Positions 1 through 64,000 of a stretch of DNA of 64,000 nt are shown here, piece after piece. The position numbers and the translations under genes were made by a program. The number at the start of each line of letters is the position of its first letter. The stretch's first letter is position 1. The stretch is taken from positions 496,001 through 560,000 of the forward strand of contig CATQHT010000001.1 of the NCBI GenBank assembly GCA_958296045.1, given 5' to 3'. Source of the stretch: Rhodothermales bacterium (GTDB taxonomy: Bacteria > Bacteroidota > Rhodothermia > Rhodothermales > Bin80). The notes beneath the pieces were generated by a model. It was not told the origin of the DNA. It did not search any database and saw only the letters and a program-made list of their open reading frames with translations.

Positions 1-310
1 CGCTATTACCGCCTTCGGAGATTTTCCAATCCAGCGCAAGGCGAAAGTTATCATACACCTCGCGCGTGACGATGTCACCGCCTTGCCCTGTGCCGGTAAA
101 GTGCAGTGTGCCGTCGTCAAGCGTGCTCCATGCGGCGGGCAGGCTGTCCTGCCGGTATCCGCGCCAATGGTCTGCCGTGAGCGATACCCAGGACGTGTCC
201 ACAGCAACGGTAGCAGTCGGCTCATTCACGGCGTCGGGGGAGGATTCGGAGGATTGACAGGCGGCCGCGGCAAAGGTGGCCGAAAGGGCTAGCACACAGG
301 CGATGCGCAT
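1..310 (-). CDS. DUF1080 (3-keto-disaccharide hydrolase-like) lipoprotein, 5' part only
   Basis: An open frame starts at an ATG at 308-310 and runs off the left edge of the window, so only about 103 N-terminal residues are present. It begins with a lipoprotein signal peptide: a short basic start, an Ala/Leu-rich core and a lipobox ending in AAAAC. The mature part opens with a Ser/Glu-rich linker, followed by WVSLTADHWRGYR and then FRLALDWKISEGGNS. That last string is the characteristic start of the DUF1080 jelly-roll domain. DUF1080 proteins act on 3-keto-glucosides and related sugars and are often surface or periplasmic lipoproteins. The permease gene just downstream on the same strand fits a small sugar or nucleoside utilisation locus. 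The family call is good; the substrate cannot be told from this fragment. Confidence 0.75.
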   Translation of the reverse strand, partial: MRIACVLALSATFAAAACQSSESSPDAVNEPTATVAVDTSWVSLTADHWRGYRQDSLPAAWSTLDDGTLHFTGTGQGGDIVTREVYDNFRLALDWKISEGGNS

Positions 311-517
311 TAGAGTGATGGCTTAAGAGTGGTGATTACGGTTGAAGCGGGTCCTGAATGAAACGCAGCGCAGCGGGAGTGTGCCAGTGGGCGTCGGACA
401 TGGCCAACCGCTCATTTGGTGCATGCTCTCCCGACTCGAGGGCACGATCTGGCGCAGATGGCCAAAGCTGCATGCAACAGGCACGGTATAACGCCGCAAT
501 GGGGTACCACTTGGAGA

Positions 518-1774
518 CTACTCCGTCACCGGCACCTCCTCGTTGGAATCCTTGAAGAACAAGGCGAAGAAGATGGCGAAGACCACCGTCAGACCCGCAA
601 ATAAGAGCCAGAACGTGCGCCACTGCGGAAGCGCCAACGTGCCATTGGTGCCAACCGCGTTGACAAAGATCCCGGAAATCTGCGTACCGAGAAAGAATCC
701 CACGCCCTGCGTCAAGAGCACCAGCAGCCCCTGCACCTGACCCCGGATCGCCGGCGCCGTCTTCTTATCCAGGTAAATCTGACCCGTCACGAAAAAGAAG
801 TCGTAACAGATGCCGTGCACGGCGATGCCAATCATAATCATCCAGAACGTGCCCGTCATGGCCGCTCCAGCAAACAACGTGAAGCGTGCCACCCAGGCCA
901 GCATCCCCAAGAGTAGCATCCACTTCACACCCAACCGCGCGAAAAAGAACGGTATCAGCAGCATGAAGATGATTTCCGACCACTGGCCGAAGCTCATCTC
1001 GAAGCTCGGGTTCGAGAAATGCGCGAGACTGAGCCCCTCGTTCAAGTCCTGGAAAAAGACCGGAGCGTACGGGAAGTAGGTGCCAAACGCGATGAAGATG
1101 AGCATGGCCGCGGCCAAGAACACCAGAAACGAGCGGCTCTTGAGCGCGCGAAACGCGTCAATACCTGCAATCTGCTTCCATGTCGTCGTCTGCCCCGCAG
1201 ATGGCGGCGGCGTATGCGGCAACGTAAAGCTGTACAACCCCATAAACACCGCGGCGCCTGCGCCGATATACAGCCCCGTAGGCGAAGAATCCTGCTGCAA
1301 AACATAGCCCATAAAGGTGCCGATCGCCGCCCAACCCAGCGTGCCGAACACGCGAACCACAGGAAACTCCTTCTCTTGGTTGTCCAAATGGTGGAATGCC
1401 AAAGAAGCGGTCAAGCCCAGCGTCGGGAAGTAACACAGCGCATGCAGCCCCAACAGCGGCAAAAAGAGCCCCGTGCCCGCAAACTGCGGCATCAGACCCA
1501 TGGACACGCCCGACACCAGAAACAGCACGCCTAGCACCTTCTCGGAATCGAAGAATCGGTCCGCGACCATCCCCAGAAAGAAGGGAGCGATGATGGCGCT
1601 CAATGGGCCCAACGCGTATGCCACCTGGATGTACGCTCCCATCTCGATGGTCTGCATATAGTTGCCCAGCGTGGGCGCCCACGCACCCCAGATCAAGTAC
1701 TGGACAAACATCATGACGCTCAAGCGAGCGATGCGGCCTACATTCATGGTCTTACCGGTGAGGGATTGCGCCAT
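518..1774 (-). CDS. MFS nucleoside:H+ symporter-type permease (NupG/XapB-like)
   Basis: The 418-residue protein is almost entirely hydrophobic with about 12 predicted membrane spans, the usual size for the nucleoside:H+ symporter branch of the major facilitator superfamily. The opening LSVMMFVQYLIWGAWAPTLG is typical of this branch, as is the GICYDFFFVTGQIYLD stretch near residue 320. It should import a nucleoside or a small sugar-like solute across the inner membrane by proton symport. Two starts are possible: ATG at 1774 (MAQSLTG) or ATG at 1747 (MNVGRIARLS). The second places the first helix nearer the N terminus, as in relatives. The DUF1080 lipoprotein gene lies 207 bp downstream on the same strand, a pairing common in Bacteroidota-type genomes. 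Substrate specificity is inferred from family only. Confidence 0.85.
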   Translation of the reverse strand: MAQSLTGKTMNVGRIARLSVMMFVQYLIWGAWAPTLGNYMQTIEMGAYIQVAYALGPLSAIIAPFFLGMVADRFFDSEKVLGVLFLVSGVSMGLMPQFAGTGLFLPLLGLHALCYFPTLGLTASLAFHHLDNQEKEFPVVRVFGTLGWAAIGTFMGYVLQQDSSPTGLYIGAGAAVFMGLYSFTLPHTPPPSAGQTTTWKQIAGIDAFRALKSRSFLVFLAAAMLIFIAFGTYFPYAPVFFQDLNEGLSLAHFSNPSFEMSFGQWSEIIFMLLIPFFFARLGVKWMLLLGMLAWVARFTLFAGAAMTGTFWMIMIGIAVHGICYDFFFVTGQIYLDKKTAPAIRGQVQGLLVLLTQGVGFFLGTQISGIFVNAVGTNGTLALPQWRTFWLLFAGLTVVFAIFFALFFKDSNEEVPVTE

Positions 1775-2187
1775 TGTTGGCTGGGTCTTGGCTGTTGCTG
1801 CCGAGAAGGAACCGTAATGTAGGTAACTTTCGGCAATAGGTTATGCTTTTCGGTGAGTAAGTTAGTCCAAACAGGGCGGTGCACGTCATAGACTGGGTCA
1901 ATAGCGTGCTCACACGCGGGCTTCCGGGCTACAGGAGACTCGGGGAGTGACTTTCAAGGCGCAATGCCCCGAGTTATCCGCTGGTCGCGCGTGAACGTGG
2001 CGATCCTGGCACGGTGCAGCACCTAAGAGTGTCCAGTATATCCGCCGGTGTTGTGTTGGGCCAGCCTCAGCTGCGCACTACTGCAGTCGCAACCCCTGAC
2101 AGGTGTTGCTTGGTCGGCTTGGAGTGCGTAGGCTGGGCCGCAAACCCACTAGCACCCGGACACCTAGCCGACTGATTCACGTTGCAG
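1775..2187. other. Non-coding stretch with no recognised content
   Basis: No frame here shows a recognisable protein, and no clear RNA or repeat was found apart from the scar that begins at 2188. It should hold the promoter of the permease gene, but no convincing promoter motif could be picked by eye. Confidence 0.5.
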
Positions 2188-2455
2188 ACCACATCTCACT
2201 CAAGGGTGAGTCCATGCACAAAACTGACCCCCTGCGGAGCATTAAACCCGGCGATCAGGCATGACACATACACATGTGTGCATAAGCCGATATCGTGCTC
2301 CTGACGCAAGACGTAGGGTGGCGCGCTTGAAGCCGGAATTGGTGGCGCAGTGGATCGGAATAGGCACCCAAGCTCCGAAAGACGCTTATGAAGGCTAGGA
2401 CCCGACTACCAAACCCCAAAATCCCCTTCTCCCCCCAGCCGATTCTCCACTAATA
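2188..2455 (+). repeat. IS scar A: IstB C-terminal tail joined to IS256-type transposase tail
   Basis: From 2190 the frame reads HHISLKGESMHK and ends at the TGA at 2262-2264, which is the C terminus of an IS21 IstB protein. After about 100 bp, 2367-2453 reads as the last 28 residues of an IS256 (Mutator-type) transposase ending at TAA. The same two pieces occur in the same order and orientation at 37992-38674. Here about 415 bp of the IS256 part are missing: the junction lies at 2366/2367, corresponding to 38170 and 38586. The copies differ by scattered substitutions, so the duplication is not recent. Confidence 0.8.
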
Positions 2456-2830
2456 ATGGCTCATCGCCTGGATGACTGGCACAAAGTGGCCCAGAAGCTG
2501 CTTCCAGCCTCCGATGGCTCGTTCGATCTGGATTTCCACACCATCCCCTACCATGGCGATGACGCCCTTGTGCAGCGCCACTTTGTCTCTAAACGCAGCC
2601 GGCGACAGCACGGCATACTGGCATTAGTAGCCAGGGAGGCCCAGCAGCGGGTCCTCGTCTACGGCAGTGCTACCATTACCAAAGCATCGCAGAACGACGC
2701 CATTTTGGAATTTGTTGATCTCTGGGAGCAACGTGCGGGTCAGCTGCCCAGAGAGCTGGTCTTTGACAGTCGCTTTACCACCTACGCCAACCTCGCCGAG
2801 CTGCACGCCCGTGGCATCAGAACGGCTTGC
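2456..2830 (+). pseudogene. DDE transposase, internal fragment
   Basis: About 125 codons encode a transposase core segment containing FHTIPYHGDD, KRSRRQHGILALVARE and ELVFDSRFTTYANLAELH. These are typical of DDE transposases of the IS4/IS1380/IS1634 type; I cannot fix the family. Both ends are missing: the left end abuts scar A and the right end stops at about 2830, where an oppositely oriented istA fragment begins. The frame continues to 3091, but that part is antisense to istA and is not real protein. It is a dead fragment. Confidence 0.7.
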
Positions 2831-3191
2831 AGAATTGACTGTACTCCAAGCCATTCGGATGCTCCTCCTTGTACCCGAGCCACAGCATGCGCAGCGTCAA
2901 ATACGAGAACGCCAGTCACTGCCGGTGAACCTTATCCCAGTCCGGTAATGGACGATTCGTGGCGCGCCGCGGCACAGGCGAGCCGTGAAGCTTGTTCTGC
3001 AGATCGATATCGCTCAACGCCTTGCACTGCGCCCAGGTCAACCCCGCCAGCTTCAAGCCCAAAAGCGTGCGAGATACCGTACGACGGCTGACTCCTACAT
3101 GCTGAGCTATTCGGCGCTCAGAGTAGAATCGCTCAACGTAAAGCACCAAAATGCGCCTGCCTCTCTTCATGGGAATACGAAGCGTTGCCAT
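2831..3191 (-). pseudogene. istA: istA N-terminal fragment (IS21 family), frameshifted
   Basis: From the ATG at 3191 the protein begins with a helix-turn-helix (ERRIAQHVGVSRRTVSRTL) of the kind that starts IS21 transposases. It continues to PLPDWDKVHRQ, where a stop interrupts the frame at about 2916. In a shifted frame the sequence goes on with VTLRMLWLGYKEEHPNG and YSQFC, also IstA-like, and stops at about 2831 against the transposase fragment. The catalytic domain is absent. It is a truncated, frameshifted remnant. Confidence 0.75.
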
Positions 3192-3850
3192 GCCTCTGGG
3201 CCTCTTGTCTGATTAAACAAAGACCCAGAATAACGATGACAAGGGGACCTGCTACACGACGCCATACCCCCGATCAAACCGGCTCCAACAGCCCCAAAGA
3301 CTACCATGCATATATGTGCATGTAAGTGGCGCACTTGTTCCAACATCGATGGCGCGCATGCTCTGGAGTTGGTGGCGGCCTTCCATCGGAGTATGCAGAC
3401 ATCAGAAACCCGGTTGGTGATTGAGTCCCTGATATTAACCGTCTGACGGATCTCCGCCGACGCCGCCACTACTCCGCTGCAACCAGCCAGAATCACCCAC
3501 CAGCTAAGGCCTCTACTCAGCCCCGTGACAGGCGCTAGCAGCCGTCCACAGGTGTCCAGTTTACCTCGGATTATCCGTCCAATTTGGATCGGATTATGCA
3601 TCCTTGCCCGTGCGACGCGAGGAGCCTTGCTGACAATGGGTCGTCCAGGAGGAATGAAGCTCGATACCATCGAGCGCCACGAGGATACGATTCCCCAGAT
3701 GTACACGGCGTACCTTCCGACAGATGGCGCCAACTGGATAGTACAACATTGTTTGCTCCAGTATAGGATCATGTTCACGATACAATTAATGGCCCGAGAG
3801 TAACGACCAAGCTACGTGGCGTCTGTCAATGAGCGTACATCACAATGAGC
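3192..3850. other. Non-coding or unrecognised stretch
   Basis: Open frames exist on both strands (for example minus 3167-3778), but none resembles a protein and their composition looks like chance. An IS21 end probably lies just left of the istA fragment, but I could not define its terminal repeat. No RNA gene seen. Confidence 0.45.
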
Positions 3851-4873
3851 TCACAAAGATCGGGCAATGTCGATAAACCGACCAATCGACTTGCCCAAAA
3901 TAGCCTCTCCTGTGTCATGTGGGCTGGGAAGATCAAATCGACTGCTTGCCGCTCCATTCAAGGCAAACATGTACTTGTCTATGTAAACCAAGCAGAATAT
4001 ACTGTCTTTGCGTTGAACTATCACACGATCCACCCTAAAGGGCCATTCGTCCCCGAAATCGCGCCTGTGCAGTACACGAGATGGCCACTTACTTTTCAAT
4101 ACGGCCCGCTCTGAGCGCTTGATCCACTTATGCCTATCGCGCCTAAGAATCTCCACTGATCTCCGGTAGTCCACAGTTCCAAACTCTTCGTTTGTCAAGC
4201 GAATGAAGTCCCTGTAGACCACATACTGTTGCTTAACAATGCTGCCGTCTTTAGCGTGACACCCAAGCGTAAATTGTAGCGCAATAGCCCGCACCATACG
4301 CTCGAGTACAGAGATGATTCTAGCATTAACCCTAGGGTAGTATTCACGCAATAAGGCTTTCTCATCGTTACCATAAGGCCTAATGTCTTCGAATGTTGTC
4401 TCCAATTCTTTCCACTTCGTCTCTGGATCAATCGACCTTGCATTCCTACCTGTAACATAATCAAGGTTGTGATACCTCCCCTGCCCGCCAAATTCAGACA
4501 AGATCTGTACGCACTTTCTAAGAAGTGAATTGTCTTTTTTTAGAAATGCCAGCTCGTTAGCGAGCAACAGGCATGTGTTAACATCATAATACTTATCGCA
4601 AATGCTATTGAGCAATTTGTCCAGATCGTGTCCAAATTTCCTTACTAGTTCGGAGGACGGATACGACCCACTGCGAGAGTGTTCTATCAGAATGATGAAG
4701 CACTTCATCAGCTTCTCTATTCCGCTGGCCATCAGGAGATGTGCCAAATGGTAAAAGTCATTCCCCATGTCAATCTCCTGTAGGTTTCCGAAGCCCGCCG
4801 TAATGAGTTTACGCGATGTCTCTAACTCCTTCCTCAGAGCTAAGACCTTTCCACCGTTTTCTGTTTTGTCCAT
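3851..4873 (-). CDS. Hypothetical protein with HEPN-like N-terminal helices; last gene of the defence operon
   Basis: The 340-residue protein (start chosen at MDKTENGGK, ATG at 4873; an upstream start at 4933 is possible) is distinctly more AT-rich than the genes before it. Residues about 30-100 hold a helical segment, YHLAHLLMASGIEKLMKC followed by KFGHDLDKLL. That pattern of helix, acidic or basic Ser-rich loop, then GHDL is seen in HEPN and AbiV-like domains. A canonical RNase RX4-6H motif was not found, so a catalytic role is doubtful. The C-terminal half is charged and unrecognised. The gene lies 154 bp after the DUF499 stop on the same strand, so it may be the last gene of the operon or a separate cargo gene. 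I do not assign a function. Confidence 0.6.
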   Translation of the reverse strand: MDKTENGGKVLALRKELETSRKLITAGFGNLQEIDMGNDFYHLAHLLMASGIEKLMKCFIILIEHSRSGSYPSSELVRKFGHDLDKLLNSICDKYYDVNTCLLLANELAFLKKDNSLLRKCVQILSEFGGQGRYHNLDYVTGRNARSIDPETKWKELETTFEDIRPYGNDEKALLREYYPRVNARIISVLERMVRAIALQFTLGCHAKDGSIVKQQYVVYRDFIRLTNEEFGTVDYRRSVEILRRDRHKWIKRSERAVLKSKWPSRVLHRRDFGDEWPFRVDRVIVQRKDSIFCLVYIDKYMFALNGAASSRFDLPSPHDTGEAILGKSIGRFIDIARSL

Positions 4874-5027
4874 TGAGATATTATAGTTGCAATTTGGATT
4901 TGCATTGAACAACCGGGGTAGGCAGACCTTCACGATGCATAGAATCAGCCTTGATGCACAGAACTCGCTTACGCATTCAACATGATTGTTTCAGATCGCA
5001 TCCAGACTTCGACGATTGACGTGAGCA

Positions 5028-7865
5028 TTACTTCTCGATCGTGAAAGTCAGCCCGAGCTGCCTCGCCGACTCCTTCATCGCCCTGAACGCCGAGTCCTTT
5101 TCGTATAATGCCTTACCATCGGGCAGCACCACTTCAAACCGCACGCCTAGTCCCAGTGTCTTCAATTTCATCCGCGCGGCAGGAGCAACGAAGCAACGGA
5201 AGAGCTCAGACCAGCTTTCGGCCGGAACTTCGCCCTGCACTACGAATCCTTGCACCGTACCATTACCATCAGCGGTTTGGATCGTCGCTGTGTCGTCGGT
5301 CCTATCGGTGGCCGTGCTGGAACGAGAGTCACCTGTGGCACTGGAGTCTCCCACACCATCGCCGATTCCGGCAGTCTTTGGGCCTCCCTGAACTTTCGGC
5401 GGCTTAGGATGGAATGGGGGAATGATCCAGAGCCCGTCTTCGCTCGGGTCCAGTGATATCGCCTGCTTGCAGTAGCGGATCTGAAGCGTCGAGATGCTTG
5501 CACCGCGACCGATACCCACAAGACCATCAGCGCAGGCGCGAGTCAGCCCGTCAGTCACCGCTTCCTTAGCGGCAATCATGGGCTTATCCGTGAACCGAAG
5601 GTAAGCCCCAATGGCATCTTTCAGCCGCAGCCCTCCTTCCTTCGGAATCAGGCCCGTGCTCTCCAAGGTCACCGAGCCAACACGTCGAAGAATCCACTCC
5701 TCGTCCTCGACCAGGGTCGTCCAGACGTAGCCGAGGTGTTCCTGAAAGGAATTCCGTGCATCTGGGAGGGAAGATACCTCCACCTCCTGCCCTCGCACTC
5801 GAAGGGCAACCGTGTATGCTGGGCCCAACGCCTGTAGGGCTGCTCGGCGTGCCTCATCGAGGCGCCTATTGAGATCCTCCCGCTGATCCTCGTCGAGTTG
5901 ATCCCAATAGTCTGCGCGTACTCCCTTCAAAGCCGCTTGATTTTGGTGGGCTTGCCGCAGTCTACTGAGCCCGCGCGTAGTTCCCACGAGATAGAGAAGC
6001 GTGTTGCGGTAAAAGCGATCCTTTCGACCGCACCGGGCGCTGATGGACGTCACAAGTTCATGGATTGTGTCCTTCGCTCGGCCGTTTTCATCCCAAGCAA
6101 GCGATGGTGGCAGGATCAGCAGCGTTAGAATCCTCTGTTCTGGCAGGTCCTCGGCGGGGTTGACAATGATGCGCCATGTAGCACCGGCCAAAGCACCCTT
6201 TTGGGACTCATCTCGGAGAGTTTCCATGATCTGTCCGCTGAAGTCTTGCTTTATGCTTTGCTGCCGGTACTGGACGACCAGCTTGTTGAGCGTCGGCTTC
6301 GTACCAAACCAATACCGCTTTCCCAGACTTCCAGCAGATGCCATGTGAAGGTAGAAGCTGCGGTTCTCCAATGCCAGCAGGGCTCCATCCGTATAGTTCC
6401 AGTTTAGGCCCTGCCGTGAGCATGCAAGCTTCAGGTCCTTGGAGCTGAACCCGCTCCGGCCACCCTGCCCGCCGAACGAGCCAAGTAGTATGGCAGAAGC
6501 CAGGCCTTCCCCAATAGCCTCCGTTTGGTAGTCACCGCCACGTTCCAAATCGAAGATACCAGCATTGGATCGCTCACCAATTACATCAGCAGCGGCTACG
6601 GACTGGTACGGCGGTCCCCAGAGGCGCGTCAATGCAGCCTGCACAGCATCGACAGACCAGCGGACATGGCACGGCTGGATTAGGTGTTGCGTTTGAGTAT
6701 TCCCCCGGCGGTGCTTCCAAAGGTCTCCCACAATACTAGCCAATAAGCGAAGAACGCCCCGCGTCCGCTGCAAATCGGGGTGGCTGCCCCAACGGGTGTA
6801 AAGAGCATCAATGAGTAAGGGATGGAATGGGTAGGCACGCTGGATCTGCTCGCGGTACGTATTCTTCGCAGCCTCGGACGGCACTTCGCCGGAGTGCGCC
6901 GCATACATGCTTTGATAGGTGTGAGCAATTCTCTTGGGATAGTCTGGCTCGCTCCCCGGTGCGATGGATTCGAATAACCGGGCACGAACCACCTCGTAGA
7001 TTTCATCGTCTGCAACCGGCTTAACATCGGCTCCGAGGCGTTGGAAGCGTTTCTCCAGTGCCATGAAAACCTCCTGCCCCTTCTCACTTTGAGCGACTTC
7101 GTACTTGCTGGCCGGGAGGGTCGCAACGACAACCGCCCCCGGAACTTGCTGTGCCGACTCAGTCAGTTGCTGGATGAAGGAGATGGACTGATCGGCGAGG
7201 GTTGTGTGGCCAACTGGAACCGCTGCAGCGCCAACGCAATAGTCTGCTAACTCATCCAGGAGAATCAGGCACGGCGATGCGGCTTGAAGGATGTCGACGA
7301 AGAGTCCCTGCGGGACTCGCAGGTTTTCGTCATTCGCTCGCACATGTTCATAGAGGGTCTTCCCACCAAGCTGGTAAGCCAACTCACCCCACAATGTGCG
7401 CAGATGCACGCCGTCGGAAACCTTGCGTCCTTGGGTTGCATCGCATGTCTGATTCGTGAAGACGGCAACGCTCGTTTCTTTCTCGGGTAGTCGCCCACCG
7501 ACCGCACTTCGGAGATTTTCAACGTGTGGTGAAGCATTTAGCAGACCTGCGTGCTTCGCAAGATGCCATAGTGCCACGAGCGTGTGTGTCTTCCCGCCGC
7601 CGAACACCGTCTGCAAACTGATGATGCGGTCTCCGGTCTCGCCTCCACCACGCAGCGTCCCTGTGACCCGATGCAGCACTCTGGACAATCCGGCCGTCAG
7701 GTAGGTCTTGGCAAAAAACTCCTCAGCATCGAGGTAGACCTCAGGCGCGGATTCTTGGACAACCGCCCAGAGGTTGGCGGCGAACACCGCTTCGGCTAGG
7801 CGCCCCTCACGAATGTCTACGTGAGGCATCGCAACAGCGTACCAAGGCTTAAGAAACTCGCTCAT
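5028..7865 (-). CDS. DUF499 AAA-type ATPase of the defence operon
   Basis: The 945-residue protein opens with MSEFLKPWYAVAMPHVDIREG. A Walker A loop FGGGKTHT lies at about residues 88-95 and a Walker B strand LILLDELADY at about 200-209. This is the DUF499 arrangement, a large P-loop ATPase repeatedly found beside DUF1156 methylases in defence islands. The family's biochemical role is not established; a motor or licensing ATPase acting with the methylase and helicase is a reasonable inference. The C-terminal part has a low-complexity Ser/Thr/Asp linker (about residues 820-870) before a final folded segment. The start lies 6 bp after the DUF1156 stop, so the two are almost certainly cotranscribed. 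No frame damage is visible. Confidence 0.85.
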   Translation of the reverse strand: MSEFLKPWYAVAMPHVDIREGRLAEAVFAANLWAVVQESAPEVYLDAEEFFAKTYLTAGLSRVLHRVTGTLRGGGETGDRIISLQTVFGGGKTHTLVALWHLAKHAGLLNASPHVENLRSAVGGRLPEKETSVAVFTNQTCDATQGRKVSDGVHLRTLWGELAYQLGGKTLYEHVRANDENLRVPQGLFVDILQAASPCLILLDELADYCVGAAAVPVGHTTLADQSISFIQQLTESAQQVPGAVVVATLPASKYEVAQSEKGQEVFMALEKRFQRLGADVKPVADDEIYEVVRARLFESIAPGSEPDYPKRIAHTYQSMYAAHSGEVPSEAAKNTYREQIQRAYPFHPLLIDALYTRWGSHPDLQRTRGVLRLLASIVGDLWKHRRGNTQTQHLIQPCHVRWSVDAVQAALTRLWGPPYQSVAAADVIGERSNAGIFDLERGGDYQTEAIGEGLASAILLGSFGGQGGRSGFSSKDLKLACSRQGLNWNYTDGALLALENRSFYLHMASAGSLGKRYWFGTKPTLNKLVVQYRQQSIKQDFSGQIMETLRDESQKGALAGATWRIIVNPAEDLPEQRILTLLILPPSLAWDENGRAKDTIHELVTSISARCGRKDRFYRNTLLYLVGTTRGLSRLRQAHQNQAALKGVRADYWDQLDEDQREDLNRRLDEARRAALQALGPAYTVALRVRGQEVEVSSLPDARNSFQEHLGYVWTTLVEDEEWILRRVGSVTLESTGLIPKEGGLRLKDAIGAYLRFTDKPMIAAKEAVTDGLTRACADGLVGIGRGASISTLQIRYCKQAISLDPSEDGLWIIPPFHPKPPKVQGGPKTAGIGDGVGDSSATGDSRSSTATDRTDDTATIQTADGNGTVQGFVVQGEVPAESWSELFRCFVAPAARMKLKTLGLGVRFEVVLPDGKALYEKDSAFRAMKESARQLGLTFTIEK

Positions 7866-7871
7866 GTATTC

Positions 7872-10850
7872 CTAGTTGTTTTTTTCACCGAAAGATAACT
7901 TCCGTTGCGCGTCCCTGTACGTAGTGGTCTTACCCTCCCTGCGAAGGGTCGGACGCTCCCCGAGCAAGGTGCTGATCAGCTTCCAATCCTCCAAATCGCG
8001 GGGGAGAACCTCAAATAATGCCTGTGCCAGTTTCCAAAACGGGCGATCCTCCAAGATGTCACGTTCGACGAGGTATCTGACAAGGTCTTGACGCTTTTCC
8101 TCCCTCCACAACAGCATGCAGCGATGAAGCACATCAATGTGGGGCGGATATTGACCATTGCCAAGACCCGGTCGATCAGCACGGTCACCAAGAACGGCAA
8201 GTCGGCACTTGGGCCCATCTACTACGAAAATCCCGCATCTTCGGGCTACTTCCATCGCGTCGCTTTGGTCACCCCCAATCTGGACCACTAACCGGGCATC
8301 GTCCCATTTCTGCTCCGCCACGCCATAGAGACTTACCCACACGTAGTAGAGCGTAGAAAGACTGTCTCCACGAAACCCACCTGCGATGGCGTCGCGGGCT
8401 GCCTGCTTGGCGAGGTCCAGAAGCTCAGGGATTTCAACTGGTCTCCCGTCCGCCTTTTCCACACGCTCGTACTTGCCAAATACACTCACGGCAGGACCAT
8501 AGCAAGCGACGATAAGGTCGGCGCCTCTAAAGCCGTAGGACCAGAAGCGCTTTACGGAGTGCCTCACGACATCCGCGATTTCATCGCGAACCTGTTTGAA
8601 AGAGACAGCGCTCCCAACAGCGCGAGGCCGGCAGGCAACGGTAACCGATGTCTCCAAGGAAGAAGTCCCCAAAGCCAAGGCCGTTTTCGGCATCTCGGTC
8701 GCAATAGGCCAAGTTGCAGTGGGGGAAAGTCCTGCCTCGAACAAGGCGGTAATTAGAGCCGTCCAGGCATCGGTGGACTGGTGCGCAAACATGACCGTTA
8801 CGAGCTTGGGCTCTCGGGCAACGCGCAGGGCCTCGCTGAAGCTCTCCGTAAGAAGCCGCTCATAGTGGATACGCGCGCGTTCATGACAACCATCATGCCG
8901 GTGCTTTAGGCTCGTTGCTTCGTCGGCCTTTGGCGTCAATGGCGTGGCAAACACTTCGGGAAACTGCGATCCCACGCTTCGCTTGAGCCAGACATAGAAA
9001 AAATCTGATAGATCTGCATAAGCGATGGCATCGTAGTATGGAGGGTCTGTAACGACGCAGTGCGCGCTGTCCGAATCGAGCGGTAGCGATGTTGCATTGT
9101 CGAGAAGAACTGTCGGCTCGGTGATCCTCGCTCCGTTGGTAATGCGTTCGTGTTCGATTACGTTGAGCATGTACCGGAGCTGTGTCGAGGCCGTCCCAGA
9201 GCTGTTGGCTAGCGGGTTAACTTCCGGGTAGTCCCAGATCATTGGAATCGCCTGTCCTCCGAACGGTGTCTCGCTCTTTTGATGGCTGGACCGCCAGCGC
9301 GTCATATTGTTGTTGAACACAGCCACCCTGTCCAGCCACAGCCCGAGGTACAGGCTGAGCGCAAGGCGATACTTCTTGTCGGGGATAGCCTGCTCCATCG
9401 CCTCCAATGCTTCATGGAGGGCGGCAACAAAAGTCTGCATCGCCACGAGCTGGCGTCGATTGAAGAGTGAGCCCCAAGTCTTCATTCCATACCGGTGAAC
9501 TCGAATCCCGGTAGAGTTCGACACGTTGCCTTTCGCGGCATTAGCATTTACTTCAGGCAGGATCAACTCCCGGGGCCGCTCGACTGGGATTTTGGCCGCG
9601 CTTCGGAAAACGGCGAAGTCGACATCTTCCACTGCCCGGTAGTCCTTTCCACTCTTTCCCTGCACGACTACACAGGCCATCTGCTCGCCCATTCGACCGG
9701 CACGCCCAGCAGCGGGGATTTCTTTTTCAGATGTAGACTGGTTGCAACATGGGCAGATCGCAGGTCCTCTTGCTCGCTTGGTTCCTTGCGTTCTCTTGAT
9801 CTCATCACCCTTTACAATTCCGAACGAAGTTCTCTTCCTATGCCGATCAACATCAAGCGTGAGCGCAACCTTCGGCGCCTTACTGCGCAAGACAAGACTG
9901 CGCAGCAACGGAATCCGCGCTTGGCACGAAGGGTTGGAGCAGGGAGTTGTTCTTGCCCATAGATACGCAAGGATTGGACGACCATCACTTCCTGCAGGAT
10001 ACAGATGCCCGATCTTCACTCGCGCCCGGTCTAGGACCCAATTCGCCCAGTACTTGAAATCGTGGGTAAGCACATTCGGGACGGGAATGTTACGCTCGAC
10101 GGGCTGACCGAATTCCTCGGCAATCGTCATTCTCGTCCCAGATTTGCCGTACTTCTGTGGGAACTTGCATGTGGCTCGCAGGATCAGATGTGCGACGGGG
10201 TTGTAGTCGTTGGCAATGGCTTGGCAGCCGAGCCGACCTGCTTCGAGTGGAATCGCGCCACCGCCAGCGAAGGGATCGAGCACCGTCGGCACCGCGCCAT
10301 TGTGAGCGATGCGAACGAGGTCACGGGCAATATGAAGAACCGCCAACCCTTGGGAGTTGCTTGGATGGCAGGTCTCCCACTTCACAAGGGAACGGTCGTC
10401 GAGCCGCTCCTTCGGAGCGGGTCGCCTCTTGCGCTGCCCAGCCTCGAATGCCAATGCCTCCGGTGACCACTTGGCGATGAACATCAGGAGGCGAGCCCGC
10501 GGCGTGTCTGGGACACCCTTGTATGGGCGATACGGATCCCTGTCAAGAATAGACTCTCGGCCGCGCCAGTAATACTTGAGATTCTCTGGGACATGTGTCG
10601 TGAGATGACGCTCCACAGCCACTCGGAAGTCGGCCGGACACTGCGGATCGTCGGGATCAGGCACGAGTGACGCAAAGACCACCGCGCGTGACGCGGGTAA
10701 GGGTCGGCGTGCCCACCAGATGTGCAAATGGCTGATGTGCGCGTGGTGGATGTTCTTGTCGCGCACGCTCTCAGCAGAGACCTCCCGGACGGGGAGTGCC
10801 ACCTCGATCAGCCGCGGACAATCGTCTGTGTTATTTCTTTGCTTGCTCAC
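7872..10850 (-). CDS. DUF1156 adenine-specific DNA methylase
   Basis: The 992-residue protein starts with LIEVALPVREVSAESVRDK and HISHLHIWWARRPLPASRAV, the hallmark N-terminal DUF1156 block. The SAM-binding motif I reads DPFAGGGAIPLEA at about residues 192-204. The catalytic motif IV DPPYYDAIAY lies at about residue 602 (nt about 9047), as expected for an N6-adenine or N4-cytosine amino-methyltransferase. It probably marks host DNA so that the helicases and ATPase of the operon spare it. The start overlaps the UvrD stop by 4 bp (ATGA), implying translational coupling. Length is normal for the family and no lesion is seen. The modified base and recognition site cannot be read from sequence. 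Confidence 0.9.
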   Translation of the reverse strand: MSKQRNNTDDCPRLIEVALPVREVSAESVRDKNIHHAHISHLHIWWARRPLPASRAVVFASLVPDPDDPQCPADFRVAVERHLTTHVPENLKYYWRGRESILDRDPYRPYKGVPDTPRARLLMFIAKWSPEALAFEAGQRKRRPAPKERLDDRSLVKWETCHPSNSQGLAVLHIARDLVRIAHNGAVPTVLDPFAGGGAIPLEAGRLGCQAIANDYNPVAHLILRATCKFPQKYGKSGTRMTIAEEFGQPVERNIPVPNVLTHDFKYWANWVLDRARVKIGHLYPAGSDGRPILAYLWARTTPCSNPSCQARIPLLRSLVLRSKAPKVALTLDVDRHRKRTSFGIVKGDEIKRTQGTKRARGPAICPCCNQSTSEKEIPAAGRAGRMGEQMACVVVQGKSGKDYRAVEDVDFAVFRSAAKIPVERPRELILPEVNANAAKGNVSNSTGIRVHRYGMKTWGSLFNRRQLVAMQTFVAALHEALEAMEQAIPDKKYRLALSLYLGLWLDRVAVFNNNMTRWRSSHQKSETPFGGQAIPMIWDYPEVNPLANSSGTASTQLRYMLNVIEHERITNGARITEPTVLLDNATSLPLDSDSAHCVVTDPPYYDAIAYADLSDFFYVWLKRSVGSQFPEVFATPLTPKADEATSLKHRHDGCHERARIHYERLLTESFSEALRVAREPKLVTVMFAHQSTDAWTALITALFEAGLSPTATWPIATEMPKTALALGTSSLETSVTVACRPRAVGSAVSFKQVRDEIADVVRHSVKRFWSYGFRGADLIVACYGPAVSVFGKYERVEKADGRPVEIPELLDLAKQAARDAIAGGFRGDSLSTLYYVWVSLYGVAEQKWDDARLVVQIGGDQSDAMEVARRCGIFVVDGPKCRLAVLGDRADRPGLGNGQYPPHIDVLHRCMLLWREEKRQDLVRYLVERDILEDRPFWKLAQALFEVLPRDLEDWKLISTLLGERPTLRREGKTTTYRDAQRKLSFGEKNN

Positions 10851-12778
10851 GTTGGTCCGCTTTCAAGGAATGTGGTGCCCGATACGGCGGCAGGTCTCGA
10901 AGAACCAAGCTCGTCGAGAAACCTAGACGCGATGGTGGGAACGTGCGTTCCATTCCGCTTCAGAACCTGCGCTCCCATTTGATAGGCCAATTTTCGCGGC
11001 AACCGCGTCACGCTCGACAAAACAAGAGAGGATCTCGTTCTTGTAGTAGCCACATAAAAGAGGCGTCTCTGTTCCTCCAGCGACTCCTCCTGTTCGACCG
11101 GTGTGCCCTTGGCCAGCGTCGGAACGAGCCCTTCTACACAGCCGACGACTATCACAAGGTCAGCTGTAAGACCTTTCGACTTGTGAAGGCTCATGACGCG
11201 GACGTAGTCAACGTCGGTCGGCAACTCAGGCTGCGTGATCCTGCGGTGGAGCGTTTTCCGAAGCTCCTGCGCGTCGAACGTGCTCCCCTCAATCGTGGAA
11301 GCTATGGAGCGGACGAGATTTGCCCAGTCTTCCTCCTGCGGGAAGATGGCATCTACAAGCGCTTGGCCTCGGATAGTTTCCAGCTCTCCAAGGCGACGCT
11401 GAAGTTCTTGGAATCGATCAACAAGTGGCTGTCCGTATGGAATGTGCAAGTCGCCTGAGGCGAGACGCTCCAAGGCCGCTCGAGGCGTTTCCTCGCTTTC
11501 TTCGCAGTGCTTCCGCAGCCGCTTCCATGCACCTTCGCACAGAGAAGGGCTCGAAAACCCGCACCAGCAGCGCAGCGCTACGCGGTCTTCGGGTTTCGCC
11601 AGCAAGGTAAGAAGCGCGAACGCCTCTTGTGCATCGTCTTTGTCAAGCGCTTGCTCGTGGAAGAGACTGTGCGCGGGAACGCTGAGACCATTTAGGGCGT
11701 CACGGATCTTGTAACCGAACTGGCGACGCGGTGCTAAGACAAGAACCTTACCGGGTATAACCTCCTTGCTCTGAATTCGAGCCCGAATAATCTCTGCGAT
11801 GCCGTTGGCCTCTTCCTCCATACTGTTCCACTGAAGTACGAGTACTTCGCCTTCTGGATTCTTCGACCATGGAGCGAGAGCACGCGGGGCTCTGCCCCGA
11901 TTGTTGTGAATCAATGCGTTCGCCATCTCTACAACCCGATGGGGACACCGGCGGCACGCTTCGAGTTCCACATCGTGCGTTCCGGGATGCGATTTGTCAA
12001 AAGTGGCGATCCCTTCCGGGTGGGCGAATCTGAATGAATAGATGGACTGGTTCTCGTCCCCGATCACAAGGAGCTGTCCGCTTTCGGCAAGCAAGTCCAA
12101 AAGATCTTGCTCCGCTCGATTGAGGTCCTGATACTCGTCGACGAGAACATGCTCAAACACTCCGCGATGCGGTGACGCCGGATTCTCCTTCAGATATCGA
12201 AGAGACTCCGGGACGAGCTCTCCTATGAGCATAGCTTGGTGGAACCGAAGCCACCCAATGAGATCCCTGTTAAAGGCTTTATCGATGTCGCCGCGCGGCC
12301 AACCAGGTTCCTCGGATTGGAGACGTGCCCACGCCGCGTTGAAGGCTCGAAGGCGGCGCTCGCGTACGCGGATGCCTCCGAAACTGCTGTCACTAAGATC
12401 TTCGACCAAGAAACGCTCCTCGAATTCCAAGAGAGGGCGCGGAACGCGGCCAGTGATTGCGAAAATCTCGGTTAGGTTCAACAGACCGAAGCAGAAGCCG
12501 TGCAGAGTTCCGGCGTGCACCTTGTCCACACCCGCTACACCTAGATCGGCCAACGCCTCTCGAAGGTCCCGGGCAGCCGTGCGCGTAAAGGTGCAGACCA
12601 GAATCCGATTTGCAGTCGCGCATTCCTGAAGCAGGCGCGCGACGCGCCGCATCAGTGCAAACGTCTTGCCTGTTCCGGGACCGGCCAGAACCCGGATCGG
12701 AGTATGGTCCAGTTCTGCTATCAACCTCGCAGGTCCCTCGAGGCCGCAATGCCATCTGAAACTGGCTTCTTGGTTCAT
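10847..12778 (-). CDS. UvrD/PcrA-like superfamily 1 helicase of the defence operon
   Basis: The 643-residue protein carries the helicase motifs in order: Walker A AGPGTGKT at about residues 32-39, motif Ia-like CTFTRTAARDLREAL, and motif II VDEYQDLN at about residue 215. Motif III is GDENQSIYSFR. Near the C terminus are VMSLHKSKGL and LFYVATTRTR (motifs V-VI). It is shorter than housekeeping UvrD (about 720 residues) and lacks its C-terminal tail. It overlaps both neighbours by 4 bp (ATGA junctions), so it belongs to the operon rather than to DNA repair. It probably unwinds or strips invading DNA with the SNF2 protein. The presence of both an SF1 and an SF2 motor in one methylase operon is notable. 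Confidence 0.88.
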   Translation of the reverse strand: MNQEASFRWHCGLEGPARLIAELDHTPIRVLAGPGTGKTFALMRRVARLLQECATANRILVCTFTRTAARDLREALADLGVAGVDKVHAGTLHGFCFGLLNLTEIFAITGRVPRPLLEFEERFLVEDLSDSSFGGIRVRERRLRAFNAAWARLQSEEPGWPRGDIDKAFNRDLIGWLRFHQAMLIGELVPESLRYLKENPASPHRGVFEHVLVDEYQDLNRAEQDLLDLLAESGQLLVIGDENQSIYSFRFAHPEGIATFDKSHPGTHDVELEACRRCPHRVVEMANALIHNNRGRAPRALAPWSKNPEGEVLVLQWNSMEEEANGIAEIIRARIQSKEVIPGKVLVLAPRRQFGYKIRDALNGLSVPAHSLFHEQALDKDDAQEAFALLTLLAKPEDRVALRCWCGFSSPSLCEGAWKRLRKHCEESEETPRAALERLASGDLHIPYGQPLVDRFQELQRRLGELETIRGQALVDAIFPQEEDWANLVRSIASTIEGSTFDAQELRKTLHRRITQPELPTDVDYVRVMSLHKSKGLTADLVIVVGCVEGLVPTLAKGTPVEQEESLEEQRRLFYVATTRTRSSLVLSSVTRLPRKLAYQMGAQVLKRNGTHVPTIASRFLDELGSSRPAAVSGTTFLESGPT

Positions 12779-15700
12779 ATGCCCTGGCCCTCGGGTCCCT
12801 CCAGAACGCCAACTTCCTGCCCCTGCAGAGCCCAGTCGTCTTCGTTGACGAAGTACTGAATCTGCCGGTACAGCATCTTGGGGCTAAGCTTAGCGGCTGG
12901 ATTTTGGATGATGTGCATCCGTGGCCGCTCACCTTTGCAAAAGGTAATGACGTATAACCAAGCCCGCTCGTCCAATTGGCGCAGTCTGTCCAACTCTGGC
13001 CCCGTCAGGATGATGGGGCCAGACTGCGCGCGACCTTTGACCTCGATGAATCGTTTTTCGCCACTAGGCCCATCAGACCGAACATCGTAATGTTCTCCAT
13101 CCAGACTTACGTCTGTGGGCGACCACCCTCGACTGCGCTCGTAGCGTAGGGCCACATTCATGGCGATGGCCTCGACCTCGTCGTCCCGCCGCATTGGGAA
13201 ACCCTGCGAGGGCGCTTTGCCGTCACTTTCCAGCGACACCACAGGGCTTGGAGCGATCAAGGCCTCTGTCAAGAGATCGGGAAGGTTGGCGGATAGCCGC
13301 ATCATGAGCTCTACCTCCTGCAGCCGTTTCGCCTTCTGGGAATTCACCTCCCCAATTCGCTTTCGAAGGCGCTCGCGTTCCTCTGCATTGTCTTCGCCCA
13401 ATAGCTGAGCTTGTTGAAGGTCGTTCAATACTCCCTGAAGCTCAAGGATAAGATCCGTAAATGCCGCATCCAGATACTCTCTGCGTACATCGCACTCCCT
13501 TGATCGAACGTCTCTCACATGGTCAAGCTGCCGTACGGTGATCTGCTCATACGCCCATTCCTCTATGGCCTCGGTGGATTTTGATTCCATGTGGGGAATC
13601 GGCATGCCCGTCTCAGGCGTGGTGCAGTTCAGGAGATACGAAGGTGAGGTCGTGCGCAAGCCAATGTGGTCGCCTACGACAACTGCCAAGCGCTCATGGG
13701 CTGTTTGTTTGCGTTGATCTGGTCGCCATTGCCGCCGCCCATCCTCGATGATTGAGCGGACCAGCCAGATCCGCTGTGGTTTGGCAATGCTGGGGTCCAC
13801 GAGCGTTGCTCCTCTGGCGAAGGCTTGGCGCGCCTCACTCATTGTCCATCCGATCATCGCATTAAACAGAGGATGTCCTGGCCCCAAGAGCTTTGTCCGC
13901 TCTGGCACGCGCACTTTGCTCGCGACGCTGATAAGTTGCTTGTCAAATACGAAGGGGGTTTCGTATTTCTCCGGTAGCACCTGCCGCTGTTCTTGAGCGT
14001 ACTTGAGGACCGCAGTGGGGATGGCACCGATGTGCCAAACCGGGAAATGATCGTCCGTGCGGATGGTCCCTCCGCACGCTGTCCACGCTCGTTCGAAAAA
14101 CCGCTGTATGAACAGGGGCTGAAGTCGGTGCTCATCCGATGCGTCACGCAGTTCGCGGGCGGACCGCAAGTCGAGACGTGAGGCCAGCGAGGTCCTCTTT
14201 TGCAGGGCTACTAGCTGCTCTGCTCGCTCGTTCGATGCCGATTTCAAGGCCGATTCAGTTTCTTGTGAAATCCCCGCTTCATCATCCGAATCAATGGCTT
14301 GTTCTATGAGCCGGACGAGGGGCACGCCTTCCAGCCACTCGTCGATCACGTCGTAGACCCGGTCGGACCCCATCTGCTCGCGCATGACGTCCATCTTCGA
14401 GAGGACCTTCTCCAAGACCGATCCCTCCCGTGTGTTTTGGGCAACCAAGTTGTAGACCCATACATCATCCGCTTGGCCGTACCGATGAATGCGCCCCATC
14501 CGCTGTTCGAGCCTGTTGGGATTCCAAGGTAGGTCCCAGTTGATCAGGTAGCGGCAGAACTGGAGGTTGATGCCTTCACCTGCGGCATCGGTCGCTACCA
14601 TGATCTTTGCCCGCGTGCGGAACTGGCGCTGCGCTCGCTTCCGCGAATCCACATCCATGCCGCCATGAATCGTGGCAATGGTGTAGCCCTTTCTCTCAAG
14701 GCGCTGGACAAGGCTGTTGAGCGTGTCTCGGTGCTCAGTGAAGATCAGTAGCTTTTCATCGTCCGAACGAATAACGTCAGAGGAATCCAAGACAGTGAGA
14801 AGCTCGCCGAATTTCGCTTCGTTATGGTTCTTCAGGCTGTCGGCAAGTAGGAAAAGCCGCTCGATCTCGGCACGCTCCTCCGCAACTTTGGCCGGATCCC
14901 CCGTTAATACTTGACGGAAAATCCGTTGATCTATACACTCGCGCTCCTCTTCGGTTAGGTCCTCGTATTCCGCAAAGTCGCGCGGATCGTTGGGGTCTAG
15001 ATCGCCCCGCAACATTCGCTTCGTTTCTGCCTCCGAACGACTTGGATTTCTAAGAATCGAGAGAACCTCCGTGAGGGCCTGCTTCCGACGGTCCAGCGTT
15101 CTGGCGATAGCGTGGAGACTGCTGGTCAGACGGCGCTGCATAACCATGAGTGTCAGTTCCACGTTTCGGTTCCTCTTTGCCTTGGCCTCCTTGCGCTTCG
15201 AACGAACATAACGTGTCACATCGTCGTAGAGGGTCTTTTCCTGGGGCGTAAGTTTGTATCCAATTGTCTTCGTATGGCGATTCTTGAAGAGTGCCTGGCC
15301 GTCCCAATCGACCATCTCCTCCTTCAGGCGACGAAGGAAGAATCGGTTCTTCGCTTCGCTGATCGGGTGCTCGGCCTCGAAGTCCTCTCCGACGGTTATA
15401 TCCCGGGGCGGTGCCTGTTGGCGTATCCGGTCGGCAACATGCTCGTCCTTCCGAAAAAGATCTTCATCGAGAAGCAGAAGTAACCGGCGGAAAGTGTCCT
15501 TTCTTCCCCGGTGCGGAGTCGCAGTGAGGAATAGAAGGTGGTCGGTCTTGCCCGTGAGCGCCTTGACTGCCAGATATCGTTTGCTCTCTTCCAGCTTCGT
15601 ACCGTATTCATATGCCGAGAGCTTGTGCGCTTCGTCGACCACCACGAAATCCCACTGCGTCGTGGATGCAGCCTTTAGGCAGCCTTCATTTCGAGCAAGG

Positions 15701-16326
15701 AAATCGATGGACGTAACGAATATGCCCTCTTCATGGCGTGAAAACTGGCCGGGGTCGGTCTTGAAGGATGCCCCGTTTACCAGCCGCGCGTATAGGCCGA
15801 ATTTTTCCTGTAGCTCTTCTTCTGCCCACTGCTTCGTCAGACCGCCAGGTGTGATGATAAGAATCTTTTGAAGAACCCCACGGAACAGCAACTCCTTGAT
15901 GACGAGCCCAGCCATAATCGTTTTGCCTGCCCCCGTGTCGTCAGCAAGCAGGAAACGGATTCTTGGCAGGGGGAGGAGATAGCGATAGACTGCCTCGACT
16001 TGGTGGGGCAATGGGTCGACGACACTGGAGTTTACCGCGAAGAGTGGGTCAAACTGGTGCGCGATGCGGATGCGCTCTGCCTCGACACCGAGAAGGAATA
16101 GCTCAGCATTGCCATCAAAGGCACGCCGCTTACCACGAACCTTGACGAGCGCTGCGAGTTCTTCCGAAGTCAGGGGGCGCCTTACCTCCTTTCTTGATTC
16201 AAGCCCTACTCCCCTAACGAGCGTCCTACCGCCGAACGGCTTAACCTCCAGGATTTCGACTAGCTCGGTCGCTTCCAAGCCCTCGACCACGTCACCAACG
16301 ATGAGCTTGCTATCGTGTTGTACCAT
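12775..16326 (-). CDS. SNF2-family helicase with C-terminal DUF3883 (DrmD-like)
   Basis: The 1183-residue protein has a SWI2/SNF2 motor: PHQVEAVYRYLLPLPRIRFL, Walker A DDTGAGKT and a DEAH box in VVVDEAHKLS. The C-terminal helicase half contains ATDAAGEGINLQFCRYLINW and RMGRIHRYGQ. The last 150 residues form a DUF3883 domain with YDVRSDG and RFIEVKGRAQSG. The D...EVK pattern resembles a PD-(D/E)XK nuclease fold, but activity is unproven. DrmD of DISARM has a similar plan. The start is taken at ATG 16326 because GGAG lies six bases upstream; a TTG 30 bp earlier is weaker. It is the first gene of the operon and faces the STAND gene across a shared upstream region. Confidence 0.9.
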   Translation of the reverse strand: MVQHDSKLIVGDVVEGLEATELVEILEVKPFGGRTLVRGVGLESRKEVRRPLTSEELAALVKVRGKRRAFDGNAELFLLGVEAERIRIAHQFDPLFAVNSSVVDPLPHQVEAVYRYLLPLPRIRFLLADDTGAGKTIMAGLVIKELLFRGVLQKILIITPGGLTKQWAEEELQEKFGLYARLVNGASFKTDPGQFSRHEEGIFVTSIDFLARNEGCLKAASTTQWDFVVVDEAHKLSAYEYGTKLEESKRYLAVKALTGKTDHLLFLTATPHRGRKDTFRRLLLLLDEDLFRKDEHVADRIRQQAPPRDITVGEDFEAEHPISEAKNRFFLRRLKEEMVDWDGQALFKNRHTKTIGYKLTPQEKTLYDDVTRYVRSKRKEAKAKRNRNVELTLMVMQRRLTSSLHAIARTLDRRKQALTEVLSILRNPSRSEAETKRMLRGDLDPNDPRDFAEYEDLTEEERECIDQRIFRQVLTGDPAKVAEERAEIERLFLLADSLKNHNEAKFGELLTVLDSSDVIRSDDEKLLIFTEHRDTLNSLVQRLERKGYTIATIHGGMDVDSRKRAQRQFRTRAKIMVATDAAGEGINLQFCRYLINWDLPWNPNRLEQRMGRIHRYGQADDVWVYNLVAQNTREGSVLEKVLSKMDVMREQMGSDRVYDVIDEWLEGVPLVRLIEQAIDSDDEAGISQETESALKSASNERAEQLVALQKRTSLASRLDLRSARELRDASDEHRLQPLFIQRFFERAWTACGGTIRTDDHFPVWHIGAIPTAVLKYAQEQRQVLPEKYETPFVFDKQLISVASKVRVPERTKLLGPGHPLFNAMIGWTMSEARQAFARGATLVDPSIAKPQRIWLVRSIIEDGRRQWRPDQRKQTAHERLAVVVGDHIGLRTTSPSYLLNCTTPETGMPIPHMESKSTEAIEEWAYEQITVRQLDHVRDVRSRECDVRREYLDAAFTDLILELQGVLNDLQQAQLLGEDNAEERERLRKRIGEVNSQKAKRLQEVELMMRLSANLPDLLTEALIAPSPVVSLESDGKAPSQGFPMRRDDEVEAIAMNVALRYERSRGWSPTDVSLDGEHYDVRSDGPSGEKRFIEVKGRAQSGPIILTGPELDRLRQLDERAWLYVITFCKGERPRMHIIQNPAAKLSPKMLYRQIQYFVNEDDWALQGQEVGVLEGPEGQGI

Positions 16327-16669
16327 CGATGGCTCCTGCTGGCTCGAACTGATCAATGTTCTCGGTTGGTGACCGATGCGCTTCCGGTGACCGTTTGTGC
16401 TGCATATGGTATTGCTTCGATTTATAGAGGCCCAGGGAACAAAGCTAACGCTCTATATTACGGAAACTTGCCAACCTATGCGCGCGTCCGACGCGGCTGC
16501 TGTGAGCCGAAAGAAGTGCGACTGTCGTCAGAGATTCCGATATTTGTCGGTGTCTCACCTTCACTTCTGCCTGCAGACTGGTGGCGAGCGGCCACGCGGT
16601 TGCCAACGTTAGAACGGTGAGTCATTGCTGGGTATGGCATGCATTTCTAAAGAGATAGCTGGTGTTGAT
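16327..16669. promoter_or_regulatory. Divergent upstream region between helicase operon and STAND gene
   Basis: These 343 bp separate the start codons of two large defence genes read in opposite directions, so promoters for both must lie here or nearby. I found no protein-coding frame and no obvious operator palindrome. Individual -35/-10 boxes could not be assigned with confidence. Confidence 0.45.
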
Positions 16670-19600
16670 ATGAGTGAAGCAACCCAAGAGGATACGAGCG
16701 GTGTTGAGGCAAACTGCAGTGCCGCTGGCACGAACCCCTATGCAACAGGGGGTGGCGGCGTGACCTTCGAGCGAAGGGTGGCGGTAAAGTTCCTTGCCCA
16801 TCTACTCGTCGGCGATGGTGCATCCGAAGTCGGCAATGATCGCCATATAGTGAGCGTCGCATTCCAGCGGGCCCCGGACCATCCGGTCGACGATCTCGTC
16901 GTGCGTGCAGCGCGAACTGGAGAATTGACGCCGTCGCTGTTGCTGGCGCTCGCGGTTCGGCGTAGGCCGATGATTGTAAAGAGCGACAAATCGACGCGAA
17001 AGCTAATCCGAGCATTCGTGCGCGCAGTGATCAAATTCCCGGCAGGTGGATCAGAACATCGGTTCGCCCTCGTAGTCGCGGGGCCCCAGCCACATGCCGA
17101 GCAACTTGCGGAGCTGACCGCACACGCCTCGGTCCAGATGGATGCGCCCGGCTTCTTCAGACTCATGCGCACGCAGAGGAAGTTCAATACAGGTATTCGC
17201 AAGCGGCTCCATCATTTCGAGAATCTAGTAGGGGATTCGTTGACCAAGCTTAGCGGTGGCGAAGCCGACGAGGCACAGGTACAGCGGCGCACATGGGAAT
17301 TGCTGGCACGCCTTTCCGTTTCCATGCCGCGACTCGAGACTCCTGACGAGACGGACTGGATGGCCGTGACGAACAGCCTCTTCCCGGTAGCACGAGGTTC
17401 TGATCTGAAGGGAGCGCAGCGGCTTCGCGACCGGCTTGTCACCCTTACCAGCGAGTATGCACCGAAAGCCGCGCGAGTGGATCTCAATCTGTTACGTCGC
17501 GACGCGCACGCGTGGTTAGAGCCGGCGACGCGGCGCCACCAGCTAGGGTGGCTGGTACTCGACTCGCTTGATCGCCAAGCACTTGCGGCGGTTCGTGCCT
17601 CGATCACCGCGAATGACGGTGCTCGCCACGTAAGCCTTGACCGAAACACTGCCACCGCGAAGCTGGTCGCAATGGCGACGGACGCTCGGGCGGTCGTCGT
17701 AAGCGGCGAGTCTGGGGTTGGTAAGAGTGCACTTGTGCTGCTGGGTTTCAGCGCTAATGCCAATAAGGATCCAGACAACTTACAGGCATTGTGCATCAAC
17801 CTGCGACACATCTCCAAGCTTCCAGTCGAATTCGAGGCCATATTAGGCGGCCCACTGGCGACAATTCTGTGTGAGCTGAGTGCGCCGCAACGCGTGCTCG
17901 TCATTGACGGCGCAGACGCCGTTACTGAAGGTATGGACATCACCTTCCGCTATTTGGTTGATGCTGCTGAAAGAGGTGACGTGAAAGTAGCCGCCGTCAC
18001 CTCAGTCGATAGCAAGCAGGTTGTGGAAGACATACTTAAGGAGCGCTTTGGGGGCCATGTCAGGGAGTATGTCGTGTCCCCGTTGACCGACGCTGAGATA
18101 GGCGTAGTTGTCGAGACCTTCACAGAGCTGTGTAAGCTCAATGCCAACCCGCGGTCGCGCGAGCTTCTTCGGCGGCTTGTCGTGATCGACCTGCTCGTTC
18201 GCAGCGGAGTCAATGGTATTCCATTAAGCGATGCGGATGCGATGCACGAGGTATGGTCTGGGTTGGTCCGTCGGCGTGGGATGTCTGACAGGGGAAGTCC
18301 AGGCGCACGAGAGATCGTGCTGCTTAAGTTAGCCGATCTCGCACTTCGCAATGTTGACAGCGACGAAAGGCTTAATGCCATCAGGGGACTTGATTCGACT
18401 GCTCTTGATGGATTGCATCGTGACGGGCTGCTTCGGACATCGCCTGACAATCTATTCATGATTGATCCCGAGTTTACACACGACGAGGTGCGTCGCTACG
18501 CGGTCGCGCGCCTCCTGCTGGGGGACAGAGCACCTGCAGAGAAAATCAGAAAGGTTGGAGCTCCACGCTGGGCCCTCGGGGCTGCCCTACTTGCGTGTCA
18601 AGCGTTGTTGGCGCAGTCCTATACAGCCGCTACTCCGTTGCGTATCAGGTTCGATGCGTTGCAAGCGTCATTCGACGAGATTGTCGAGTCAGGTCATGGC
18701 GCTCGATGGGGCGACGTGCCTGGCGAAGCCATGCTCACAATTGGGAACCCCGGCCAAGTGCTCCGGGACGCGTGGCCAAAACTACGTGAGGATAAAGATG
18801 TTGGTCTTCGTAGGCTTGCCCGCTTGGTAGATCAGCGGCTGCGCAACGACAAGGGTATTGTCGATATAGTTGCCGTCGAGCCGATCATTGAGCTATTGCT
18901 CGAGGATCAAGCCCCATGGCAGGCCGGCGAGCACTCCCAGGATCTGTTACGATCCTGGTTGTACGCACACGTCGATGCGAATACTGCTGCTGGTCATCTG
19001 TTGCGCAGTCGGCTTCGCGAACGTCTCGTGGAGTATTGTGCAGCGGCGTATCGTCGACTGGCAGAAGAACAAGCCGCAGCAGCCACGCCCACTCCTGAAC
19101 AAATCGAAAAAAGGCGCTGGATAAGGAAAAGGTACCCGCCACTGGCGACAGCATTCCGAAGTCGTCGTAGTGCGCGCCGCGACATCCCCATCGAAGTAAC
19201 GTCACCGCTTAACCTGGAACTTTTGGCGCTGCTGGGCCCCGATCTTGGTAGTGAAGGGGAAAGAATCCTTCGCCAGGTTGCTCAGGAAGCACCGTGGAAT
19301 CTTGCTCCTGCTGTGGAGGAGCTCTTCACAGGGCCTGCGCTTGCCAGCTATGGCCAAGGGCTGCTGGCTCAGCTGGCTGAGGCGTACTACCTCGATGACG
19401 AGATAAACGGCAGGGCCTACGAGGATGGGATTCGCTCCCACAATGCTCGAAGCATAGGATCAGTCCCGCTTGCCGCCTGGTACCGCGGCCCGTTCATGCC
19501 GCTGTTTCGGAAGGATTTCTGTGGCGGCGTGGCAGTGCTTAACCGCTTGCTCAACCATGCCACGCGCATTCGAGTGCAGCGGCTCACCCGTTCGCTTCGG

Positions 19601-21847
19601 AGCGGGCAACCGCATATTGACGGTGATGCTGGTCTCTACCCGGCGGAACTTGTAATTTCCGGTGAGCGCCGTCTTTTCATTGGAGATAACCACGTTTGGC
19701 GCTGGTACCACGGCTCGGGAGTCGGACCATACCCTTGTTTTAGCGCGCTTCAGGCACTGGAGCGAGTGTGCGACCAGCTGATCAAAAGTGGTATTCCGAT
19801 CAGGAGAGTAGTCTCAATACTGCTCGATGGATGTGAAAGCCTCGCTATGGTCAGCCTCGTCGTTGGACTTCTCGTGAGGCATCTTGAAAACGTAGGCCGT
19901 ATGCTGGATCCCTACCTCACTGAACCGCTTATCTGGAATTACGAGTTTGTGCGTGTAGCAACAGAGTTGTCGCCCTTAAAAGCTAGCTCTCAAGGCCTTG
20001 TAGCACCGGAGCGCCGGACCTGGTCATTGCGCGAGGCAGCCATGTTCATGGTTGTGCGTGCCAATGCCGAACGCGCCACCGAGCTACGCGCGCTCGGTGA
20101 GAAGCTCATTGCAAACGCGCGTCGACACACCAAGCCAGCGCGAAACCATAAGCCTACGGAAGCAGAGGCAGATGCAACAGAGTCGATTCATCAGCGGATA
20201 ACTCAAGTACGTGCCTGGGCAAGCAGCCTTGATCGCGGCAGGTACCAGGCTCAGGTGACTCTAGAAGGTTTGCAGATCACAGCCACGCCACCCGAGGATG
20301 TCGTGCAGGCGTTACAAGACAGCAATGAGGATCTAGAACGTGGGAGAGCGGCAATGAGTTTGCTCGCCCGATATTCCAGCAAGTTCAATAAGCAGCGCGC
20401 AGATTCCATCGAAACCGACGAGTTGGCTGCCGACATAGCCACGGCTCGGCATCTCCTTGAGAATCCACCATCTCAGATTGTCCAAAGTCCGTGGGATGTA
20501 CCGACCTTGGTTGCAGCTGCAGCGCTCGAAGCGCACCTCTTGCGCGGTGCCGATCTCTCTAAGGAAGCACTTTTCTTTGCCGCCGACACTGTTATTCGCG
20601 TTGGCCAAGGGGAGGTGGGGGTGTCACCGAACGAATCCGTACTTACAGTTTTCCCGTATGGCGCCGAACGGAGCGCAGCCCGGGTCATCCCGCTCCTATT
20701 CCTTCCCGCAGCCGGTACGCTCCGAGCCACTGTCGGTAAATCATTCAAGTGGGCGGTCTCCGAGCGCATTAGTGTAGTAGGTCTCAAACTTGCCCGAGCT
20801 GTTGCCAACGAAGTGCGGCTTTACCTTGCTCGGGGCTTGGATCACGTCTGGAATGTACCGTGTGTGGAAAGCAGTTACTGCCATCATAAGGCGGGATTGC
20901 ACCTTACCACTGAAACCATGCGCGATTGCGTGTTCGGTGACTGGGACCCCGACGCCAGACAACGCTCCATCGTTGTGCTAGAAGAACCAATGGCCGAATC
21001 GCTTGCCAACACTGACGACAATTCGATACGAGTGTTTCGTCTCGACGCGGCGATAAGAGCACTCGGACCTGCCGCAATAAGTAATATTTGCGTCTCAAAT
21101 CAGGCGCATACCTTGCTTCTCGTTGTCCTTGATGCGCAGCAGCGATCTTTGCTCTCGGGCAACTATGGCGGAATGAATGACAAATATTGCCACATCTTGG
21201 CAAGTGCTCGCGCTTTGCTGACACTGGCCGAGTACGATAATGATGCAGTCGTCTACGATCACATTAATGCCTACGCAGATTGCCCGGCCTTGCTGGGCGC
21301 TCTGCTCGGTGCTTTGTCGGCAGCAGCAGAAGAGACGCAGAATCGGGCAGCCACGGCACGACGAATGTGGCCGGATATCGTTCGTCACGTGCTGGCGCTG
21401 GAAGAGTCTGGGCATGCGCCGTTTCAGGACACTAACGTGGGCGATCGCACACTTGCTGCCCTCTTACCTAATCCTACCCCTGAGACCGAGTATCTCTACC
21501 GGGAGATTCAGGATAAACCTATACTGTGGTGGAACCCGTCCTCCTTGCAATTCGAGGTTAATGCTTGGCTAATACGGGCTAATGGAAAAGCATACTGCAT
21601 AGACCAACTTATTAAGTTCATCCGCGTACTTGCACCAAAGGAGCAAGTCGAGGTAGGGCTTCCTTGGCTGGCCACACTCGTACTCCCGGATACTGCCCGG
21701 ATAGCTCACCGAACGCGGTGGCTGCCAAATTGGCTAGTCGAGATTCGCTCTGTTGCAGTCGATGCTGGGCACTCGGCGAAATGGCAGGAGATCGTTGATG
21801 CACTGGTGGTCGAGGGCATCTCGGAACTGGCGCCATACTCCGAATAG
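16670..21847 (+). CDS. Giant STAND-type NTPase with nuclease-like N terminus (Avs-like defence candidate)
   Basis: Counting from ATG 16670 (MSEATQE; a TTG at 16625 is possible), the protein is 1725 residues. Residues about 20-130 contain GGGGVTFERRVAVKFLAHLL, then HPVDDLVV, then LALAVRRRPMIVKSDKSTRK. This follows the layout of restriction-endonuclease-like domains (FE..V..LL, D, then E/Q-x-K), but the usual Q/E-x-K reads A-V-R. A P-loop GESGVGKS follows at 346-353 (nt 17705-17728), and Walker B VLVIDGAD at about 409-416. The remaining roughly 1300 residues are helical and repeat-like, as in STAND sensors. Family knowledge suggests oligomerisation on sensing a phage component and activation of the N-terminal effector. 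Its place beside the helicase operon supports defence. The frame is intact; the sensed trigger is unknown. Confidence 0.8.
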   Translation: MSEATQEDTSGVEANCSAAGTNPYATGGGGVTFERRVAVKFLAHLLVGDGASEVGNDRHIVSVAFQRAPDHPVDDLVVRAARTGELTPSLLLALAVRRRPMIVKSDKSTRKLIRAFVRAVIKFPAGGSEHRFALVVAGPQPHAEQLAELTAHASVQMDAPGFFRLMRTQRKFNTGIRKRLHHFENLVGDSLTKLSGGEADEAQVQRRTWELLARLSVSMPRLETPDETDWMAVTNSLFPVARGSDLKGAQRLRDRLVTLTSEYAPKAARVDLNLLRRDAHAWLEPATRRHQLGWLVLDSLDRQALAAVRASITANDGARHVSLDRNTATAKLVAMATDARAVVVSGESGVGKSALVLLGFSANANKDPDNLQALCINLRHISKLPVEFEAILGGPLATILCELSAPQRVLVIDGADAVTEGMDITFRYLVDAAERGDVKVAAVTSVDSKQVVEDILKERFGGHVREYVVSPLTDAEIGVVVETFTELCKLNANPRSRELLRRLVVIDLLVRSGVNGIPLSDADAMHEVWSGLVRRRGMSDRGSPGAREIVLLKLADLALRNVDSDERLNAIRGLDSTALDGLHRDGLLRTSPDNLFMIDPEFTHDEVRRYAVARLLLGDRAPAEKIRKVGAPRWALGAALLACQALLAQSYTAATPLRIRFDALQASFDEIVESGHGARWGDVPGEAMLTIGNPGQVLRDAWPKLREDKDVGLRRLARLVDQRLRNDKGIVDIVAVEPIIELLLEDQAPWQAGEHSQDLLRSWLYAHVDANTAAGHLLRSRLRERLVEYCAAAYRRLAEEQAAAATPTPEQIEKRRWIRKRYPPLATAFRSRRSARRDIPIEVTSPLNLELLALLGPDLGSEGERILRQVAQEAPWNLAPAVEELFTGPALASYGQGLLAQLAEAYYLDDEINGRAYEDGIRSHNARSIGSVPLAAWYRGPFMPLFRKDFCGGVAVLNRLLNHATRIRVQRLTRSLRSGQPHIDGDAGLYPAELVISGERRLFIGDNHVWRWYHGSGVGPYPCFSALQALERVCDQLIKSGIPIRRVVSILLDGCESLAMVSLVVGLLVRHLENVGRMLDPYLTEPLIWNYEFVRVATELSPLKASSQGLVAPERRTWSLREAAMFMVVRANAERATELRALGEKLIANARRHTKPARNHKPTEAEADATESIHQRITQVRAWASSLDRGRYQAQVTLEGLQITATPPEDVVQALQDSNEDLERGRAAMSLLARYSSKFNKQRADSIETDELAADIATARHLLENPPSQIVQSPWDVPTLVAAAALEAHLLRGADLSKEALFFAADTVIRVGQGEVGVSPNESVLTVFPYGAERSAARVIPLLFLPAAGTLRATVGKSFKWAVSERISVVGLKLARAVANEVRLYLARGLDHVWNVPCVESSYCHHKAGLHLTTETMRDCVFGDWDPDARQRSIVVLEEPMAESLANTDDNSIRVFRLDAAIRALGPAAISNICVSNQAHTLLLVVLDAQQRSLLSGNYGGMNDKYCHILASARALLTLAEYDNDAVVYDHINAYADCPALLGALLGALSAAAEETQNRAATARRMWPDIVRHVLALEESGHAPFQDTNVGDRTLAALLPNPTPETEYLYREIQDKPILWWNPSSLQFEVNAWLIRANGKAYCIDQLIKFIRVLAPKEQVEVGLPWLATLVLPDTARIAHRTRWLPNWLVEIRSVAVDAGHSAKWQEIVDALVVEGISELAPYSE

Positions 21848-21921
21848 TCACGCCAGGGAGATTTGCGGGGCTTCGCGATGCCGAGGTATTTGGGTGTATG
21901 TAGTTAATTGGTATCCGTCCG

Positions 21922-22074
21922 AAATCCGTTTATTTCAGCTGATTAGTGCCGCGCGGAGGTGATTTTGCGCCGATTCTTGTCTCCAGGCTGGGCACTGCAC
22001 GGTCGTGGGGACGCTGGGTGCAGCCGATTGGCAGCTTACCTTGCTGGCGTGACTGTGTTACGGCAGCTGCCCAA
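21922..22074 (-). repeat. 153-bp repeat, copy 1 (inverse of 58127-58279)
   Basis: Read on the minus strand, this stretch matches 58127-58279 over its full 153 bp with scattered substitutions and no net length change. It starts with TTGGGCAGCTGCCGTAACA and includes CAGCAAGGTAAGCTGCCAA and CACTAATCAGCTGA. It lies between the STAND stop and IS remnants. No protein is recognised in it. It could be a non-autonomous mobile unit or a shared IS flank. Confidence 0.7.
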
Positions 22075-22212
22075 GCGGCCTGATGGGTGCTCCAGGGGAG
22101 CTAGTGGTGGGTGCACGCAGGGCGCTTGGTTGGCGGTGCACTGCTGTGCAGGTCTTGCGCTCAAAAGCGGCGCAGAGGGACTTTGTGCGTAATCCGACGA
22201 ATTCGTGCACCC

Positions 22213-22255
22213 AATCCGATCCAAGCTGGACAGTGAATCCGATCCAAGCTGGACA
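22213..22255. repeat. Two 20-bp direct repeats, IS21-type terminal repeat signature
   Basis: The unit beginning AATCCGATCC and ending GCTGGACA occurs at 22213-22232 and again at 22236-22255, separated by 3 bp. Multiple short direct repeats ending in GGACA are typical of IS21-family ends. They differ from the ends of the complete element at 22514-26448, so they mark a second, lost element. Confidence 0.6.
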
Positions 22256-22338
22256 CCCGCGCTGGAGGTTGTCCAGCCGCGTTATGATGGTGACGTAAGC
22301 TGCCATGCCCTGTGATTGCTGGGAGGTTGTGGTTAGAA

Positions 22339-22471
22339 TCAAGATGAGTCTTCCGGGTTTTCCGGCACGTTCACGTTAGCCATTTGCTTACGCATCGAGT
22401 CGCCGGTCAGTTGGATGCGGTGCGCGTTGTGGACGAGGCGATCCAGGATAGCATCGGCGAGCGTAGCTCGA
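22339..22471 (-). pseudogene. istB: IstB C-terminal remnant (IS21 family)
   Basis: On the minus strand the frame reads [20 protein letters not shown] followed by [16 protein letters not shown] and a TGA at 22339-22341. This is the conserved tail of IstB proteins. Everything upstream, including the ATPase core, is gone, and the neighbouring complete IS21 is of a different lineage. It is a remnant of an earlier insertion. Confidence 0.8.
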
Positions 22472-22513
22472 CTTTGTCACTTGTAGTGAATTGAGAGTAA
22501 CCGTCCCGTAGAG

Positions 22514-22561
22514 TGTTCAGCGACAATTAGAATTGCGTTTGGCGACAACTAGAATTGCGGG
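22514..22561 (+). repeat. Left terminal repeat region of the IS21 element
   Basis: Two related repeats with the core CGACAA(T/C)(T/A)AGAATTG lie at about 22521-22536 and 22544-22557. They match, inverted, the pair at 26397-26448. Such paired repeats are the IstA binding sites in IS21-type elements. Confidence 0.85.
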
Positions 22562-22624
22562 GGAAGGAATCGGTGAGATGCGTATCTACGGGCAGGATTG
22601 TTCACCTGTCAACACGCATTCATT

Positions 22625-24112
22625 ATGGTTACCGATCAGCAAGTCAAGCTCCTGTTCAAGCTCGTTAACGGGAAAAAGAGGGCACGATCAACGGCTGCGG
22701 CGAAGGCTGGTATGTCCGAGAACACCGCACGCAAGTACCTGCGTGCGGGCAAACTGCCGAGTGAGATGAAGACCGAGCGAACGTATCGCACGCGTCCCGA
22801 CGCGTTTGCGGAAGTATGGGGCGAAATACTGCCCTATTTGGAGGAGAACCCTGGGCTGGAGGTCAAGGCTGTGTTCGAGCACTTGCAGCGTCGCCACCCT
22901 GGCCAGTTTCAGTCGAGTCAGCTGCGCACATTGCAGCGGCGTGTGAAGCGGTGGCGAGCCGAAGCGGGTCCTGGGAAGGAGGTCTTCTTTGACCAGGCAT
23001 ACGAACCTGGTGAGCGGGCGCAGTCGGACTTCACCTGCATGAACAAGCTGGGCGTGACCATCCAAGGCCAGCCGTTTAAGCATATGCTGTTCCACTTCGT
23101 TTTGCCCTACTCCAACTGGGAGGCGGGTACGATCTGCACGTCTGAGAGCTTTGAGGCGCTAAGTGAGGGGCTGCAGAATGCGCTCACGCAGCTGGGTGGT
23201 GTGCCCCGGCTGCACCAGACCGACTCTATGAGCTGTGCGGTACGCAATCTAAAGCGTACCGAGAAGGAGGGAGCCCCCTTTACCGACCGATATGGTGCTC
23301 TGATGCGGCATTACGGGATGGAGGCGCAGCACACGCAGCCACGGCGCCCCAACGAGAACGGGAAGATTGAGCAGAGTCACTTTCGGCTCAAGCGCGCGAT
23401 CGGTAACCAGCTCGCCTTGCGGGGCAGTTCGGACTTTGAAAGCAGGCAAGAATATGAGGCATTTCTGGCCAAGGTGTTTGCGGGGCGCAATGCTAATCGA
23501 GAGGCCCGTCTCAAAGAGGATCAGGCCAAGCTGCGCTCGTTACCCGCGCGGCGCCTGAACAGCTATCAGCGCAGACGTATGCGCGTGAGCAAGGGCGGGT
23601 TGGTCCGCGTGAAGAAGAACTGGTATTCGGTTAATAGTCGGCTGATCGGGGAGCTGGTGGATGTACGGATTTATGCGGAGCGGATCGAGGTGTGGTATGC
23701 GCAGCGGCGCGTGACGCAGATGCCACGGCTCCACGGCACAGGTAAGGCTCGGGTCGAATACCGCCATGTGATTGACATGCTGGTGCGCAAGCCTGGAGCC
23801 TTTGCTCATTATCGGTACAAGGCCGATCTATTTCCGTCTCATACGTTTCGCATGGCGTATGACGAGCTAAAGCGTGTCCACTCGAGCTCGCTTGCGGCCG
23901 ACAAGCAATACCTGCGCGTGCTGCATCTGGCGGCCAAAGAGAGCGAAGCCGCCGTATCTGCTGCGCTTAGCCAGTTGCTCAATAGTACGCAGCCGCTTAC
24001 GCTCGTTTCGGTAAAGACGCTCATGAATCAAGAGATTGAGGAGCCATCGGTGCAGGTTTGTGCGGTGGATCTGAGCGCCTATAATAGCCTGTTACACCAC
24101 GAAGCGCAATGA
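22625..24112 (+). CDS. istA: IstA transposase (IS21 family)
   Basis: The 495-residue protein starts at MVTDQQVKLLFKLVNGK. It has an N-terminal helix-turn-helix (AAKAGMSENTARKYLRAGKL) and then an rve/DDE integrase core. Catalytic acidic residues are plausible at FDQAYEPGERAQSDFT, at RLHQTDSMS and in PRRPNENGKIEQSHFRLKRA, the last fitting the glutamate motif. The C-terminal region ending in VDLSAYNSLLHHEAQ is intact. Length is normal for IstA. The TGA overlaps the istB ATG (ATGA), the standard IS21 arrangement. It should be able to act, although it would need a working IstB. Confidence 0.93.
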   Translation: MVTDQQVKLLFKLVNGKKRARSTAAAKAGMSENTARKYLRAGKLPSEMKTERTYRTRPDAFAEVWGEILPYLEENPGLEVKAVFEHLQRRHPGQFQSSQLRTLQRRVKRWRAEAGPGKEVFFDQAYEPGERAQSDFTCMNKLGVTIQGQPFKHMLFHFVLPYSNWEAGTICTSESFEALSEGLQNALTQLGGVPRLHQTDSMSCAVRNLKRTEKEGAPFTDRYGALMRHYGMEAQHTQPRRPNENGKIEQSHFRLKRAIGNQLALRGSSDFESRQEYEAFLAKVFAGRNANREARLKEDQAKLRSLPARRLNSYQRRRMRVSKGGLVRVKKNWYSVNSRLIGELVDVRIYAERIEVWYAQRRVTQMPRLHGTGKARVEYRHVIDMLVRKPGAFAHYRYKADLFPSHTFRMAYDELKRVHSSSLAADKQYLRVLHLAAKESEAAVSAALSQLLNSTQPLTLVSVKTLMNQEIEEPSVQVCAVDLSAYNSLLHHEAQ

Positions 24113-24909
24113 AGACACTGACCACCGCGCAGCTGGACCGTGCGCTGCGTGCAGGCTAGAAGGAGCTTCGTTTGCCGAGTATGCGCGACGGCTACCGGGA
24201 TAGGGCGGACTTGGCTCGACGAGAGTCTTTGAGCTTTGAACGGTTCTTGTGGGAACTGGTCGAGACGGAGGTGCACACCCGCCGCAACAACCGGATACAG
24301 CGCTGGCTCCGGGAATCCGGGCTACCACTGGAGAAAACCATGGACACGTTTGACCGGGGTCGGCTGCCAGTTCGAATCGATCACCATGTGAGCGTGCTCC
24401 TAGAAGGTGGCTTTCTGGATCGCAAGGAGAATGTGCTGGCCTTCGGTCCTCCAGGCAGCGGAAAGACCCATTTGCTGTGTGCGCTGGGCCGGGAGCTCAT
24501 CTTTCAGCACCGCCGCGTGAAGTTTTATCGCTGCGGCATGCTCGTCCAGCAACTACTCGCCGCTAAGCGCGACCTGCGATTACCGCAGATGCTGAAGCGC
24601 CTGAGGCGATACGAGGCGCTGATCCTGGACGACATCGGCTACGTACAGCACAGCCGCGAAGAGATGGAGGTCTTGTTCCACTTGCTGGCCGAACGCTACG
24701 AACGCGGCAGCATCCTGATTACCAGCAATCTCGCCTTCAGCCACTGGGAAAGCATCTTCAAGGATCCGATGACCACCGCCGCTGCCATAGATCGCATCGT
24801 GCATCACAGCGTGATCCTGGAGCTCAACCTGCCCAGCTATCGACTGGAAGCATCCAGGCAGCGGCAACAAGCCCAGCATAAACCTAGCATTAACACAGCA
24901 GCCCCTTAG
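24109..24909 (+). pseudogene. istB: IstB helper ATPase with in-frame amber codon 17
   Basis: The natural start is ATG 24109, overlapping the istA stop. After 16 codons (MKTLTTAQLDRALRAG) an in-frame TAG lies at 24157-24159, and the same frame then continues without a break to 24909. The remainder is a full AAA+ helper: Walker A GPPGSGKTHLL, Walker B LILDDIGYV and sensor ITSNLAFSHWE. A restart at ATG 24181 (MRDGYRD), or at a TTG at 24172, could still give a nearly complete protein lacking only the N-terminal tail. So this is either a nonsense mutation, a tolerated restart, or a base error in the assembly. Confidence 0.85.
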
Positions 24910-25760
24910 CGGTTCCATGGAGCCGTCGCGAGCGCTTAGCCGTCGCGGCGGGCTCTGCCCTTACCTAGTGCTAATCCAGATGAGATACTCACACCCAATA
25001 GTGGATCTGAGCGCTTATGACGGTCCGCAGCGTCCATGGAACAGGTTGATCGCGATACCGCCGAGCAGAAAGGTCGGTTCACCGGGAGTCTGTCCGGTGT
25101 CTCCGAGCTGTTCAGGCCGTCTGCCGAAGCATCGGGTCAACAAGCAGCGGAATTGCGGATTCCCGCGTCAACATGCCCAGCAAAATCCCTTGAGAACGCA
25201 GCAGCTCCTTAGTGGTTCCATGGAGCCGTCGCGAGCGGCTAGCGGTCGCAGCGGGTCTGCCCTTACCTAGTGCTGATCCAGATGAGATACTCGCACCCAA
25301 TAGTGGATCTGAGCGCCTATGACGGCCTGCAGCGTCCATGGAACAGGTTGATCGCGATACCGCCGAGCCGAAAGGTCGGTTCACCGGGAGTCTGTCCGGT
25401 GTCTTCGAGCTGTTCATGCCGTCTGCCGAAGCATCGGGTCAATAAGCTGCGGAATTGCGGAGTCCCGCGTCAACATGCCCAGCAAAATCCCTTGAGAACG
25501 CAGCAGCTCCTTAGTGGTTCCATGGGGCCGTCGCGAGCGGCTAGCGGTCGCAGCGGGTCTGCCCTTACCTAGTGCTGATCCAGATGAGATACTCGCACCC
25601 AATAGTGGATCTGAGCGCCTATGACGGCCTGCAGCGTCCATGGAACAGGTTGATCGCGATACCGCCGAGCATACAGCTTCGTTCACCGGGAGTCTGTCCG
25701 GTGTCTTCGAGCTGGTCATGCCGTCTGCCGAAGCATCGGATCAATAAGCTGCGGAATTGT
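24905..25760 (+). repeat. Three tandem copies of an about 302-bp repeat inside the IS21
   Basis: Units start at about 24905, 25207 and 25510, each opening with CTTAG(C/T)GGTTCCATGG. The third diverges after about 25760. Each unit holds a piece of the istA end (GTGGATCTGAGCGC, compare nt 24065-24079), then CAGCGTCCATGGAACAGG, then a piece like the istB interior (GGAATTGCGGATTCCCG, compare GGAATCCGGGCTACC). Each closes with a sequence like the istB 3' end (GCAGCAGC(T/C)CCTTAG). So each unit looks like an internally deleted istA/istB junction. No protein is kept. Confidence 0.85.
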
Positions 25761-26225
25761 GGATTCCCGCTGGAGAAGATCTCGGGGGTCTGTGATCAAA
25801 CGCGGCCGCCCACTCGCATCCATCATGACCTGAGCGTGTACTTGGAAGGCGGCTGCCGGGACCAGGGAGCACACAGGACCCCCTTCAGTCCACCGAACAG
25901 CGGTGAGAGGTCCTTGCTGTGTTCTGGGTTGCACGGTTCCGGATCGCCGTATGATGCTCAGGGACACGTGAGAAAGGCGCTTACGACGGTCTCAGCCCGA
26001 ACACCCTGGTACGCCTCCAGCACAGGCGAGAGCGCACCGAGGGCCTGTACGATGGCTACAGAGACCGCACGAAAGCGATCCCGCGAGGAAACGGTATCGA
26101 CCAAACGGGGCAGCCTACGAACCACCCGCCCCGTTGCCTTCAGCCAGCCGGAAACCAACGGCACGCCTATGGTGGGGGTGACGGCCGCCCTAAACAGGCT
26201 CCAGCAGCACTACCACAGCGGATGA
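25745..26225 (+). pseudogene. istB: Decayed second istB copy
   Basis: From 25745 the plus strand reads NKLRNCGFPLEK, then TRIHHDLSVYLEGGCRDQG. This parallels NRIQRWLRESGLPLEK and RIDHHVSVLLEGGFLDR of the istB just upstream. Beyond about 25860 the ATPase motifs are no longer recognisable. It is the oldest-looking copy in the array. Confidence 0.65.
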
Positions 26226-26396
26226 CTGGAAGCCTCCAACCAACGCCAATCAAACAAGGAAATACCTGAATCATATGTCTCCCATACAGCAGTATCTTTA
26301 CCCCGAACGAACGCGGTACGGACCCCTGAACGCCTACGAAATCGGACAGACTCCCCGGCTTCGCAGCTCGCTGCTCCGCCGGGGAGTCTCCTCCTC

Positions 26397-26448
26397 CCGA
26401 AACGCAATTCTAATTGTCGCTGGTCTCAATTCTAGTTGTCGTTGGACA
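26397..26448 (-). repeat. Right terminal repeat region of the IS21 element
   Basis: Read inward on the minus strand from 26448, it gives TGTCCAACGACAACTAGAA and a second repeat AGCGACAATTAGAATTGCG. It is an inverted, imperfect copy of the left end at 22514-22561. The 7 bp CGTAGAG follow directly at 26449-26455. Confidence 0.85.
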
Positions 26449-26723
26449 CGTAGAGAGCATTTAAGCCGGGGGGATTGCACTATGCCTAGTTGGGTTTGAG
26501 CGGCCTCTGCCAAGCAGGAACCGCAATATGCGTGACTGTGAGCAATGTGTTGCGCTGTTCGTCGCGTATGCAGTGATTCGCTCGCCATCACCATGCGCAA
26601 CACCGACTATCATGACGCTACCATGCGGATCCCCTGGCTGAATAATCTGCCACTCACACTGCGGTACGCATCGCTATACACGACCCGAATGTTCACATAT
26701 ACGTTTCTCCGGGGAAATCCAGG

Positions 26724-28070
26724 CTAGCTACGTTGGCCCTGCTTGCACTCGAGCTCGAATTTACCGAGGTCGGCGTCAGCGAAGGCCATTCCCCCGGCGT
26801 TGCACAGGTCGTGCTCAAACATGGACAGCAGTGCTGGGGCGTTTCTAACGTCATCGAGCGCATATCTCGGAAATCTAGTCTCGCCGTGCGGAAGCTGGCC
26901 TCCGAACCGGCTGCCCAAAACAAGACTCATATCCCGGTTACGGGTCGAACCCACTACCACAGGTACTTTATTGCCTCTGACGTGCACCGCGGCCTGCACA
27001 GCGTATTCCGCTCTCCCAGCATTAGCGTAACGGCGTAGCGAATCAGCCCAGCAGATCACGTGCGCAAGCGCCTGAACGGCGAGATGGGAGCTCAGTATGC
27101 CAATGTTCGCGCCATTCATTACAGCCAGCCAGCCACACTCGACAAGGCCATCGCAGTGAAGTTCGAGGTAGTGGAAGTACAGCCAGTCTGGCAGCGTGTC
27201 GTATTCTGGGCGACTTCTGGCAGCACGGAGCTGGGGATTCCACCCAAACTGGCCTATACTGTTGAAGATGTCGGATTCATACATCACGGTAGGATCCCGA
27301 TCCGGTAACCGGCGCTTCACGGTGACCTTCGGTGTATTGAGCCCTTCAACGAGTTTGGAATACGGACCACAAATCGTCTGGAGACGGATGTCGTCCCCAA
27401 CAGGCACAGCCGTGACCCGTATTCCGTAGGCATTGCCTGGCGACGTAAGCCGCACGAACTCGTGCTCAAACCTAGCCGCTCGCTCTTGCAGCTTCTTGTC
27501 CATCCGTTCGAGGCCCCGGGTTACGTTCAGCGTCATATCTTGGATCTCGCGCATAGACATTTCCTCGCTTCGGTCCCATCGACGGACGGGACAGATCCAC
27601 GTTCCCTTGATGCGGTGCGGCGCAAGCCGAGACCGACCAGGGATCCGGAACACTACGACCCCCTCACCACCTTCATCTGTGACCACTGCGAGAATGTCGC
27701 ACGAAGGCAGCTTCGGCTCCACTCGGTCACGGAATATGCCCCGGAACCGTTCAGCCAACACCTCACAATTCGGGATCGGACAGATGGCTTTCGCCACGGG
27801 CGGCGTCTCGTCCTTGCTCTCCTCAATACCCAAGACAAGCACGCCACCGTACGCGTTGGCGAAAGAGACCACCTCCTTGAGGATCTTGTTCTTGGCGTGA
27901 CGGCCGATCTCTAACTGACCATGCATCCACGGATCTCGGTTATCTTTCCCTTTCGCAGGTAGCTCCCTTTTGAACTCCATTCGCTCACCCTCTGGAATGT
28001 GCGAAGTCACCAGTGATTTGATATCATCGGCGGTGATCAGGTCGACAGACTTGGATATTATAGCGGTCAT
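26724..28070 (-). CDS. AlbA_2 (Schlafen-type) domain protein, probable defence gene
   Basis: Start taken at ATG 28070 (MTAIISKSVDLITADDI), giving 448 residues; a longer frame reaches 28142. Residues about 25-125 form an AlbA_2/divergent AAA_4 domain: EGERMEFKRELPAKG, KILKEVVSFANAYGGVLVLG and FRDRVEPKLPSCDI. Near residue 165 is HRIKGTWICPVRRWDRSEEM, the usual end of that domain. The rest is an unrecognised mixed domain with a coiled stretch (TRGLERMDKKLQERAARFEHE). AlbA_2 proteins include tRNA-cutting Schlafen relatives and accessory proteins of defence islands. It lies between IS elements, and a small same-strand ORF ends 30 bp before it. Function is unproven. Confidence 0.78.
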   Translation of the reverse strand: MTAIISKSVDLITADDIKSLVTSHIPEGERMEFKRELPAKGKDNRDPWMHGQLEIGRHAKNKILKEVVSFANAYGGVLVLGIEESKDETPPVAKAICPIPNCEVLAERFRGIFRDRVEPKLPSCDILAVVTDEGGEGVVVFRIPGRSRLAPHRIKGTWICPVRRWDRSEEMSMREIQDMTLNVTRGLERMDKKLQERAARFEHEFVRLTSPGNAYGIRVTAVPVGDDIRLQTICGPYSKLVEGLNTPKVTVKRRLPDRDPTVMYESDIFNSIGQFGWNPQLRAARSRPEYDTLPDWLYFHYLELHCDGLVECGWLAVMNGANIGILSSHLAVQALAHVICWADSLRRYANAGRAEYAVQAAVHVRGNKVPVVVGSTRNRDMSLVLGSRFGGQLPHGETRFPRYALDDVRNAPALLSMFEHDLCNAGGMAFADADLGKFELECKQGQRS

Positions 28071-28099
28071 TGCTCGATAACTCCCCCATTGCGGGTGTC

Positions 28100-28396
28100 T
28101 TAGTGGTGTCCCGGTTTCCCGAAGCAGTCGGTCCACTGACATGTCGCCCAGCCAGCAGACAAATCCTCAATCTGCTCTCGTTCCGTCCGTATGGCCTTCT
28201 TTTGCTTGTCGAGCCGAATACCAATGTCGCGGAGGACGCGTCTGACGAGCCGCCGCAGGTTGGCACATACGTACTCGCGGAGCAACTCGGCGATCAAGAC
28301 ATAGTTCCGTTTAGTCTCGATCAACTCGCGTATGATGTTCCACAGCATCTCGCTGCTGAGGACCCGCACGGCGCTGTCGTTCGTCTCAACTATCAC
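28100..28396 (-). CDS. Small hypothetical protein, 98 residues
   Basis: An open frame just upstream of the AlbA_2 gene on the same strand, ending 30 bp before it. The N-terminal 75 residues are Leu/Arg/Glu-rich and likely helical (LLREYVCANLRRLVRRVLRDIG). The last 20 look random. Its 5' end abuts an IS3 remnant, so it may be the truncated end of a larger gene. I do not recognise it. Confidence 0.35.
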   Translation of the reverse strand: MIVETNDSAVRVLSSEMLWNIIRELIETKRNYVLIAELLREYVCANLRRLVRRVLRDIGIRLDKQKKAIRTEREQIEDLSAGWATCQWTDCFGKPGHH

Positions 28397-28399
28397 GAA

Positions 28400-28643
28400 A
28401 CATTACCAGATCGGACCGGCGCTCATGCATCCCATTGCGGTCCACTACGGATTCGCCAAAACCGTGTCAACCACCCGACAAGCCGTGCTCAACAAGCCCT
28501 ACAGCGATCAACCCGACCGCTTCGCCAACAGACCACCGGACGAAATGCCACCCAATTCCGCCTGTATCTACAAGCCAAACGTGTACCCTGAAAGCCAGGA
28601 AACGCCAACATCAGGAGCGAGCCTCCCGCAATCCGAAGCGTAA
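28400..28643 (+). pseudogene. IS3-family transposase (OrfB) C-terminal fragment
   Basis: The frame reads ALMHPIAVHYGFAKTVSTTR, then QAVLNKPYSDQPDRFANRPP and IYKPN. This is the tail after the catalytic core of IS3-type integrase-core transposases (the region with HPERF.. and ..INPP in relatives). The DDE core is missing. It is a remnant that truncates the genes on both sides. Confidence 0.65.
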
Positions 28644-28691
28644 CCCAACCCGATATCCGACCATACGCAAAATCCAAAAAGTGTGTCACAA

Positions 28692-29230
28692 TTATTGATA
28701 CATCCCGAATCTGCTGCGTCGAACGTACTCTTTTGGACGGTTATGAGGCGGGCGCGGAACGCTGGACGTTCGATTCGAAGGCCTACGAGGGCGGACCGAT
28801 TGGTGCCGGGGCGATCGGACTCAAGCACCGGGGCGTTGCCTACTGGGGCACCGGGGACGAAGCACGTAAAATTCCTAATAGTCGCGATCGGCTGTGTGCA
28901 ATCCACGCCGCGGCCGGAAATCTGGACGCGGACCTCGGGCAAAGTGAGACCGTCGTACTGACCTAGGCGCATGGCCGCGAAAGTTGCGTTTACGAGGTAG
29001 ACTAGATCTCCCCTCCAGTGGTGTTCGAGGACTTGGTGAGCGGCGGGAGCCGTGTGCCAGTAAGGGTGTTGCGCAAGTTAAACCCGCCCGGAACGGTGCA
29101 GGTGTTCGTCGTCCACACCGGTAAGCGACGGCGGGCGTTCTTCACCATCCCGCAGTCGAGCAACGGCCTCGATACGGATATTGAGGTAGACGGATCCTAG
29201 CGCTACATCTGGAGCTGTTTCTTCCTGCTT
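28692..29230 (+). pseudogene. PQQ-dependent quinoprotein dehydrogenase, decayed remnant
   Basis: Pieces of one protein follow in order on the plus strand: GAERWTFDSKAYEGGPIGAG, HRGVAYWGTGDEARKIP, AIHAAAGNLDADLGQSETVV and then PPVVFEDLV. They continue with NPPGTVQVFVVHTGKRRRAF and FTIPQSSNGLDTDIEVDGS. This is the beta-propeller start of membrane-type PQQ dehydrogenases, with W-motif repeats. A stop at about 28963, frame changes and a TAG at 29198-29200 (where a TGG would be expected before RY) show decay. Both ends are lost. Confidence 0.75.
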
Positions 29231-29333
29231 TCCTCGCTATCTGTTGCTCCACTTACGCACACAATGACCAGTCTGTAGGTGTCGCACTTGGGACCTTGAT
29301 TGGCGGCGCTGCAAGGTGGCGGTCGGCGCCAGA

Positions 29334-31244
29334 TCAGAGGGAGAGCTGGAGCAGAATGCCACGCAGCATGCTGAGCTTGGCCTGGTCGGTGCCCTCGTCC
29401 AACAACGGCATTAGACCCTCAAGAACCGCTGCCCGATCTTCGCCCAAAGCCTCCTCGGCGACGTCCAATCCCAGCCGCAGCGCCTGTAGTACTTCGGCAT
29501 TGAGCCCGTTACCACGCTCGAGCTGGTCAGCATAGGCGCGCGCAACCGGAAAAGAAGCCGACCACCTATAAGCGGGCTGCCCCTGGGCATTGAAATAGTC
29601 AAGCTGAACCGTGTTGGCAGCCTCGATCTCGTTGGCCGTCAAATACTCGCTTGGCTCTAGGCGAAAAATGTCCAAGCCCCGGGCGATCTCGCTGCTTACT
29701 ATGAGGCCGTTGTACCAATAGACGGACCAGCTACCAGCGCTCTGCATGCGCTCCGCATCGGCCGGGCCACGGTCATGGTAGGCGATTTCCACCGGGTTCG
29801 ACGCATCGGTCCAGTCCATAAGAGATATCCCGCCCTGGTACCACCCCTGAATAAACAGGTCGCGGCCTGGCACCGGGATAAGCGAGCCGTTGTGCGCTAC
29901 GCAGTTCTCCAAGCTCGTCTGTACCGCCGGGAGCTTGTAGTAGCTCGCGAAATGCATTCTGGAGTCCGCATCGATAGTGAAAATGGCGTTAGCGCCCCAC
30001 TCTGGAGGATCCGAGGCTCGACACTTGGGTCCGCCACCGCCACCCCACTCGTCCGTGAAGACGACCTTGGAGCCGTCATTGTTGAAGGTGGCCGAATGCC
30101 AGTAAGAGAAGTTGGAGTCTGCTACCGCTTGGATACGTACGGGGTTGATCGGGTCGGTGATGTCAAGGAGTAGGCCATAGCCACCACAAGCGCCACCAGC
30201 AAGACCGATCTCGGGATACAGCGTGATGTCGTGGCACTGCGTCGGTCCGCGCCGCGCCTGCGGGATGATGCCGCGCGCCCGGTTGCGGGCCGCCATAAAG
30301 TCCGGCAAGGCCTCCCTGAAGTCAGCGCTGTCCTGAGCTGTGGGGTCCCCTTCCCTGCCTTCGTCTTCCATCCACTGACGCATATATGCGGCCACCTGAC
30401 GGTCGCGCAGGATGCGCGGCTGACCCCGTACCGTGGTTACGAAACGGCCTTGGGCCCGCGCCTCTTCCGCTGCCTCAAAGTCCGCAGGAGAAGGACCATG
30501 ACGCGGAGGTGCATCAAGGTCGTCGAAGATGCGCGGAGAGCTCACAACAGCAGCCTGCGACGGATCGTCTAGCGGCACACGAATCACCTCAATCCGAAAT
30601 AGCGCTGTGTTGGGATCCTCTTCAGGCATCAGGCCCGAGCATCCTTCAAGCTCTTCGCTCGGCCGTACCGGCGCCGATCCAGAAACGTAGATATAGACGT
30701 TGTCGTCGTCTGACGGGTCTTTAAGGACGGAGTGCGTATGGGATCCGCGACAGGTCTGGACATTCGCCACATACTGCGGATCCGTGACATCGGTGATGTC
30801 AAAGATGCGGATGCCACGCAGCCGCTCATGGCTGACTCGCTCCTGCACCCCCTCGGTGCCGCAGTCCAGGCGTCCCCCCAGCCCCTCACCGCTGACAAAG
30901 AGTAGATCCCCGTATACCGAGACATCGCTCTGCGACGCAGGGCACAGGAAATCCTTCACCAGAGTCGGCACTTCTGGGTTGGTGATGTCCCAGACGATGA
31001 TGCCGTTGTAGTTGCCCTGAAAGACATAGTTGTCCTTGAAAGCAAGGTCCGAATTGGTAACCCCGACAAAGGCTTCTGGGGGCTGCACCGTAGCCAGCTT
31101 GCTAAGGTTCCAGATAGCTTCTTCTGCATCGAAGAGGCCCGCAGCCAAGCCTTCGCGAGGGTCCATAGCCTCCTGCGCTACCACAGGCGGCGCAATGAGG
31201 AGGATAGCAAGGACAGCAAGAGTGGCAGGACCGAAAGTGCGCAT
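29334..31244 (-). CDS. Secreted LVIVD-repeat protein, paralogue 1
   Basis: Start at ATG 31244 gives 636 residues; a TTG at 31271 is weaker. An N-terminal signal peptide (MRTFGPATLAVLAILLIAPP, cut after VVAQ) sends it out of the cytoplasm. The body has LVIVD-type propeller blades: NYNGIIVWDITNPEVPTLVK, RLRGIRIFDITDVTDPQYVA, GYGLLLDITDPINPVRI and GGISLMDWTDASNPVEIAYH. Conserved Cys, His and Asp residues occur in QCHDITLYPEIGLAGGACGG and VAHNGSLIPVPGRD. It is a close relative of the next upstream gene, 29 bp away. Function of the family is unknown; a cell-surface or periplasmic binding propeller is the safest guess. Confidence 0.85.
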   Translation of the reverse strand: MRTFGPATLAVLAILLIAPPVVAQEAMDPREGLAAGLFDAEEAIWNLSKLATVQPPEAFVGVTNSDLAFKDNYVFQGNYNGIIVWDITNPEVPTLVKDFLCPASQSDVSVYGDLLFVSGEGLGGRLDCGTEGVQERVSHERLRGIRIFDITDVTDPQYVANVQTCRGSHTHSVLKDPSDDDNVYIYVSGSAPVRPSEELEGCSGLMPEEDPNTALFRIEVIRVPLDDPSQAAVVSSPRIFDDLDAPPRHGPSPADFEAAEEARAQGRFVTTVRGQPRILRDRQVAAYMRQWMEDEGREGDPTAQDSADFREALPDFMAARNRARGIIPQARRGPTQCHDITLYPEIGLAGGACGGYGLLLDITDPINPVRIQAVADSNFSYWHSATFNNDGSKVVFTDEWGGGGGPKCRASDPPEWGANAIFTIDADSRMHFASYYKLPAVQTSLENCVAHNGSLIPVPGRDLFIQGWYQGGISLMDWTDASNPVEIAYHDRGPADAERMQSAGSWSVYWYNGLIVSSEIARGLDIFRLEPSEYLTANEIEAANTVQLDYFNAQGQPAYRWSASFPVARAYADQLERGNGLNAEVLQALRLGLDVAEEALGEDRAAVLEGLMPLLDEGTDQAKLSMLRGILLQLSL

Positions 31245-31273
31245 GGTAAAACGGATAGTTCTGTTGGGCAATA

Positions 31274-33190
31274 CTATTGGGCCAGGGCGTTGAGGGTCTC
31301 TTTTAAGAGCGCCGCCTTGTCGGTATCCTGGCTTGTGTCCGCCAAAGTCGCGACATGATTGAGCATCTGCAGCCGGTCATTGCCCTCTGATGCATTCGCC
31401 TGGTACAATGCGGCACGAGCCTCAACCACCGCCGTTGCGGTAAGCGATCCCCCGCGCTCCAGCTGATCAAGGTAGGCGTGCGCCAGATAGAAGGTCGATG
31501 GCCACCGGTACATGGGCTGCCCCTGGGCGTTAAGGTGATCCAGCACGACCGTGTTCGAAGCCAGAATCTCGTTTGCCGTCAGGTGGGCGCTCGGCTCAAG
31601 CCGGAAGATGTCCAGCCCACGCGCGATTTCGCTGCTGACGATAAGCCCGTTGTACCAGTACACGGACCAGCTGCCGCCCATCTGCATCTGCTCTGCACTC
31701 ACCGGACCGCGGTCGTGGTAGGCGATCTCTTTAGGTGCATCAATGTCGGTCCAGTCCATCACGGAGATGCCGCCCTGATACCAGGATTGCACAAACAGGT
31801 CGCGACCCGGCACAGGGATGAGCGATCCGTTGTGCGCCACACAGTTCTCCTGTGATGTCTGCGGCGCGGGAAGCTTGAAATAGCTCCTGAAGGCCATCGT
31901 ACCATCCTCTTCCAAGTTGAATAGCGCGTTGGCACCCCACTCCATCGGGTCGTCGGCCCGGCACTTGGGGCCTCCACCTCCGCCCCACTCGTCGGTGAAC
32001 AGGATCTTGGATCCGTCATTGTTGAACGTGGCCGAATGCCAGTACGAGAAGTTGGAGTCCGCTACCGCATCCAGGCGGTACGGATTGATAGGGTCACGAA
32101 TGTCAAGCAAGAGCCCGTAGCCTTCGCACGCCCCGCCCGCCAGGCCGATCTCTGGATACAGCGTGATGTCGTGGCACTGCGTGGGACCGGGCGCAGGCCC
32201 ATCGTCCTCCTCGTCTCCACCATCCGCGTCAGGGCCCGCCATCATGGTCTGCATATCTGTGAGCGCCTCCCTGAAGTCGGCGGAGTCAGCGGCGGTCGGG
32301 TCGCCTTCGCGCCCTTCTTGCGCCATCCACTGCCCCATAAAGTGACCCACGTACTGGTCCGGCAGGACGATCGACTGCCCCTGATGCACAATAATGAATG
32401 CGCCTGCTGCACGAGCTGCTTCCACTTCCCGTATGTCGGCTGGAGACATGCCATGGGACGGAGCAGCAACCAAGTCTTCGAAGATGCGCGGTGAGCTCAC
32501 GATGGCCGCCTGCGTGGGATCCCCCAGCGGCACCTTGATAACCTCTATGCGAAACAACGCCGACTCGGGGTCCTCGTCGGGGGCCAGATCCGAGCAGCCT
32601 GGCAGCTCTTCGGCTGGCCGCACCGGCGCGGAGCCCGACACGTAGACGTAGACATTTTCGTCATCCTCGGGGTCCTTTAGCAGCGAATGCGTATGGGAGC
32701 CCCGGCATGTCTGCACGTTGGCTACATACTCGGGACTGGTGATGTCCGAGATGTCAAAGATGCGGATGCCACGCAGCCGGTCCGCGCTGACTTGCTCTTC
32801 GACGCCCTCTGTACCGCAGTCCAGGCGTCCGCCGAACCCCTCACCGGAAACAAACAGCAGATGCTCATACACCGATACATCACTTTGTGACGCTGGGCAC
32901 AGATAGTCTTTCACCAGGACGGGCGTGGCAGGATCGCTGATGTCCCAGATAAGGACGCCGTTGTAGTTGCCCTGGATGGCATACTTATCCTTGAATGCTA
33001 GGTCCGAGTTGGTGACGCCCACGAAGGCTTCTGGAGGGAGCGTGGTCGATAGCTTCGACAGGTTCCAGATGGCCTCCTCGGCATCAAACAGCCCAGCGCC
33101 CAGGCCCACCCGCGGGTCATCGAGAGACTGGGCCGTAGTAGGCACGGCACAAAAGGCAAACAGGAGCGCTAAGCAAACGGTAGTGCGCAT
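31274..33190 (-). CDS. Secreted LVIVD-repeat protein, paralogue 2
   Basis: Start at ATG 33190 gives 638 residues with signal peptide MRTTVCLALLFAFCAVPTTA and the mature end at QSLDD. It matches paralogue 1 along its whole length, including the same propeller blades (NYNGVLIWDISDPATPVLVK, RLRGIRIFDISDITSPEYVA, GGISVMDWTDIDAPKEIAYH). The main difference is an acidic Gly/Asp/Glu loop (DADGGDEEDDGPAPGPTQ) where paralogue 1 has a basic stretch. The DUF305 gene ends 37 bp upstream. Tandem duplication followed by divergence is clear; both copies are intact. Confidence 0.85.
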   Translation of the reverse strand: MRTTVCLALLFAFCAVPTTAQSLDDPRVGLGAGLFDAEEAIWNLSKLSTTLPPEAFVGVTNSDLAFKDKYAIQGNYNGVLIWDISDPATPVLVKDYLCPASQSDVSVYEHLLFVSGEGFGGRLDCGTEGVEEQVSADRLRGIRIFDISDITSPEYVANVQTCRGSHTHSLLKDPEDDENVYVYVSGSAPVRPAEELPGCSDLAPDEDPESALFRIEVIKVPLGDPTQAAIVSSPRIFEDLVAAPSHGMSPADIREVEAARAAGAFIIVHQGQSIVLPDQYVGHFMGQWMAQEGREGDPTAADSADFREALTDMQTMMAGPDADGGDEEDDGPAPGPTQCHDITLYPEIGLAGGACEGYGLLLDIRDPINPYRLDAVADSNFSYWHSATFNNDGSKILFTDEWGGGGGPKCRADDPMEWGANALFNLEEDGTMAFRSYFKLPAPQTSQENCVAHNGSLIPVPGRDLFVQSWYQGGISVMDWTDIDAPKEIAYHDRGPVSAEQMQMGGSWSVYWYNGLIVSSEIARGLDIFRLEPSAHLTANEILASNTVVLDHLNAQGQPMYRWPSTFYLAHAYLDQLERGGSLTATAVVEARAALYQANASEGNDRLQMLNHVATLADTSQDTDKAALLKETLNALAQ

Positions 33191-33227
33191 AGTGATCAAG
33201 AGGTTGGTCAGTTTGAGTGTTGACACG

Positions 33228-33899
33228 TCAGAGGTCCATATCGCTTAACATCTGCTGCATGCGGGCGATTTCGGTGATCTGGTCCACATGGATGCTGGAC
33301 GCCAGCTTATATGCTGCCTCGTCCTGTGCGGCTCCGTCCTGTGCAAAAAGGTCTTCCACCATGGTGACGGCACCCTTGTGGTGCTGAATCATGTACTGCA
33401 AAAAGAGGCGGTCAAATGCGGCTCCTCGCGCGGCCGCTAGCTCCTCAAGCTGCGCCTGTGTCAGCATGCCTGGCATATGATGCGCCCCGTGGCCGCCGTG
33501 CTGGTGGCCCTGGTGCTCAGAGGCCTGGCCGTCCTTCATGTGAATCATGAGGTTAAGCCCCTCAATGTGCACCAGGGGAACTGCTTCGCCGCGATCGCTC
33601 AACCAAGTCTGCATAATGGATATCTCATCATTCTGCGCGTTGATGATGCGCGCGGCCAAGACCTCTACCGCCCGGCTGGCTCCGTTTTCAGGCGCCAAAC
33701 GCGACATGATGAGTGCTTGCGCATGGTGAGAGATCATGCCGACCATAAACTCCACGTCCGCCGGCGTGTAGCGCGACATCGCTTCTTTCTGGCGGGCCCA
33801 GTACAGTGCTTCCAGCTCTTCCGTGGAGTCCTGAGCCGCCAGGATGCCAGGACTCGCCGTAAGCAGCACGGCTGCCGCAATAACCTTTAGCAGAGGCAT
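33228..33899 (-). CDS. Secreted DUF305 protein with His-rich linker
   Basis: The start is ATG 33899 (a longer frame starts at 33980), because it begins with a signal peptide (MPLLKVIAAAVLLTASPG, cut after ILAAQ). The 223-residue protein contains two four-helix-type DUF305 halves: FMVGMISHHAQALIMSRL near residue 45 and FLQYMIQHHKGAVTMVEDL near residue 165. The HH pairs are the family hallmark. The linker EHQGHQHGGHGAHHMPGM is rich in His and suits metal binding. DUF305 proteins are ferritin-like-fold envelope proteins often linked to copper or other metals; metal identity is not shown here. It lies between the large surface protein gene and the LVIVD pair on the same strand. Confidence 0.88.
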   Translation of the reverse strand: MPLLKVIAAAVLLTASPGILAAQDSTEELEALYWARQKEAMSRYTPADVEFMVGMISHHAQALIMSRLAPENGASRAVEVLAARIINAQNDEISIMQTWLSDRGEAVPLVHIEGLNLMIHMKDGQASEHQGHQHGGHGAHHMPGMLTQAQLEELAAARGAAFDRLFLQYMIQHHKGAVTMVEDLFAQDGAAQDEAAYKLASSIHVDQITEIARMQQMLSDMDL

Positions 33900-33976
33900 A
33901 ACACGCACAAATTGTCTTGTCGTCGGGGTGAATATACAGCGCCTTGAGGTGGCAACTGGCTCGCGCCCACTCTTTC

Positions 33977-36900
33977 TCAAAACAGCGCACTTAGCTGCAT
34001 ACGTACCGTATGTATGGAGGGTGCTCCGCTTGGGTTCCGACCGTTGTAGGTTACCGTAGCCCGCATCACGCGGCTAAGCTGATACCACGAGCGGACCGAC
34101 CACAACAGTGAGCGGCCTGCGCCGCGCCCGTCCGTGAGCTCAAAGAAGGCCAGCCCGTGTCCGCTGGGGGCGCCCCGCAAGACAACGCTAGCCGCCTCTA
34201 GGCGCATGGCGACATTTATTCGTCCCGCCTGGGAATATTGCGCCTCAAGGGGCACCTTCCACAGCGTGCCGCGCGCCTCCCTTGCCTGTTTGGTCACGTA
34301 CGCCACGGTGAGGGTGGTTTGCAGCGCGGACGACGGGCTGTACGTGAGCGCGGGAGCGACCGTGCGCGTAGTGATGTCGTAGCTGCGGGACGCGAAGGCC
34401 TGACTCTCGGTGCGCCGTGTGCCTTCGGACACGGTGAGCCCCAGCGTCCACCGCTCCTGGGCCTTGACGCGGGCCTGGCCCCGGACCTCGTCCACAGCAC
34501 GCGACTCGGTGCCGGCTGCCAGCGCACTCAGGCTCTGGACATGCCGGTAGGATCCGCTGGCGGACCAGCGGGGGTGGCCCCTGAACAGATGCAGATCCTG
34601 CTGCACCGATAAAAGGCCCTTGAGCGTGTGGACTGGGCTCTGGAACGATCCCATCCGCAGCAGATAGATATCCAAGGTAGCGGGGTTGCGACTCTTCTCC
34701 TGCACATTGATCACTGTCCGCAAAGAGACGGATCGCAAGATACGCTGCCATCCGGCAGATGAACGTGACCATCGGCGCGCCGGGTCAAGCTCGAGTGCGA
34801 TCCGAGCCTGCAGCCCGGTCACAGCCTGCAATGAGTCAGAGGGTACCAGGGTTCTGACATAGTTGCCTTCGTCTTGGGTGGTTTCTGGGAGGAATTCGTC
34901 AAGCTCTGCCACTCCATTCCCGTTGGCATCGACCCAGACAAACTCTCCCAGCTCCGGGCCGGTGCGGATATAGATCTCCTGCAGTGACGGTGTACGTTCG
35001 GAGAGGGCTTCATAGTGCCAGTTCAGCTGTAGCGCGCGCTGCCAGGGTCGGAACCGCCCGGACCACCGAATCGCGGCCGCTCGGGTTACGCTGGTGGCGC
35101 CCGACTTGGTGAAGGCGCCTCCAATGCTTCGGCGTCGCACGCCAACGCGCCCTTCCATCGTCAGGGTGGGCGCCGGCTTCACATCAAAGTTGAAGTCCCA
35201 TGTCACCGCAGTGCTGTGTGGCACCAGTCGGCCACGTTGGACATGGCGCTCGATGCGCACATCTGACGATGCCCCAAACGCTCCTACTGGGGCATGCCAC
35301 CGTACCTGGGGGATGAGCTGCACATAGTCTTTGGATCCTCGTTCCAGGCTGTCCCTGTTGGCTGTCCAGAATTGCTTGTCCGAAAGCTTGATGCGCATCA
35401 GTGGCGCTAGGCGCTGGTCAAAGGCGCGGATGCCCAAGCGGATGTCCTGGCGCACCCAGCGACCGCTGGCCTGACGGCCTGTATCTTCGCTTCTTATCTG
35501 GATCCTGCTGTAGGATGCTGTCGGCCATCCGGCTTCCTGCAGTCGCACGGATAGTTCCTCCCGTCCTGCCCTGAACGCCTTGCCGAGCACAAGCGAGCCT
35601 GCTGTTGCCTCTATTGCTGAGGTCTTGGTGGCCTGCCATGTGGCTGTGGCTTCGTCTACGGATTCGCGCGCTACGCTAACGCGCTCGCGTGTGGCTGCGG
35701 TACGCTCTGAGTCCAGGTTCCACAGTCGTTCGAATTCTACGGGACGTATGCGGGAGAAGGCGCCGAAGCCGGCCCCTGTGTGGCGGCGGTGCCACTGCCC
35801 TGCCACGGTCCCCAGCCCAACGGACAAGGGGTTCAAACGTGCGCCAGCCAAGTAGGCGCTTGCACCATCGTCGCCCTTGTGGAGCCTAGAGAACCGGTTA
35901 GCATCATACCGGGAGCGGGCCCACTCGCCGAAAAGCTCCACATGCCGAATGGGCGACACCGAACCCCTCAGATCCAGCATGGTGTGCTCTGCGGGTCGGG
36001 GAACGATGCGCACCGGCTCATATTCCCCGTGACCGGTGCCGCGCCAAGTGAAAGCCAGTCCGTTAGTGGTCTGGCCCTGGCGCACATAGCTGCCCTGCCC
36101 CGCCTCCACGCGCGTGAAGTGGACGCGATAGACTTGGCCGCTCATCGGGCGGCTACTGACGGGCGCGAACACCTCATACATGGCGTCTGCGACTACCGTG
36201 TCGATGCGTGCATACTGCACGTAGGGAGCTTCCGGGTCGTAACTGACCGGTGTCGCCCCCGACCGTATGGCCAAAGAGTCGCCTGCAACCTGAAGGAGCG
36301 CTTCATCTTCGGCCGACAACCCGAAGGCTTCGCTCAGGGTCCGGCCATCCGCCTCGCGCAAATAGGTGGCCCCCAGCGTGGCACGCGCTGACCCCCCAGA
36401 GCGCTGCCATAACGAAACATCGGAGGTGGTGCCCAACAGCGTGCGAGAGAATTCTGTGGTACGGTACTGAAACTCTGCCACGATGCGGTTATGGCTGCGG
36501 ATCAGCCTGTTAGCGGTAAAGGTGAGCTCACCTGACGCGTAGTCGATGACGTAGTCGGCCGACCGGCCCCGCTGCATGCGCCGGCCGTCGAGGAAGATCT
36601 CTTCGGAGCCAGGGATGATGAAGATGAACTGTTCATTCTGCGCGCCGGTCAGGCGGTAGGGTCCCTGCACGCCGTCAGCAGAAGACAGCTTCTGGCGCCG
36701 GAACGTGCCGCGTGCTGAGGCGCCAAGCATCTCAAAAGACCCCTCAGCACTCGGCACCGGCAAGGGTGCTTGAAGGCCGACGCCCTGCACCTTGCGCCTG
36801 AGCTGTGCGAATTCTCCTGTCTCGAATCCTGCCTCAAAGTCGCCAAGCTCTGCGGTGCCGTAGGGGGATGCGACCTCTATATATACGCGGTCGAGCTCCG

Positions 36901-37492
36901 TCAGGCGCTGCGTGGTGCCTTCCGGCAGTATCGGGGTGCTTTCGTCTGTCAGCACGGCCTGCACGCGCACATCGCGCGCAACGTTGCCTGCTAGGCGTAG
37001 GCGAAGCCCGGACTCGATGATGGCATCCCTGTTGTTGCCAGCCAGGACGCCCCTGGTGATACTGCCGCTACGCGTCAGAGACATGCCTTGGCCCGCAGGG
37101 GGCACAAGCGTGCGCGGCGTCCCTGCTGCAGCGGTAGTATCGCTGCCCACGGAGTCGGCCACGACACGCACCAGCGGGCGCGTATACTGGTCTTTGATTC
37201 CGAGTCGCCATGTGCGGTAGTGCACCACCAGGGAATCGTTCTCGGTCGCTTCGGGGACCCAGAGTCTTCCGAAGCGATAATCCAAGACGTAGTCCGTAGA
37301 ATCCAGCTGCTGCTGGCCACGAAAGATCACCACACTTTGCGGCTGCACAAAGGAACGCAGGATGAAGGGCTGTTGCCCAGACAGTGTATCCGTGTAGGTA
37401 CCCAGGTCCTGGCTGGCGGCTGGGCGCGCCGCCAGCGCTAAGAGTAAGCAAACGGCCAAGCGACAGAGCATCTGCGTAAGCGTCTTGAGCAT
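33977..37492 (-). CDS. Very large exported protein, probable outer-membrane beta-structure
   Basis: Start at ATG 37492 (MLKTLTQMLCRLAVCLLLAL) gives 1171 residues with a signal peptide ending AASQ; a longer frame to 37588 has no signal at its start. The body has alternating short beta-strand patterns, many aromatic strand ends and few Cys. A domain at about 30-110 (PFILRSFVQPQSVVIFRGQQ) and GSEEIFLDGRRMQRGRSADY are followed by long amphipathic strands. The last residue is Phe (MQLSALF), the usual C-terminal signal of outer-membrane barrels. I infer an outer-membrane protein. An acidic Ca-binding-like turn (WVDANGNGVAELDEF) lies at about residue 850. Specific function unknown. Confidence 0.75.
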   Translation of the reverse strand: MLKTLTQMLCRLAVCLLLALAARPAASQDLGTYTDTLSGQQPFILRSFVQPQSVVIFRGQQQLDSTDYVLDYRFGRLWVPEATENDSLVVHYRTWRLGIKDQYTRPLVRVVADSVGSDTTAAAGTPRTLVPPAGQGMSLTRSGSITRGVLAGNNRDAIIESGLRLRLAGNVARDVRVQAVLTDESTPILPEGTTQRLTELDRVYIEVASPYGTAELGDFEAGFETGEFAQLRRKVQGVGLQAPLPVPSAEGSFEMLGASARGTFRRQKLSSADGVQGPYRLTGAQNEQFIFIIPGSEEIFLDGRRMQRGRSADYVIDYASGELTFTANRLIRSHNRIVAEFQYRTTEFSRTLLGTTSDVSLWQRSGGSARATLGATYLREADGRTLSEAFGLSAEDEALLQVAGDSLAIRSGATPVSYDPEAPYVQYARIDTVVADAMYEVFAPVSSRPMSGQVYRVHFTRVEAGQGSYVRQGQTTNGLAFTWRGTGHGEYEPVRIVPRPAEHTMLDLRGSVSPIRHVELFGEWARSRYDANRFSRLHKGDDGASAYLAGARLNPLSVGLGTVAGQWHRRHTGAGFGAFSRIRPVEFERLWNLDSERTAATRERVSVARESVDEATATWQATKTSAIEATAGSLVLGKAFRAGREELSVRLQEAGWPTASYSRIQIRSEDTGRQASGRWVRQDIRLGIRAFDQRLAPLMRIKLSDKQFWTANRDSLERGSKDYVQLIPQVRWHAPVGAFGASSDVRIERHVQRGRLVPHSTAVTWDFNFDVKPAPTLTMEGRVGVRRRSIGGAFTKSGATSVTRAAAIRWSGRFRPWQRALQLNWHYEALSERTPSLQEIYIRTGPELGEFVWVDANGNGVAELDEFLPETTQDEGNYVRTLVPSDSLQAVTGLQARIALELDPARRWSRSSAGWQRILRSVSLRTVINVQEKSRNPATLDIYLLRMGSFQSPVHTLKGLLSVQQDLHLFRGHPRWSASGSYRHVQSLSALAAGTESRAVDEVRGQARVKAQERWTLGLTVSEGTRRTESQAFASRSYDITTRTVAPALTYSPSSALQTTLTVAYVTKQAREARGTLWKVPLEAQYSQAGRINVAMRLEAASVVLRGAPSGHGLAFFELTDGRGAGRSLLWSVRSWYQLSRVMRATVTYNGRNPSGAPSIHTVRMQLSALF

Positions 37493-37595
37493 GTGCCGGT
37501 CATGGATGCGAATCCGCGTACACGCGCGCGAAAGGAGGCGCAATAGCGTGTGGTCGGAACTGTATCGCCAGCGCGTGTTCGCTACCACGACGGCC

Positions 37596-38068
37596 GACCG
37601 GTGAACACGTCTTCGGTCGCCTCAAGGACGCGTATGGCGATCGTCATGTTCGCGAACGTAAGTTATGCGAAGGCGCTGTGTCGACGTTCTTGCAGAGATC
37701 TGCGATGCGCACGATGTTGCTGCTGATATGCAACGCGGCCCTCGGGCGCGGCGATGACACCGATCGGAAATTCCTGCGTAAGATGTTAAAGATCGATGTC
37801 TTGATCACCGACGACTGGGCTACCAGCGAAGTGAACGGCACGCTACAACGCTACCTCCTGGAGCTGTTCGACGACCGATACCAGAGCCGGTCCACCATCG
37901 CGACCAGCCAAGTCCCTGTGGAACAATGGCACGACACCATGGAAGATCCTACCTTGGCCGATGCCATCCTTGACCAACTGGTCCACAATGCACACCAATC
38001 TCACTCAAGGGTGAATCCATGCGCAAAACACACGTCCTGCGGAGCATCAACCCTACGACCAGGCATGA
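37596..38068 (+). pseudogene. Transposase tail fused to IstB C-terminal half
   Basis: The first 70 bp read GEHVFGRLKDAYGDRHVRER, the tail motif of an IS5/IS1182-type DDE transposase. From about 37678 the frame is IstB: KMLKIDVLITDDWA (Walker B), QSRSTIATSQVPVEQWHDTM and [19 protein letters not shown] one-base deletion near 37994 shifts the frame; in the next frame it continues as ISLKGESMRK. The Walker A half is absent. It is two IS fragments joined, without function. Confidence 0.8.
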
Positions 38069-38170
38069 CACATACACATGTGTGCAAAGGCCGATTTCGT
38101 GCCCCTGACGCAAGATGTAGGGTGGCGCGCTTGAAGCCGGAATTGGTGGCGCCGTGGATCGGAATAGGCA
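37992..38170 (+). repeat. IS scar B, direct repeat of 2188-2366
   Basis: This stretch matches 2188-2366 in the same orientation with scattered substitutions (for example GGCATGACACATACACATG in both). The match resumes at 38586-38674 against 2367-2455. The two loci lie about 35.8 kb apart and bracket the helicase operon, the STAND gene, the AlbA_2 gene and the LVIVD genes. Confidence 0.85.
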
Positions 38171-38674
38171 GTCAGCGCTGCTGTTGGCGCAAATGGGAAA
38201 ACGTCGTGGCCCACATGAGCAAAGAAGATAAGCTTATATATCGGGCGCGCCTGCAGAAAGCCTATCAAATTCCAGACTACAGAGACGCTAAGGCGGAGCT
38301 CCTATCGATCAAGGACGACCTGGAAGCCTCCAATCAACTCAAGCCATGAAGACTCTGGAGGAAGGCATGGAGGACACGCTCACGATCCAAAGGCTCGCAA
38401 TAGCCAAAGAGCTCGGCCAAAGCCTGCGCACCTCCAACTGTATTGAGATTCTCAGTAGTACCCTCGGCAGATTGACGCGCAATGTTTGCAGTTGGAAAAA
38501 CTCGGCACAGGTCCACCGCTGGATGGCGCTGGCGCTCATGTATGCAGAACCCAAACTGAAAACCATCCCCAATCACCAACACCTGCCCAAGCTCCGAAAG
38601 ATGCTTTTCAAGGCCAGGACCCGACTGCCAAACCCCAACATCCCCTTCTCCCTCCAGCCACGTTTCCACTAATT
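38171..38674 (+). pseudogene. IS256 (Mutator)-type transposase C-terminal part, frameshifted
   Basis: The first frame reads CCWRKWENVVAHMSKEDK, then RLQKAYQIPDYRDAKAELLS and stops at TGA 38347-38349. One frame over, from 38346, it continues with MKTLEEGMEDTLTIQRLAIA, LGQSLRTSNCIEILSS and SAQVHRWMALALMYAEPKL to a TAA. This order matches the C-terminal third of IS256-family transposases (basic YEEPDY block, then LEEGLEETLT and TTN motifs). The catalytic N-terminal part is missing and the frame is broken. Confidence 0.8.
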
Positions 38675-38839
38675 TTGGCCCACCCCTTGCGCCTCGAGAT
38701 GAGGCCAATCCGGGTCATGCAGGCAACGCCAACCGCAGCGGATTGGATGTTCAGAGGAACACGGTGCGCTAGATTCCCGTTGGCGGCCCTTGGTTCACGG
38801 GGGCTGTAGTTGCTTGGCCCACTCCGACAGGATCCACGA

Positions 38840-40897
38840 ATGACTGACAGCCCGAGCTCCGATCGTTACGTTATGCGGATTTCTCGTATGACGGTGGATA
38901 AGCTGGGGGTCCGCTTGTATGATCGCGTGAGCGCGGTTGTCGCCGAGCTCGTCGCCAACGCGTACGACGCGGACGCGGAGAACGTCGTGGTTCGGGTCCC
39001 GCTCGCGACCCTTCTGGCGCGCAAGAACCGAAAAACGGGGGAGGTGGAGGGCTACGGCTACACCATCGAGGTCGTGGATGACGGGCACGGGAATACCGAA
39101 CGAGAGGCTAACCACCATTTTCTGAGGGTCGGGAAGGATCGGAGGGCCGATTCAACTCAAGGCAAGCGGTCTAGGCGGAAGCGACGCTTGGTGATGGGAC
39201 GGAAGGGCATTGGTAAGCTCGCTCCTTTTGGTATCTGCAAGCGTATCGAGATCGTCTCCGTCGGAGGCAACAAGACGAAGGATGGCTACCCGGTTTCCCA
39301 CTTCGTCATGCCCTACGATAAGATCCTTACCGACGATGACAAGCCGGTCGCGATGGACGTAGGTGACCAAGATAGGACCTATCGATCGCAGCGGGGGACT
39401 ACGGTTCGGCTGATCGACTTCCTGCCGAAGAGGGTTCCGAATCAGGAGGTTTTTCATCGGCAGATGGCGCGACGATTCGGACTGCACCAGAACGGCTTCA
39501 AGGTTCGCGTCGAGGACACACGGAATCCCGGTGAGAACCCTCCGTTCGAGATCAGATCCCTTTCGATCCCCCTGATGGAAGGCACGCGCGTCGATGTATC
39601 CGCAGACCCGGTGCCGCTTCCAGATGAAGAGCGTAACCTGCCAGTGTCAGGGTGGATGGGACTCGCCAAGGGAGCCTACAAGAACGAGGAGATGGCTGGC
39701 GTTCGCATCTATGCCCGCGGGAAGATCGTGGCCACAACTCGGGCGTTCGGACAGTCGGCGGGATTCACCGGCGAATTCACGGTGCGCTCCTACCTCGTAG
39801 GCGAAATCCACGCCGAATGGCTCGACGAAGACGAAGGGGAAGACCTTGTTACCACGGATCGACAGGACATTCTGTGGGAGTCCGACTACGGGCGAGCGTT
39901 TCGAGAGTGGGGCACCAAATGGATCAGGCGGATCGCCGCTGCATCCCGGAAGCCTCGGCGAAAGAGGGTTGAACAGCTCTTTCTGGAAGCGTCTGGGCTG
40001 GAAGCTGAGGCCAGGAAGCGCTTCGCCGACGATGACATCGTTTCCACAGCCTTGGAGCTCGGAAAGCAAATCGGCCGCTTTGCCGCCGAAGACGAACTCC
40101 GGGACCTGGAGTATGTGGATGGGTTGACACAGGTCGTCCTCCCCGTGGTGCCCCATAAAGCTCTTATGGACGCCTTCGAAGTCTTCAACCAAGAGATGTT
40201 CGGCAAGGAGGGTGGGATAGACTCCCTTCTGGATCTTTTCTCGAAGACCCGGATTGCGGAGATAGCTTCGTACGCTCAGATCGCGGACCAACGCGTCAGG
40301 GCGATCCGTAAGCTTGAAAACGTACTCGGAGAAGGTGGGGCTGAGGAAGTACTCCAGCGGATCGTCGCCGACGCTCCGTGGCTGATCGAAGCGACATGGA
40401 CGCCGATCACGGCGAATCAAAGCCTGAAGCTGTTCGCGAGGCGGTTCGCGGTGTACTTCAAGGAGCAACACGGCGAAGAGGTGGTTTTCTCTATCAATCA
40501 CGGAGGTAAGCGACCGGATTTTACGCTCGTGAACCTCAGCCGCAAGCTTCACATAGTCGAAATCAGGGCGGTGGGACACCATTTCGCCAACGCCGACTGG
40601 GACCGACTCCACAACTATCTCGCGGCGTTCCGTGATTTCTTCGTCGAAAACCGTGAGCTCAGGTCGGAATTCCGCGACGAGTGGGTCGTCGACTTGGTTT
40701 GCGATGCCGTACGGATCACCGATCGAGACAAGGAGTCGGCGTACAAATACTGGCAAGAAACCAAGAGCCGAATCGAACGAATCTCTTGGAATGACTTCCT
40801 GGCGCGCGCCGTGCAGGCCAATGAGACTTTCCTGGACGCCGAGGATCGAATTCGCACCGAGGAGAGACGCCTGAACACCGATGTGTACTCGTCGTGA
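38840..40897 (+). CDS. MORC/MutL-like GHKL ATPase with PD-(D/E)XK-like C terminus, restriction-linked
   Basis: From ATG 38840 the protein is 685 residues. GHKL motifs: N-box VVAELVANAYDADAEN at about 33-48, G1 VVDDGHGN at about 84-91 and G2 GRKGIGKLAPF at about 127-137. These place it with the HSP90-like ATPases (MutL, MORC). Residues about 520-620 hold APWLIEATW, then KRPDFTLVNL and LHIVEIRAVG. The PDF..EI-x layout fits a PD-(D/E)XK or Shedu-like nuclease fold, with Arg where the catalytic Lys normally is. The stop overlaps the cytosine methylase start, so the two are translated together. MORC/MutL-type ATPases joined to Dcm and Vsr in restriction systems are a known theme. It probably acts as an ATP-driven clamp for the restriction step. 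Confidence 0.8.
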   Translation: MTDSPSSDRYVMRISRMTVDKLGVRLYDRVSAVVAELVANAYDADAENVVVRVPLATLLARKNRKTGEVEGYGYTIEVVDDGHGNTEREANHHFLRVGKDRRADSTQGKRSRRKRRLVMGRKGIGKLAPFGICKRIEIVSVGGNKTKDGYPVSHFVMPYDKILTDDDKPVAMDVGDQDRTYRSQRGTTVRLIDFLPKRVPNQEVFHRQMARRFGLHQNGFKVRVEDTRNPGENPPFEIRSLSIPLMEGTRVDVSADPVPLPDEERNLPVSGWMGLAKGAYKNEEMAGVRIYARGKIVATTRAFGQSAGFTGEFTVRSYLVGEIHAEWLDEDEGEDLVTTDRQDILWESDYGRAFREWGTKWIRRIAAASRKPRRKRVEQLFLEASGLEAEARKRFADDDIVSTALELGKQIGRFAAEDELRDLEYVDGLTQVVLPVVPHKALMDAFEVFNQEMFGKEGGIDSLLDLFSKTRIAEIASYAQIADQRVRAIRKLENVLGEGGAEEVLQRIVADAPWLIEATWTPITANQSLKLFARRFAVYFKEQHGEEVVFSINHGGKRPDFTLVNLSRKLHIVEIRAVGHHFANADWDRLHNYLAAFRDFFVENRELRSEFRDEWVVDLVCDAVRITDRDKESAYKYWQETKSRIERISWNDFLARAVQANETFLDAEDRIRTEERRLNTDVYSS

Positions 40898-42198
40898 GAG
40901 CCGTCAGCCTCTTCTCGAACTGCGGCGCCGGCGATGTAGGGTTCGCGTCCGCTGGGTTCCGGTTTCGCGTGGTGTCGGAGCTGGTTGAGAAACGTTTGGA
41001 GGTCGCTAGGCTGAATCATCCAGACGCTGTTCCGGTCTCTGGGGATCTTCGAAAAACGTGGCCCGTCGTGGTCGATTCCTTTCGAGAGGCGCACGGTTCG
41101 GAGGCCCCAGTGCTGCTGTCGGGCTGTCCTCCGTGCCAAGGCATGAGTTCGGCCAGAGGGGACCGCGGGAAAGAGAACGATCCAGACGCTGGCTCTCGCG
41201 ACGGTCGCAACCTACTCGTGTTGCCAATTGCCGAAGTCGCCAAGGAACTACGGCCAACCTTCGTTGTGGTCGAGAACGTGCCTGCGTTTCTTCGGCGAAG
41301 GGTTTGGGACCCCGACAGCACGACTCCCCTGTCCGCCGCCAAGATCCTCTGCAATCGCCTGAAATCTGACTACCGCATCTACGCAGTGGTCGTCGATCTA
41401 TGCGAATTCGGGGTTCCGCAGCATCGTTCGCGAGCGTTTCTGACCCTGGTGAGGAAGGACACCGATGCTATGCGTGTGCTTAGGAGGACCGGACGTGCGC
41501 CGTTTCCGGCTCCTACCCACGGAGGCCCGAATTCCCCAGACTTCGTGACGATTGATGACGCTCTGAGGAAGTCAGGCCTGCCCGCGCTCGATGCGGGATC
41601 CGCTAAGGGAGCGGCCGCGAGCGGTCAACCGATGCACCGAGTTCCCGTCTGGCTTGACCGGAGATACGAAATGGTGGCCGCGATCCCACCCGGGAGCGGC
41701 GCGAGCGCATGGGAGACGGATCGCTGTGGGCGATGCGACACGAGCGGCATCGCCTCCACCGAGGCCGTTTGTCCGAACTGCCAGAGCCGACTGCTTAGAC
41801 CGACCGTGCGAAACGAGGATGGATCGTGGCGGTTGGTCAAGGGGTTCCGAAGCTCCAGCTACCGCCGGATGGATCCGACCCGACCGGCCGCAACCATAAC
41901 GACCGCCAGTGGACATATAGGGAGCGACCGAACGCTGCATCCTTGGGAGAATCGGGTTCTCAGCCCGGCGGAATGCGGTTGGCTTCAGACCATTCCCAGT
42001 AGCTTCCAGTGGGGAGACTCGATCGACAATTGGGGGCCTACCGGTGTTCGTCAGATGATCGGCGAAGCTGTTCCACCGCTGTTCACGATGCTCCACGGCA
42101 GGGTCCTCGCAGCCTTAGCGGAGGGTTGCGATGTGCCAGAAGCTATTTCACAGGGCGACGGACGGTGCCAGAAGGCGTTGGCGAGACTCAACTCCTAA
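40894..42198 (+). CDS. C5-cytosine DNA methyltransferase with zinc-ribbon insertion
   Basis: The GTG at 40894 overlaps the previous TGA (GTGA), and the protein is 434 residues. Motif I is SLFSNCGAGDVGFASAGF, motif IV with the catalytic Cys is LLSGCPPCQGMSSARG, and motif VI is VVVENVPAFL. Motif VIII is QHRSRAFL, and motifs IX-X end with QMIGEAVPPLF. The target-recognition region contains CGRCDTSG and VCPNCQS, a four-Cys zinc-ribbon-like insert not usual in housekeeping Dcm. It methylates cytosine at the C5 position and protects host DNA. The downstream Vsr gene suggests repair of deaminated methylcytosine at the same site. The protein is intact; its recognition sequence is unknown. Confidence 0.92.
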   Translation: MRAVSLFSNCGAGDVGFASAGFRFRVVSELVEKRLEVARLNHPDAVPVSGDLRKTWPVVVDSFREAHGSEAPVLLSGCPPCQGMSSARGDRGKENDPDAGSRDGRNLLVLPIAEVAKELRPTFVVVENVPAFLRRRVWDPDSTTPLSAAKILCNRLKSDYRIYAVVVDLCEFGVPQHRSRAFLTLVRKDTDAMRVLRRTGRAPFPAPTHGGPNSPDFVTIDDALRKSGLPALDAGSAKGAAASGQPMHRVPVWLDRRYEMVAAIPPGSGASAWETDRCGRCDTSGIASTEAVCPNCQSRLLRPTVRNEDGSWRLVKGFRSSSYRRMDPTRPAATITTASGHIGSDRTLHPWENRVLSPAECGWLQTIPSSFQWGDSIDNWGPTGVRQMIGEAVPPLFTMLHGRVLAALAEGCDVPEAISQGDGRCQKALARLNS

Positions 42199-42329
42199 GT
42201 TCTTATGGACGGTTTGGCGGCCGTCTGGGACGAGAAACCGGTGCGACTTTCCCTTGCCCCACCGATCTGGAGCTTGGTTCCCGCTGAGCCAACGCGGGAG
42301 CCACCAGTCGTGGTCCAGGAGCCTTGACG

Positions 42330-42770
42330 ATGACTGACACCGGTCGACTTCGAAAAACGAAGCGAGATCATGTCCCGGGTAGGGAGTCGGGACACGAAGC
42401 CTGAGTTGGTCGTTCGCAGCATCGCCCACGCTCTCGGGTTTCGCTCCCGTCTCCACCGAAAGGACCTACCCGGTCGCCCTAACGATCGTGTTTCCTAGGT
42501 ATCGATCGGTCATCTTCGTGCATGGATGCTTCTGGTACCCATCCCTCCTGCAAGTACGCGTCCAGCCCGAAGACATATGTGGAGTACTGGGAAAACAAGT
42601 TCCAGAGCAATGTTGCTCCAGATGCGTGCAACGAGACGCTCCTGCGCAACCTCGGCTGGAGGGTCATGGTGATCTGGGAATGCGAAATCAAGGACTGCAA
42701 GGCAGTTACGGAACGCATTTTGTCGTATCTGGAGCCGACCTCGTTACCGGAGGGGGGACCGAAAGGCTGA
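42330..42770 (+). pseudogene. vsr: Very-short-patch repair endonuclease (Vsr), three frameshifts
   Basis: Pieces of one Vsr protein lie in order but in different frames. MTDT starts at ATG 42330; VDFEKRSEIMSRVGSRDTKP, then LHRKDLPGRP follow; then VFPRYRSVIFVHGCFW; then HPSCKYASSPKTYVEYWENK and LGWRVMVIWECEIKD. Each join needs a one-base change: near 42341, near 42485 and near 42540. Vsr nicks 5' of T in T:G mismatches left by deaminated 5-methylcytosine, which fits the neighbouring Dcm. Three indels in 210 bp mean the gene is dead or this stretch is badly sequenced. The residues around the catalytic Asp (GRPD in relatives) are disturbed. Confidence 0.85.
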
Positions 42771-42848
42771 TCCTGGAGAGATTTCGTTTCTCGGGGCCTA
42801 CCAGCGTACTTGGATTCGGGCGCGTGACGATGGTTCCGCGTGTCGTCA

Positions 42849-44060
42849 TCACCTTCCGTTGAACTCCTTCAATTTCTTCTCAGCCAGCCGGTCGAGACGT
42901 CTCGCCTGCGCCCAGAGTGTGCGACGAATACCCACCTTCACCTTACGCTCGCTGATGACTCGGGTCAGATTGGCTATCGTTCTGGCGCGCCTCGCCAGCC
43001 GCATATCGGGGTGATCTCGCTGCCTCCAGACCTCCCCTCCAAGGATGGAGGCCTTATCGCCCCCGTCGTGCTGCATGTGGTGCATCAAGATGAATTGATG
43101 CTGATCCTCCAGCACGCAGACCGGAATGCCGAGCTCAGCTAACACACCGGCCTTTCCTTTCCTGACCCATTGCGTATGCGGCTCGAAAACAGAAAATATC
43201 TTCTCTTCGTGCTCAATATCTTCCTTTTTCAGCAAGCGACGGTCCACTTGGTCTACCAGTGTTTCGCTGGCTTCCAGGTACCATACCATTTTGTCGGTCA
43301 CTTCTTCCAGCGTCTTCACCGTTCCTAACGCCTTTGTGATGATCTGGTGCGCAACCGCAAGGATCTGACGTACGCGATCGAGGAAGCCATCCTTATGGGC
43401 CCTACGGCAACGGTGATAGGCTGTCGTTAGTCTCTTCACCCACCAGCGGGCCTTGCGCCAGCCGTTCATTCCTATCGACTTGCAGTGTCCGTACAACTCG
43501 TTAACCAGACTGCGCAATGCATCACAGAGAAGCCGTACGCCCGTGGGCCACTCCATGTTGGTACGCGCCACAGCTGAGTCCGCGCGGCAGCGCAAGGCAT
43601 CTTTGGCGCCAAGCTTGAGCTCCTTATGACCCTTTGCTACCACCACCTAGTTGATCTCGTCGAGCGCCTCCTTCGTCAGCAGGGACACATTGTCGACCAG
43701 AGTATGCACCGAAAACCGCTTCTTACTGACGTCGCTGATCATGAGCATCTGACGCAGCGCCCTATGGTGGTTGGTCAGATCCTCCAGACGATCATAGTCG
43801 CAGTTGAGTGTGAACTTCACTACACCTAACACAAAGATTTGCCAGAACTCCATGCCAGGGCGACCCTTCGTCCGATCTACGTCGGGAAGAATCCGGCGCG
43901 AAAGAACCCCCAGCACCTGTTCGCGCACATCCTTATCCGCATACAGGGACTGCAGGCCGCGCAGCACCGCGGGGGTATCGTCCCTTGACTTGGGGTTCAG
44001 CTCAATCGGCTCAATCGGCGTGCCCCACAGATCCGCCTGGGACTTCAGGACCGCTCTCAT
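42849..44060 (-). pseudogene. IS5/ISNCY-type transposase, amber codon and lost C terminus
   Basis: The frame starts at ATG 44060 (MRAVLKSQADLWGTPIEPIE) with GRPGMEFWQIFVLGVVKFTL and ends at an in-frame TAG at 43647-43649 after LDEIN. Relatives have Gln there, and the frame continues VVVAKGHKEL to 42849. Later landmarks are ADSAVARTNMEWPTGVRLL and HEEKIFSVFEPHTQWVRKGK, with the first catalytic region present. The final domain (the SCSxDKGF block, seen in the related fragment at 63603-64000) is replaced by unrelated sequence. The element is dead. Confidence 0.8.
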
Positions 44061-44190
44061 GTAGGTGAATCAGTCGAATGTGGGCGGGTTCAAAGTTCGA
44101 TATCGTGCTTTACGCTGAGAAACGCTAGATCTGAGCCAACATTCGCAGATTCAAGGTCTTAGCAGGAATAGGCCCAAAATGAGTCCACGA

Positions 44191-44356
44191 TGGGCTGGAC
44201 CGACCATTAGCCAGCAAGAACGCCTATTTCTGGCGTATCTCTCCCCCTGCTGACCCCCATGCAGCCATCTACGCAAGGCAGGCCCTGTTTTTCGGACAAG
44301 CACTAGCCCATTACGACATCACATCAGATCCTCCTCACCAAACCTCGACGGTCTAA
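44191..44356 (+). pseudogene. istA: IstA C-terminal remnant, second IS21 lineage
   Basis: In the frame ending at TAA 44354-44356 the protein reads WRISPPADPHAAIYARQALF, then FGQALAHYDITSDP and QTSTV. The stop overlaps the next ATG (TAATG), the standard istA-istB junction. The rest of istA upstream is missing. Confidence 0.6.
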
Positions 44357-45135
44357 TGCGCATGCATCCTACCCTTCAGAAGCTCGAGCAGATGCGTCTG
44401 CATGGCATGGCGCATGCGCTGCGTGACCAGCGTACCCAGCCGGAAATGGAGCAGCTCCCGTTCATGGACCGCCTGGGCCTATTGGTTGACCACGAGGAGA
44501 TCGTGCGATACAACAAGCGCCTGCGGTCGCGCCTACGCCGTGCTCGGCTACGATAAATGGCCTCCATGGCCGATCTGGACCATCGTCGCGGTCGCAATCT
44601 GGATCGGCTCCTGATGGCATCGCTGGCCACCTGCGACTGGGTGCGCAAACATCACAATGTGATCATTACCGGACCCACCGGTGTCGGTAAGAGCTTCGTG
44701 GCGTGCGCGCTGGCGCATAAAGCCTGCATGGAGGGGTTCACCGTACGCTACCACCGACTGCATCGTCTTCTGGAAGATCTGCAACTCGCGCACGGGGACG
44801 GACGCTTCCTGAAACTGCTGAAGCAGTTGACGCGCTTCCACCTCCTGGTTCTCGATGACTGGGGGTTGTCACGAATCAATGCGCTGCACCAGCGGGACCT
44901 GCTTGAGCTTATCGATGATCGGTATCAGAAAGGATCCATCGTCGTTACCAGCCAGATGCCTGTGAGTGTGTGGCACGAAGGCATGGAAGACCCAACACTC
45001 GCAGATGCCATCCTGGATCGCCTCATTCACAATGCACACCACATCGCGCTGAAGGGAGAGTCCATGAGACAGCGTCTGCCAAAATGGCAGAACCTTCCAG
45101 AGAAGACAAGCGTAACTGAAGCCAGACAGCCGTGA
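44356..45135 (+). pseudogene. istB: IstB with in-frame TAA at codon 67
   Basis: The frame from ATG 44356 (MRMHPTLQKLEQMRLHGMAH) is broken by TAA at 44554-44556. It continues in the same frame from ATG 44557 to 45135. The second part has Walker A TGPTGVGKSFVACAL, Walker B LLVLDDWGL, VVTSQMPVSVWHEGM and the tail HIALKGESMRQ. The two parts together have normal IstB length. A single nonsense change explains it. The AAA+ core could still be made from the second start. It resembles the IstB scars at 37678-38030 and 2190. Confidence 0.85.
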
Positions 45136-45410
45136 AAATGGTACCCAGAACAGTTACGATGCAGAACCACCCAGCGCGGACTCAGCGCGGCGGATCAGGT
45201 GGTCGATTACCCGTGGAATCACTGGTCGATTTGCCGTGGAACGAGTGGTTTTTTTCGTGGAATATGCACGCCAGACAGCCGTGAAAATGGTACCCAGAAA
45301 CGCCACGATACGGAGCCACCCAAGCCGGACTCAGTGCGCCGGATTCAGTGGTCGATTTGCACCGGAACGAGTGGTTTATTTGCCCGGAATATGCAGCGAA
45401 TACGCCTGCG
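45121..45410 (+). repeat. Tandem about 149-bp repeat at the right end of the second IS21
   Basis: The unit starting GCCAGACAGCCGTGAAAATG occurs at 45121 and again at 45270. Each unit contains TGGTCGATTT(G), then GGAACGAGTGGTTT and ends GGAATATGCA. The short internal repeats look like IS21 terminal sites. The copies differ at many positions. It marks the right end of the broken element and overlaps the fragment of the next gene. Confidence 0.7.
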
Positions 45411-45764
45411 CTCTTCCATGGCCGCTGCTGCGCCCGCAGCCCCAAGTTCCAAGGCCAGCATGCTCTGCTGTAGCGCAGGCCCTGCTTCTTTCAACATGCC
45501 GCATGCGATGCCGCCTACCTGCGACTCCTCCGGTCCGACCAACGTAAGGTCAATGGTAGGGCGGCCTGCAATTGCGACGAGCGTCTCGACATGGTTCCCG
45601 CCGGTATGTACGTTTCGGTGGATTCTTGCCGTACCGGCATTATCCGACGTGAAAAGTAACGTAATGCCAGGCCAAGGCGTGTTCCTGTGTGCATCCGCCT
45701 GCTGCACCGCGTTCGCACAATGGCCGCTCATTGAATTCAAGCGGGCGATCCCGGAACTGATCAA
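45345..45764 (-). pseudogene. Unrecognised gene fragment truncated by the IS21 end
   Basis: The minus-strand frame encodes about 120 residues with protein-like composition: HCANAVQQADAHRNTPWPGI, TLLFTSDNAGTARIHRNVH, RPTIDLTLVGPEE and GGIACGMLKEAGPALQQSML. The last 20 residues come from the IS end, so the gene lost its 3' part at about 45410. It also seems to lack its own start. I do not recognise the family. Confidence 0.4.
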
Positions 45765-45940
45765 CGGGGAGCCCTACACCAGCAGGTGTTTACAAGCGGT
45801 ACGACTTGGCGGGTCAGTCCGCGTTCCGAACAGCACTGGAGTGCGCCGCTAAGCCCGAGTAAAAAAAATTCGTACAAACATGTAGCATGCGGGAACATGC
45901 AGCGCTATCTTGGCATTGAAACGACCACCACCCGCCCCCC

Positions 45941-46184
45941 TATGCTGAATACGAGCCTCTCCGACGCCGATGTGGTCCAGCTGCTGGACAAGGCTGCCAA
46001 ACAGTACGAGGAATACCTCAGCATCGTCAAGGTCACAGATTACCCCGAACCGGAGGAGGTATTCCAGCCTCGCTACGCCTGGGACAACCCGATGGGGCTC
46101 GTGATTACGAAACCGCTGCCCGTTCTCGCAAATAATTTTATGCCCAAGCAGAAGAATGCCGAGCTGGTCAGAGCTGCTCAATGA
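45941..46184 (+). CDS. Small hypothetical protein overlapping the serine protease gene
   Basis: The chosen start ATG 45941 gives 80 residues beginning MLNTSLSDADVVQLLDKAAK; ATG 45896 would add 15 residues. It is acidic and helical at the N terminus, then YPEPEEVFQPRYAWDNPMG and KPLPVLANNFMP. Its last 29 bp overlap the start of the protease gene in another frame, so the two are translationally coupled. It could be a partner, inhibitor or substrate adaptor of the protease; this is inference from position only. Confidence 0.6.
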
Positions 46185-47085
46185 GGTAATTGGGAAACGG
46201 GAGGAAGAACTTGCCTCTTTTGTCGGAAAAAAGACGGGCGAGACGTTAAGGCGGATTGCTTTCCTTTACGACCGTAACGTACTGTTTTACGCCTCTGCGT
46301 TTCTGCAGAAGCCAACGCTTCCAACGCCATTTGCTGGCATTGTTCGAGAGGACATCAATGGATTCATGTCTGCAGTTTATGGCGTTGACGCCAAAAAGGG
46401 CCTGTTGCTGATGCTGCACACGCCAGGCGGATTAGCCGAAGCAGCACAGACAATCGTAGCGTACCTCCGCAGCAATTTCGAAGAGATAGATGCGTTAGTC
46501 CCCACGTACGCGATGTCCGCGGGTACAATGGTTGCCCTCGGTTGCGACCGCATCATTATGGGTCCCCAAAGCCAGTTGGGTCCTACCGATCCCCAGTTGA
46601 TCGCTTCCGGTCGGGCAGTTTCCGCGCATTCAATTGTAAGCCAGTTTGAACAGGCTAAGGCTGAAATTGTAGGTAACCCTGTATTAGCCCACGCGTGGGC
46701 ACCCGTCCTACAATCTTACGGACCTGCGTTGCTTCAAGAGGCCCGGAGAGCGCTTGATTACGGCAAGAGGGTCGTGAGAGAGTGGCTAGAACAGCACATG
46801 CTTGCAGGTCAAGAGGAGGCCACTGAGAAGGCCAAAGCGGTTGCCGAACACTTTAGCAGTGATGAACATGGCCAGCACGGCAGGCGTATTGACCGGGAGG
46901 AGGCACGAGCAGTAGGAGTTGAAATAGTGGACTTGGAACAGGATCAGAAACGGCAGGATGCCGTACTCACCGTGTACAATTTGACCACTATCTTGTTTGA
47001 GTACAGCCCTGCGGCAAAGGTAATACTTAGCAGCAATGGCAGCGCTTGGATCAAGAACGTTAATCAGGGTCCAAGCAAGCCGTAG
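46156..47085 (+). CDS. SppA/ClpP-fold serine protease of the SDH_sah type
   Basis: The 309-residue protein has the ClpP-like features LLMLHTPGGLAEAAQTIV at about residue 82 and VPTYAMSAGTMVALGCDRII at about 115-134, with the Ser of MSAG as the likely nucleophile. IMGPQSQLGPTDPQL follows. This is the pattern of the serine dehydrogenase proteinase (SDH_sah) group. There is no signal peptide or membrane span, so it should be cytoplasmic. A probable basic residue follows in the helical region, as in SppA, but the exact catalytic Lys is uncertain. It overlaps the small upstream gene. It may act as a protease activated by the small partner, but no target is known. Confidence 0.82.
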   Translation: MPSWSELLNEVIGKREEELASFVGKKTGETLRRIAFLYDRNVLFYASAFLQKPTLPTPFAGIVREDINGFMSAVYGVDAKKGLLLMLHTPGGLAEAAQTIVAYLRSNFEEIDALVPTYAMSAGTMVALGCDRIIMGPQSQLGPTDPQLIASGRAVSAHSIVSQFEQAKAEIVGNPVLAHAWAPVLQSYGPALLQEARRALDYGKRVVREWLEQHMLAGQEEATEKAKAVAEHFSSDEHGQHGRRIDREEARAVGVEIVDLEQDQKRQDAVLTVYNLTTILFEYSPAAKVILSSNGSAWIKNVNQGPSKP

Positions 47086-47106
47086 CAGCAAAATCTGGCA
47101 GAGTAT

Positions 47107-47764
47107 TCAGCAAAGCATTTTGGTCCATAAACAACGGTTGTTCCGGCCGCTTCGTACTTGTGTAGACTCGGCTGGCATCCGAGGTTGCTTGCGGCTCGGT
47201 TTTGAGACCCCCTTCAAGGCTTCCCGCGTGAAATCGTCGGAGACATGAAACGCGCGGAGCAGCGCGAGTGGGCATCTATCATCCGATTGCCCGTACAGCG
47301 AAATCTTGGTGAATCGCCCTTCAGTACCTATCACCCAGCCGGCCTGCGGGTTCGTGAAAGCCCCGCTCCAATTATGCGCTTCCGAAAGCGTAGTCCAAGT
47401 CACGCTTCTATCACTCATGAAGGCGAGACCATGGGGTCCGGTGGCCACCAGCGTGGGAACCGGCGCGCTGAGAACGTAAACCGCGCCGTAGATCGGGCCC
47501 GAAAACCTCGGCCGCGTAACCCTGGTCCAGTTCAGACCACGGTCGGCGGAGAGCACGGCACTGGCTTCCCGACTTTCTCTACCGGTTACGATTGCGACCC
47601 AGCACCGTACCTCGGTCGGTATCTGCAAGGGCTGCAGAAGTGATGCCCCAGACAGTGTCGCCCCGAATCGGTGTGTCGTGATATGTCCAGCTTACGTCCC
47701 CATCGGTTGTGCGGAGCACCGCGCAGCCCCTTCCTCGCTGTCGAGTAGCCTGAGGGAATCTCAC
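47107..47764 (-). pseudogene. BNR/YCF48-type beta-propeller protein, 3' part, frameshifted
   Basis: The first frame (from 47764) reads GCAVLRTTDGDVSWTYHDTP and GDTVWGITSAALADTDRGTV, then stops at about 47579. The next frame continues VAIVTGRESREASAVLSADR, GLNWTRVTRPRFSGPIYGAV, LSAPVPTLVATGPHGLAF and NPQAGWVIGTEGRFTKI. TTDG..SW and SADRG..W are BNR repeats. One base change near 47600 joins them. The 5' half is not in the flank: a group II intron ends just before it at about 47780. The gene was probably split by the intron and then decayed. Confidence 0.7.
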
Positions 47765-47865
47765 CCCCAGGCTCTCACAGGTAGGGTCGGGGTCTGGCGC
47801 GCCAATCCACAGGACTCAGTCGGTAACCGCCTTGTCCTGGAATCACGTTTCCAGACCCCGCCACT

Positions 47866-49236
47866 TCAAACCACGGCGTGCGGTTTTCCCGCACCGGGCT
47901 TTCCTGCTGGATACGCCGTAAAGTTTATACGCAGTTGGCGTGGGCGTGCTTTCGGCTTGTAATACGATATGTGCCACTGGTTGTACAGTCCCAGTCGCTC
48001 GTAGAACAGGCGCCTATTCCACCGTTTCCAACCATAGCCCCGGCGTCCTCGGGCTCGCATCAGATGGCGCCTGATCTTCAGTTCTACCCAATTGCGGATG
48101 TAACGAAAGCATCGGCTGGATTGCCCTATCCGAAAATAGTTCAACCATCCCCGCAAAATCGGGTTGATACGTTCAATTACACGTGTGACCGGCTGTGAGC
48201 GAAAACGTCGGAATACCTCCTTGAGCCGCCGTAGCAGCTTCGTGCGCGCCTTCATACGGGGCACCGTCCGGGCGCCCCAGCGCCCCCGCTTCGTCCTGTA
48301 CCGACGAATGCGGAACCCAAGAAACGTGAAACTCGCCCCTTCGGTCAGGTCAACCCTCCGCGTCTTCTCTACATTGAGCGAAACGTCAAGCTTAGCCAAC
48401 TCCTCCAGCAAACGCCGGTAAATCCCCCGCTCCAGCCAGCCCCATTTGGGGTAGCCATCCACCACTATCACCAGGTCGTCAGCAAAGCGGGCGTACTCCA
48501 TATGGAAGTACCCCCTCTCGCGGGTGACCGCCTTCGCACGCTCCAGCATACGATCCACCTCATTGAGGTAGATGTTGCTCAGAAGCGGCGAGATGACGCC
48601 CCCTTGAGGCACGCCTTTGTTGCCACCAGACTTCAGTATCCGCTTTAGTAGCCACAGAATCGCGTTGTCCTTAACACGGACAGCCACTTTCCGGAGTAGA
48701 ATATGGTGACGTATCGTATCGAAGTACGACGCCAGATCCACATCTATTACCCGGGTCATTCCTTTGACCACCGCCGAGGTTACACGGTGTACGGCAGCAT
48801 GAGGCGTGCGCTTCGGTCGGTACCCATAGGATCCGTCCTGAAAGTCGGCCTCAAAGATCGGCTCCAGAATCAGCTTCAACGCTCCCTGTACCACGCGATC
48901 ACGTATCGTCGGAATACCCAGCGTGCGGAACTTGCCGCCGCCTTTAGGTATCCGCTTCTTACGCAATCCCGATGGTCGGTAGCGGTATAAGACAAGATCG
49001 CGCCGTATATCGTCCAGAAACGCCTCCAATCCCGACTCCTCTATGGCTTCAAACGTCATTGCGTCAATGCCCGGGGCACCGCCGTTTCGTTTTGCCATTC
49101 GGTACGCCTCCTGGAGCGTTTCCATCTTACATACATGCACGTACATGCCCCAAAAACGCCATTCCGGCTCTGCCTTGGCTTTACGGTATATTCTCCTCCT
49201 CAGGTCCTGCAGGCTTATAGTTGCGGCCTTCTTCAT
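47866..49236 (-). CDS. Group II intron reverse transcriptase/maturase
   Basis: The 456-residue protein has the reverse transcriptase blocks in order: GAPGIDAMTFEAIE, KGGGKFRTLGIPTIRDRVVQ, YGYRPKRTPHAAV and VIDVDLASYFDTI. GVPQGGVISPLLSNIYLNEV and the catalytic YARFADDLVIVV follow. A GIIM maturase domain follows with FLGFRIRRYR, VIERINPILRGWLNYF and VELKIRRHLMRAR. No HNH endonuclease is seen; the protein ends after the maturase domain with a short basic tail that overlaps the domain V hairpin. All catalytic residues are present, so it is probably active in splicing and retrohoming. It is of normal length for the ORF class without endonuclease. Confidence 0.9.
   Translation of the reverse strand: MKKAATISLQDLRRRIYRKAKAEPEWRFWGMYVHVCKMETLQEAYRMAKRNGGAPGIDAMTFEAIEESGLEAFLDDIRRDLVLYRYRPSGLRKKRIPKGGGKFRTLGIPTIRDRVVQGALKLILEPIFEADFQDGSYGYRPKRTPHAAVHRVTSAVVKGMTRVIDVDLASYFDTIRHHILLRKVAVRVKDNAILWLLKRILKSGGNKGVPQGGVISPLLSNIYLNEVDRMLERAKAVTRERGYFHMEYARFADDLVIVVDGYPKWGWLERGIYRRLLEELAKLDVSLNVEKTRRVDLTEGASFTFLGFRIRRYRTKRGRWGARTVPRMKARTKLLRRLKEVFRRFRSQPVTRVIERINPILRGWLNYFRIGQSSRCFRYIRNWVELKIRRHLMRARGRRGYGWKRWNRRLFYERLGLYNQWHISYYKPKARPRQLRINFTAYPAGKPGAGKPHAVV
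47868..47902 (-). ncRNA. Group II intron domain V-like hairpin, intron 1
   Basis: Minus-strand sequence opens AAAGCCCGGTGCGGGAAAAC and closes with CCGCACGCCG, giving a stem capped by a GAAA-type loop and an AGC at the base. This matches domain V of group II introns. It lies just after the maturase core, overlapping its last codons. Confidence 0.7.
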
Positions 49237-49689
49237 GTCTTCAGTGCCTCCCCGTTATTGTCGGAAAACATACCAGCAGCGAGGCGCCTTCGCTCCACGG
49301 GCATTACCCCGCTTCAGCGCTACTACGCACCTCTCCGCCACCCTCTCACCTTCGGTACACTTCCCGGTGCCACCGGTTATAGTACCTACCTTTCTCCGAC
49401 GATTTCTCGTCGGGGCGAGGAGGGCTTCTCCAGTTGCTTTGCATGTCCTTGTGATCGTGCCGTCGCTACCACCCCGCCGAAGTGGAACAGTCGTTTCAAT
49501 CAGATTTCGACCGCCCATGCTGCCTTCGTCCCACGGATGAGGACTCGGCCTTCGGGATACACTGACGAGGCCACCTGTGCGTTCACTTGCGTTACGGCCC
49601 GAACACTCGCAACCTCCCCAAGGGAGGCCTTGTCGGTAGGCTTCATGAATTAAGTTTTCCGCTTCCATGCTACCCGAGCTACAGAGCAT

Positions 49690-50262
49690 CGCGGTAGCCC
49701 CAGGGTTTCCCCTGGGGCCCCGCACAGATCCGTGCGTGCGCGTTAGCGCACACGGCTCCTCCCGCAGGTCGCGCTGTCGCGCATGACGTTAGGAAGTGGG
49801 GATACCCACCTCCAGCCGTAAGCGGTACACCTGCGCCCCGACTGTGGCACTGAGTCCACAGCTCTTGGACAGATTCACGTAATCCGGCCCAGAGTCCGGC
49901 ATGAATCCAGCTTTCCGCTTTCCCCTTGGGTGCGACCCTTGGCTCCACCGGCTCCGCCCCGTGGTCATCCACGCGTTGTTCGCTGGCTTCGTAGCTACTA
50001 TGGTCGCATCTGACTTCTCTCCACCGTACATCCTCCGATCAGCATTTAGCCTACGCTTTGGCGACCCTCCCCGAAGGGATGGGTAATGGAGAGACCTCCC
50101 AGGTCCCGGCGTAGTACGTACGTGCGTGCCTGGGTTCTTGGACACCGCGGGACCCTCCTCCGCCTCACCATTAGCGGCAAAGAAGGTGTTGCCTTCGGCC
50201 AACAGAAAAGCCTCGGCATCCCGGACGATGAAGTTTTCGGTGCTCATTAGCCCTGCCCACAC
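49690..50262 (-). mobile_element. ORF-less group II intron remnant
   Basis: Between the two maturase genes a second domain V-like hairpin (49726-49758) and a following domain VI-like stem ending near 49690 (CTACCGCGAT) show the 3' end of another intron. Upstream, the minus strand reads GAGCACCGAAAACTTCATCG, similar in pattern to AAGCGGAAAACTTAATTC at about 49650, suggesting related 5' intron sequence. No reverse transcriptase lies between. It is probably a degenerate intron that lost its ORF. Confidence 0.5.
49726..49758 (-). ncRNA. Group II intron domain V-like hairpin, ORF-less copy
   Basis: Minus-strand sequence opens GAGCCGTGTGCG, has a short loop CTAACG, and closes CGCACGCACGGATCT. The 5' GAGCCGT pairing with ACGGATC at the 3' side is the domain V signature. 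Confidence 0.75.
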
Positions 50263-50451
50263 GCGCCTCTACCGACGCTTCGCCTGTACCCTCGCGAGTA
50301 CAGACGCACGGCTCGAGGAGATGTGCAGATGGTTAGTCCTTCACAACGGGGGACTTGCACCCCCTGTACTAGCGCCAGTTAGCCTGGCGCACTCTGATTT
50401 CTACTCTGGCAGGACTGACTCCTGCCGAACATGCCAGCCTATGCTGGACAC

Positions 50452-50486
50452 ACAACCGTGCGTTAGACTCTCACCTCACACGGCTC
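50452..50486 (-). ncRNA. Group II intron domain V-like hairpin, intron 2
   Basis: Minus-strand sequence opens GAGCCGTGTGAGGTGAGAGT and closes CTAACGCACGGTTGT. It has the GAGCCGT...ACGGTT frame of domain V and overlaps the last codons of the broken maturase at 50471-51465. Confidence 0.75.
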
Positions 50487-51465
50487 TTCTCGTGCAGCCG
50501 CCTGGATTTGAATAAAGAGGGTCCGTGGAGCTCCGGCCAGTGAACAAACAGGTGCGGGTTTCGGCAGGCCATAAACTTTAGCCAGCGGTATGCGCGGCGC
50601 TTGCTGCGCCGCAACCGCTTGTATTTACGTCGGGCCCATGCCGCCAGATGGTGATCTATGGATTGCAGCACATAGTACAGGATCCACTTGTTGTAGGCTC
50701 CGTAGAAATTCAGCCATCCGCGTATCTTGGCATTGTAGCGCCGCGCAAAATCCTCGATCCTGCTTGAAGTCCGCCGGCACAGGCGCCAGCTTCGTACGTC
50801 TTGCCGAATGGCCTTTGCGGCTTTCCGGCTGATGGCAGGCATATACCCTGTGAATAGCCTTCCACCTCGGGATTTCACTCTTCGTGGTCGAAACGCATAG
50901 CCCAGGAAGGTGAACGAGACGTCAGGATAGTTACCCCTCCGGTTGTACTATTTGCAGTACACTATCCGGGTCTTCTCAGGGTGCAACGACAGCGCACACT
51001 CCGCAAAGCGGCGCTCCAGTGCTGCCCATAGATTGCGTGCATAGCGCTCCGAGTGGTAGTGGCAGACTATGTCGTCTGCGTACCGCTCAAAGGGTATCTC
51101 TGGAAAATGGATCGTCATCCACTTGTCATAGGCGTAGTTCAGAAAGAGATTCGCCAGTATCGGACTGATTACGCCCCTTGCGGGGTGCCTATGGTCCGCC
51201 CTGCCTCCTCGCCATCGGGCATCACGACCGGAGCCGTCAACCACCGCTGAATATATAGCAGCAGCCACTTCTCGCTCGTATGTTTCCGTACAGCACGCAT
51301 CAACAACGTGTGGTCGATCGTGTCAAAGAACGCCTTGATATCTAGATCCAGCACCCACGCTCTGTTCCAGCAGCGCTTGCGTGTCCTTTCCAGGGCATCA
51401 GGCGCCGACTTTCCCGGCCGATAACCGTACGAGTCCATCCCCTTAATGCACTGGCAAATCAAGCG
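50471..51465 (-). pseudogene. Second group II intron maturase, truncated and broken
   Basis: The N-terminal third is missing; the recognisable part starts near 51465 with SYGYRPGKSAPDALER and VLDLDIKAFFDTIDHTLL. At about 51175 a one-base loss in a G run (GTPQG) shifts the frame to VISPILANLFLNYAYDKW and FERYADDIVCHYHSE. An in-frame TAG lies at 50948-50950 after RIVYCK. The frame then continues NRRGNYPDVSFTFLGYAFRP and NAKIRGWLNFYGAYNKW to 50471. This maturase differs clearly from intron 1. It cannot be functional. Confidence 0.85.
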
Positions 51466-51547
51466 CCGATTGCGGACGCTGGCGGCGCCAGCAACCTATT
51501 TGCAAATGGATCGGGTGAGGAATGCTACCGCACCGTGGTCTGGCACG

Positions 51548-52204
51548 CTACGATTCGAACGTAACCTCATCAGAGAGCTCGTTGGTGTCGTCTGGGCGAA
51601 TCTCCAGGCCGCTCTGGTGCAGCAGCTCCCCGCACAAGGTGATGCCTTCCACCAGCCCATCAGCCAGCGTCTGTGTCTTAATACCGTCGCGAATGACGCG
51701 CACCACTTGTGCCCATTCACCACGGTTAACGTGCGCATTGATACCCGCATCCCCGACCACCTCGATGCGATGCTCGGTTAGGGACACAAACAGGAGGATA
51801 CCGCTGCGGTCGCGCGTAGCGAACACCTCCTTCTCCACAAACGCGGCCATCGCGCGCCGGTGCACCTGCATCATCATCCGCTCTTTGCCAGCAATCAGCC
51901 GCCGGCACCACGGCACCAGGGCCACAAGGCCGCCCGCCGCAGCCCCTGCGGCAGCGATCACCAGCGTCTGGAACCTGGCATCCTGCCACCAGTGAGCGGA
52001 CCATCCCCGGTAGAGCAGCGCGAGCAGCGTAAGCACCGTAAATGCCGCCAGCGCCGCGATAGCAGCGGTCCGCCAGACCGCCACCTCATAACGGCCCGAC
52101 CGGCGGACGATGTACGGGACGATTTCGCCCGAAGTCGTGCGTTCCGCCTTCGCTACCGCCTCCTTGATGCGCGCAAGGTCCGCCTCTGTTAGGGCGCTCT
52201 TCAT
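51548..52204 (-). CDS. TPM-domain membrane protein (YgcG-like)
   Basis: The 218-residue protein starts LTEADLARIKEAVAKAERTT followed by SGEIVPYIVRRSG, the TPM domain opening. Two membrane spans follow (AAIAALAAFTVLTLLALLY and LVIAAAGAAAGGLVALVPWC). The second half of the TPM fold contains DRSGILLFVSLTEHRIEVVG and ADGLVEGITLCGELL. The spans lie inside the TPM fold, as in one of the two forms that normally accompany a LemA protein; no LemA gene is in the window. Function of TPM in bacteria is unclear; it is often membrane-maintenance related. It ends the modAB run, 19 bp after modB, and truncated group II intron DNA lies downstream. Confidence 0.85.
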   Translation of the reverse strand: MKSALTEADLARIKEAVAKAERTTSGEIVPYIVRRSGRYEVAVWRTAAIAALAAFTVLTLLALLYRGWSAHWWQDARFQTLVIAAAGAAAGGLVALVPWCRRLIAGKERMMMQVHRRAMAAFVEKEVFATRDRSGILLFVSLTEHRIEVVGDAGINAHVNRGEWAQVVRVIRDGIKTQTLADGLVEGITLCGELLHQSGLEIRPDDTNELSDEVTFES

Positions 52205-52223
52205 ATGGTCACCATGTTTGTAA

Positions 52224-52877
52224 TTACATACTGTGCAATCGCCGGGTCAATGCGGCATGTACGACTAGGCTGAACGCGGAAAGCGCCACGGCTACTAGCA
52301 CCAGTCGCATCGCGGCTGACTCTTGGCCGACCTGGTTGATGCGCGTAAAGATAGCCAGAGGTATCGTACGCGTACGGCCGGGCAAGTTGCCGGCAAATAC
52401 CATCGTGGCGCCGAATTCTCCCACCGCTCGGGCAAATGCCAAAACAATGCCCGCTGCGATGCCGCGCGCTGAGAGCGGCAGCGTCACATGCCGAAACGCG
52501 GCCCAGCGGCCGCCGCCATAGACGTAGGCCGCCTCCTCCCATTCGGGGTCAATCTGCGCGAAGGTGACGCGCAGCGTCTGCACCAGTAGCGGAAATGCCA
52601 GCACGCCCGCCGCGATGGCCGCACCCATCGTAGTAAAGGCGACGCGCAGACCCAGTGGTCCCTCCGGGCCCAGTGCCATAAGGAGCAGCAGTCCCGTGAC
52701 TACAGGCGGCAGCACCAGGGGCAGCTGAACCACATTCTCTACGACAAACCGCAACGGCGATCGGCTGCGTGCCAGCCAGTATGCGATCGGTATGCCAGGC
52801 AAGAGGCTCAGACCAACGGCGGCCAATGCCACCTGCGCGGACAGTCCTAACACCGCCCATTCCTCTGGCGACAGCAT
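52224..52877 (-). CDS. modB: Molybdate ABC transporter permease ModB
   Basis: Start taken at ATG 52877 (MLSPEEWAVLGLS), whose A is shared with the modA stop (TGATG); a longer frame starts at 52925. The 217-residue protein has five or six membrane spans and the ModB landmarks PIAYWLARSRSPLRFVVENV, LPLVLPPVVTGLLLL and FARAVGEFGATMVFAGNLPG. The EAA loop (EEAAYVYGGGRWAAFRHVTL) contacts the ATPase. It forms the channel for molybdate or tungstate uptake. No modC gene for the ATPase is present beside it; a TPM gene follows instead. It is otherwise intact. Confidence 0.92.
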   Translation of the reverse strand: MLSPEEWAVLGLSAQVALAAVGLSLLPGIPIAYWLARSRSPLRFVVENVVQLPLVLPPVVTGLLLLMALGPEGPLGLRVAFTTMGAAIAAGVLAFPLLVQTLRVTFAQIDPEWEEAAYVYGGGRWAAFRHVTLPLSARGIAAGIVLAFARAVGEFGATMVFAGNLPGRTRTIPLAIFTRINQVGQESAAMRLVLVAVALSAFSLVVHAALTRRLHSM

Positions 52878-53647
52878 CAGGGCGTATGTATCGGCTCTGG
52901 CGCCAAAAACCCGTGGCGCTGCCACACCGGGATCTGCGCGGGGTTGGTGGCAAACTCCAGAAAATGCTTAGCGCCCACAGGGTTCGGGCTGTGGGCGACG
53001 CGCGCGGCCACATAGCGTATCGGCGGCGTACAGGCTTGCGGCCATTCCAGCAGCACACGGACCTTGGGGGTGGCGAGGATGTCCGAGGCATAGACGAGGG
53101 CGACCTCTGCAGCCTGGGACGTTACTGCTAAGAGTGCGGTGCGCACATCAAGCATTGGAATCACCTTCGCCCCGACCTCTTCCCATAGTCCCGCGCACGT
53201 CAGTGCCTCTTTGGCGTACATGCCCGCCGGGACATGGCTGGGGTCTGCCACAGCGATCGACCTGAAGCGCAGGATGGCGTGCGGATCGTCCAAAGGAGGC
53301 ATTGTGCGCAGCCCTGCTATGACCAGGCGGTTGCTAACCAGTGGCCTCGCTTGTCCTGCGGTGCGGCCGCGCTCTGTCAGGTGATCCATCCACGTTACGT
53401 TGGCAGAAAGAAACACATCGGCGGGCGCGCCCTCGGCAATCTGCCGCGCAAGCCACGACGAGGCGCCGACGTTGAGCACCATGCGCTGGTTCGGGTAGAT
53501 CGCTTCGAAGACGGTCGCCAGCTCCTGTGCAGCGTCGGTCAAGGATGCCGCGGCAAACACCGTGATTTCGTTGCGGGCCGTGTCGGGGCGCGCGCAGGCG
53601 GCAAGGAGCACGGCGGCGGCTGCCGTGCAAAGGCTGCGACACCACAT
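52877..53647 (-). CDS. modA: Molybdate-binding lipoprotein ModA
   Basis: The 256-residue protein starts with a lipoprotein signal (CRSLCTAAAAVLLAAC). It then has the ModA fold: EITVFAAASLTDAAQELATV, VLNVGASSWLARQIAEGAPA, DVFLSANVTWMDHL and SIAVADPSHVPAGMYAKEAL. The Ser residues in AASLT and GASS contact the oxyanion. It binds molybdate or tungstate in the periplasm and passes it to ModB. The start codon A is shared with the stop of the zinc-ribbon/TPR gene (TGATG), and modB starts the same way at the other end. Confidence 0.93.
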   Translation of the reverse strand: MWCRSLCTAAAAVLLAACARPDTARNEITVFAAASLTDAAQELATVFEAIYPNQRMVLNVGASSWLARQIAEGAPADVFLSANVTWMDHLTERGRTAGQARPLVSNRLVIAGLRTMPPLDDPHAILRFRSIAVADPSHVPAGMYAKEALTCAGLWEEVGAKVIPMLDVRTALLAVTSQAAEVALVYASDILATPKVRVLLEWPQACTPPIRYVAARVAHSPNPVGAKHFLEFATNPAQIPVWQRHGFLAPEPIHTP

Positions 53648-54705
53648 CAGATGCTGCTTTCTTGCCGCAGCCTGGTAAGCGCGTCTTTAGCGCGGGTATG
53701 GTGCTCGGAGTCCTCGGGTATCAAACCCATCACTTTCTCAAATTGTACCGCGGCCTGCTCCAGACGGCCGATACGCCAGAGCATAAGGCCGTAATTGAAA
53801 TTGGCATCGAGGTGATTGGGGTCCGCCTGCAGCACGTGCTTGATGGCCGTGACGCCCTTCATCGGGTTACCTGTGTTGAGGTAGGCGGTAGCGAGGTCGG
53901 TGCGCACGTCATGATTGTCCGGTGTGAGCGCCAGCACCTCTTCATAGGCGGCAATAGCTTGGGCAGCGATAGCGCTGCGGCGCGCGTCATCTTCTTCGCG
54001 CGTCATCCAGTCGTAATGGAGATCTCCCGTGATGCGCCAGTCCTCGACCGCCCCGGTAGCCTGCGCTACGGCTCCATATTCGACCGCGGCCAGATCGAGG
54101 CGGTCTGCCTGCATCAGCAGGAAAGCCTTTTCGCGTTGGCGTGCGATGCGGGTGGGGCCGGATTCGTTGGCGATCTGCCCGTCCAGCACGGCAATCTGTT
54201 CCGCCAAGGTGCCCGTGACGGGTGCTAGGTTTGTCACTACCCCTGCGGCTACCGGATCCGCCGTAGTAGGCGTGCTTGGGTGCGTCCGCCTGCTGGTGTC
54301 GGTCACCAGAAACGTTGTTACTACGAGCGCCAGCGCAGCGCCCACGACAATGGCGACCTCACGGGCGGGAGCGTTTCTCTTCGCTGGCGGAGTCGGCGCG
54401 ACAGGGCTCGGTGGCTTTGAGGGAGGCAGCGCGGCTTTCTTGAGGGAAGAAACTGCCTCGATGGCCTGCAGCCGCTCGCCGCACCGGGAGCAATAGCGTG
54501 CGCCGTCCGGGTTTTTCCAGCCGCACGAGTTGCAGAAGGAAGGTCGGGCCCCCTGAGCGTCCGCCGCGCCCGCTGCATCTTCTGCGGCAATACGATCGTC
54601 TGCGTCTTCGGCCTTTTGGACAGGCCAGCCGCACAAGGTACAGTGCGTGGCCTGGACCTTAAGTCGGGCGCCGCACTCGTGGCAGCTGCCGAGCACCACG
54701 CTCAT
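53647..54705 (-). CDS. Zinc-ribbon membrane protein with TPR repeats
   Basis: The true start is ATG 54705 (MSVVLGSCHECGARLKVQAT), overlapping the HU stop, so the 352-residue form is right; the longer frame to 55047 is antisense-like at its start. Two zinc ribbons appear, CHECGARLKVQATHCTLCGW and SFCNSCGWKNPDGARYCSRC. A Pro-rich linker and one membrane span (VAIVVGAALALVVTTFLVT) follow, then TPR units (YEEVLALTPDNHDVRTDLAT, AIKHVLQADPNHLDANFNYG, QFEKVMGLIPEDSEHHTRAK). It is probably a membrane-anchored scaffold with the TPR domain outside or in the periplasm. Its role is unknown; its link with modA looks operonic. Confidence 0.75.
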   Translation of the reverse strand: MSVVLGSCHECGARLKVQATHCTLCGWPVQKAEDADDRIAAEDAAGAADAQGARPSFCNSCGWKNPDGARYCSRCGERLQAIEAVSSLKKAALPPSKPPSPVAPTPPAKRNAPAREVAIVVGAALALVVTTFLVTDTSRRTHPSTPTTADPVAAGVVTNLAPVTGTLAEQIAVLDGQIANESGPTRIARQREKAFLLMQADRLDLAAVEYGAVAQATGAVEDWRITGDLHYDWMTREEDDARRSAIAAQAIAAYEEVLALTPDNHDVRTDLATAYLNTGNPMKGVTAIKHVLQADPNHLDANFNYGLMLWRIGRLEQAAVQFEKVMGLIPEDSEHHTRAKDALTRLRQESSI

Positions 54706-55016
54706 GCCTCTTTGTTGGGTCCGTGGTTGACCTGCTTCTTCAGGTCGCGCGAAGCCTTGAACACTGGAACGCGCCGCGCTGCGATCTTTATAGGAGTGTT
54801 TGTGGCCGGGTTGCGACCCATTCGGGCCGCACGGTGGCGCACCCGAAATGACCCGAATTTCCAGAGGTCCACCTGCTTTCCGTCTTTGAGAAGCTCGCTG
54901 ATCATGTACAGGAACCCTTCGACGATGATGCTGGTGTCGGCCCGGTCCAATCCGCTGCGGGCTGAGATAGCCCGAATCAGGTCTTTCTTGGTCCAGACGT
55001 GCTTGCCTTTTTCCAC
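54702..55016 (-). CDS. HU-family DNA-binding protein
   Basis: Starting from GTG 55016 (VEKGKHVWTKKDLIRAISAR), the protein is 104 residues, the usual HU/IHF size; the ORF open to 55451 has no sensible N-terminal extension. It shows KKDLIRAISARSGLDRADTS, VDLWKFGSFRVRHRAARMGR and NPATNTPIKIAARRVPVFKA, the last being the DNA-bending arm and following strand (NP..). Nucleoid proteins of this family bend DNA and often head operons. The stop overlaps the next start (ATGA), coupling it to the zinc-ribbon/TPR gene. Confidence 0.9.
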   Translation of the reverse strand: MEKGKHVWTKKDLIRAISARSGLDRADTSIIVEGFLYMISELLKDGKQVDLWKFGSFRVRHRAARMGRNPATNTPIKIAARRVPVFKASRDLKKQVNHGPNKEA

Positions 55017-55188
55017 AGAACCGATTACTACCACACTCTTGGCACACCGCTGTACGAGGACTCGTAGGCGGTGGAACCTATAAGACTCCTTAACCCCGAT
55101 CTTGTGCCGCAGGTTGGCGTAAGGATGGCCACTAGGCGCGATCTGGGCATCTGCCGCACCACAAAATACATCAGTAGCAATCACCAAT

Positions 55189-57946
55189 ATGGAAGATATC
55201 TGGCAAGGATTGCGCATCGAAACCGAGGGCACCGGCATTTCCCGCCCGTTGAGCAGGCAGATCAACCTTCTGGGAAGCCTACTGGGCCATGTAGCACGCA
55301 GGCAGGCCGGTGAGGAGGTATTTGCGCTGGTCGAGGAGCTGCGGATGCTGGCCAAGCGGGCCATCCAGTCCGATAGCGAAGCGTTGCGCGATGAGGCGGC
55401 ACGTCGCATCGCCACGCTGAGCACGGAGAAGATTACATGGCTGGTGCGCATCTATACTGCTTTTTTTGTTCTTATCAACCTAAGCGAGCAGCAGGAGATC
55501 GTTCGCATCAACCGGAAGCGTGCCAAGGAGGCGCCCAACACGCCCCGCGCCGAGTCCATCGACGAAGCGATCGGCATGCTCAAGGACGCCGGCTGTTCTT
55601 TCGAGCAGGTTTGTCGTGCCATAGAAAGGCTTGACATACAGCCGACGCTGACGGCGCATCCGACCGATGCCCGCCGGCGCACCATCCTGTAGAAGCAGCA
55701 GGAGCTGGCTGCTTTGTTTGATGCGCTTCGAGACTGGGCTACGACGCCGAAAGAGTCGCGGCAGCTGTTGAGCCGCATCTACCATCAGGTTACGCTCCTT
55801 GTCGGGACTGACCAGATGCGGGCGGCGTGCCCCACCGTCATCGATGAGGTGGACAACGGGCTCTACTTTCTGTGCAACGCCATATGGGAAACGGTGCCCC
55901 GCATCCACCAGGATATCAAGCGCGCGGTAGCGCGCCACTACGGTCGGGCGACAGCGGTGCCGACCTTTTTGCGTTTCCGCTCATGGATAGGAAGCGATCG
56001 CGACGGCAACCCGAATGTTACCGCCCAGGTGACACGCAAGACGCTGGTTATGCAACGCCGCAGCGCGCTCACTCGGTACCTGGAAGATCTGCGCAAGCTG
56101 CGGCGCTCACTGAGTTTTTCTCAGCGACTAGTTCCGATCCCCAAAGCGCTGGCCGTTTCTTTAGCGGCCGATGAAGAGGCGCAGCCCTTGCCGCCTTATG
56201 AGGCGAGGCTGTATCGTCACGAGCCGTTGCGCCGCAAAGTCAGCTACATGATGATGCGGCTTACGTCACTGAAGACAGAGCGCGCTTTTTCGGGCTATAC
56301 GGCCAGAAACTTCAGGTATGACCTTGAGATCCTCAGGCAGGCGCTGGTCAGCATGGGCCATGCATCACTTGTCGAAGAGGGGCTTTTGGGGCGCCTGCTG
56401 ATTCGGGCGGAAGCCTTCGGATTTCATATGGCTGCGCTCGACGTCCGGCAGCACAGTGCACGACACACGACAGCGGTAGGAGAGTTGCTTGCGCTGGCCG
56501 CGGTGCATGTTGAATATGCCAGCCTGTCAGAGTCAGACCGGTGCGCGCTTCTAGAGCAAGAGCTTGCTAACCCGCGTCCGCTCTTGCCACGCGGCGTGGT
56601 GGTCAGCGAAGACACGCACGAGGTGATGGATACTTTCGCGGTGGTGAGGGACATAGCACGCGAAGAGCCGGCGGCGCTGGGCAGCTACATCATCAGCATG
56701 ACCCACTCGGTAAGTCATGTTCTAGAAGTCCTGCTGTTGGCCAAAGAGGCGGGGCTCTGGTGCCAGCGTGATGGGGTTGTGGAGTCTCCGCTCGATGTGG
56801 TGCCGCTGTTTGAGACGATCGACGACCTCAACAAGTCCGGTCGCCTCCTCGAGCAGCTGTTCACTAACCCGACCTATCAGACGCACCTGCAGGGTCGAAG
56901 CAGCCTGCAGGAAATCATGTTGGGCTATTCCGACAGCAACAAGGATGGCGGTTACTGGATGGCCAACTGGTCGTTGCATCAGGCGCAGGCCGTTATTGCT
57001 TCGGTGTGCGCTAATCATGGCGTGAAGATGCGTTTGTTTCACGGGCGTGGGGGCACGGTGGGGCGCGGTGGTGGGCGGGCAGGCCAAGCGATCATGGCGA
57101 TGCCCGCGGCCACGCACAATGGGCGCATCCGGTTCACTGAGCAGGGCGAGGTTATCAGCTTCCGTTATGCGTTGGGGGCTATTGCGCATCGGCATCTGGA
57201 GCAGATTACGCGTGCTGTGCTGTTAGCGCCTGCCCAGAGCCTGGAGTCCGGTACAGTGGATGGGTCGGCGCGTGCGCTGATGACGCAGATAGCGGACCGA
57301 TCCATGGCGGCATACAGGAAGCTGGTGCAAGACGACGCGTTTTGGTCTTGGTATGTGGCAGTGACACCCATTGAGCAGATCAGCGGCCTGCCTATTGCTT
57401 CGAGGCCGGTGTCGCGGGGGACGGGCGCAGAGGTGGCCTTCGATGACCTCAGGGCTATCCCCTGGGTTTTTGCATGGACGCAGACGCGTTACCTAGTGCC
57501 TGGATGGTTCGGCATTGGAAGAGGCGCAGGCGCAGTGCGGAGCGAGCCTTCGGGAGCTGTACCGGTCCTGGCCGTTTTTTCACGCCGTGTTGGACAACGC
57601 GCAGAGTGCCATGGTACGCGCACGCCTTAAGACCGCTGCCGGGAACGCGGCGCTTTACGAGTCCGAGCCGGGCACGCCGCACGAACGGATCAGCAGCGAC
57701 TATCTTCGCGCACGGCGAGCGATATTGGATATTGCCGCGCAGGATGCACTGCTTGACAACAACCCTGTGATTCAGAAGTCGATCCTTTTGCGCAACCCTT
57801 ACACGGATGTGCTGAACATGCTGCAGATCGAGCTCCTCAAGCGCCGCCGGCAAGGTTCTGAAGATGACCAGGGAAAAGAAGACGTGGTTCGAGCGTTGCT
57901 GCTCAGTGTCTATGGCATTGCCGCAGCGATGCAGAGCACGGGATGA
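55189..57946 (+). pseudogene. ppc: Phosphoenolpyruvate carboxylase with in-frame TAG and frameshift
   Basis: From ATG 55189 the N terminus runs to TAHPTDARRRTIL and an in-frame TAG at 55690-55692; the same frame continues KQQELAALFDALRDW. All catalytic regions follow: SWIGSDRDGNPNVT, EIMLGYSDSNKDGG, FHGRGGTVGRGGG, RFTEQGEVI and RAIPWVFAWTQTR. Near 57510 the frame moves by one: LVPGWFGIG is followed in another frame by ALEEAQAQCGASLRELYRSW and the normal end AAAMQSTG. The local GGCATTGG context suggests a short deletion between direct repeats. The enzyme makes oxaloacetate from PEP and bicarbonate, a main anaplerotic step. With both lesions it should be inactive, unless they are sequence errors. 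Confidence 0.9.
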
Positions 57947-58482
57947 AGGCAGTGGCGCTGGGCGCCGCCTTCGTGTCTCTTTACGATGTTGCTGCGCGCG
58001 CTGTGCGCAGCAGTGCCGTAGACATCGGCACCTGAAGGCGCTGCAGGATGTTCATGGGCTTGTGGCCTTCCGAACCAAGTCCGCCAGCCCCATCAACACG
58101 CCAGACAGCGCGCGTTGGCCATCCTATTGGGCAGCTGCCGTAACACCATCATACCAGCAAGGTAAGCTGCCAACCGGCTGCGCCCAGCATCCCCACGACC
58201 CTGCAGCGCCCAGCTTGAAGCCAACAAGTGGCGCAAAACCACCTCGGCGCGTCACTAATCAGCTGATATCCACGGACTTCTAGACGGATACGACGCAGGC
58301 GCAGGTGCGCCATCCTGCTGCCCGGAATGCGGTCGGCTCGAGAAGATCAAACCCGTTCGTGGTGGATTAGCTGTGCGGCGGCACCGGCGGTCGCGAGGCA
58401 AACGCCCCGCTATTTCAAAGTGGAGTGTAAAGTGAAACAGTATATTGCATTGTTTCAAATACTGACATAAGGACGGCCCGCT
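57947..58482. other. Intergenic region holding the second 153-bp repeat
   Basis: No gene recognised between ppc and fic. The repeat at 58127-58279 is the only defined feature. A possible Shine-Dalgarno AAGGA lies at about 58471, nine bases before the fic ATG. Confidence 0.5.
58127..58279 (+). repeat. 153-bp repeat, copy 2
   Basis: Plus-strand partner of 21922-22074, equal in length with scattered substitutions. It starts TTGGGCAGCTGCCGTAACA and ends near CACGGACTT. The two copies are 36 kb apart in opposite orientation. Confidence 0.7.
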
Positions 58483-59652
58483 ATGCAACGCGGAGCAATT
58501 GGCAGCTATCACGTAGCGCATTTTGGTCGCAAACCTTTTCGTGCCTTTGTTCCGAAGCCGCTTCCGCCCGAGCCACCCATCACGTTGGTCGGCGGCCTGA
58601 AAGTGCTTCTGGAGTCGGCGGCCCACGCGTTGGGCCAACTGGATGTCGTCATTACACTGCTGCCCGAGACCTCGCTTTTCCTGTACACGTACGTGCGCAA
58701 GGAGGCAGTGCTGTCCTCCCAGATAGAAGGCACCCAGTCTTCACTGTCAGATTTGCTGCTCTTCGAGCTTACAGACGCGCCGGGGGCACCCGCGGATGAT
58801 GTGCGCGAGGTCTCGAATTACGTGGCGGCTTTTGAGCACGGCTTGCACCGCCTAAGAAACGATCGCTTTCCACTATCAGGCCGCCTGATCCGAGAGATCC
58901 ACGCGATATTGCTTTCGAGTGGCCGGGGCGAATCAAAAGCACCTGGAGAATTCCGCCGCTCTCAGAACTGGATTGGAGGCAATAGCCCGGGGAATGCCAT
59001 CTTCGTGCCACCGCCCCACCTCGAGGTCCCCAACTGCATGACAGCATTGGAGCGCTTCATCCATGCCAGAGACGACGGGCTGCCCGAGCTCGTGCGTGCA
59101 GGCCTGGCGCATGTACAGTTCGAAACCATTCACCCGTTCCTGGATGGCAATGGCCGGGTTGGTCGCTTGCTCATAGCTCTGATGCTCAATGAATCGGGTT
59201 TGCTGCGCGAGCCGCTCCTGTACCTAAGCCTGTATTTCAAGCAGCACCGCATGGAGTACTATCGCCTGTTGGATTACGTGCGCAGGACTGGAGATTGGGA
59301 GCAGTGGCTCACCTTCTTTCTTGAAGGGGTGAAGCAGACATCCGATGGAGCAGTGTCCACCGCAGAGCGATTGCTCAGGAGGTTTCGACAGGACCGAGAC
59401 CGAATTGTGGGCGCGAGTGGCAGAAGAGCCGGTTCGGCTATGCAGGTGCACGACGCGCTTAAGCAGAAGGTGGTCCTGTCACTTCCAGTGGCGTGTCGCT
59501 ATACGCAGCTCGCGTATGGAACCGTTGCCTCGGCCATGCAGGTGCTTGTCGACTGCGGCGTCGCTCGAGAGATTACAGGCAAGAGCCGCAATCGGCAGTA
59601 TGTCTACCAGGAATACCTCTCCATATTGAACGAAGGAACAGAGTCGCCTTGA
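58483..59652 (+). CDS. Fic-domain AMPylase-type protein with N-terminal inhibitory motif
   Basis: The 389-residue protein has the inhibitory helix motif SSQIEGTQSSLSDLLL (S-x-x-x-E-G) at about residues 83-98. The Fic core follows: GEFRRSQNWIGGNSPGNAIF and the catalytic HPFLDGNGRVGR at about residues 218-229. The C terminus is a winged-helix-like region (YTQLAYGTVASAMQVLVDCG, then VAREITGKSRNRQYVY). This is the class with the inhibitor on the same chain, N-terminal to the Fic core. It transfers AMP from ATP to a protein Ser, Thr or Tyr once inhibition is relieved. It stands alone with no antitoxin gene beside it. Start at ATG 58483 is supported by an upstream AAGGA. Confidence 0.92.
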   Translation: MQRGAIGSYHVAHFGRKPFRAFVPKPLPPEPPITLVGGLKVLLESAAHALGQLDVVITLLPETSLFLYTYVRKEAVLSSQIEGTQSSLSDLLLFELTDAPGAPADDVREVSNYVAAFEHGLHRLRNDRFPLSGRLIREIHAILLSSGRGESKAPGEFRRSQNWIGGNSPGNAIFVPPPHLEVPNCMTALERFIHARDDGLPELVRAGLAHVQFETIHPFLDGNGRVGRLLIALMLNESGLLREPLLYLSLYFKQHRMEYYRLLDYVRRTGDWEQWLTFFLEGVKQTSDGAVSTAERLLRRFRQDRDRIVGASGRRAGSAMQVHDALKQKVVLSLPVACRYTQLAYGTVASAMQVLVDCGVAREITGKSRNRQYVYQEYLSILNEGTESP

Positions 59653-59879
59653 TGGGCAGCAGAGTCCCGCCTGCCTGTATTTGGCACTTCTTCAGACCGC
59701 ACGCGGCGTGTTCCGATGGACTGTACGCAGCGCATTGCAGCGCATTGGCGTGACCAAGTGGGCTCGAATCATCGGATAACGCGGCTTTAGCGATTGAGCT
59801 TTACAGACCGAGCAACAGAGCGTACTCACCACGGCCACAAGCTGCGCGTCGCGCCAAAATCGCAGATGCCTGCAGCTGC
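59653..59879. other. Short stretch without recognised gene
   Basis: Between the Fic stop and the IS1595 remnant; no protein or RNA recognised. Confidence 0.4.
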
Positions 59880-60152
59880 GTATTTCGGCGCACATCGACC
59901 ACAGAATTCGAGGAAGATCGCCTTATCCCACATCTGAAGCGGAAGCTTCGATAAGTCCATCGCAGTGCTGGTCTTGAAGCTGAAGTACCGCTTGCAGTCC
60001 CGGCACCGATACGGCATCGGCTTGCCGGTCTTGACCCGATTGGCGTTCAGGCTACCGCACCACAAACATGACATCTCGCCAGCCAGCCAATGCCAGCCCT
60101 CGAACCACTGGACAACGTCGTCCTCGGTGGCGAACGTTTCTGCTGCCTCCAT
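59880..60152 (-). pseudogene. IS1595-type transposase N-terminal fragment
   Basis: From ATG 60152 the frame reads MEAAETFATEDDVVQWFEGW, then MSCLWCGSLNANRVKTGKPM and PYRCRDCKRYFSFKTSTAMD. It ends soon after LSKLPLQMWDKAIFLEF. The CxxC..CxxC zinc ribbon and the SFKTSTAM block are the start of IS1595 transposases. The ISXO2-type catalytic domain is missing. Confidence 0.8.
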
Positions 60153-60607
60153 GACAGTGATCTCTCGCCGGTGACCCTTGCTAGGTACCAACTACCCCAT
60201 GTCCTACTCCTTACAATGCCCCAATTCAACTCCGAAGCGCAACATATGCAATTAGGTCAGTGTGCTCGCAAATAGAGGCAGGGATTAGCAAAGAGAGCAG
60301 GAAGGGGCCGTTCCATCGAAGGGAGGGCGAAGCCCGACCGGAGATGGGACGGCGTCGGGAAGACTGAATCAGCGCTTTGGGCCCCGAGCGCTTCGGCGCC
60401 GGCGGGCCAAACGCCTTTCCCATGCGCGCAGCCATGCATGATGCCGCATGTAGACGGTATCGTGCCCTACCGGTCGTTCTGGTGATACGACCGAATCAAT
60501 CCATCACCTCAGGCTGGACTGCTGGGAATCGCTGATCCAGGCGCACCGGCTTCTGCTGTCGGGTCTGGCTCAGACCTTGGTGCACCATCCACAGCGGCCG
60601 CTACAGC
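60153..60607. other. IS flank without recognised gene
   Basis: No recognisable protein. It lies between the IS1595 remnant and the end of the IS30 gene and probably contains the ends of both elements. I could not fix the IS30 inverted repeats by eye. Confidence 0.4.
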
Positions 60608-61567
60608 CTACCGCGCGCCAATGAAGACTTCCGCCGGTGTGCGGTAACCCAAGCACTTACGTGGACGATCGTTCAGAATCGTCTGTACCCGCATTACCGC
60701 TGCCGGCTCAACAGTGCGGAAGTTGGTCGCCTTCGGAAAGTGTTGCCGCACTAGGCCATTGGTGTGCTCGTTCAGGCCACGCTCTAAGGAATGGTACGGC
60801 TGCGCAAAGTAAAACGACGCTGAAAGGGCCCGGGCGATTTGCTGGTGATGGGCAAATTCCTTCCCGTTGTCCGCCGTGTTGGTAAGCACCCGATCCTTCA
60901 CCGGTTTCAGACACGCTACAATCGCGCGGCGGACCCCGATCGCAGCCTTCGGAGATACCAGCGCAAGAAATGTGAATTTCGACGCACGGTCGACCATCGA
61001 TACCAACGCACCCTGGTGCTTGCCCCCAATGATCGTATCCACCTCCCAGTCGCCTATACGCGTCTTCCTCTCCACTATGGGATCCCGTTCGCTGATGTCT
61101 ACACGATTCGGTATCAGGCCGCGCCCAGCACCGCGCTGGCTACGCCTGCTGTAACGCTTTCTGCTGCGGCGAAGTAGCTTGTACAACGATCCGCCAGCTA
61201 CCCTGCTGCTCCAAATGTACCGGTAGATCCATGTGGTGCTCAACGCAACGACCCCATCATGACGAAGCCGACCCGCGATTGGCTCCAGACTCCAGTGCAA
61301 GGCAAGCTTCTCGCGCACCATGGCCCACAGCGCTGCGGTCATCTTACGAGGATGCAACGACGCTTTCTGGCGCCGCACACGAGCCAGTCGGTCCGCCTGC
61401 TTATACCGATAGCCTCTACCTCCACTGTTGCGCCGCACCTCTCGACTGATCGTCGATGGCGAACGACCCAACTGCCACGCTATGGCGCGTATTGAATCCC
61501 CCCGCTTCTTCAACGCATGAATCTGACACCTTTCCTCGTACGAAAGATGACGGTAGCCCTTTGCCAT
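60608..61567 (-). CDS. IS30-family transposase, intact
   Basis: Start chosen at ATG 61567 (MAKGYRHLSYEERCQIHALK), 319 residues. An N-terminal helix-turn-helix (SIRAIAWQLGRSPSTISREV) is followed by the IS30 core. The DDE residues are found in IGDWEVDTIIGGKHQGALVS, in TNTADNGKEFAHHQQIARAL and in YHSLERGLNEHTNGLVRQHF. The tail NDRPRKCLGYRTPAEVF is the family end. Length is normal. This is the only transposase in the window with no visible lesion besides istA, so it is probably mobile. Confidence 0.93.
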   Translation of the reverse strand: MAKGYRHLSYEERCQIHALKKRGDSIRAIAWQLGRSPSTISREVRRNSGGRGYRYKQADRLARVRRQKASLHPRKMTAALWAMVREKLALHWSLEPIAGRLRHDGVVALSTTWIYRYIWSSRVAGGSLYKLLRRSRKRYSRRSQRGAGRGLIPNRVDISERDPIVERKTRIGDWEVDTIIGGKHQGALVSMVDRASKFTFLALVSPKAAIGVRRAIVACLKPVKDRVLTNTADNGKEFAHHQQIARALSASFYFAQPYHSLERGLNEHTNGLVRQHFPKATNFRTVEPAAVMRVQTILNDRPRKCLGYRTPAEVFIGAR

Positions 61568-61968
61568 CTGATACCCTCCAATGATGAATCCACAATACAT
61601 ACCAACAGCCTCTGGACCTTACGCAACCATCGGGATGCCCACGCGCTCGCCAACCCATTGCTCTGCCAAATCAAGTGTTGCACTTCCTTGTTAAATGGGT
61701 CCATCTGATCAAGGGCACAGCTGGACTGGAATGTCATTATGACACCCGTGGTTGGAAATTCAGGCAAGAGTGCGCTATCTCGAAGTAAGAAGTGCTGCGA
61801 TCCGCCGACGGTGCAGCCAAACCGGAACGCTACGCGCGATCCACTCGGCGAACGCTAGGCGATGACCATGGCTGTGTCGACCGACATCCGAATCAGTAAG
61901 CGACTTAGCTTCGAGGCAGGGAACTCATGGGTTTCAAACCTGTATCACCACAGCAAACGATAGTCTAG
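61568..61968. other. Intergenic region between IS30 and the Panacea gene
   Basis: No protein or RNA recognised. It must hold one IS30 end and the promoter of the DUF4065 gene. Confidence 0.4.
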
Positions 61969-62472
61969 ATGCCTCCTCCTTACGACCCGCGCCGCGTCGC
62001 AAACTTCTTCTTGGGGAAGGAAGAGGTCACTCAAATGAAGCTGCACAAGCTGGTTTTCTACGCCCACGGCTGGCATTTGGGTCTCCTAGGCGAGCCTCTA
62101 ATTGACGAGTCAATTGAAGCATGGCCGTACGGACCGGTTGTTAGGTCGCTGTACCTTGAATTCAGCGTTTTCGGAGCGCAGCCTATCACCCGTTTAGCCA
62201 CCACAAACGAGCGCGAGATTCAGCAGCGTGATTCTGTAAGGCCCATTGAAGAGGCCGACGGGTACGCGTTCGGCCTGCTGAAAGGAGTCTGGAGGTTGTA
62301 CGGGAAATACAGCGCTTATCAGCTGTCTGAATTGACGCATAGGAAGAATACTCCTTGGTCAGTGGTTAAGAAGAAGCATCCGAGGGAATTCAGCTCAGTG
62401 ATTCCAGATGACACGATTCGGGAGCACTTCAAGCAGCGTGTCCAGAGAGTCAATGCCCGAGCCCAGGGGTGA
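61969..62472 (+). CDS. Panacea (DUF4065/SocA-like) antitoxin
   Basis: The 167-residue protein starts DPRRVANFFLGKEEVTQMKL, then HKLVFYAHGWHLGLLGEPLI, DESIEAWPYGPVVRSLY and LSELTHRKNTPWSVV. These are the standard DUF4065 blocks (KL.KL.YYA, A..YGPV, LS..TH...PW). Such domains are versatile antitoxins that neutralise many unrelated toxins. Its end overlaps the start of the next gene by 20 bp, placing antitoxin first and effector second. The gene is intact. Confidence 0.88.
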   Translation: MPPPYDPRRVANFFLGKEEVTQMKLHKLVFYAHGWHLGLLGEPLIDESIEAWPYGPVVRSLYLEFSVFGAQPITRLATTNEREIQQRDSVRPIEEADGYAFGLLKGVWRLYGKYSAYQLSELTHRKNTPWSVVKKKHPREFSSVIPDDTIREHFKQRVQRVNARAQG

Positions 62473-62896
62473 CGATGCCTCGACCGATCTGGAAGCTTTC
62501 TTTGATCGTGTTGAGGAACAGAGTGACGAAGCTGATCGGTCAAGGGACAAGAAGTGCCCTGGTGCGGCTGTTGATGACAAACGACTGTCTGAGAAGGCCT
62601 TTAAGGAAGAGCTCCGTCTGCTAATAAGACAGGATCGAGCGCATCGGGAGGCCTCGCATCAAGAGGGTCTGGAGGGACGGAAGAGGTTTGGAGATCGGAT
62701 CTTCTGGCTGACTGTCTTCTGGCTGACGATTATAATACTCCTCCTGATTGCGCAAGGGTTCAATCTTTGGGGATTTCGCCTCTCGACCGGCGTGTTAATT
62801 GCCCTAATCACGACGACCACGCTTGGCGTGGCCGCTCTGCTTCACTCCGTATTGAAGTTCCTTTTTCCGTCAGCAACCGCCTCGCCTGACACGTAG
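62453..62896 (+). CDS. Two-helix membrane protein, candidate toxin of the Panacea pair
   Basis: Start taken at ATG 62453 (MPEPRGDDASTDLEAFFDRV), inside the end of the Panacea gene, giving 147 residues. The N-terminal 80 residues are acidic and charged (coiled-coil-like, FKEELRLLIRQDRAHREAS). Two close membrane spans follow, IFWLTVFWLTIIILLLIAQG and VLIALITTTTLGVAALLHSV, ending KFLFPSATASPDT. A short membrane protein overlapping a DUF4065 antitoxin is a known layout for membrane-targeting toxins. I infer such a role; there is no sequence motif to prove it. Confidence 0.65.
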   Translation: MPEPRGDDASTDLEAFFDRVEEQSDEADRSRDKKCPGAAVDDKRLSEKAFKEELRLLIRQDRAHREASHQEGLEGRKRFGDRIFWLTVFWLTIIILLLIAQGFNLWGFRLSTGVLIALITTTTLGVAALLHSVLKFLFPSATASPDT

Positions 62897-63602
62897 AATT
62901 CTGTAGAGTAATCCCTTCATGTCAGCGGCTCTCGCCTCAACACCAAGCCGGCAGTATGCAGGTGGGCACTGCCTGAATTCTAGGCTATTCGGACTCTCTT
63001 TCTGTGCTGCACCGCTGACCCTGCATGCTCGACTTCTGCGTCGAGAAAAAATATACAGTCCGAGCATGTCCGTTGCTGACCAGCCGCTGGGCGCAGATAT
63101 GGTACGGGAAAGGCAACGACCGGATCTATAGGTGACTTCACACCTACAAGGCGGCCCTCGGGGGCGCCAGTGCTGGAATCACCCGCAAGCGGGCAGCGGC
63201 GGGGTGGGAGCAAACGCAGCCAGGGACCTCGCCTTGATCCGCCGGTTCGGGACATGCGCCTGCACGTCACCCGGCACGGCTGCGGTTTGGCCACCCCGGA
63301 CTATCAGGTGTGCGCCGCAGTTACGGAGTACCCTTTCCGCTCGTCTGGCCCGGGTACCTTGGCATTCGACCGGTGTAGCTAGTGCTTGTCAGAAAATAGG
63401 GCATTTTGGGCGTCTGCCTGGCTGGAGCAAGGTCGGGGGCACGCTTTGGGCCCGATAGGGACGCTAGTCTGAGTGATGGGGAGGGTAACAGGAGCGCTAC
63501 GCGGCCATTTCTGACCCTCAACCGGGCTTCGTTAGCTTCTGGCGGCGCAGAGTGGATACAGCTTACCCGTCGCGGGCTTGTCGGAGACAGAAAAAGAAGG
63601 GC
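62897..63602. other. Region without recognised gene
   Basis: Open frames such as 63170-63382 look protein-like in part (VRDMRLHVTRHGCGLATPD) but match nothing I know. The right part may hold the end of the IS element whose transposase tail starts at 63603. Confidence 0.4.
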
Positions 63603-64000
63603 TCAGCCGAAGCTGGAGCGGGCGAGCCTTAAGTGGCCTTCGCGCGAGCGGCGTGCCAGGCTCGTCGTTTCGCTTCTTTTTTTTCTGACCACTTTGCCTA
63701 GTCGGTGAGTGTTTGCCGCCAGCACCGCCAGCCCTACCGACCGATCGAAGCCCTCCTTTCCGTGGGTACGTATGAGCCCCATCCCCCGCTGTTGCAGGTT
63801 GTTGATGGCGGACTCGATCGCAGGATGCTGTAGACGCGCCTTGACAAAATCGGGCTGAGACTCCCGCTCGCGTTGTTTCGCATTGCGGTAACCAGGCTTG
63901 GGCATGACGTTCAAGTCCAGCAGCTCATCCAAGGCGTCGCGATTCTTCGCAGAGTAGAAGCCCTTATCCATGCTGCAGGACGTAAGCGACGGATAGCGCT
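63603..64000 (-). pseudogene. IS5/ISNCY-type transposase C-terminal part, cut by window edge
   Basis: The frame enters from the right edge and reads SCSMDKGFYSAKNRDALDEL, LDLNVMPKPGYRNAKQRERE and QHPAIESAINNLQQRGMGLI. It continues GFDRSVGLAVLAANTHRLGK to a stop at 63603. This is the C-terminal catalytic part (final acidic residue in ESAIN) of the same family as 42849-44060, which lacks exactly this part. Whether the N-terminal part exists cannot be seen here. Confidence 0.8.

Follow-up and report, generated by a model that had tools for sequence, protein, structure and literature searches.

The conserved unit at this locus is a two-gene module, in which a gene for an exported DUF305 protein is paired with a gene for an exported propeller, as judged by co-occurrence, gene order, strand, predicted fold and residue conservation. 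As the two genes lie side by side nearly always in several bacterial groups, their products probably act together at the cell envelope, either in handling copper or in chemistry that depends on it. In the window, by which we mean the whole 64,000-nucleotide stretch of Rhodothermales DNA analyzed here, positions 29334-37492 of the minus strand carry four long ORFs in tight order, all of exported type. The first encodes a large beta-rich protein of 1203 aa (33977-37588, with Met33 at 37492) and is followed by the DUF305 ORF (33228-33980, 250 aa, likelier ATG at 33899) and two propeller ORFs, A (31274-33226, 650 aa, ATG at 33190) and B (29334-31271, 645 aa, ATG at 31244), all on the same minus strand. 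The spacing of the four genes is a 4 bp overlap or a 1-2 bp gap by the long ORF calls, and roughly 30-80 bp if the inner ATGs are used. A hydrophobic signal-like segment can be recognized by eye at the start of all four proteins, and the claim of an earlier sequence-only reading that four exported proteins are encoded on one strand therefore holds.

The genomes examined come mostly from one class, and among 49 genomes of this class the DUF305 and propeller genes are both present in 35 and both missing in 14, with no discordant case; in genomes scored as propeller-negative, other proteins still match weakly (E 1e-4 to 1e-7). All 38 full-length DUF305 matches in the 35 genomes, two partial matches being excluded, are followed on their own strand by a propeller gene that lies no more than 544 bp downstream. 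Viewed from the propeller, 77 of the 79 named loci contain a DUF305 match, and for one propeller copy (L077) the 2.4 kb upstream contain no DUF305. In each of the three genomes checked (G019, G033 and G043), a divergent propeller paralogue comes with a DUF305 gene of its own. Within a single genus, one genome (G077) lacks both genes and three (G153, G161 and G172) possess both. The linkage is also kept in Gemmatimonadota, and Nonomuraea, an actinomycete from another phylum, encodes two propellers with an adjacent DUF305 gene in divergent orientation. One neighbor cluster, antisense in all of its 21 loci, is a shadow frame over the propeller and was disregarded.

DUF305 proteins are widespread and for the most part without explanation. 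The window's DUF305 protein, a putative copper carrier (33228..33899, minus strand), matches PF03713 with 136.9 bits (cut-off 27) over model positions 1-151 of 151, and its relatives in the PDB are 3bt5, 5fej (CopM, E 6.7e-8) and 2qf9; its own genome holds no second DUF305 match at E up to 0.001. Like CopM of Synechocystis, it is an exported, Met-rich double DUF305 protein with MxxHH motifs. CopM differs in being associated with the CopRS two-component system of copMRS, whereas the partner in the window is a propeller. The CopM family metallochaperone profile NF049983 is matched by all 14 DUF305 proteins sampled (best E 1.4e-26), and the window's protein scores 81.3 bits, close to but under the curated cut-off of 90, so that we limit its name to "CopM-like". 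Its two conserved motifs, MISHH (residues 82-86, 33723..33737) and MIQHH (residues 197-201, 33378..33392), both on the minus strand, contain the HH pairs at residues 85-86 and 200-201. Each of the 74 relatives counted has two or three MxxHH motifs, and both H85 and H86 are kept in 75 of 75 aligned proteins, the window's own included; three of 77 DUF305 records, with miscalled starts or cut sequences, had been removed beforehand. The sequence-only reading had pointed to the HH pairs together with a His-rich linker between the two halves (residues about 150-168, 33477..33533, minus strand). The pairs are borne out by this conservation; the linker is present here, but neither its length nor its number of His is conserved, with 0 to 13 His in relatives (pattern found in 62 of 74). 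A crude pattern count finds a lipobox in 25 of 75 DUF305 proteins and 38 of 94 propellers, and the DUF305 protein is probably lipid-anchored in a good part of the relatives.

Outside the class, 14 genomes have DUF305 but not this propeller, and eight DUF305 stretches were examined from the best-scoring seven of these. The DUF305 gene lies 3 bp from a YncE/YVTN-type propeller gene in two of the eight, which come from two congeneric genomes of another class. Other neighbors are a metal P-type ATPase (1/8), a multicopper oxidase (1/8), an efflux outer-membrane gene (2/8, one scanned and the other recognized by eye) and a Cys-rich gene that by eye resembles the scanned DUF326 gene of a neighboring case (1/8); one of the eight stretches has no telling neighbor. 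Six of nine DUF305-matching plasmid records were examined, from Nonomuraea, four Streptomyces and one Ornithinimicrobium, and, Nonomuraea aside, DUF305 directly precedes an F510_1955 BNR-repeat protein in two of the five actinomycete stretches and does not in three. Similar pairs appear in published work: in Starkeya, 12 bp separate a DUF305 gene from a YVTN propeller gene (PMC6527743), and in the copper-responsive curA operon of Myxococcus xanthus a PQQ_2 lipoprotein adjoins a DUF305 lipoprotein (MXAN_3417/MXAN_3416; PMC3707914). The latter differs from the window in having PQQ_2 repeats in place of the window's propeller family and in being a nine-gene copper operon. The earlier suggestion of metal handling gains support, as does copper in particular, from the two invariant MxxHH motifs, the CopM-like scores, the copper-type neighbors elsewhere and the Myxococcus operon.

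Propeller A (31274..33190, minus strand) scores 25.3 bits against LVIVD (PF08309), above the gathering cut-off of 20.2. Propeller B (29334..31244, minus strand), a tandem duplicate 68-70% identical to A, scores 16.2 bits, under that cut-off, and its assignment as a propeller of this kind therefore comes from its similarity to A and not from its own Pfam score. The choice-of-anchor B family TIGR04312 is matched at E up to 0.001 by all 42 propellers scanned, the window's two scoring 58.5 bits and (A) 64.9 bits, below the curated cut-off of 100. They differ from that family also in a helical insert, a C-terminal helical domain and a strict DUF305 partner. The AlphaFold model of propeller A (pLDDT 82.5, pTM 0.83) shows a propeller at about residues 53-552, in which we count seven blades, with a large helical insert and a C-terminal helical domain at 579-649. 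In VIA-align, 967 of 969 chains aligned to this model have Z of 8 or more, with a best Z of 30, and they include a seven-bladed designer protein (Z 28.7). Propeller A alone has no real match among PDB sequences; antibody chains and putrescine-binding proteins (E 0.015 or worse) were discarded as chance hits.

A single scan across 84,980 collected species found 546 stretches that encode relatives of the propeller. Conservation is high: over 98 sequences, 122 columns are conserved to 97% or more, and both Nonomuraea copies agree in all of them. H178, H352, H397 and H465 are invariant in all 98, and the invariant set comprises D75, D116, H178, H352-D353, H397, D412-E413, E460 and H465, plus W520. 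The invariant His, Asp and Glu residues are predicted, from sequence, to sit at the inner ends of the blades, and the eight Cys of the propeller look like disulfides. In a tree, A and B form sister groups, each common to the window, L032 and L033; tandem duplication of the propeller arose independently in several lineages, and the second propeller is lineage-specific.

The reading we favor, with somewhat less than even confidence, is that a CopM-like copper carrier serves a copper-binding or copper-dependent extracytoplasmic propeller, by analogy with SCO1 and methanethiol oxidase. The exported DUF305 protein would bind copper through its two MxxHH/Met-rich halves and would serve one dedicated partner, the extracytoplasmic seven-bladed propeller, which would hold copper, or use it catalytically, at the invariant His, Asp and Glu of the inner blade ends. 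The arrangement would then work like SCO1/SenC next to methanethiol oxidase (SBP56), a propeller enzyme that uses copper. PMC5739008 describes this enzyme as a copper-dependent propeller whose gene lies beside that of a putative copper chaperone, SCO1/SenC, an adjacency that resembles the one in the window. The window differs in that its chaperone would come from a different family and that no mauG-type neighbor was seen. The propellers have no match to SBP56 in Pfam or NCBIfam at E up to 0.1, and neither database recognizes a copper enzyme family in them. SBP56 enzymes have a four-His copper site in the channel, and the invariant H178, H352, H397 and H465 of the propeller would be the residues to compare with it. 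We infer copper as the metal, its transfer between the DUF305 protein and the propeller, and catalysis. Our guess at a substrate would be a reduced-sulfur compound, since in one DUF305-propeller pair the propeller gene is highly expressed on tetrathionate.

Copper might instead be sequestered at the surface without catalysis. The DUF305 protein would bind it beyond the cytoplasmic membrane, with the propeller as a docking or binding scaffold for that protein or for the metal. This alternative is less likely; in its favor, CopM keeps copper from accumulating and is located in part outside the cell (PMC4335983), and DUF305 is flanked by metal-resistance genes in other bacteria. On the other hand, the best propeller copies within the class are mostly 62-79% identical to propeller A, which is above expectation for a scaffold, and among the named loci no recurrent copper-resistance or other copper-type neighbor was seen next to the pair, as judged by eye from the first residues of each cluster.

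It is less likely still that the propeller is a metal-dependent hydrolase using Mn, Ca or Zn, with the DUF305 protein serving another role in the same response. The closest solved fold in Foldseek is indeed an organophosphate hydrolase with a binuclear metal center and not a copper enzyme, namely the Sphingobium TCM1 phosphotriesterase Sb-PTE (5hrm/5ioj), with 5hrm at E about 1e-11 and the next match at 1.9e-8, and the family profile lists PDB sequences of Sb-PTE alone at E up to 10. Both proteins are seven-bladed, and by eye they have in common a Cys...ENC pattern and, with blades paired in order, a His opening each of blades 3 to 6. However, there is no significant sequence match between Sb-PTE and the window's propeller: the family profile gives E-values of 0.15 and 0.28, and in a profile comparison using the Sb-PTE gene with L113 and L114 (two of four further plasmid-record matches) hhalign gives 64% and 69% with the register shifted by one blade, ranging from 6% to 70% by settings. 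Residues of matching kinds occur in the Sb-PTE sequence, after offsets, for E201, H389, E407 and H475, which we take to be its ligands; homologous metal ligands are not claimed, owing to the insignificant sequence link and the one-blade register shift. The 50 rows from VIA-align are general propellers (Z 28-30) without 5hrm, although with neither SBP56 nor Sb-PTE among them they exclude nothing. Nor does a hydrolase explain the strict link to DUF305, and no DUF305 is found among the three features listed around the Sb-PTE gene in an incomplete gene table.

The sequence-only reading had proposed a surface complex of all four proteins, including the large beta-rich exported protein, which is probably located in the outer membrane (33977..37492, minus strand). 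A Pfam search at E up to 0.1 gives no match for this protein, NCBIfam gives a weak SprA-like stretch (20 bits against a cut-off of 200), and its predicted model is unusable (pLDDT 41.8). Such a complex would fit the gene order in the window and in its family, where, in 12 of 15 relatives, 727-826 bp separate the end of the outer-membrane gene from the propeller match that follows on the same strand. We consider it very improbable, as homologues of the outer-membrane protein occur in 59 of 59 genomes searched (the window's own included), 11 of them without this propeller, and outside the window's family they lie far from the propeller or on other contigs. With an outer-membrane gene that is spread throughout the order but lies beside the pair in the window's own family only, and a second propeller that is a lineage-specific duplicate, the four-protein complex is unsupported. 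Scattering of the genes in relatives, which the sequence-only reading named as a refutation, was looked for: the DUF305 and propeller genes stay together, and the outer-membrane gene does not stay with them; its product looks like a local neighbor rather than a partner and is probably outside the module. That the pair is merely co-inherited as a block without functional linkage is hardly credible, even with one class supplying most genomes examined, given that the two genes come and go together from family to family and inside a single genus, and that they stay linked in Gemmatimonadota and, in changed orientation, in an actinomycete.

Returning to the copper carrier and its propeller, the LVIVD/choice-of-anchor-like pairing is found in Rhodothermota, Balneolota, Gemmatimonadota and one actinomycete. 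A broader proposal, which we regard as rather doubtful, is that the pairing recurs with LVIVD/choice-of-anchor-like, YncE/YVTN, PQQ_2 and BNR propellers, and that DUF305 proteins would be dedicated copper donors for extracytoplasmic propellers generally, with a broad and unrecognized class of copper propeller enzymes as their recipients. With a strict partner across phyla, DUF305 acquires a testable function other than copper resistance, and the propellers, a highly conserved family, gain a candidate cofactor. If true, this would point to a hidden set of copper proteins or enzymes in the cell envelope.

The window (496001-560000 of contig 1 in a genome of 4.78 Mb) has, one behind another on its minus strand, four genes for exported proteins, and the ORF listing bears out the sequence-only reading on this point. 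A large beta-rich exported protein (33977-37492) comes first, followed by a DUF305 protein (33228-33899; Pfam DUF305, far above cut-off) and by propellers A (31274-33190) and B (29334-31244). Of the two propellers, first described as LVIVD proteins, A is above the LVIVD cut-off and B below it; neither reaches the choice-of-anchor B cut-off. The closest named relatives are Rhodothermales MAGs.

The proposal that these proteins form a surface metal or redox complex would be refuted by scattering of the genes in relatives, but the DUF305 and propeller genes stay together: DUF305 lies upstream on the same strand in all 29 relative loci (L003-L031; the remaining two of the first 31 are the window's own genome). 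Among the 79 named loci, which are the best of 546 stretches and mostly from Rhodothermales, Balneolaceae, and Gemmatimonadota, 77 have a DUF305 match, and the propeller is downstream on the same strand in 76 of these. At L102, DUF305 is placed after the propellers and runs off the contig end; L061 begins at a contig edge, and L077 is an orphan propeller copy in a MAG that has a second, complete pair (L063). Nonomuraea gerenzanensis has two propellers in tandem, one of which shares 36% identity with A across 521 columns, and next to them a divergently oriented DUF305 gene.

A search of 198 genomes of the phylum (propeller at E <=1e-40, DUF305 at E <=1e-10) found the propeller in 35, all in the window's class. 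Within that class DUF305 occurs in exactly these 35 genomes, and the remaining 14 class genomes have neither gene at these thresholds. Outside the class, DUF305 is present in 14 genomes, and no genome there has a window-type propeller (E <=1e-40). With two partial matches excluded, every full-length DUF305 match in the 35 genomes (38/38) is followed on its own strand by a propeller at a distance of no more than 544 bp. Several genomes also have a more divergent propeller paralogue; in the three of them that were checked (G019, G033, and G043), the paralogue has its own DUF305. Named loci and phylum genomes overlap: the contigs of L032 and L033 also belong to G002 and G006.

The outer-membrane gene that opens the operon is probably not a partner in the proposed complex, as homologues occur in every one of the 59 genomes searched, which include the window's own, and 11 of these lack this propeller. 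Among 15 relatives in the window's family, 12 have its end 727-826 bp ahead of the propeller match, both being on one strand; the exceptions are G010, where about 2.9 kb separate them, and G004 and G013, where it is on a different contig. Outside the family, none of the loci with flanks contains it, and coordinates place it elsewhere. The most likely reading is a general envelope protein that is simply a local neighbor. ORF clustering of the 79 loci, with families listed if found in at least six, revealed no further family recurring widely beside the DUF305-propeller pair; the commonest real neighbor, an MFS-type transporter, is in 12 of 79.

The rest of the window contains defense and mobile DNA. 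An Hma-type defense island occupies 5028-16356 (minus), with PADLOC matches to HmaC, HmaB, and HmaA (E 3e-127, 1e-125, and 5e-194) and a UvrD-type helicase with GajB-like scores. A GHKL-ATPase protein with a type II restriction enzyme score adjoins a C5 cytosine methyltransferase (38810-42198, plus). Also present are an IS21-type transposase and IstB pair (22598-24909, plus), a group II intron maturase (47866-49236, minus), a Fic/DOC family protein (58483-59652, plus), and an AlbA_2/Schlafen-domain protein (26724-28142, minus) on the operon strand, about 1.2 kb downstream of propeller B. A nucleoside symporter (518-1774, minus) and a solute-binding/permease pair (52224-53647, minus), presumably of the molybdate type, are distant from the operon in the window; look-alikes of these genes adjoin it in 8 to 12 related loci, which suggests that defense and mobile DNA inserted on both sides.

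The HH pairs first noticed in the DUF305 protein are indeed conserved: H85, H86, H200, and H201 are invariant in 75 aligned DUF305 proteins, the window's included, as are several Met residues. All 74 relatives counted carry the MxxHH motif two or three times; the other three of the 77 were miscalled or cut and left out of the count. In Synechocystis CopM, MxxHH is the copper motif under study (PMC11836926), and CopM is reported to bind Cu(I) and Cu(II) and to affect copper accumulation (PMC4335983). The window protein scores 9 bits under the NCBI CopM cut-off and is therefore named CopM-like.

Identity to A is mostly 62-79% for the best propeller copies in the class and 52% for one of them, a level we judge to be high for an exported protein. 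AlphaFold predicts A to be a propeller (pLDDT 82.5, pTM 0.83). We count seven blades, and the model also has an inserted helical segment (262-330) and a helical domain at the C-terminus; in the alignment, the Nonomuraea copies are without the insert and this domain. At 122 alignment columns, conservation over 98 sequences reaches at least 97% and both Nonomuraea copies have the same residue; these columns include D75, D116, H178, H352, D353, H397, D412, E413, E460, H465, N466, and W520, and Cys at 110, 137, 211, 351, 367, 422, and 462; C174 is invariant within an alignment of 42 propellers (A3). By the DSSP string and the sequence, the conserved His and Asp would lie near the starts of inner strands. 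The top Foldseek match of the model is the Sphingobium TCM1 phosphotriesterase (Sb-PTE; E about 1e-11), also the sole enzyme listed for the family profile against the PDB, at E 0.15 and 0.28. In profile comparisons with Sb-PTE, its gene taken from a plasmid, the values were 64% and 69%, with the register one blade off, and ranged from 6% to 70% as settings were changed. We take this likeness as a hint of a metal-bearing channel and not as evidence of family membership.

A quick-method propeller tree rooted at the midpoint puts the A copies and the B copies from the window, L032, and L033 into two supported groups (97 and 100; joining fork 89). The tandem pairs of Balneolaceae (L073, L075), as well as several from Gemmatimonadota, lie apart from them. 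Tandem duplication thus happened more than once, and dosage or hetero-oligomers may be the reason. L076 and L094, MAGs labeled Gammaproteobacteria, have propellers nested among Gemmatimonadota, reflecting mislabeled bins or transfer.

The components are already known. The open-licence PMC literature, in which DUF305 papers were covered in part, yielded no description of the strict DUF305-propeller module or of the recurrence of DUF305 with several propeller families. Nothing was found there for DUF305 together with LVIVD or for "choice-of-anchor B"; for DUF305 with a propeller, the Starkeya paper alone was relevant, another match being rejected as false (DUF3050).

Eight DUF305 stretches from other classes of the phylum were sampled. 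Two, from two genomes of one genus, have the order molybdopterin oxidoreductase-DUF305-YncE/YVTN-type propeller, the last 3 bp downstream of DUF305 (L197:2668-5948 and L202:2585-5865, the L202 oxidoreductase assigned by eye). This order resembles the DUF305-YVTN pair of Starkeya novella, itself linked to sulfite metabolism, where the genes are reported 12 bp apart and the propeller gene highly expressed on tetrathionate (PMC6527743). Metal-type genes are nearby in four of the eight: a heavy-metal P-type ATPase (one), efflux outer-membrane genes (two), and a multicopper oxidase (one). An F510_1955 BNR-repeat protein directly follows DUF305 in two of five actinomycete plasmid stretches, and in the copper-responsive curA operon of Myxococcus xanthus a PQQ_2 lipoprotein is listed beside a DUF305 lipoprotein (PMC3707914). 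The methanethiol oxidase SBP56, of which the human enzyme has also been described (PMC10362175), is reported to be a copper-dependent propeller whose gene adjoins a putative copper chaperone, SCO1/SenC (PMC5739008). Beyond the linkage, co-occurrence, motif and residue conservation, and predicted fold established here, we propose a copper and partner role for the pair because DUF305 elsewhere adjoins copper-type genes or other propellers; the DUF305 protein and propeller may function in a manner modeled on SBP56 with SCO1/SenC.
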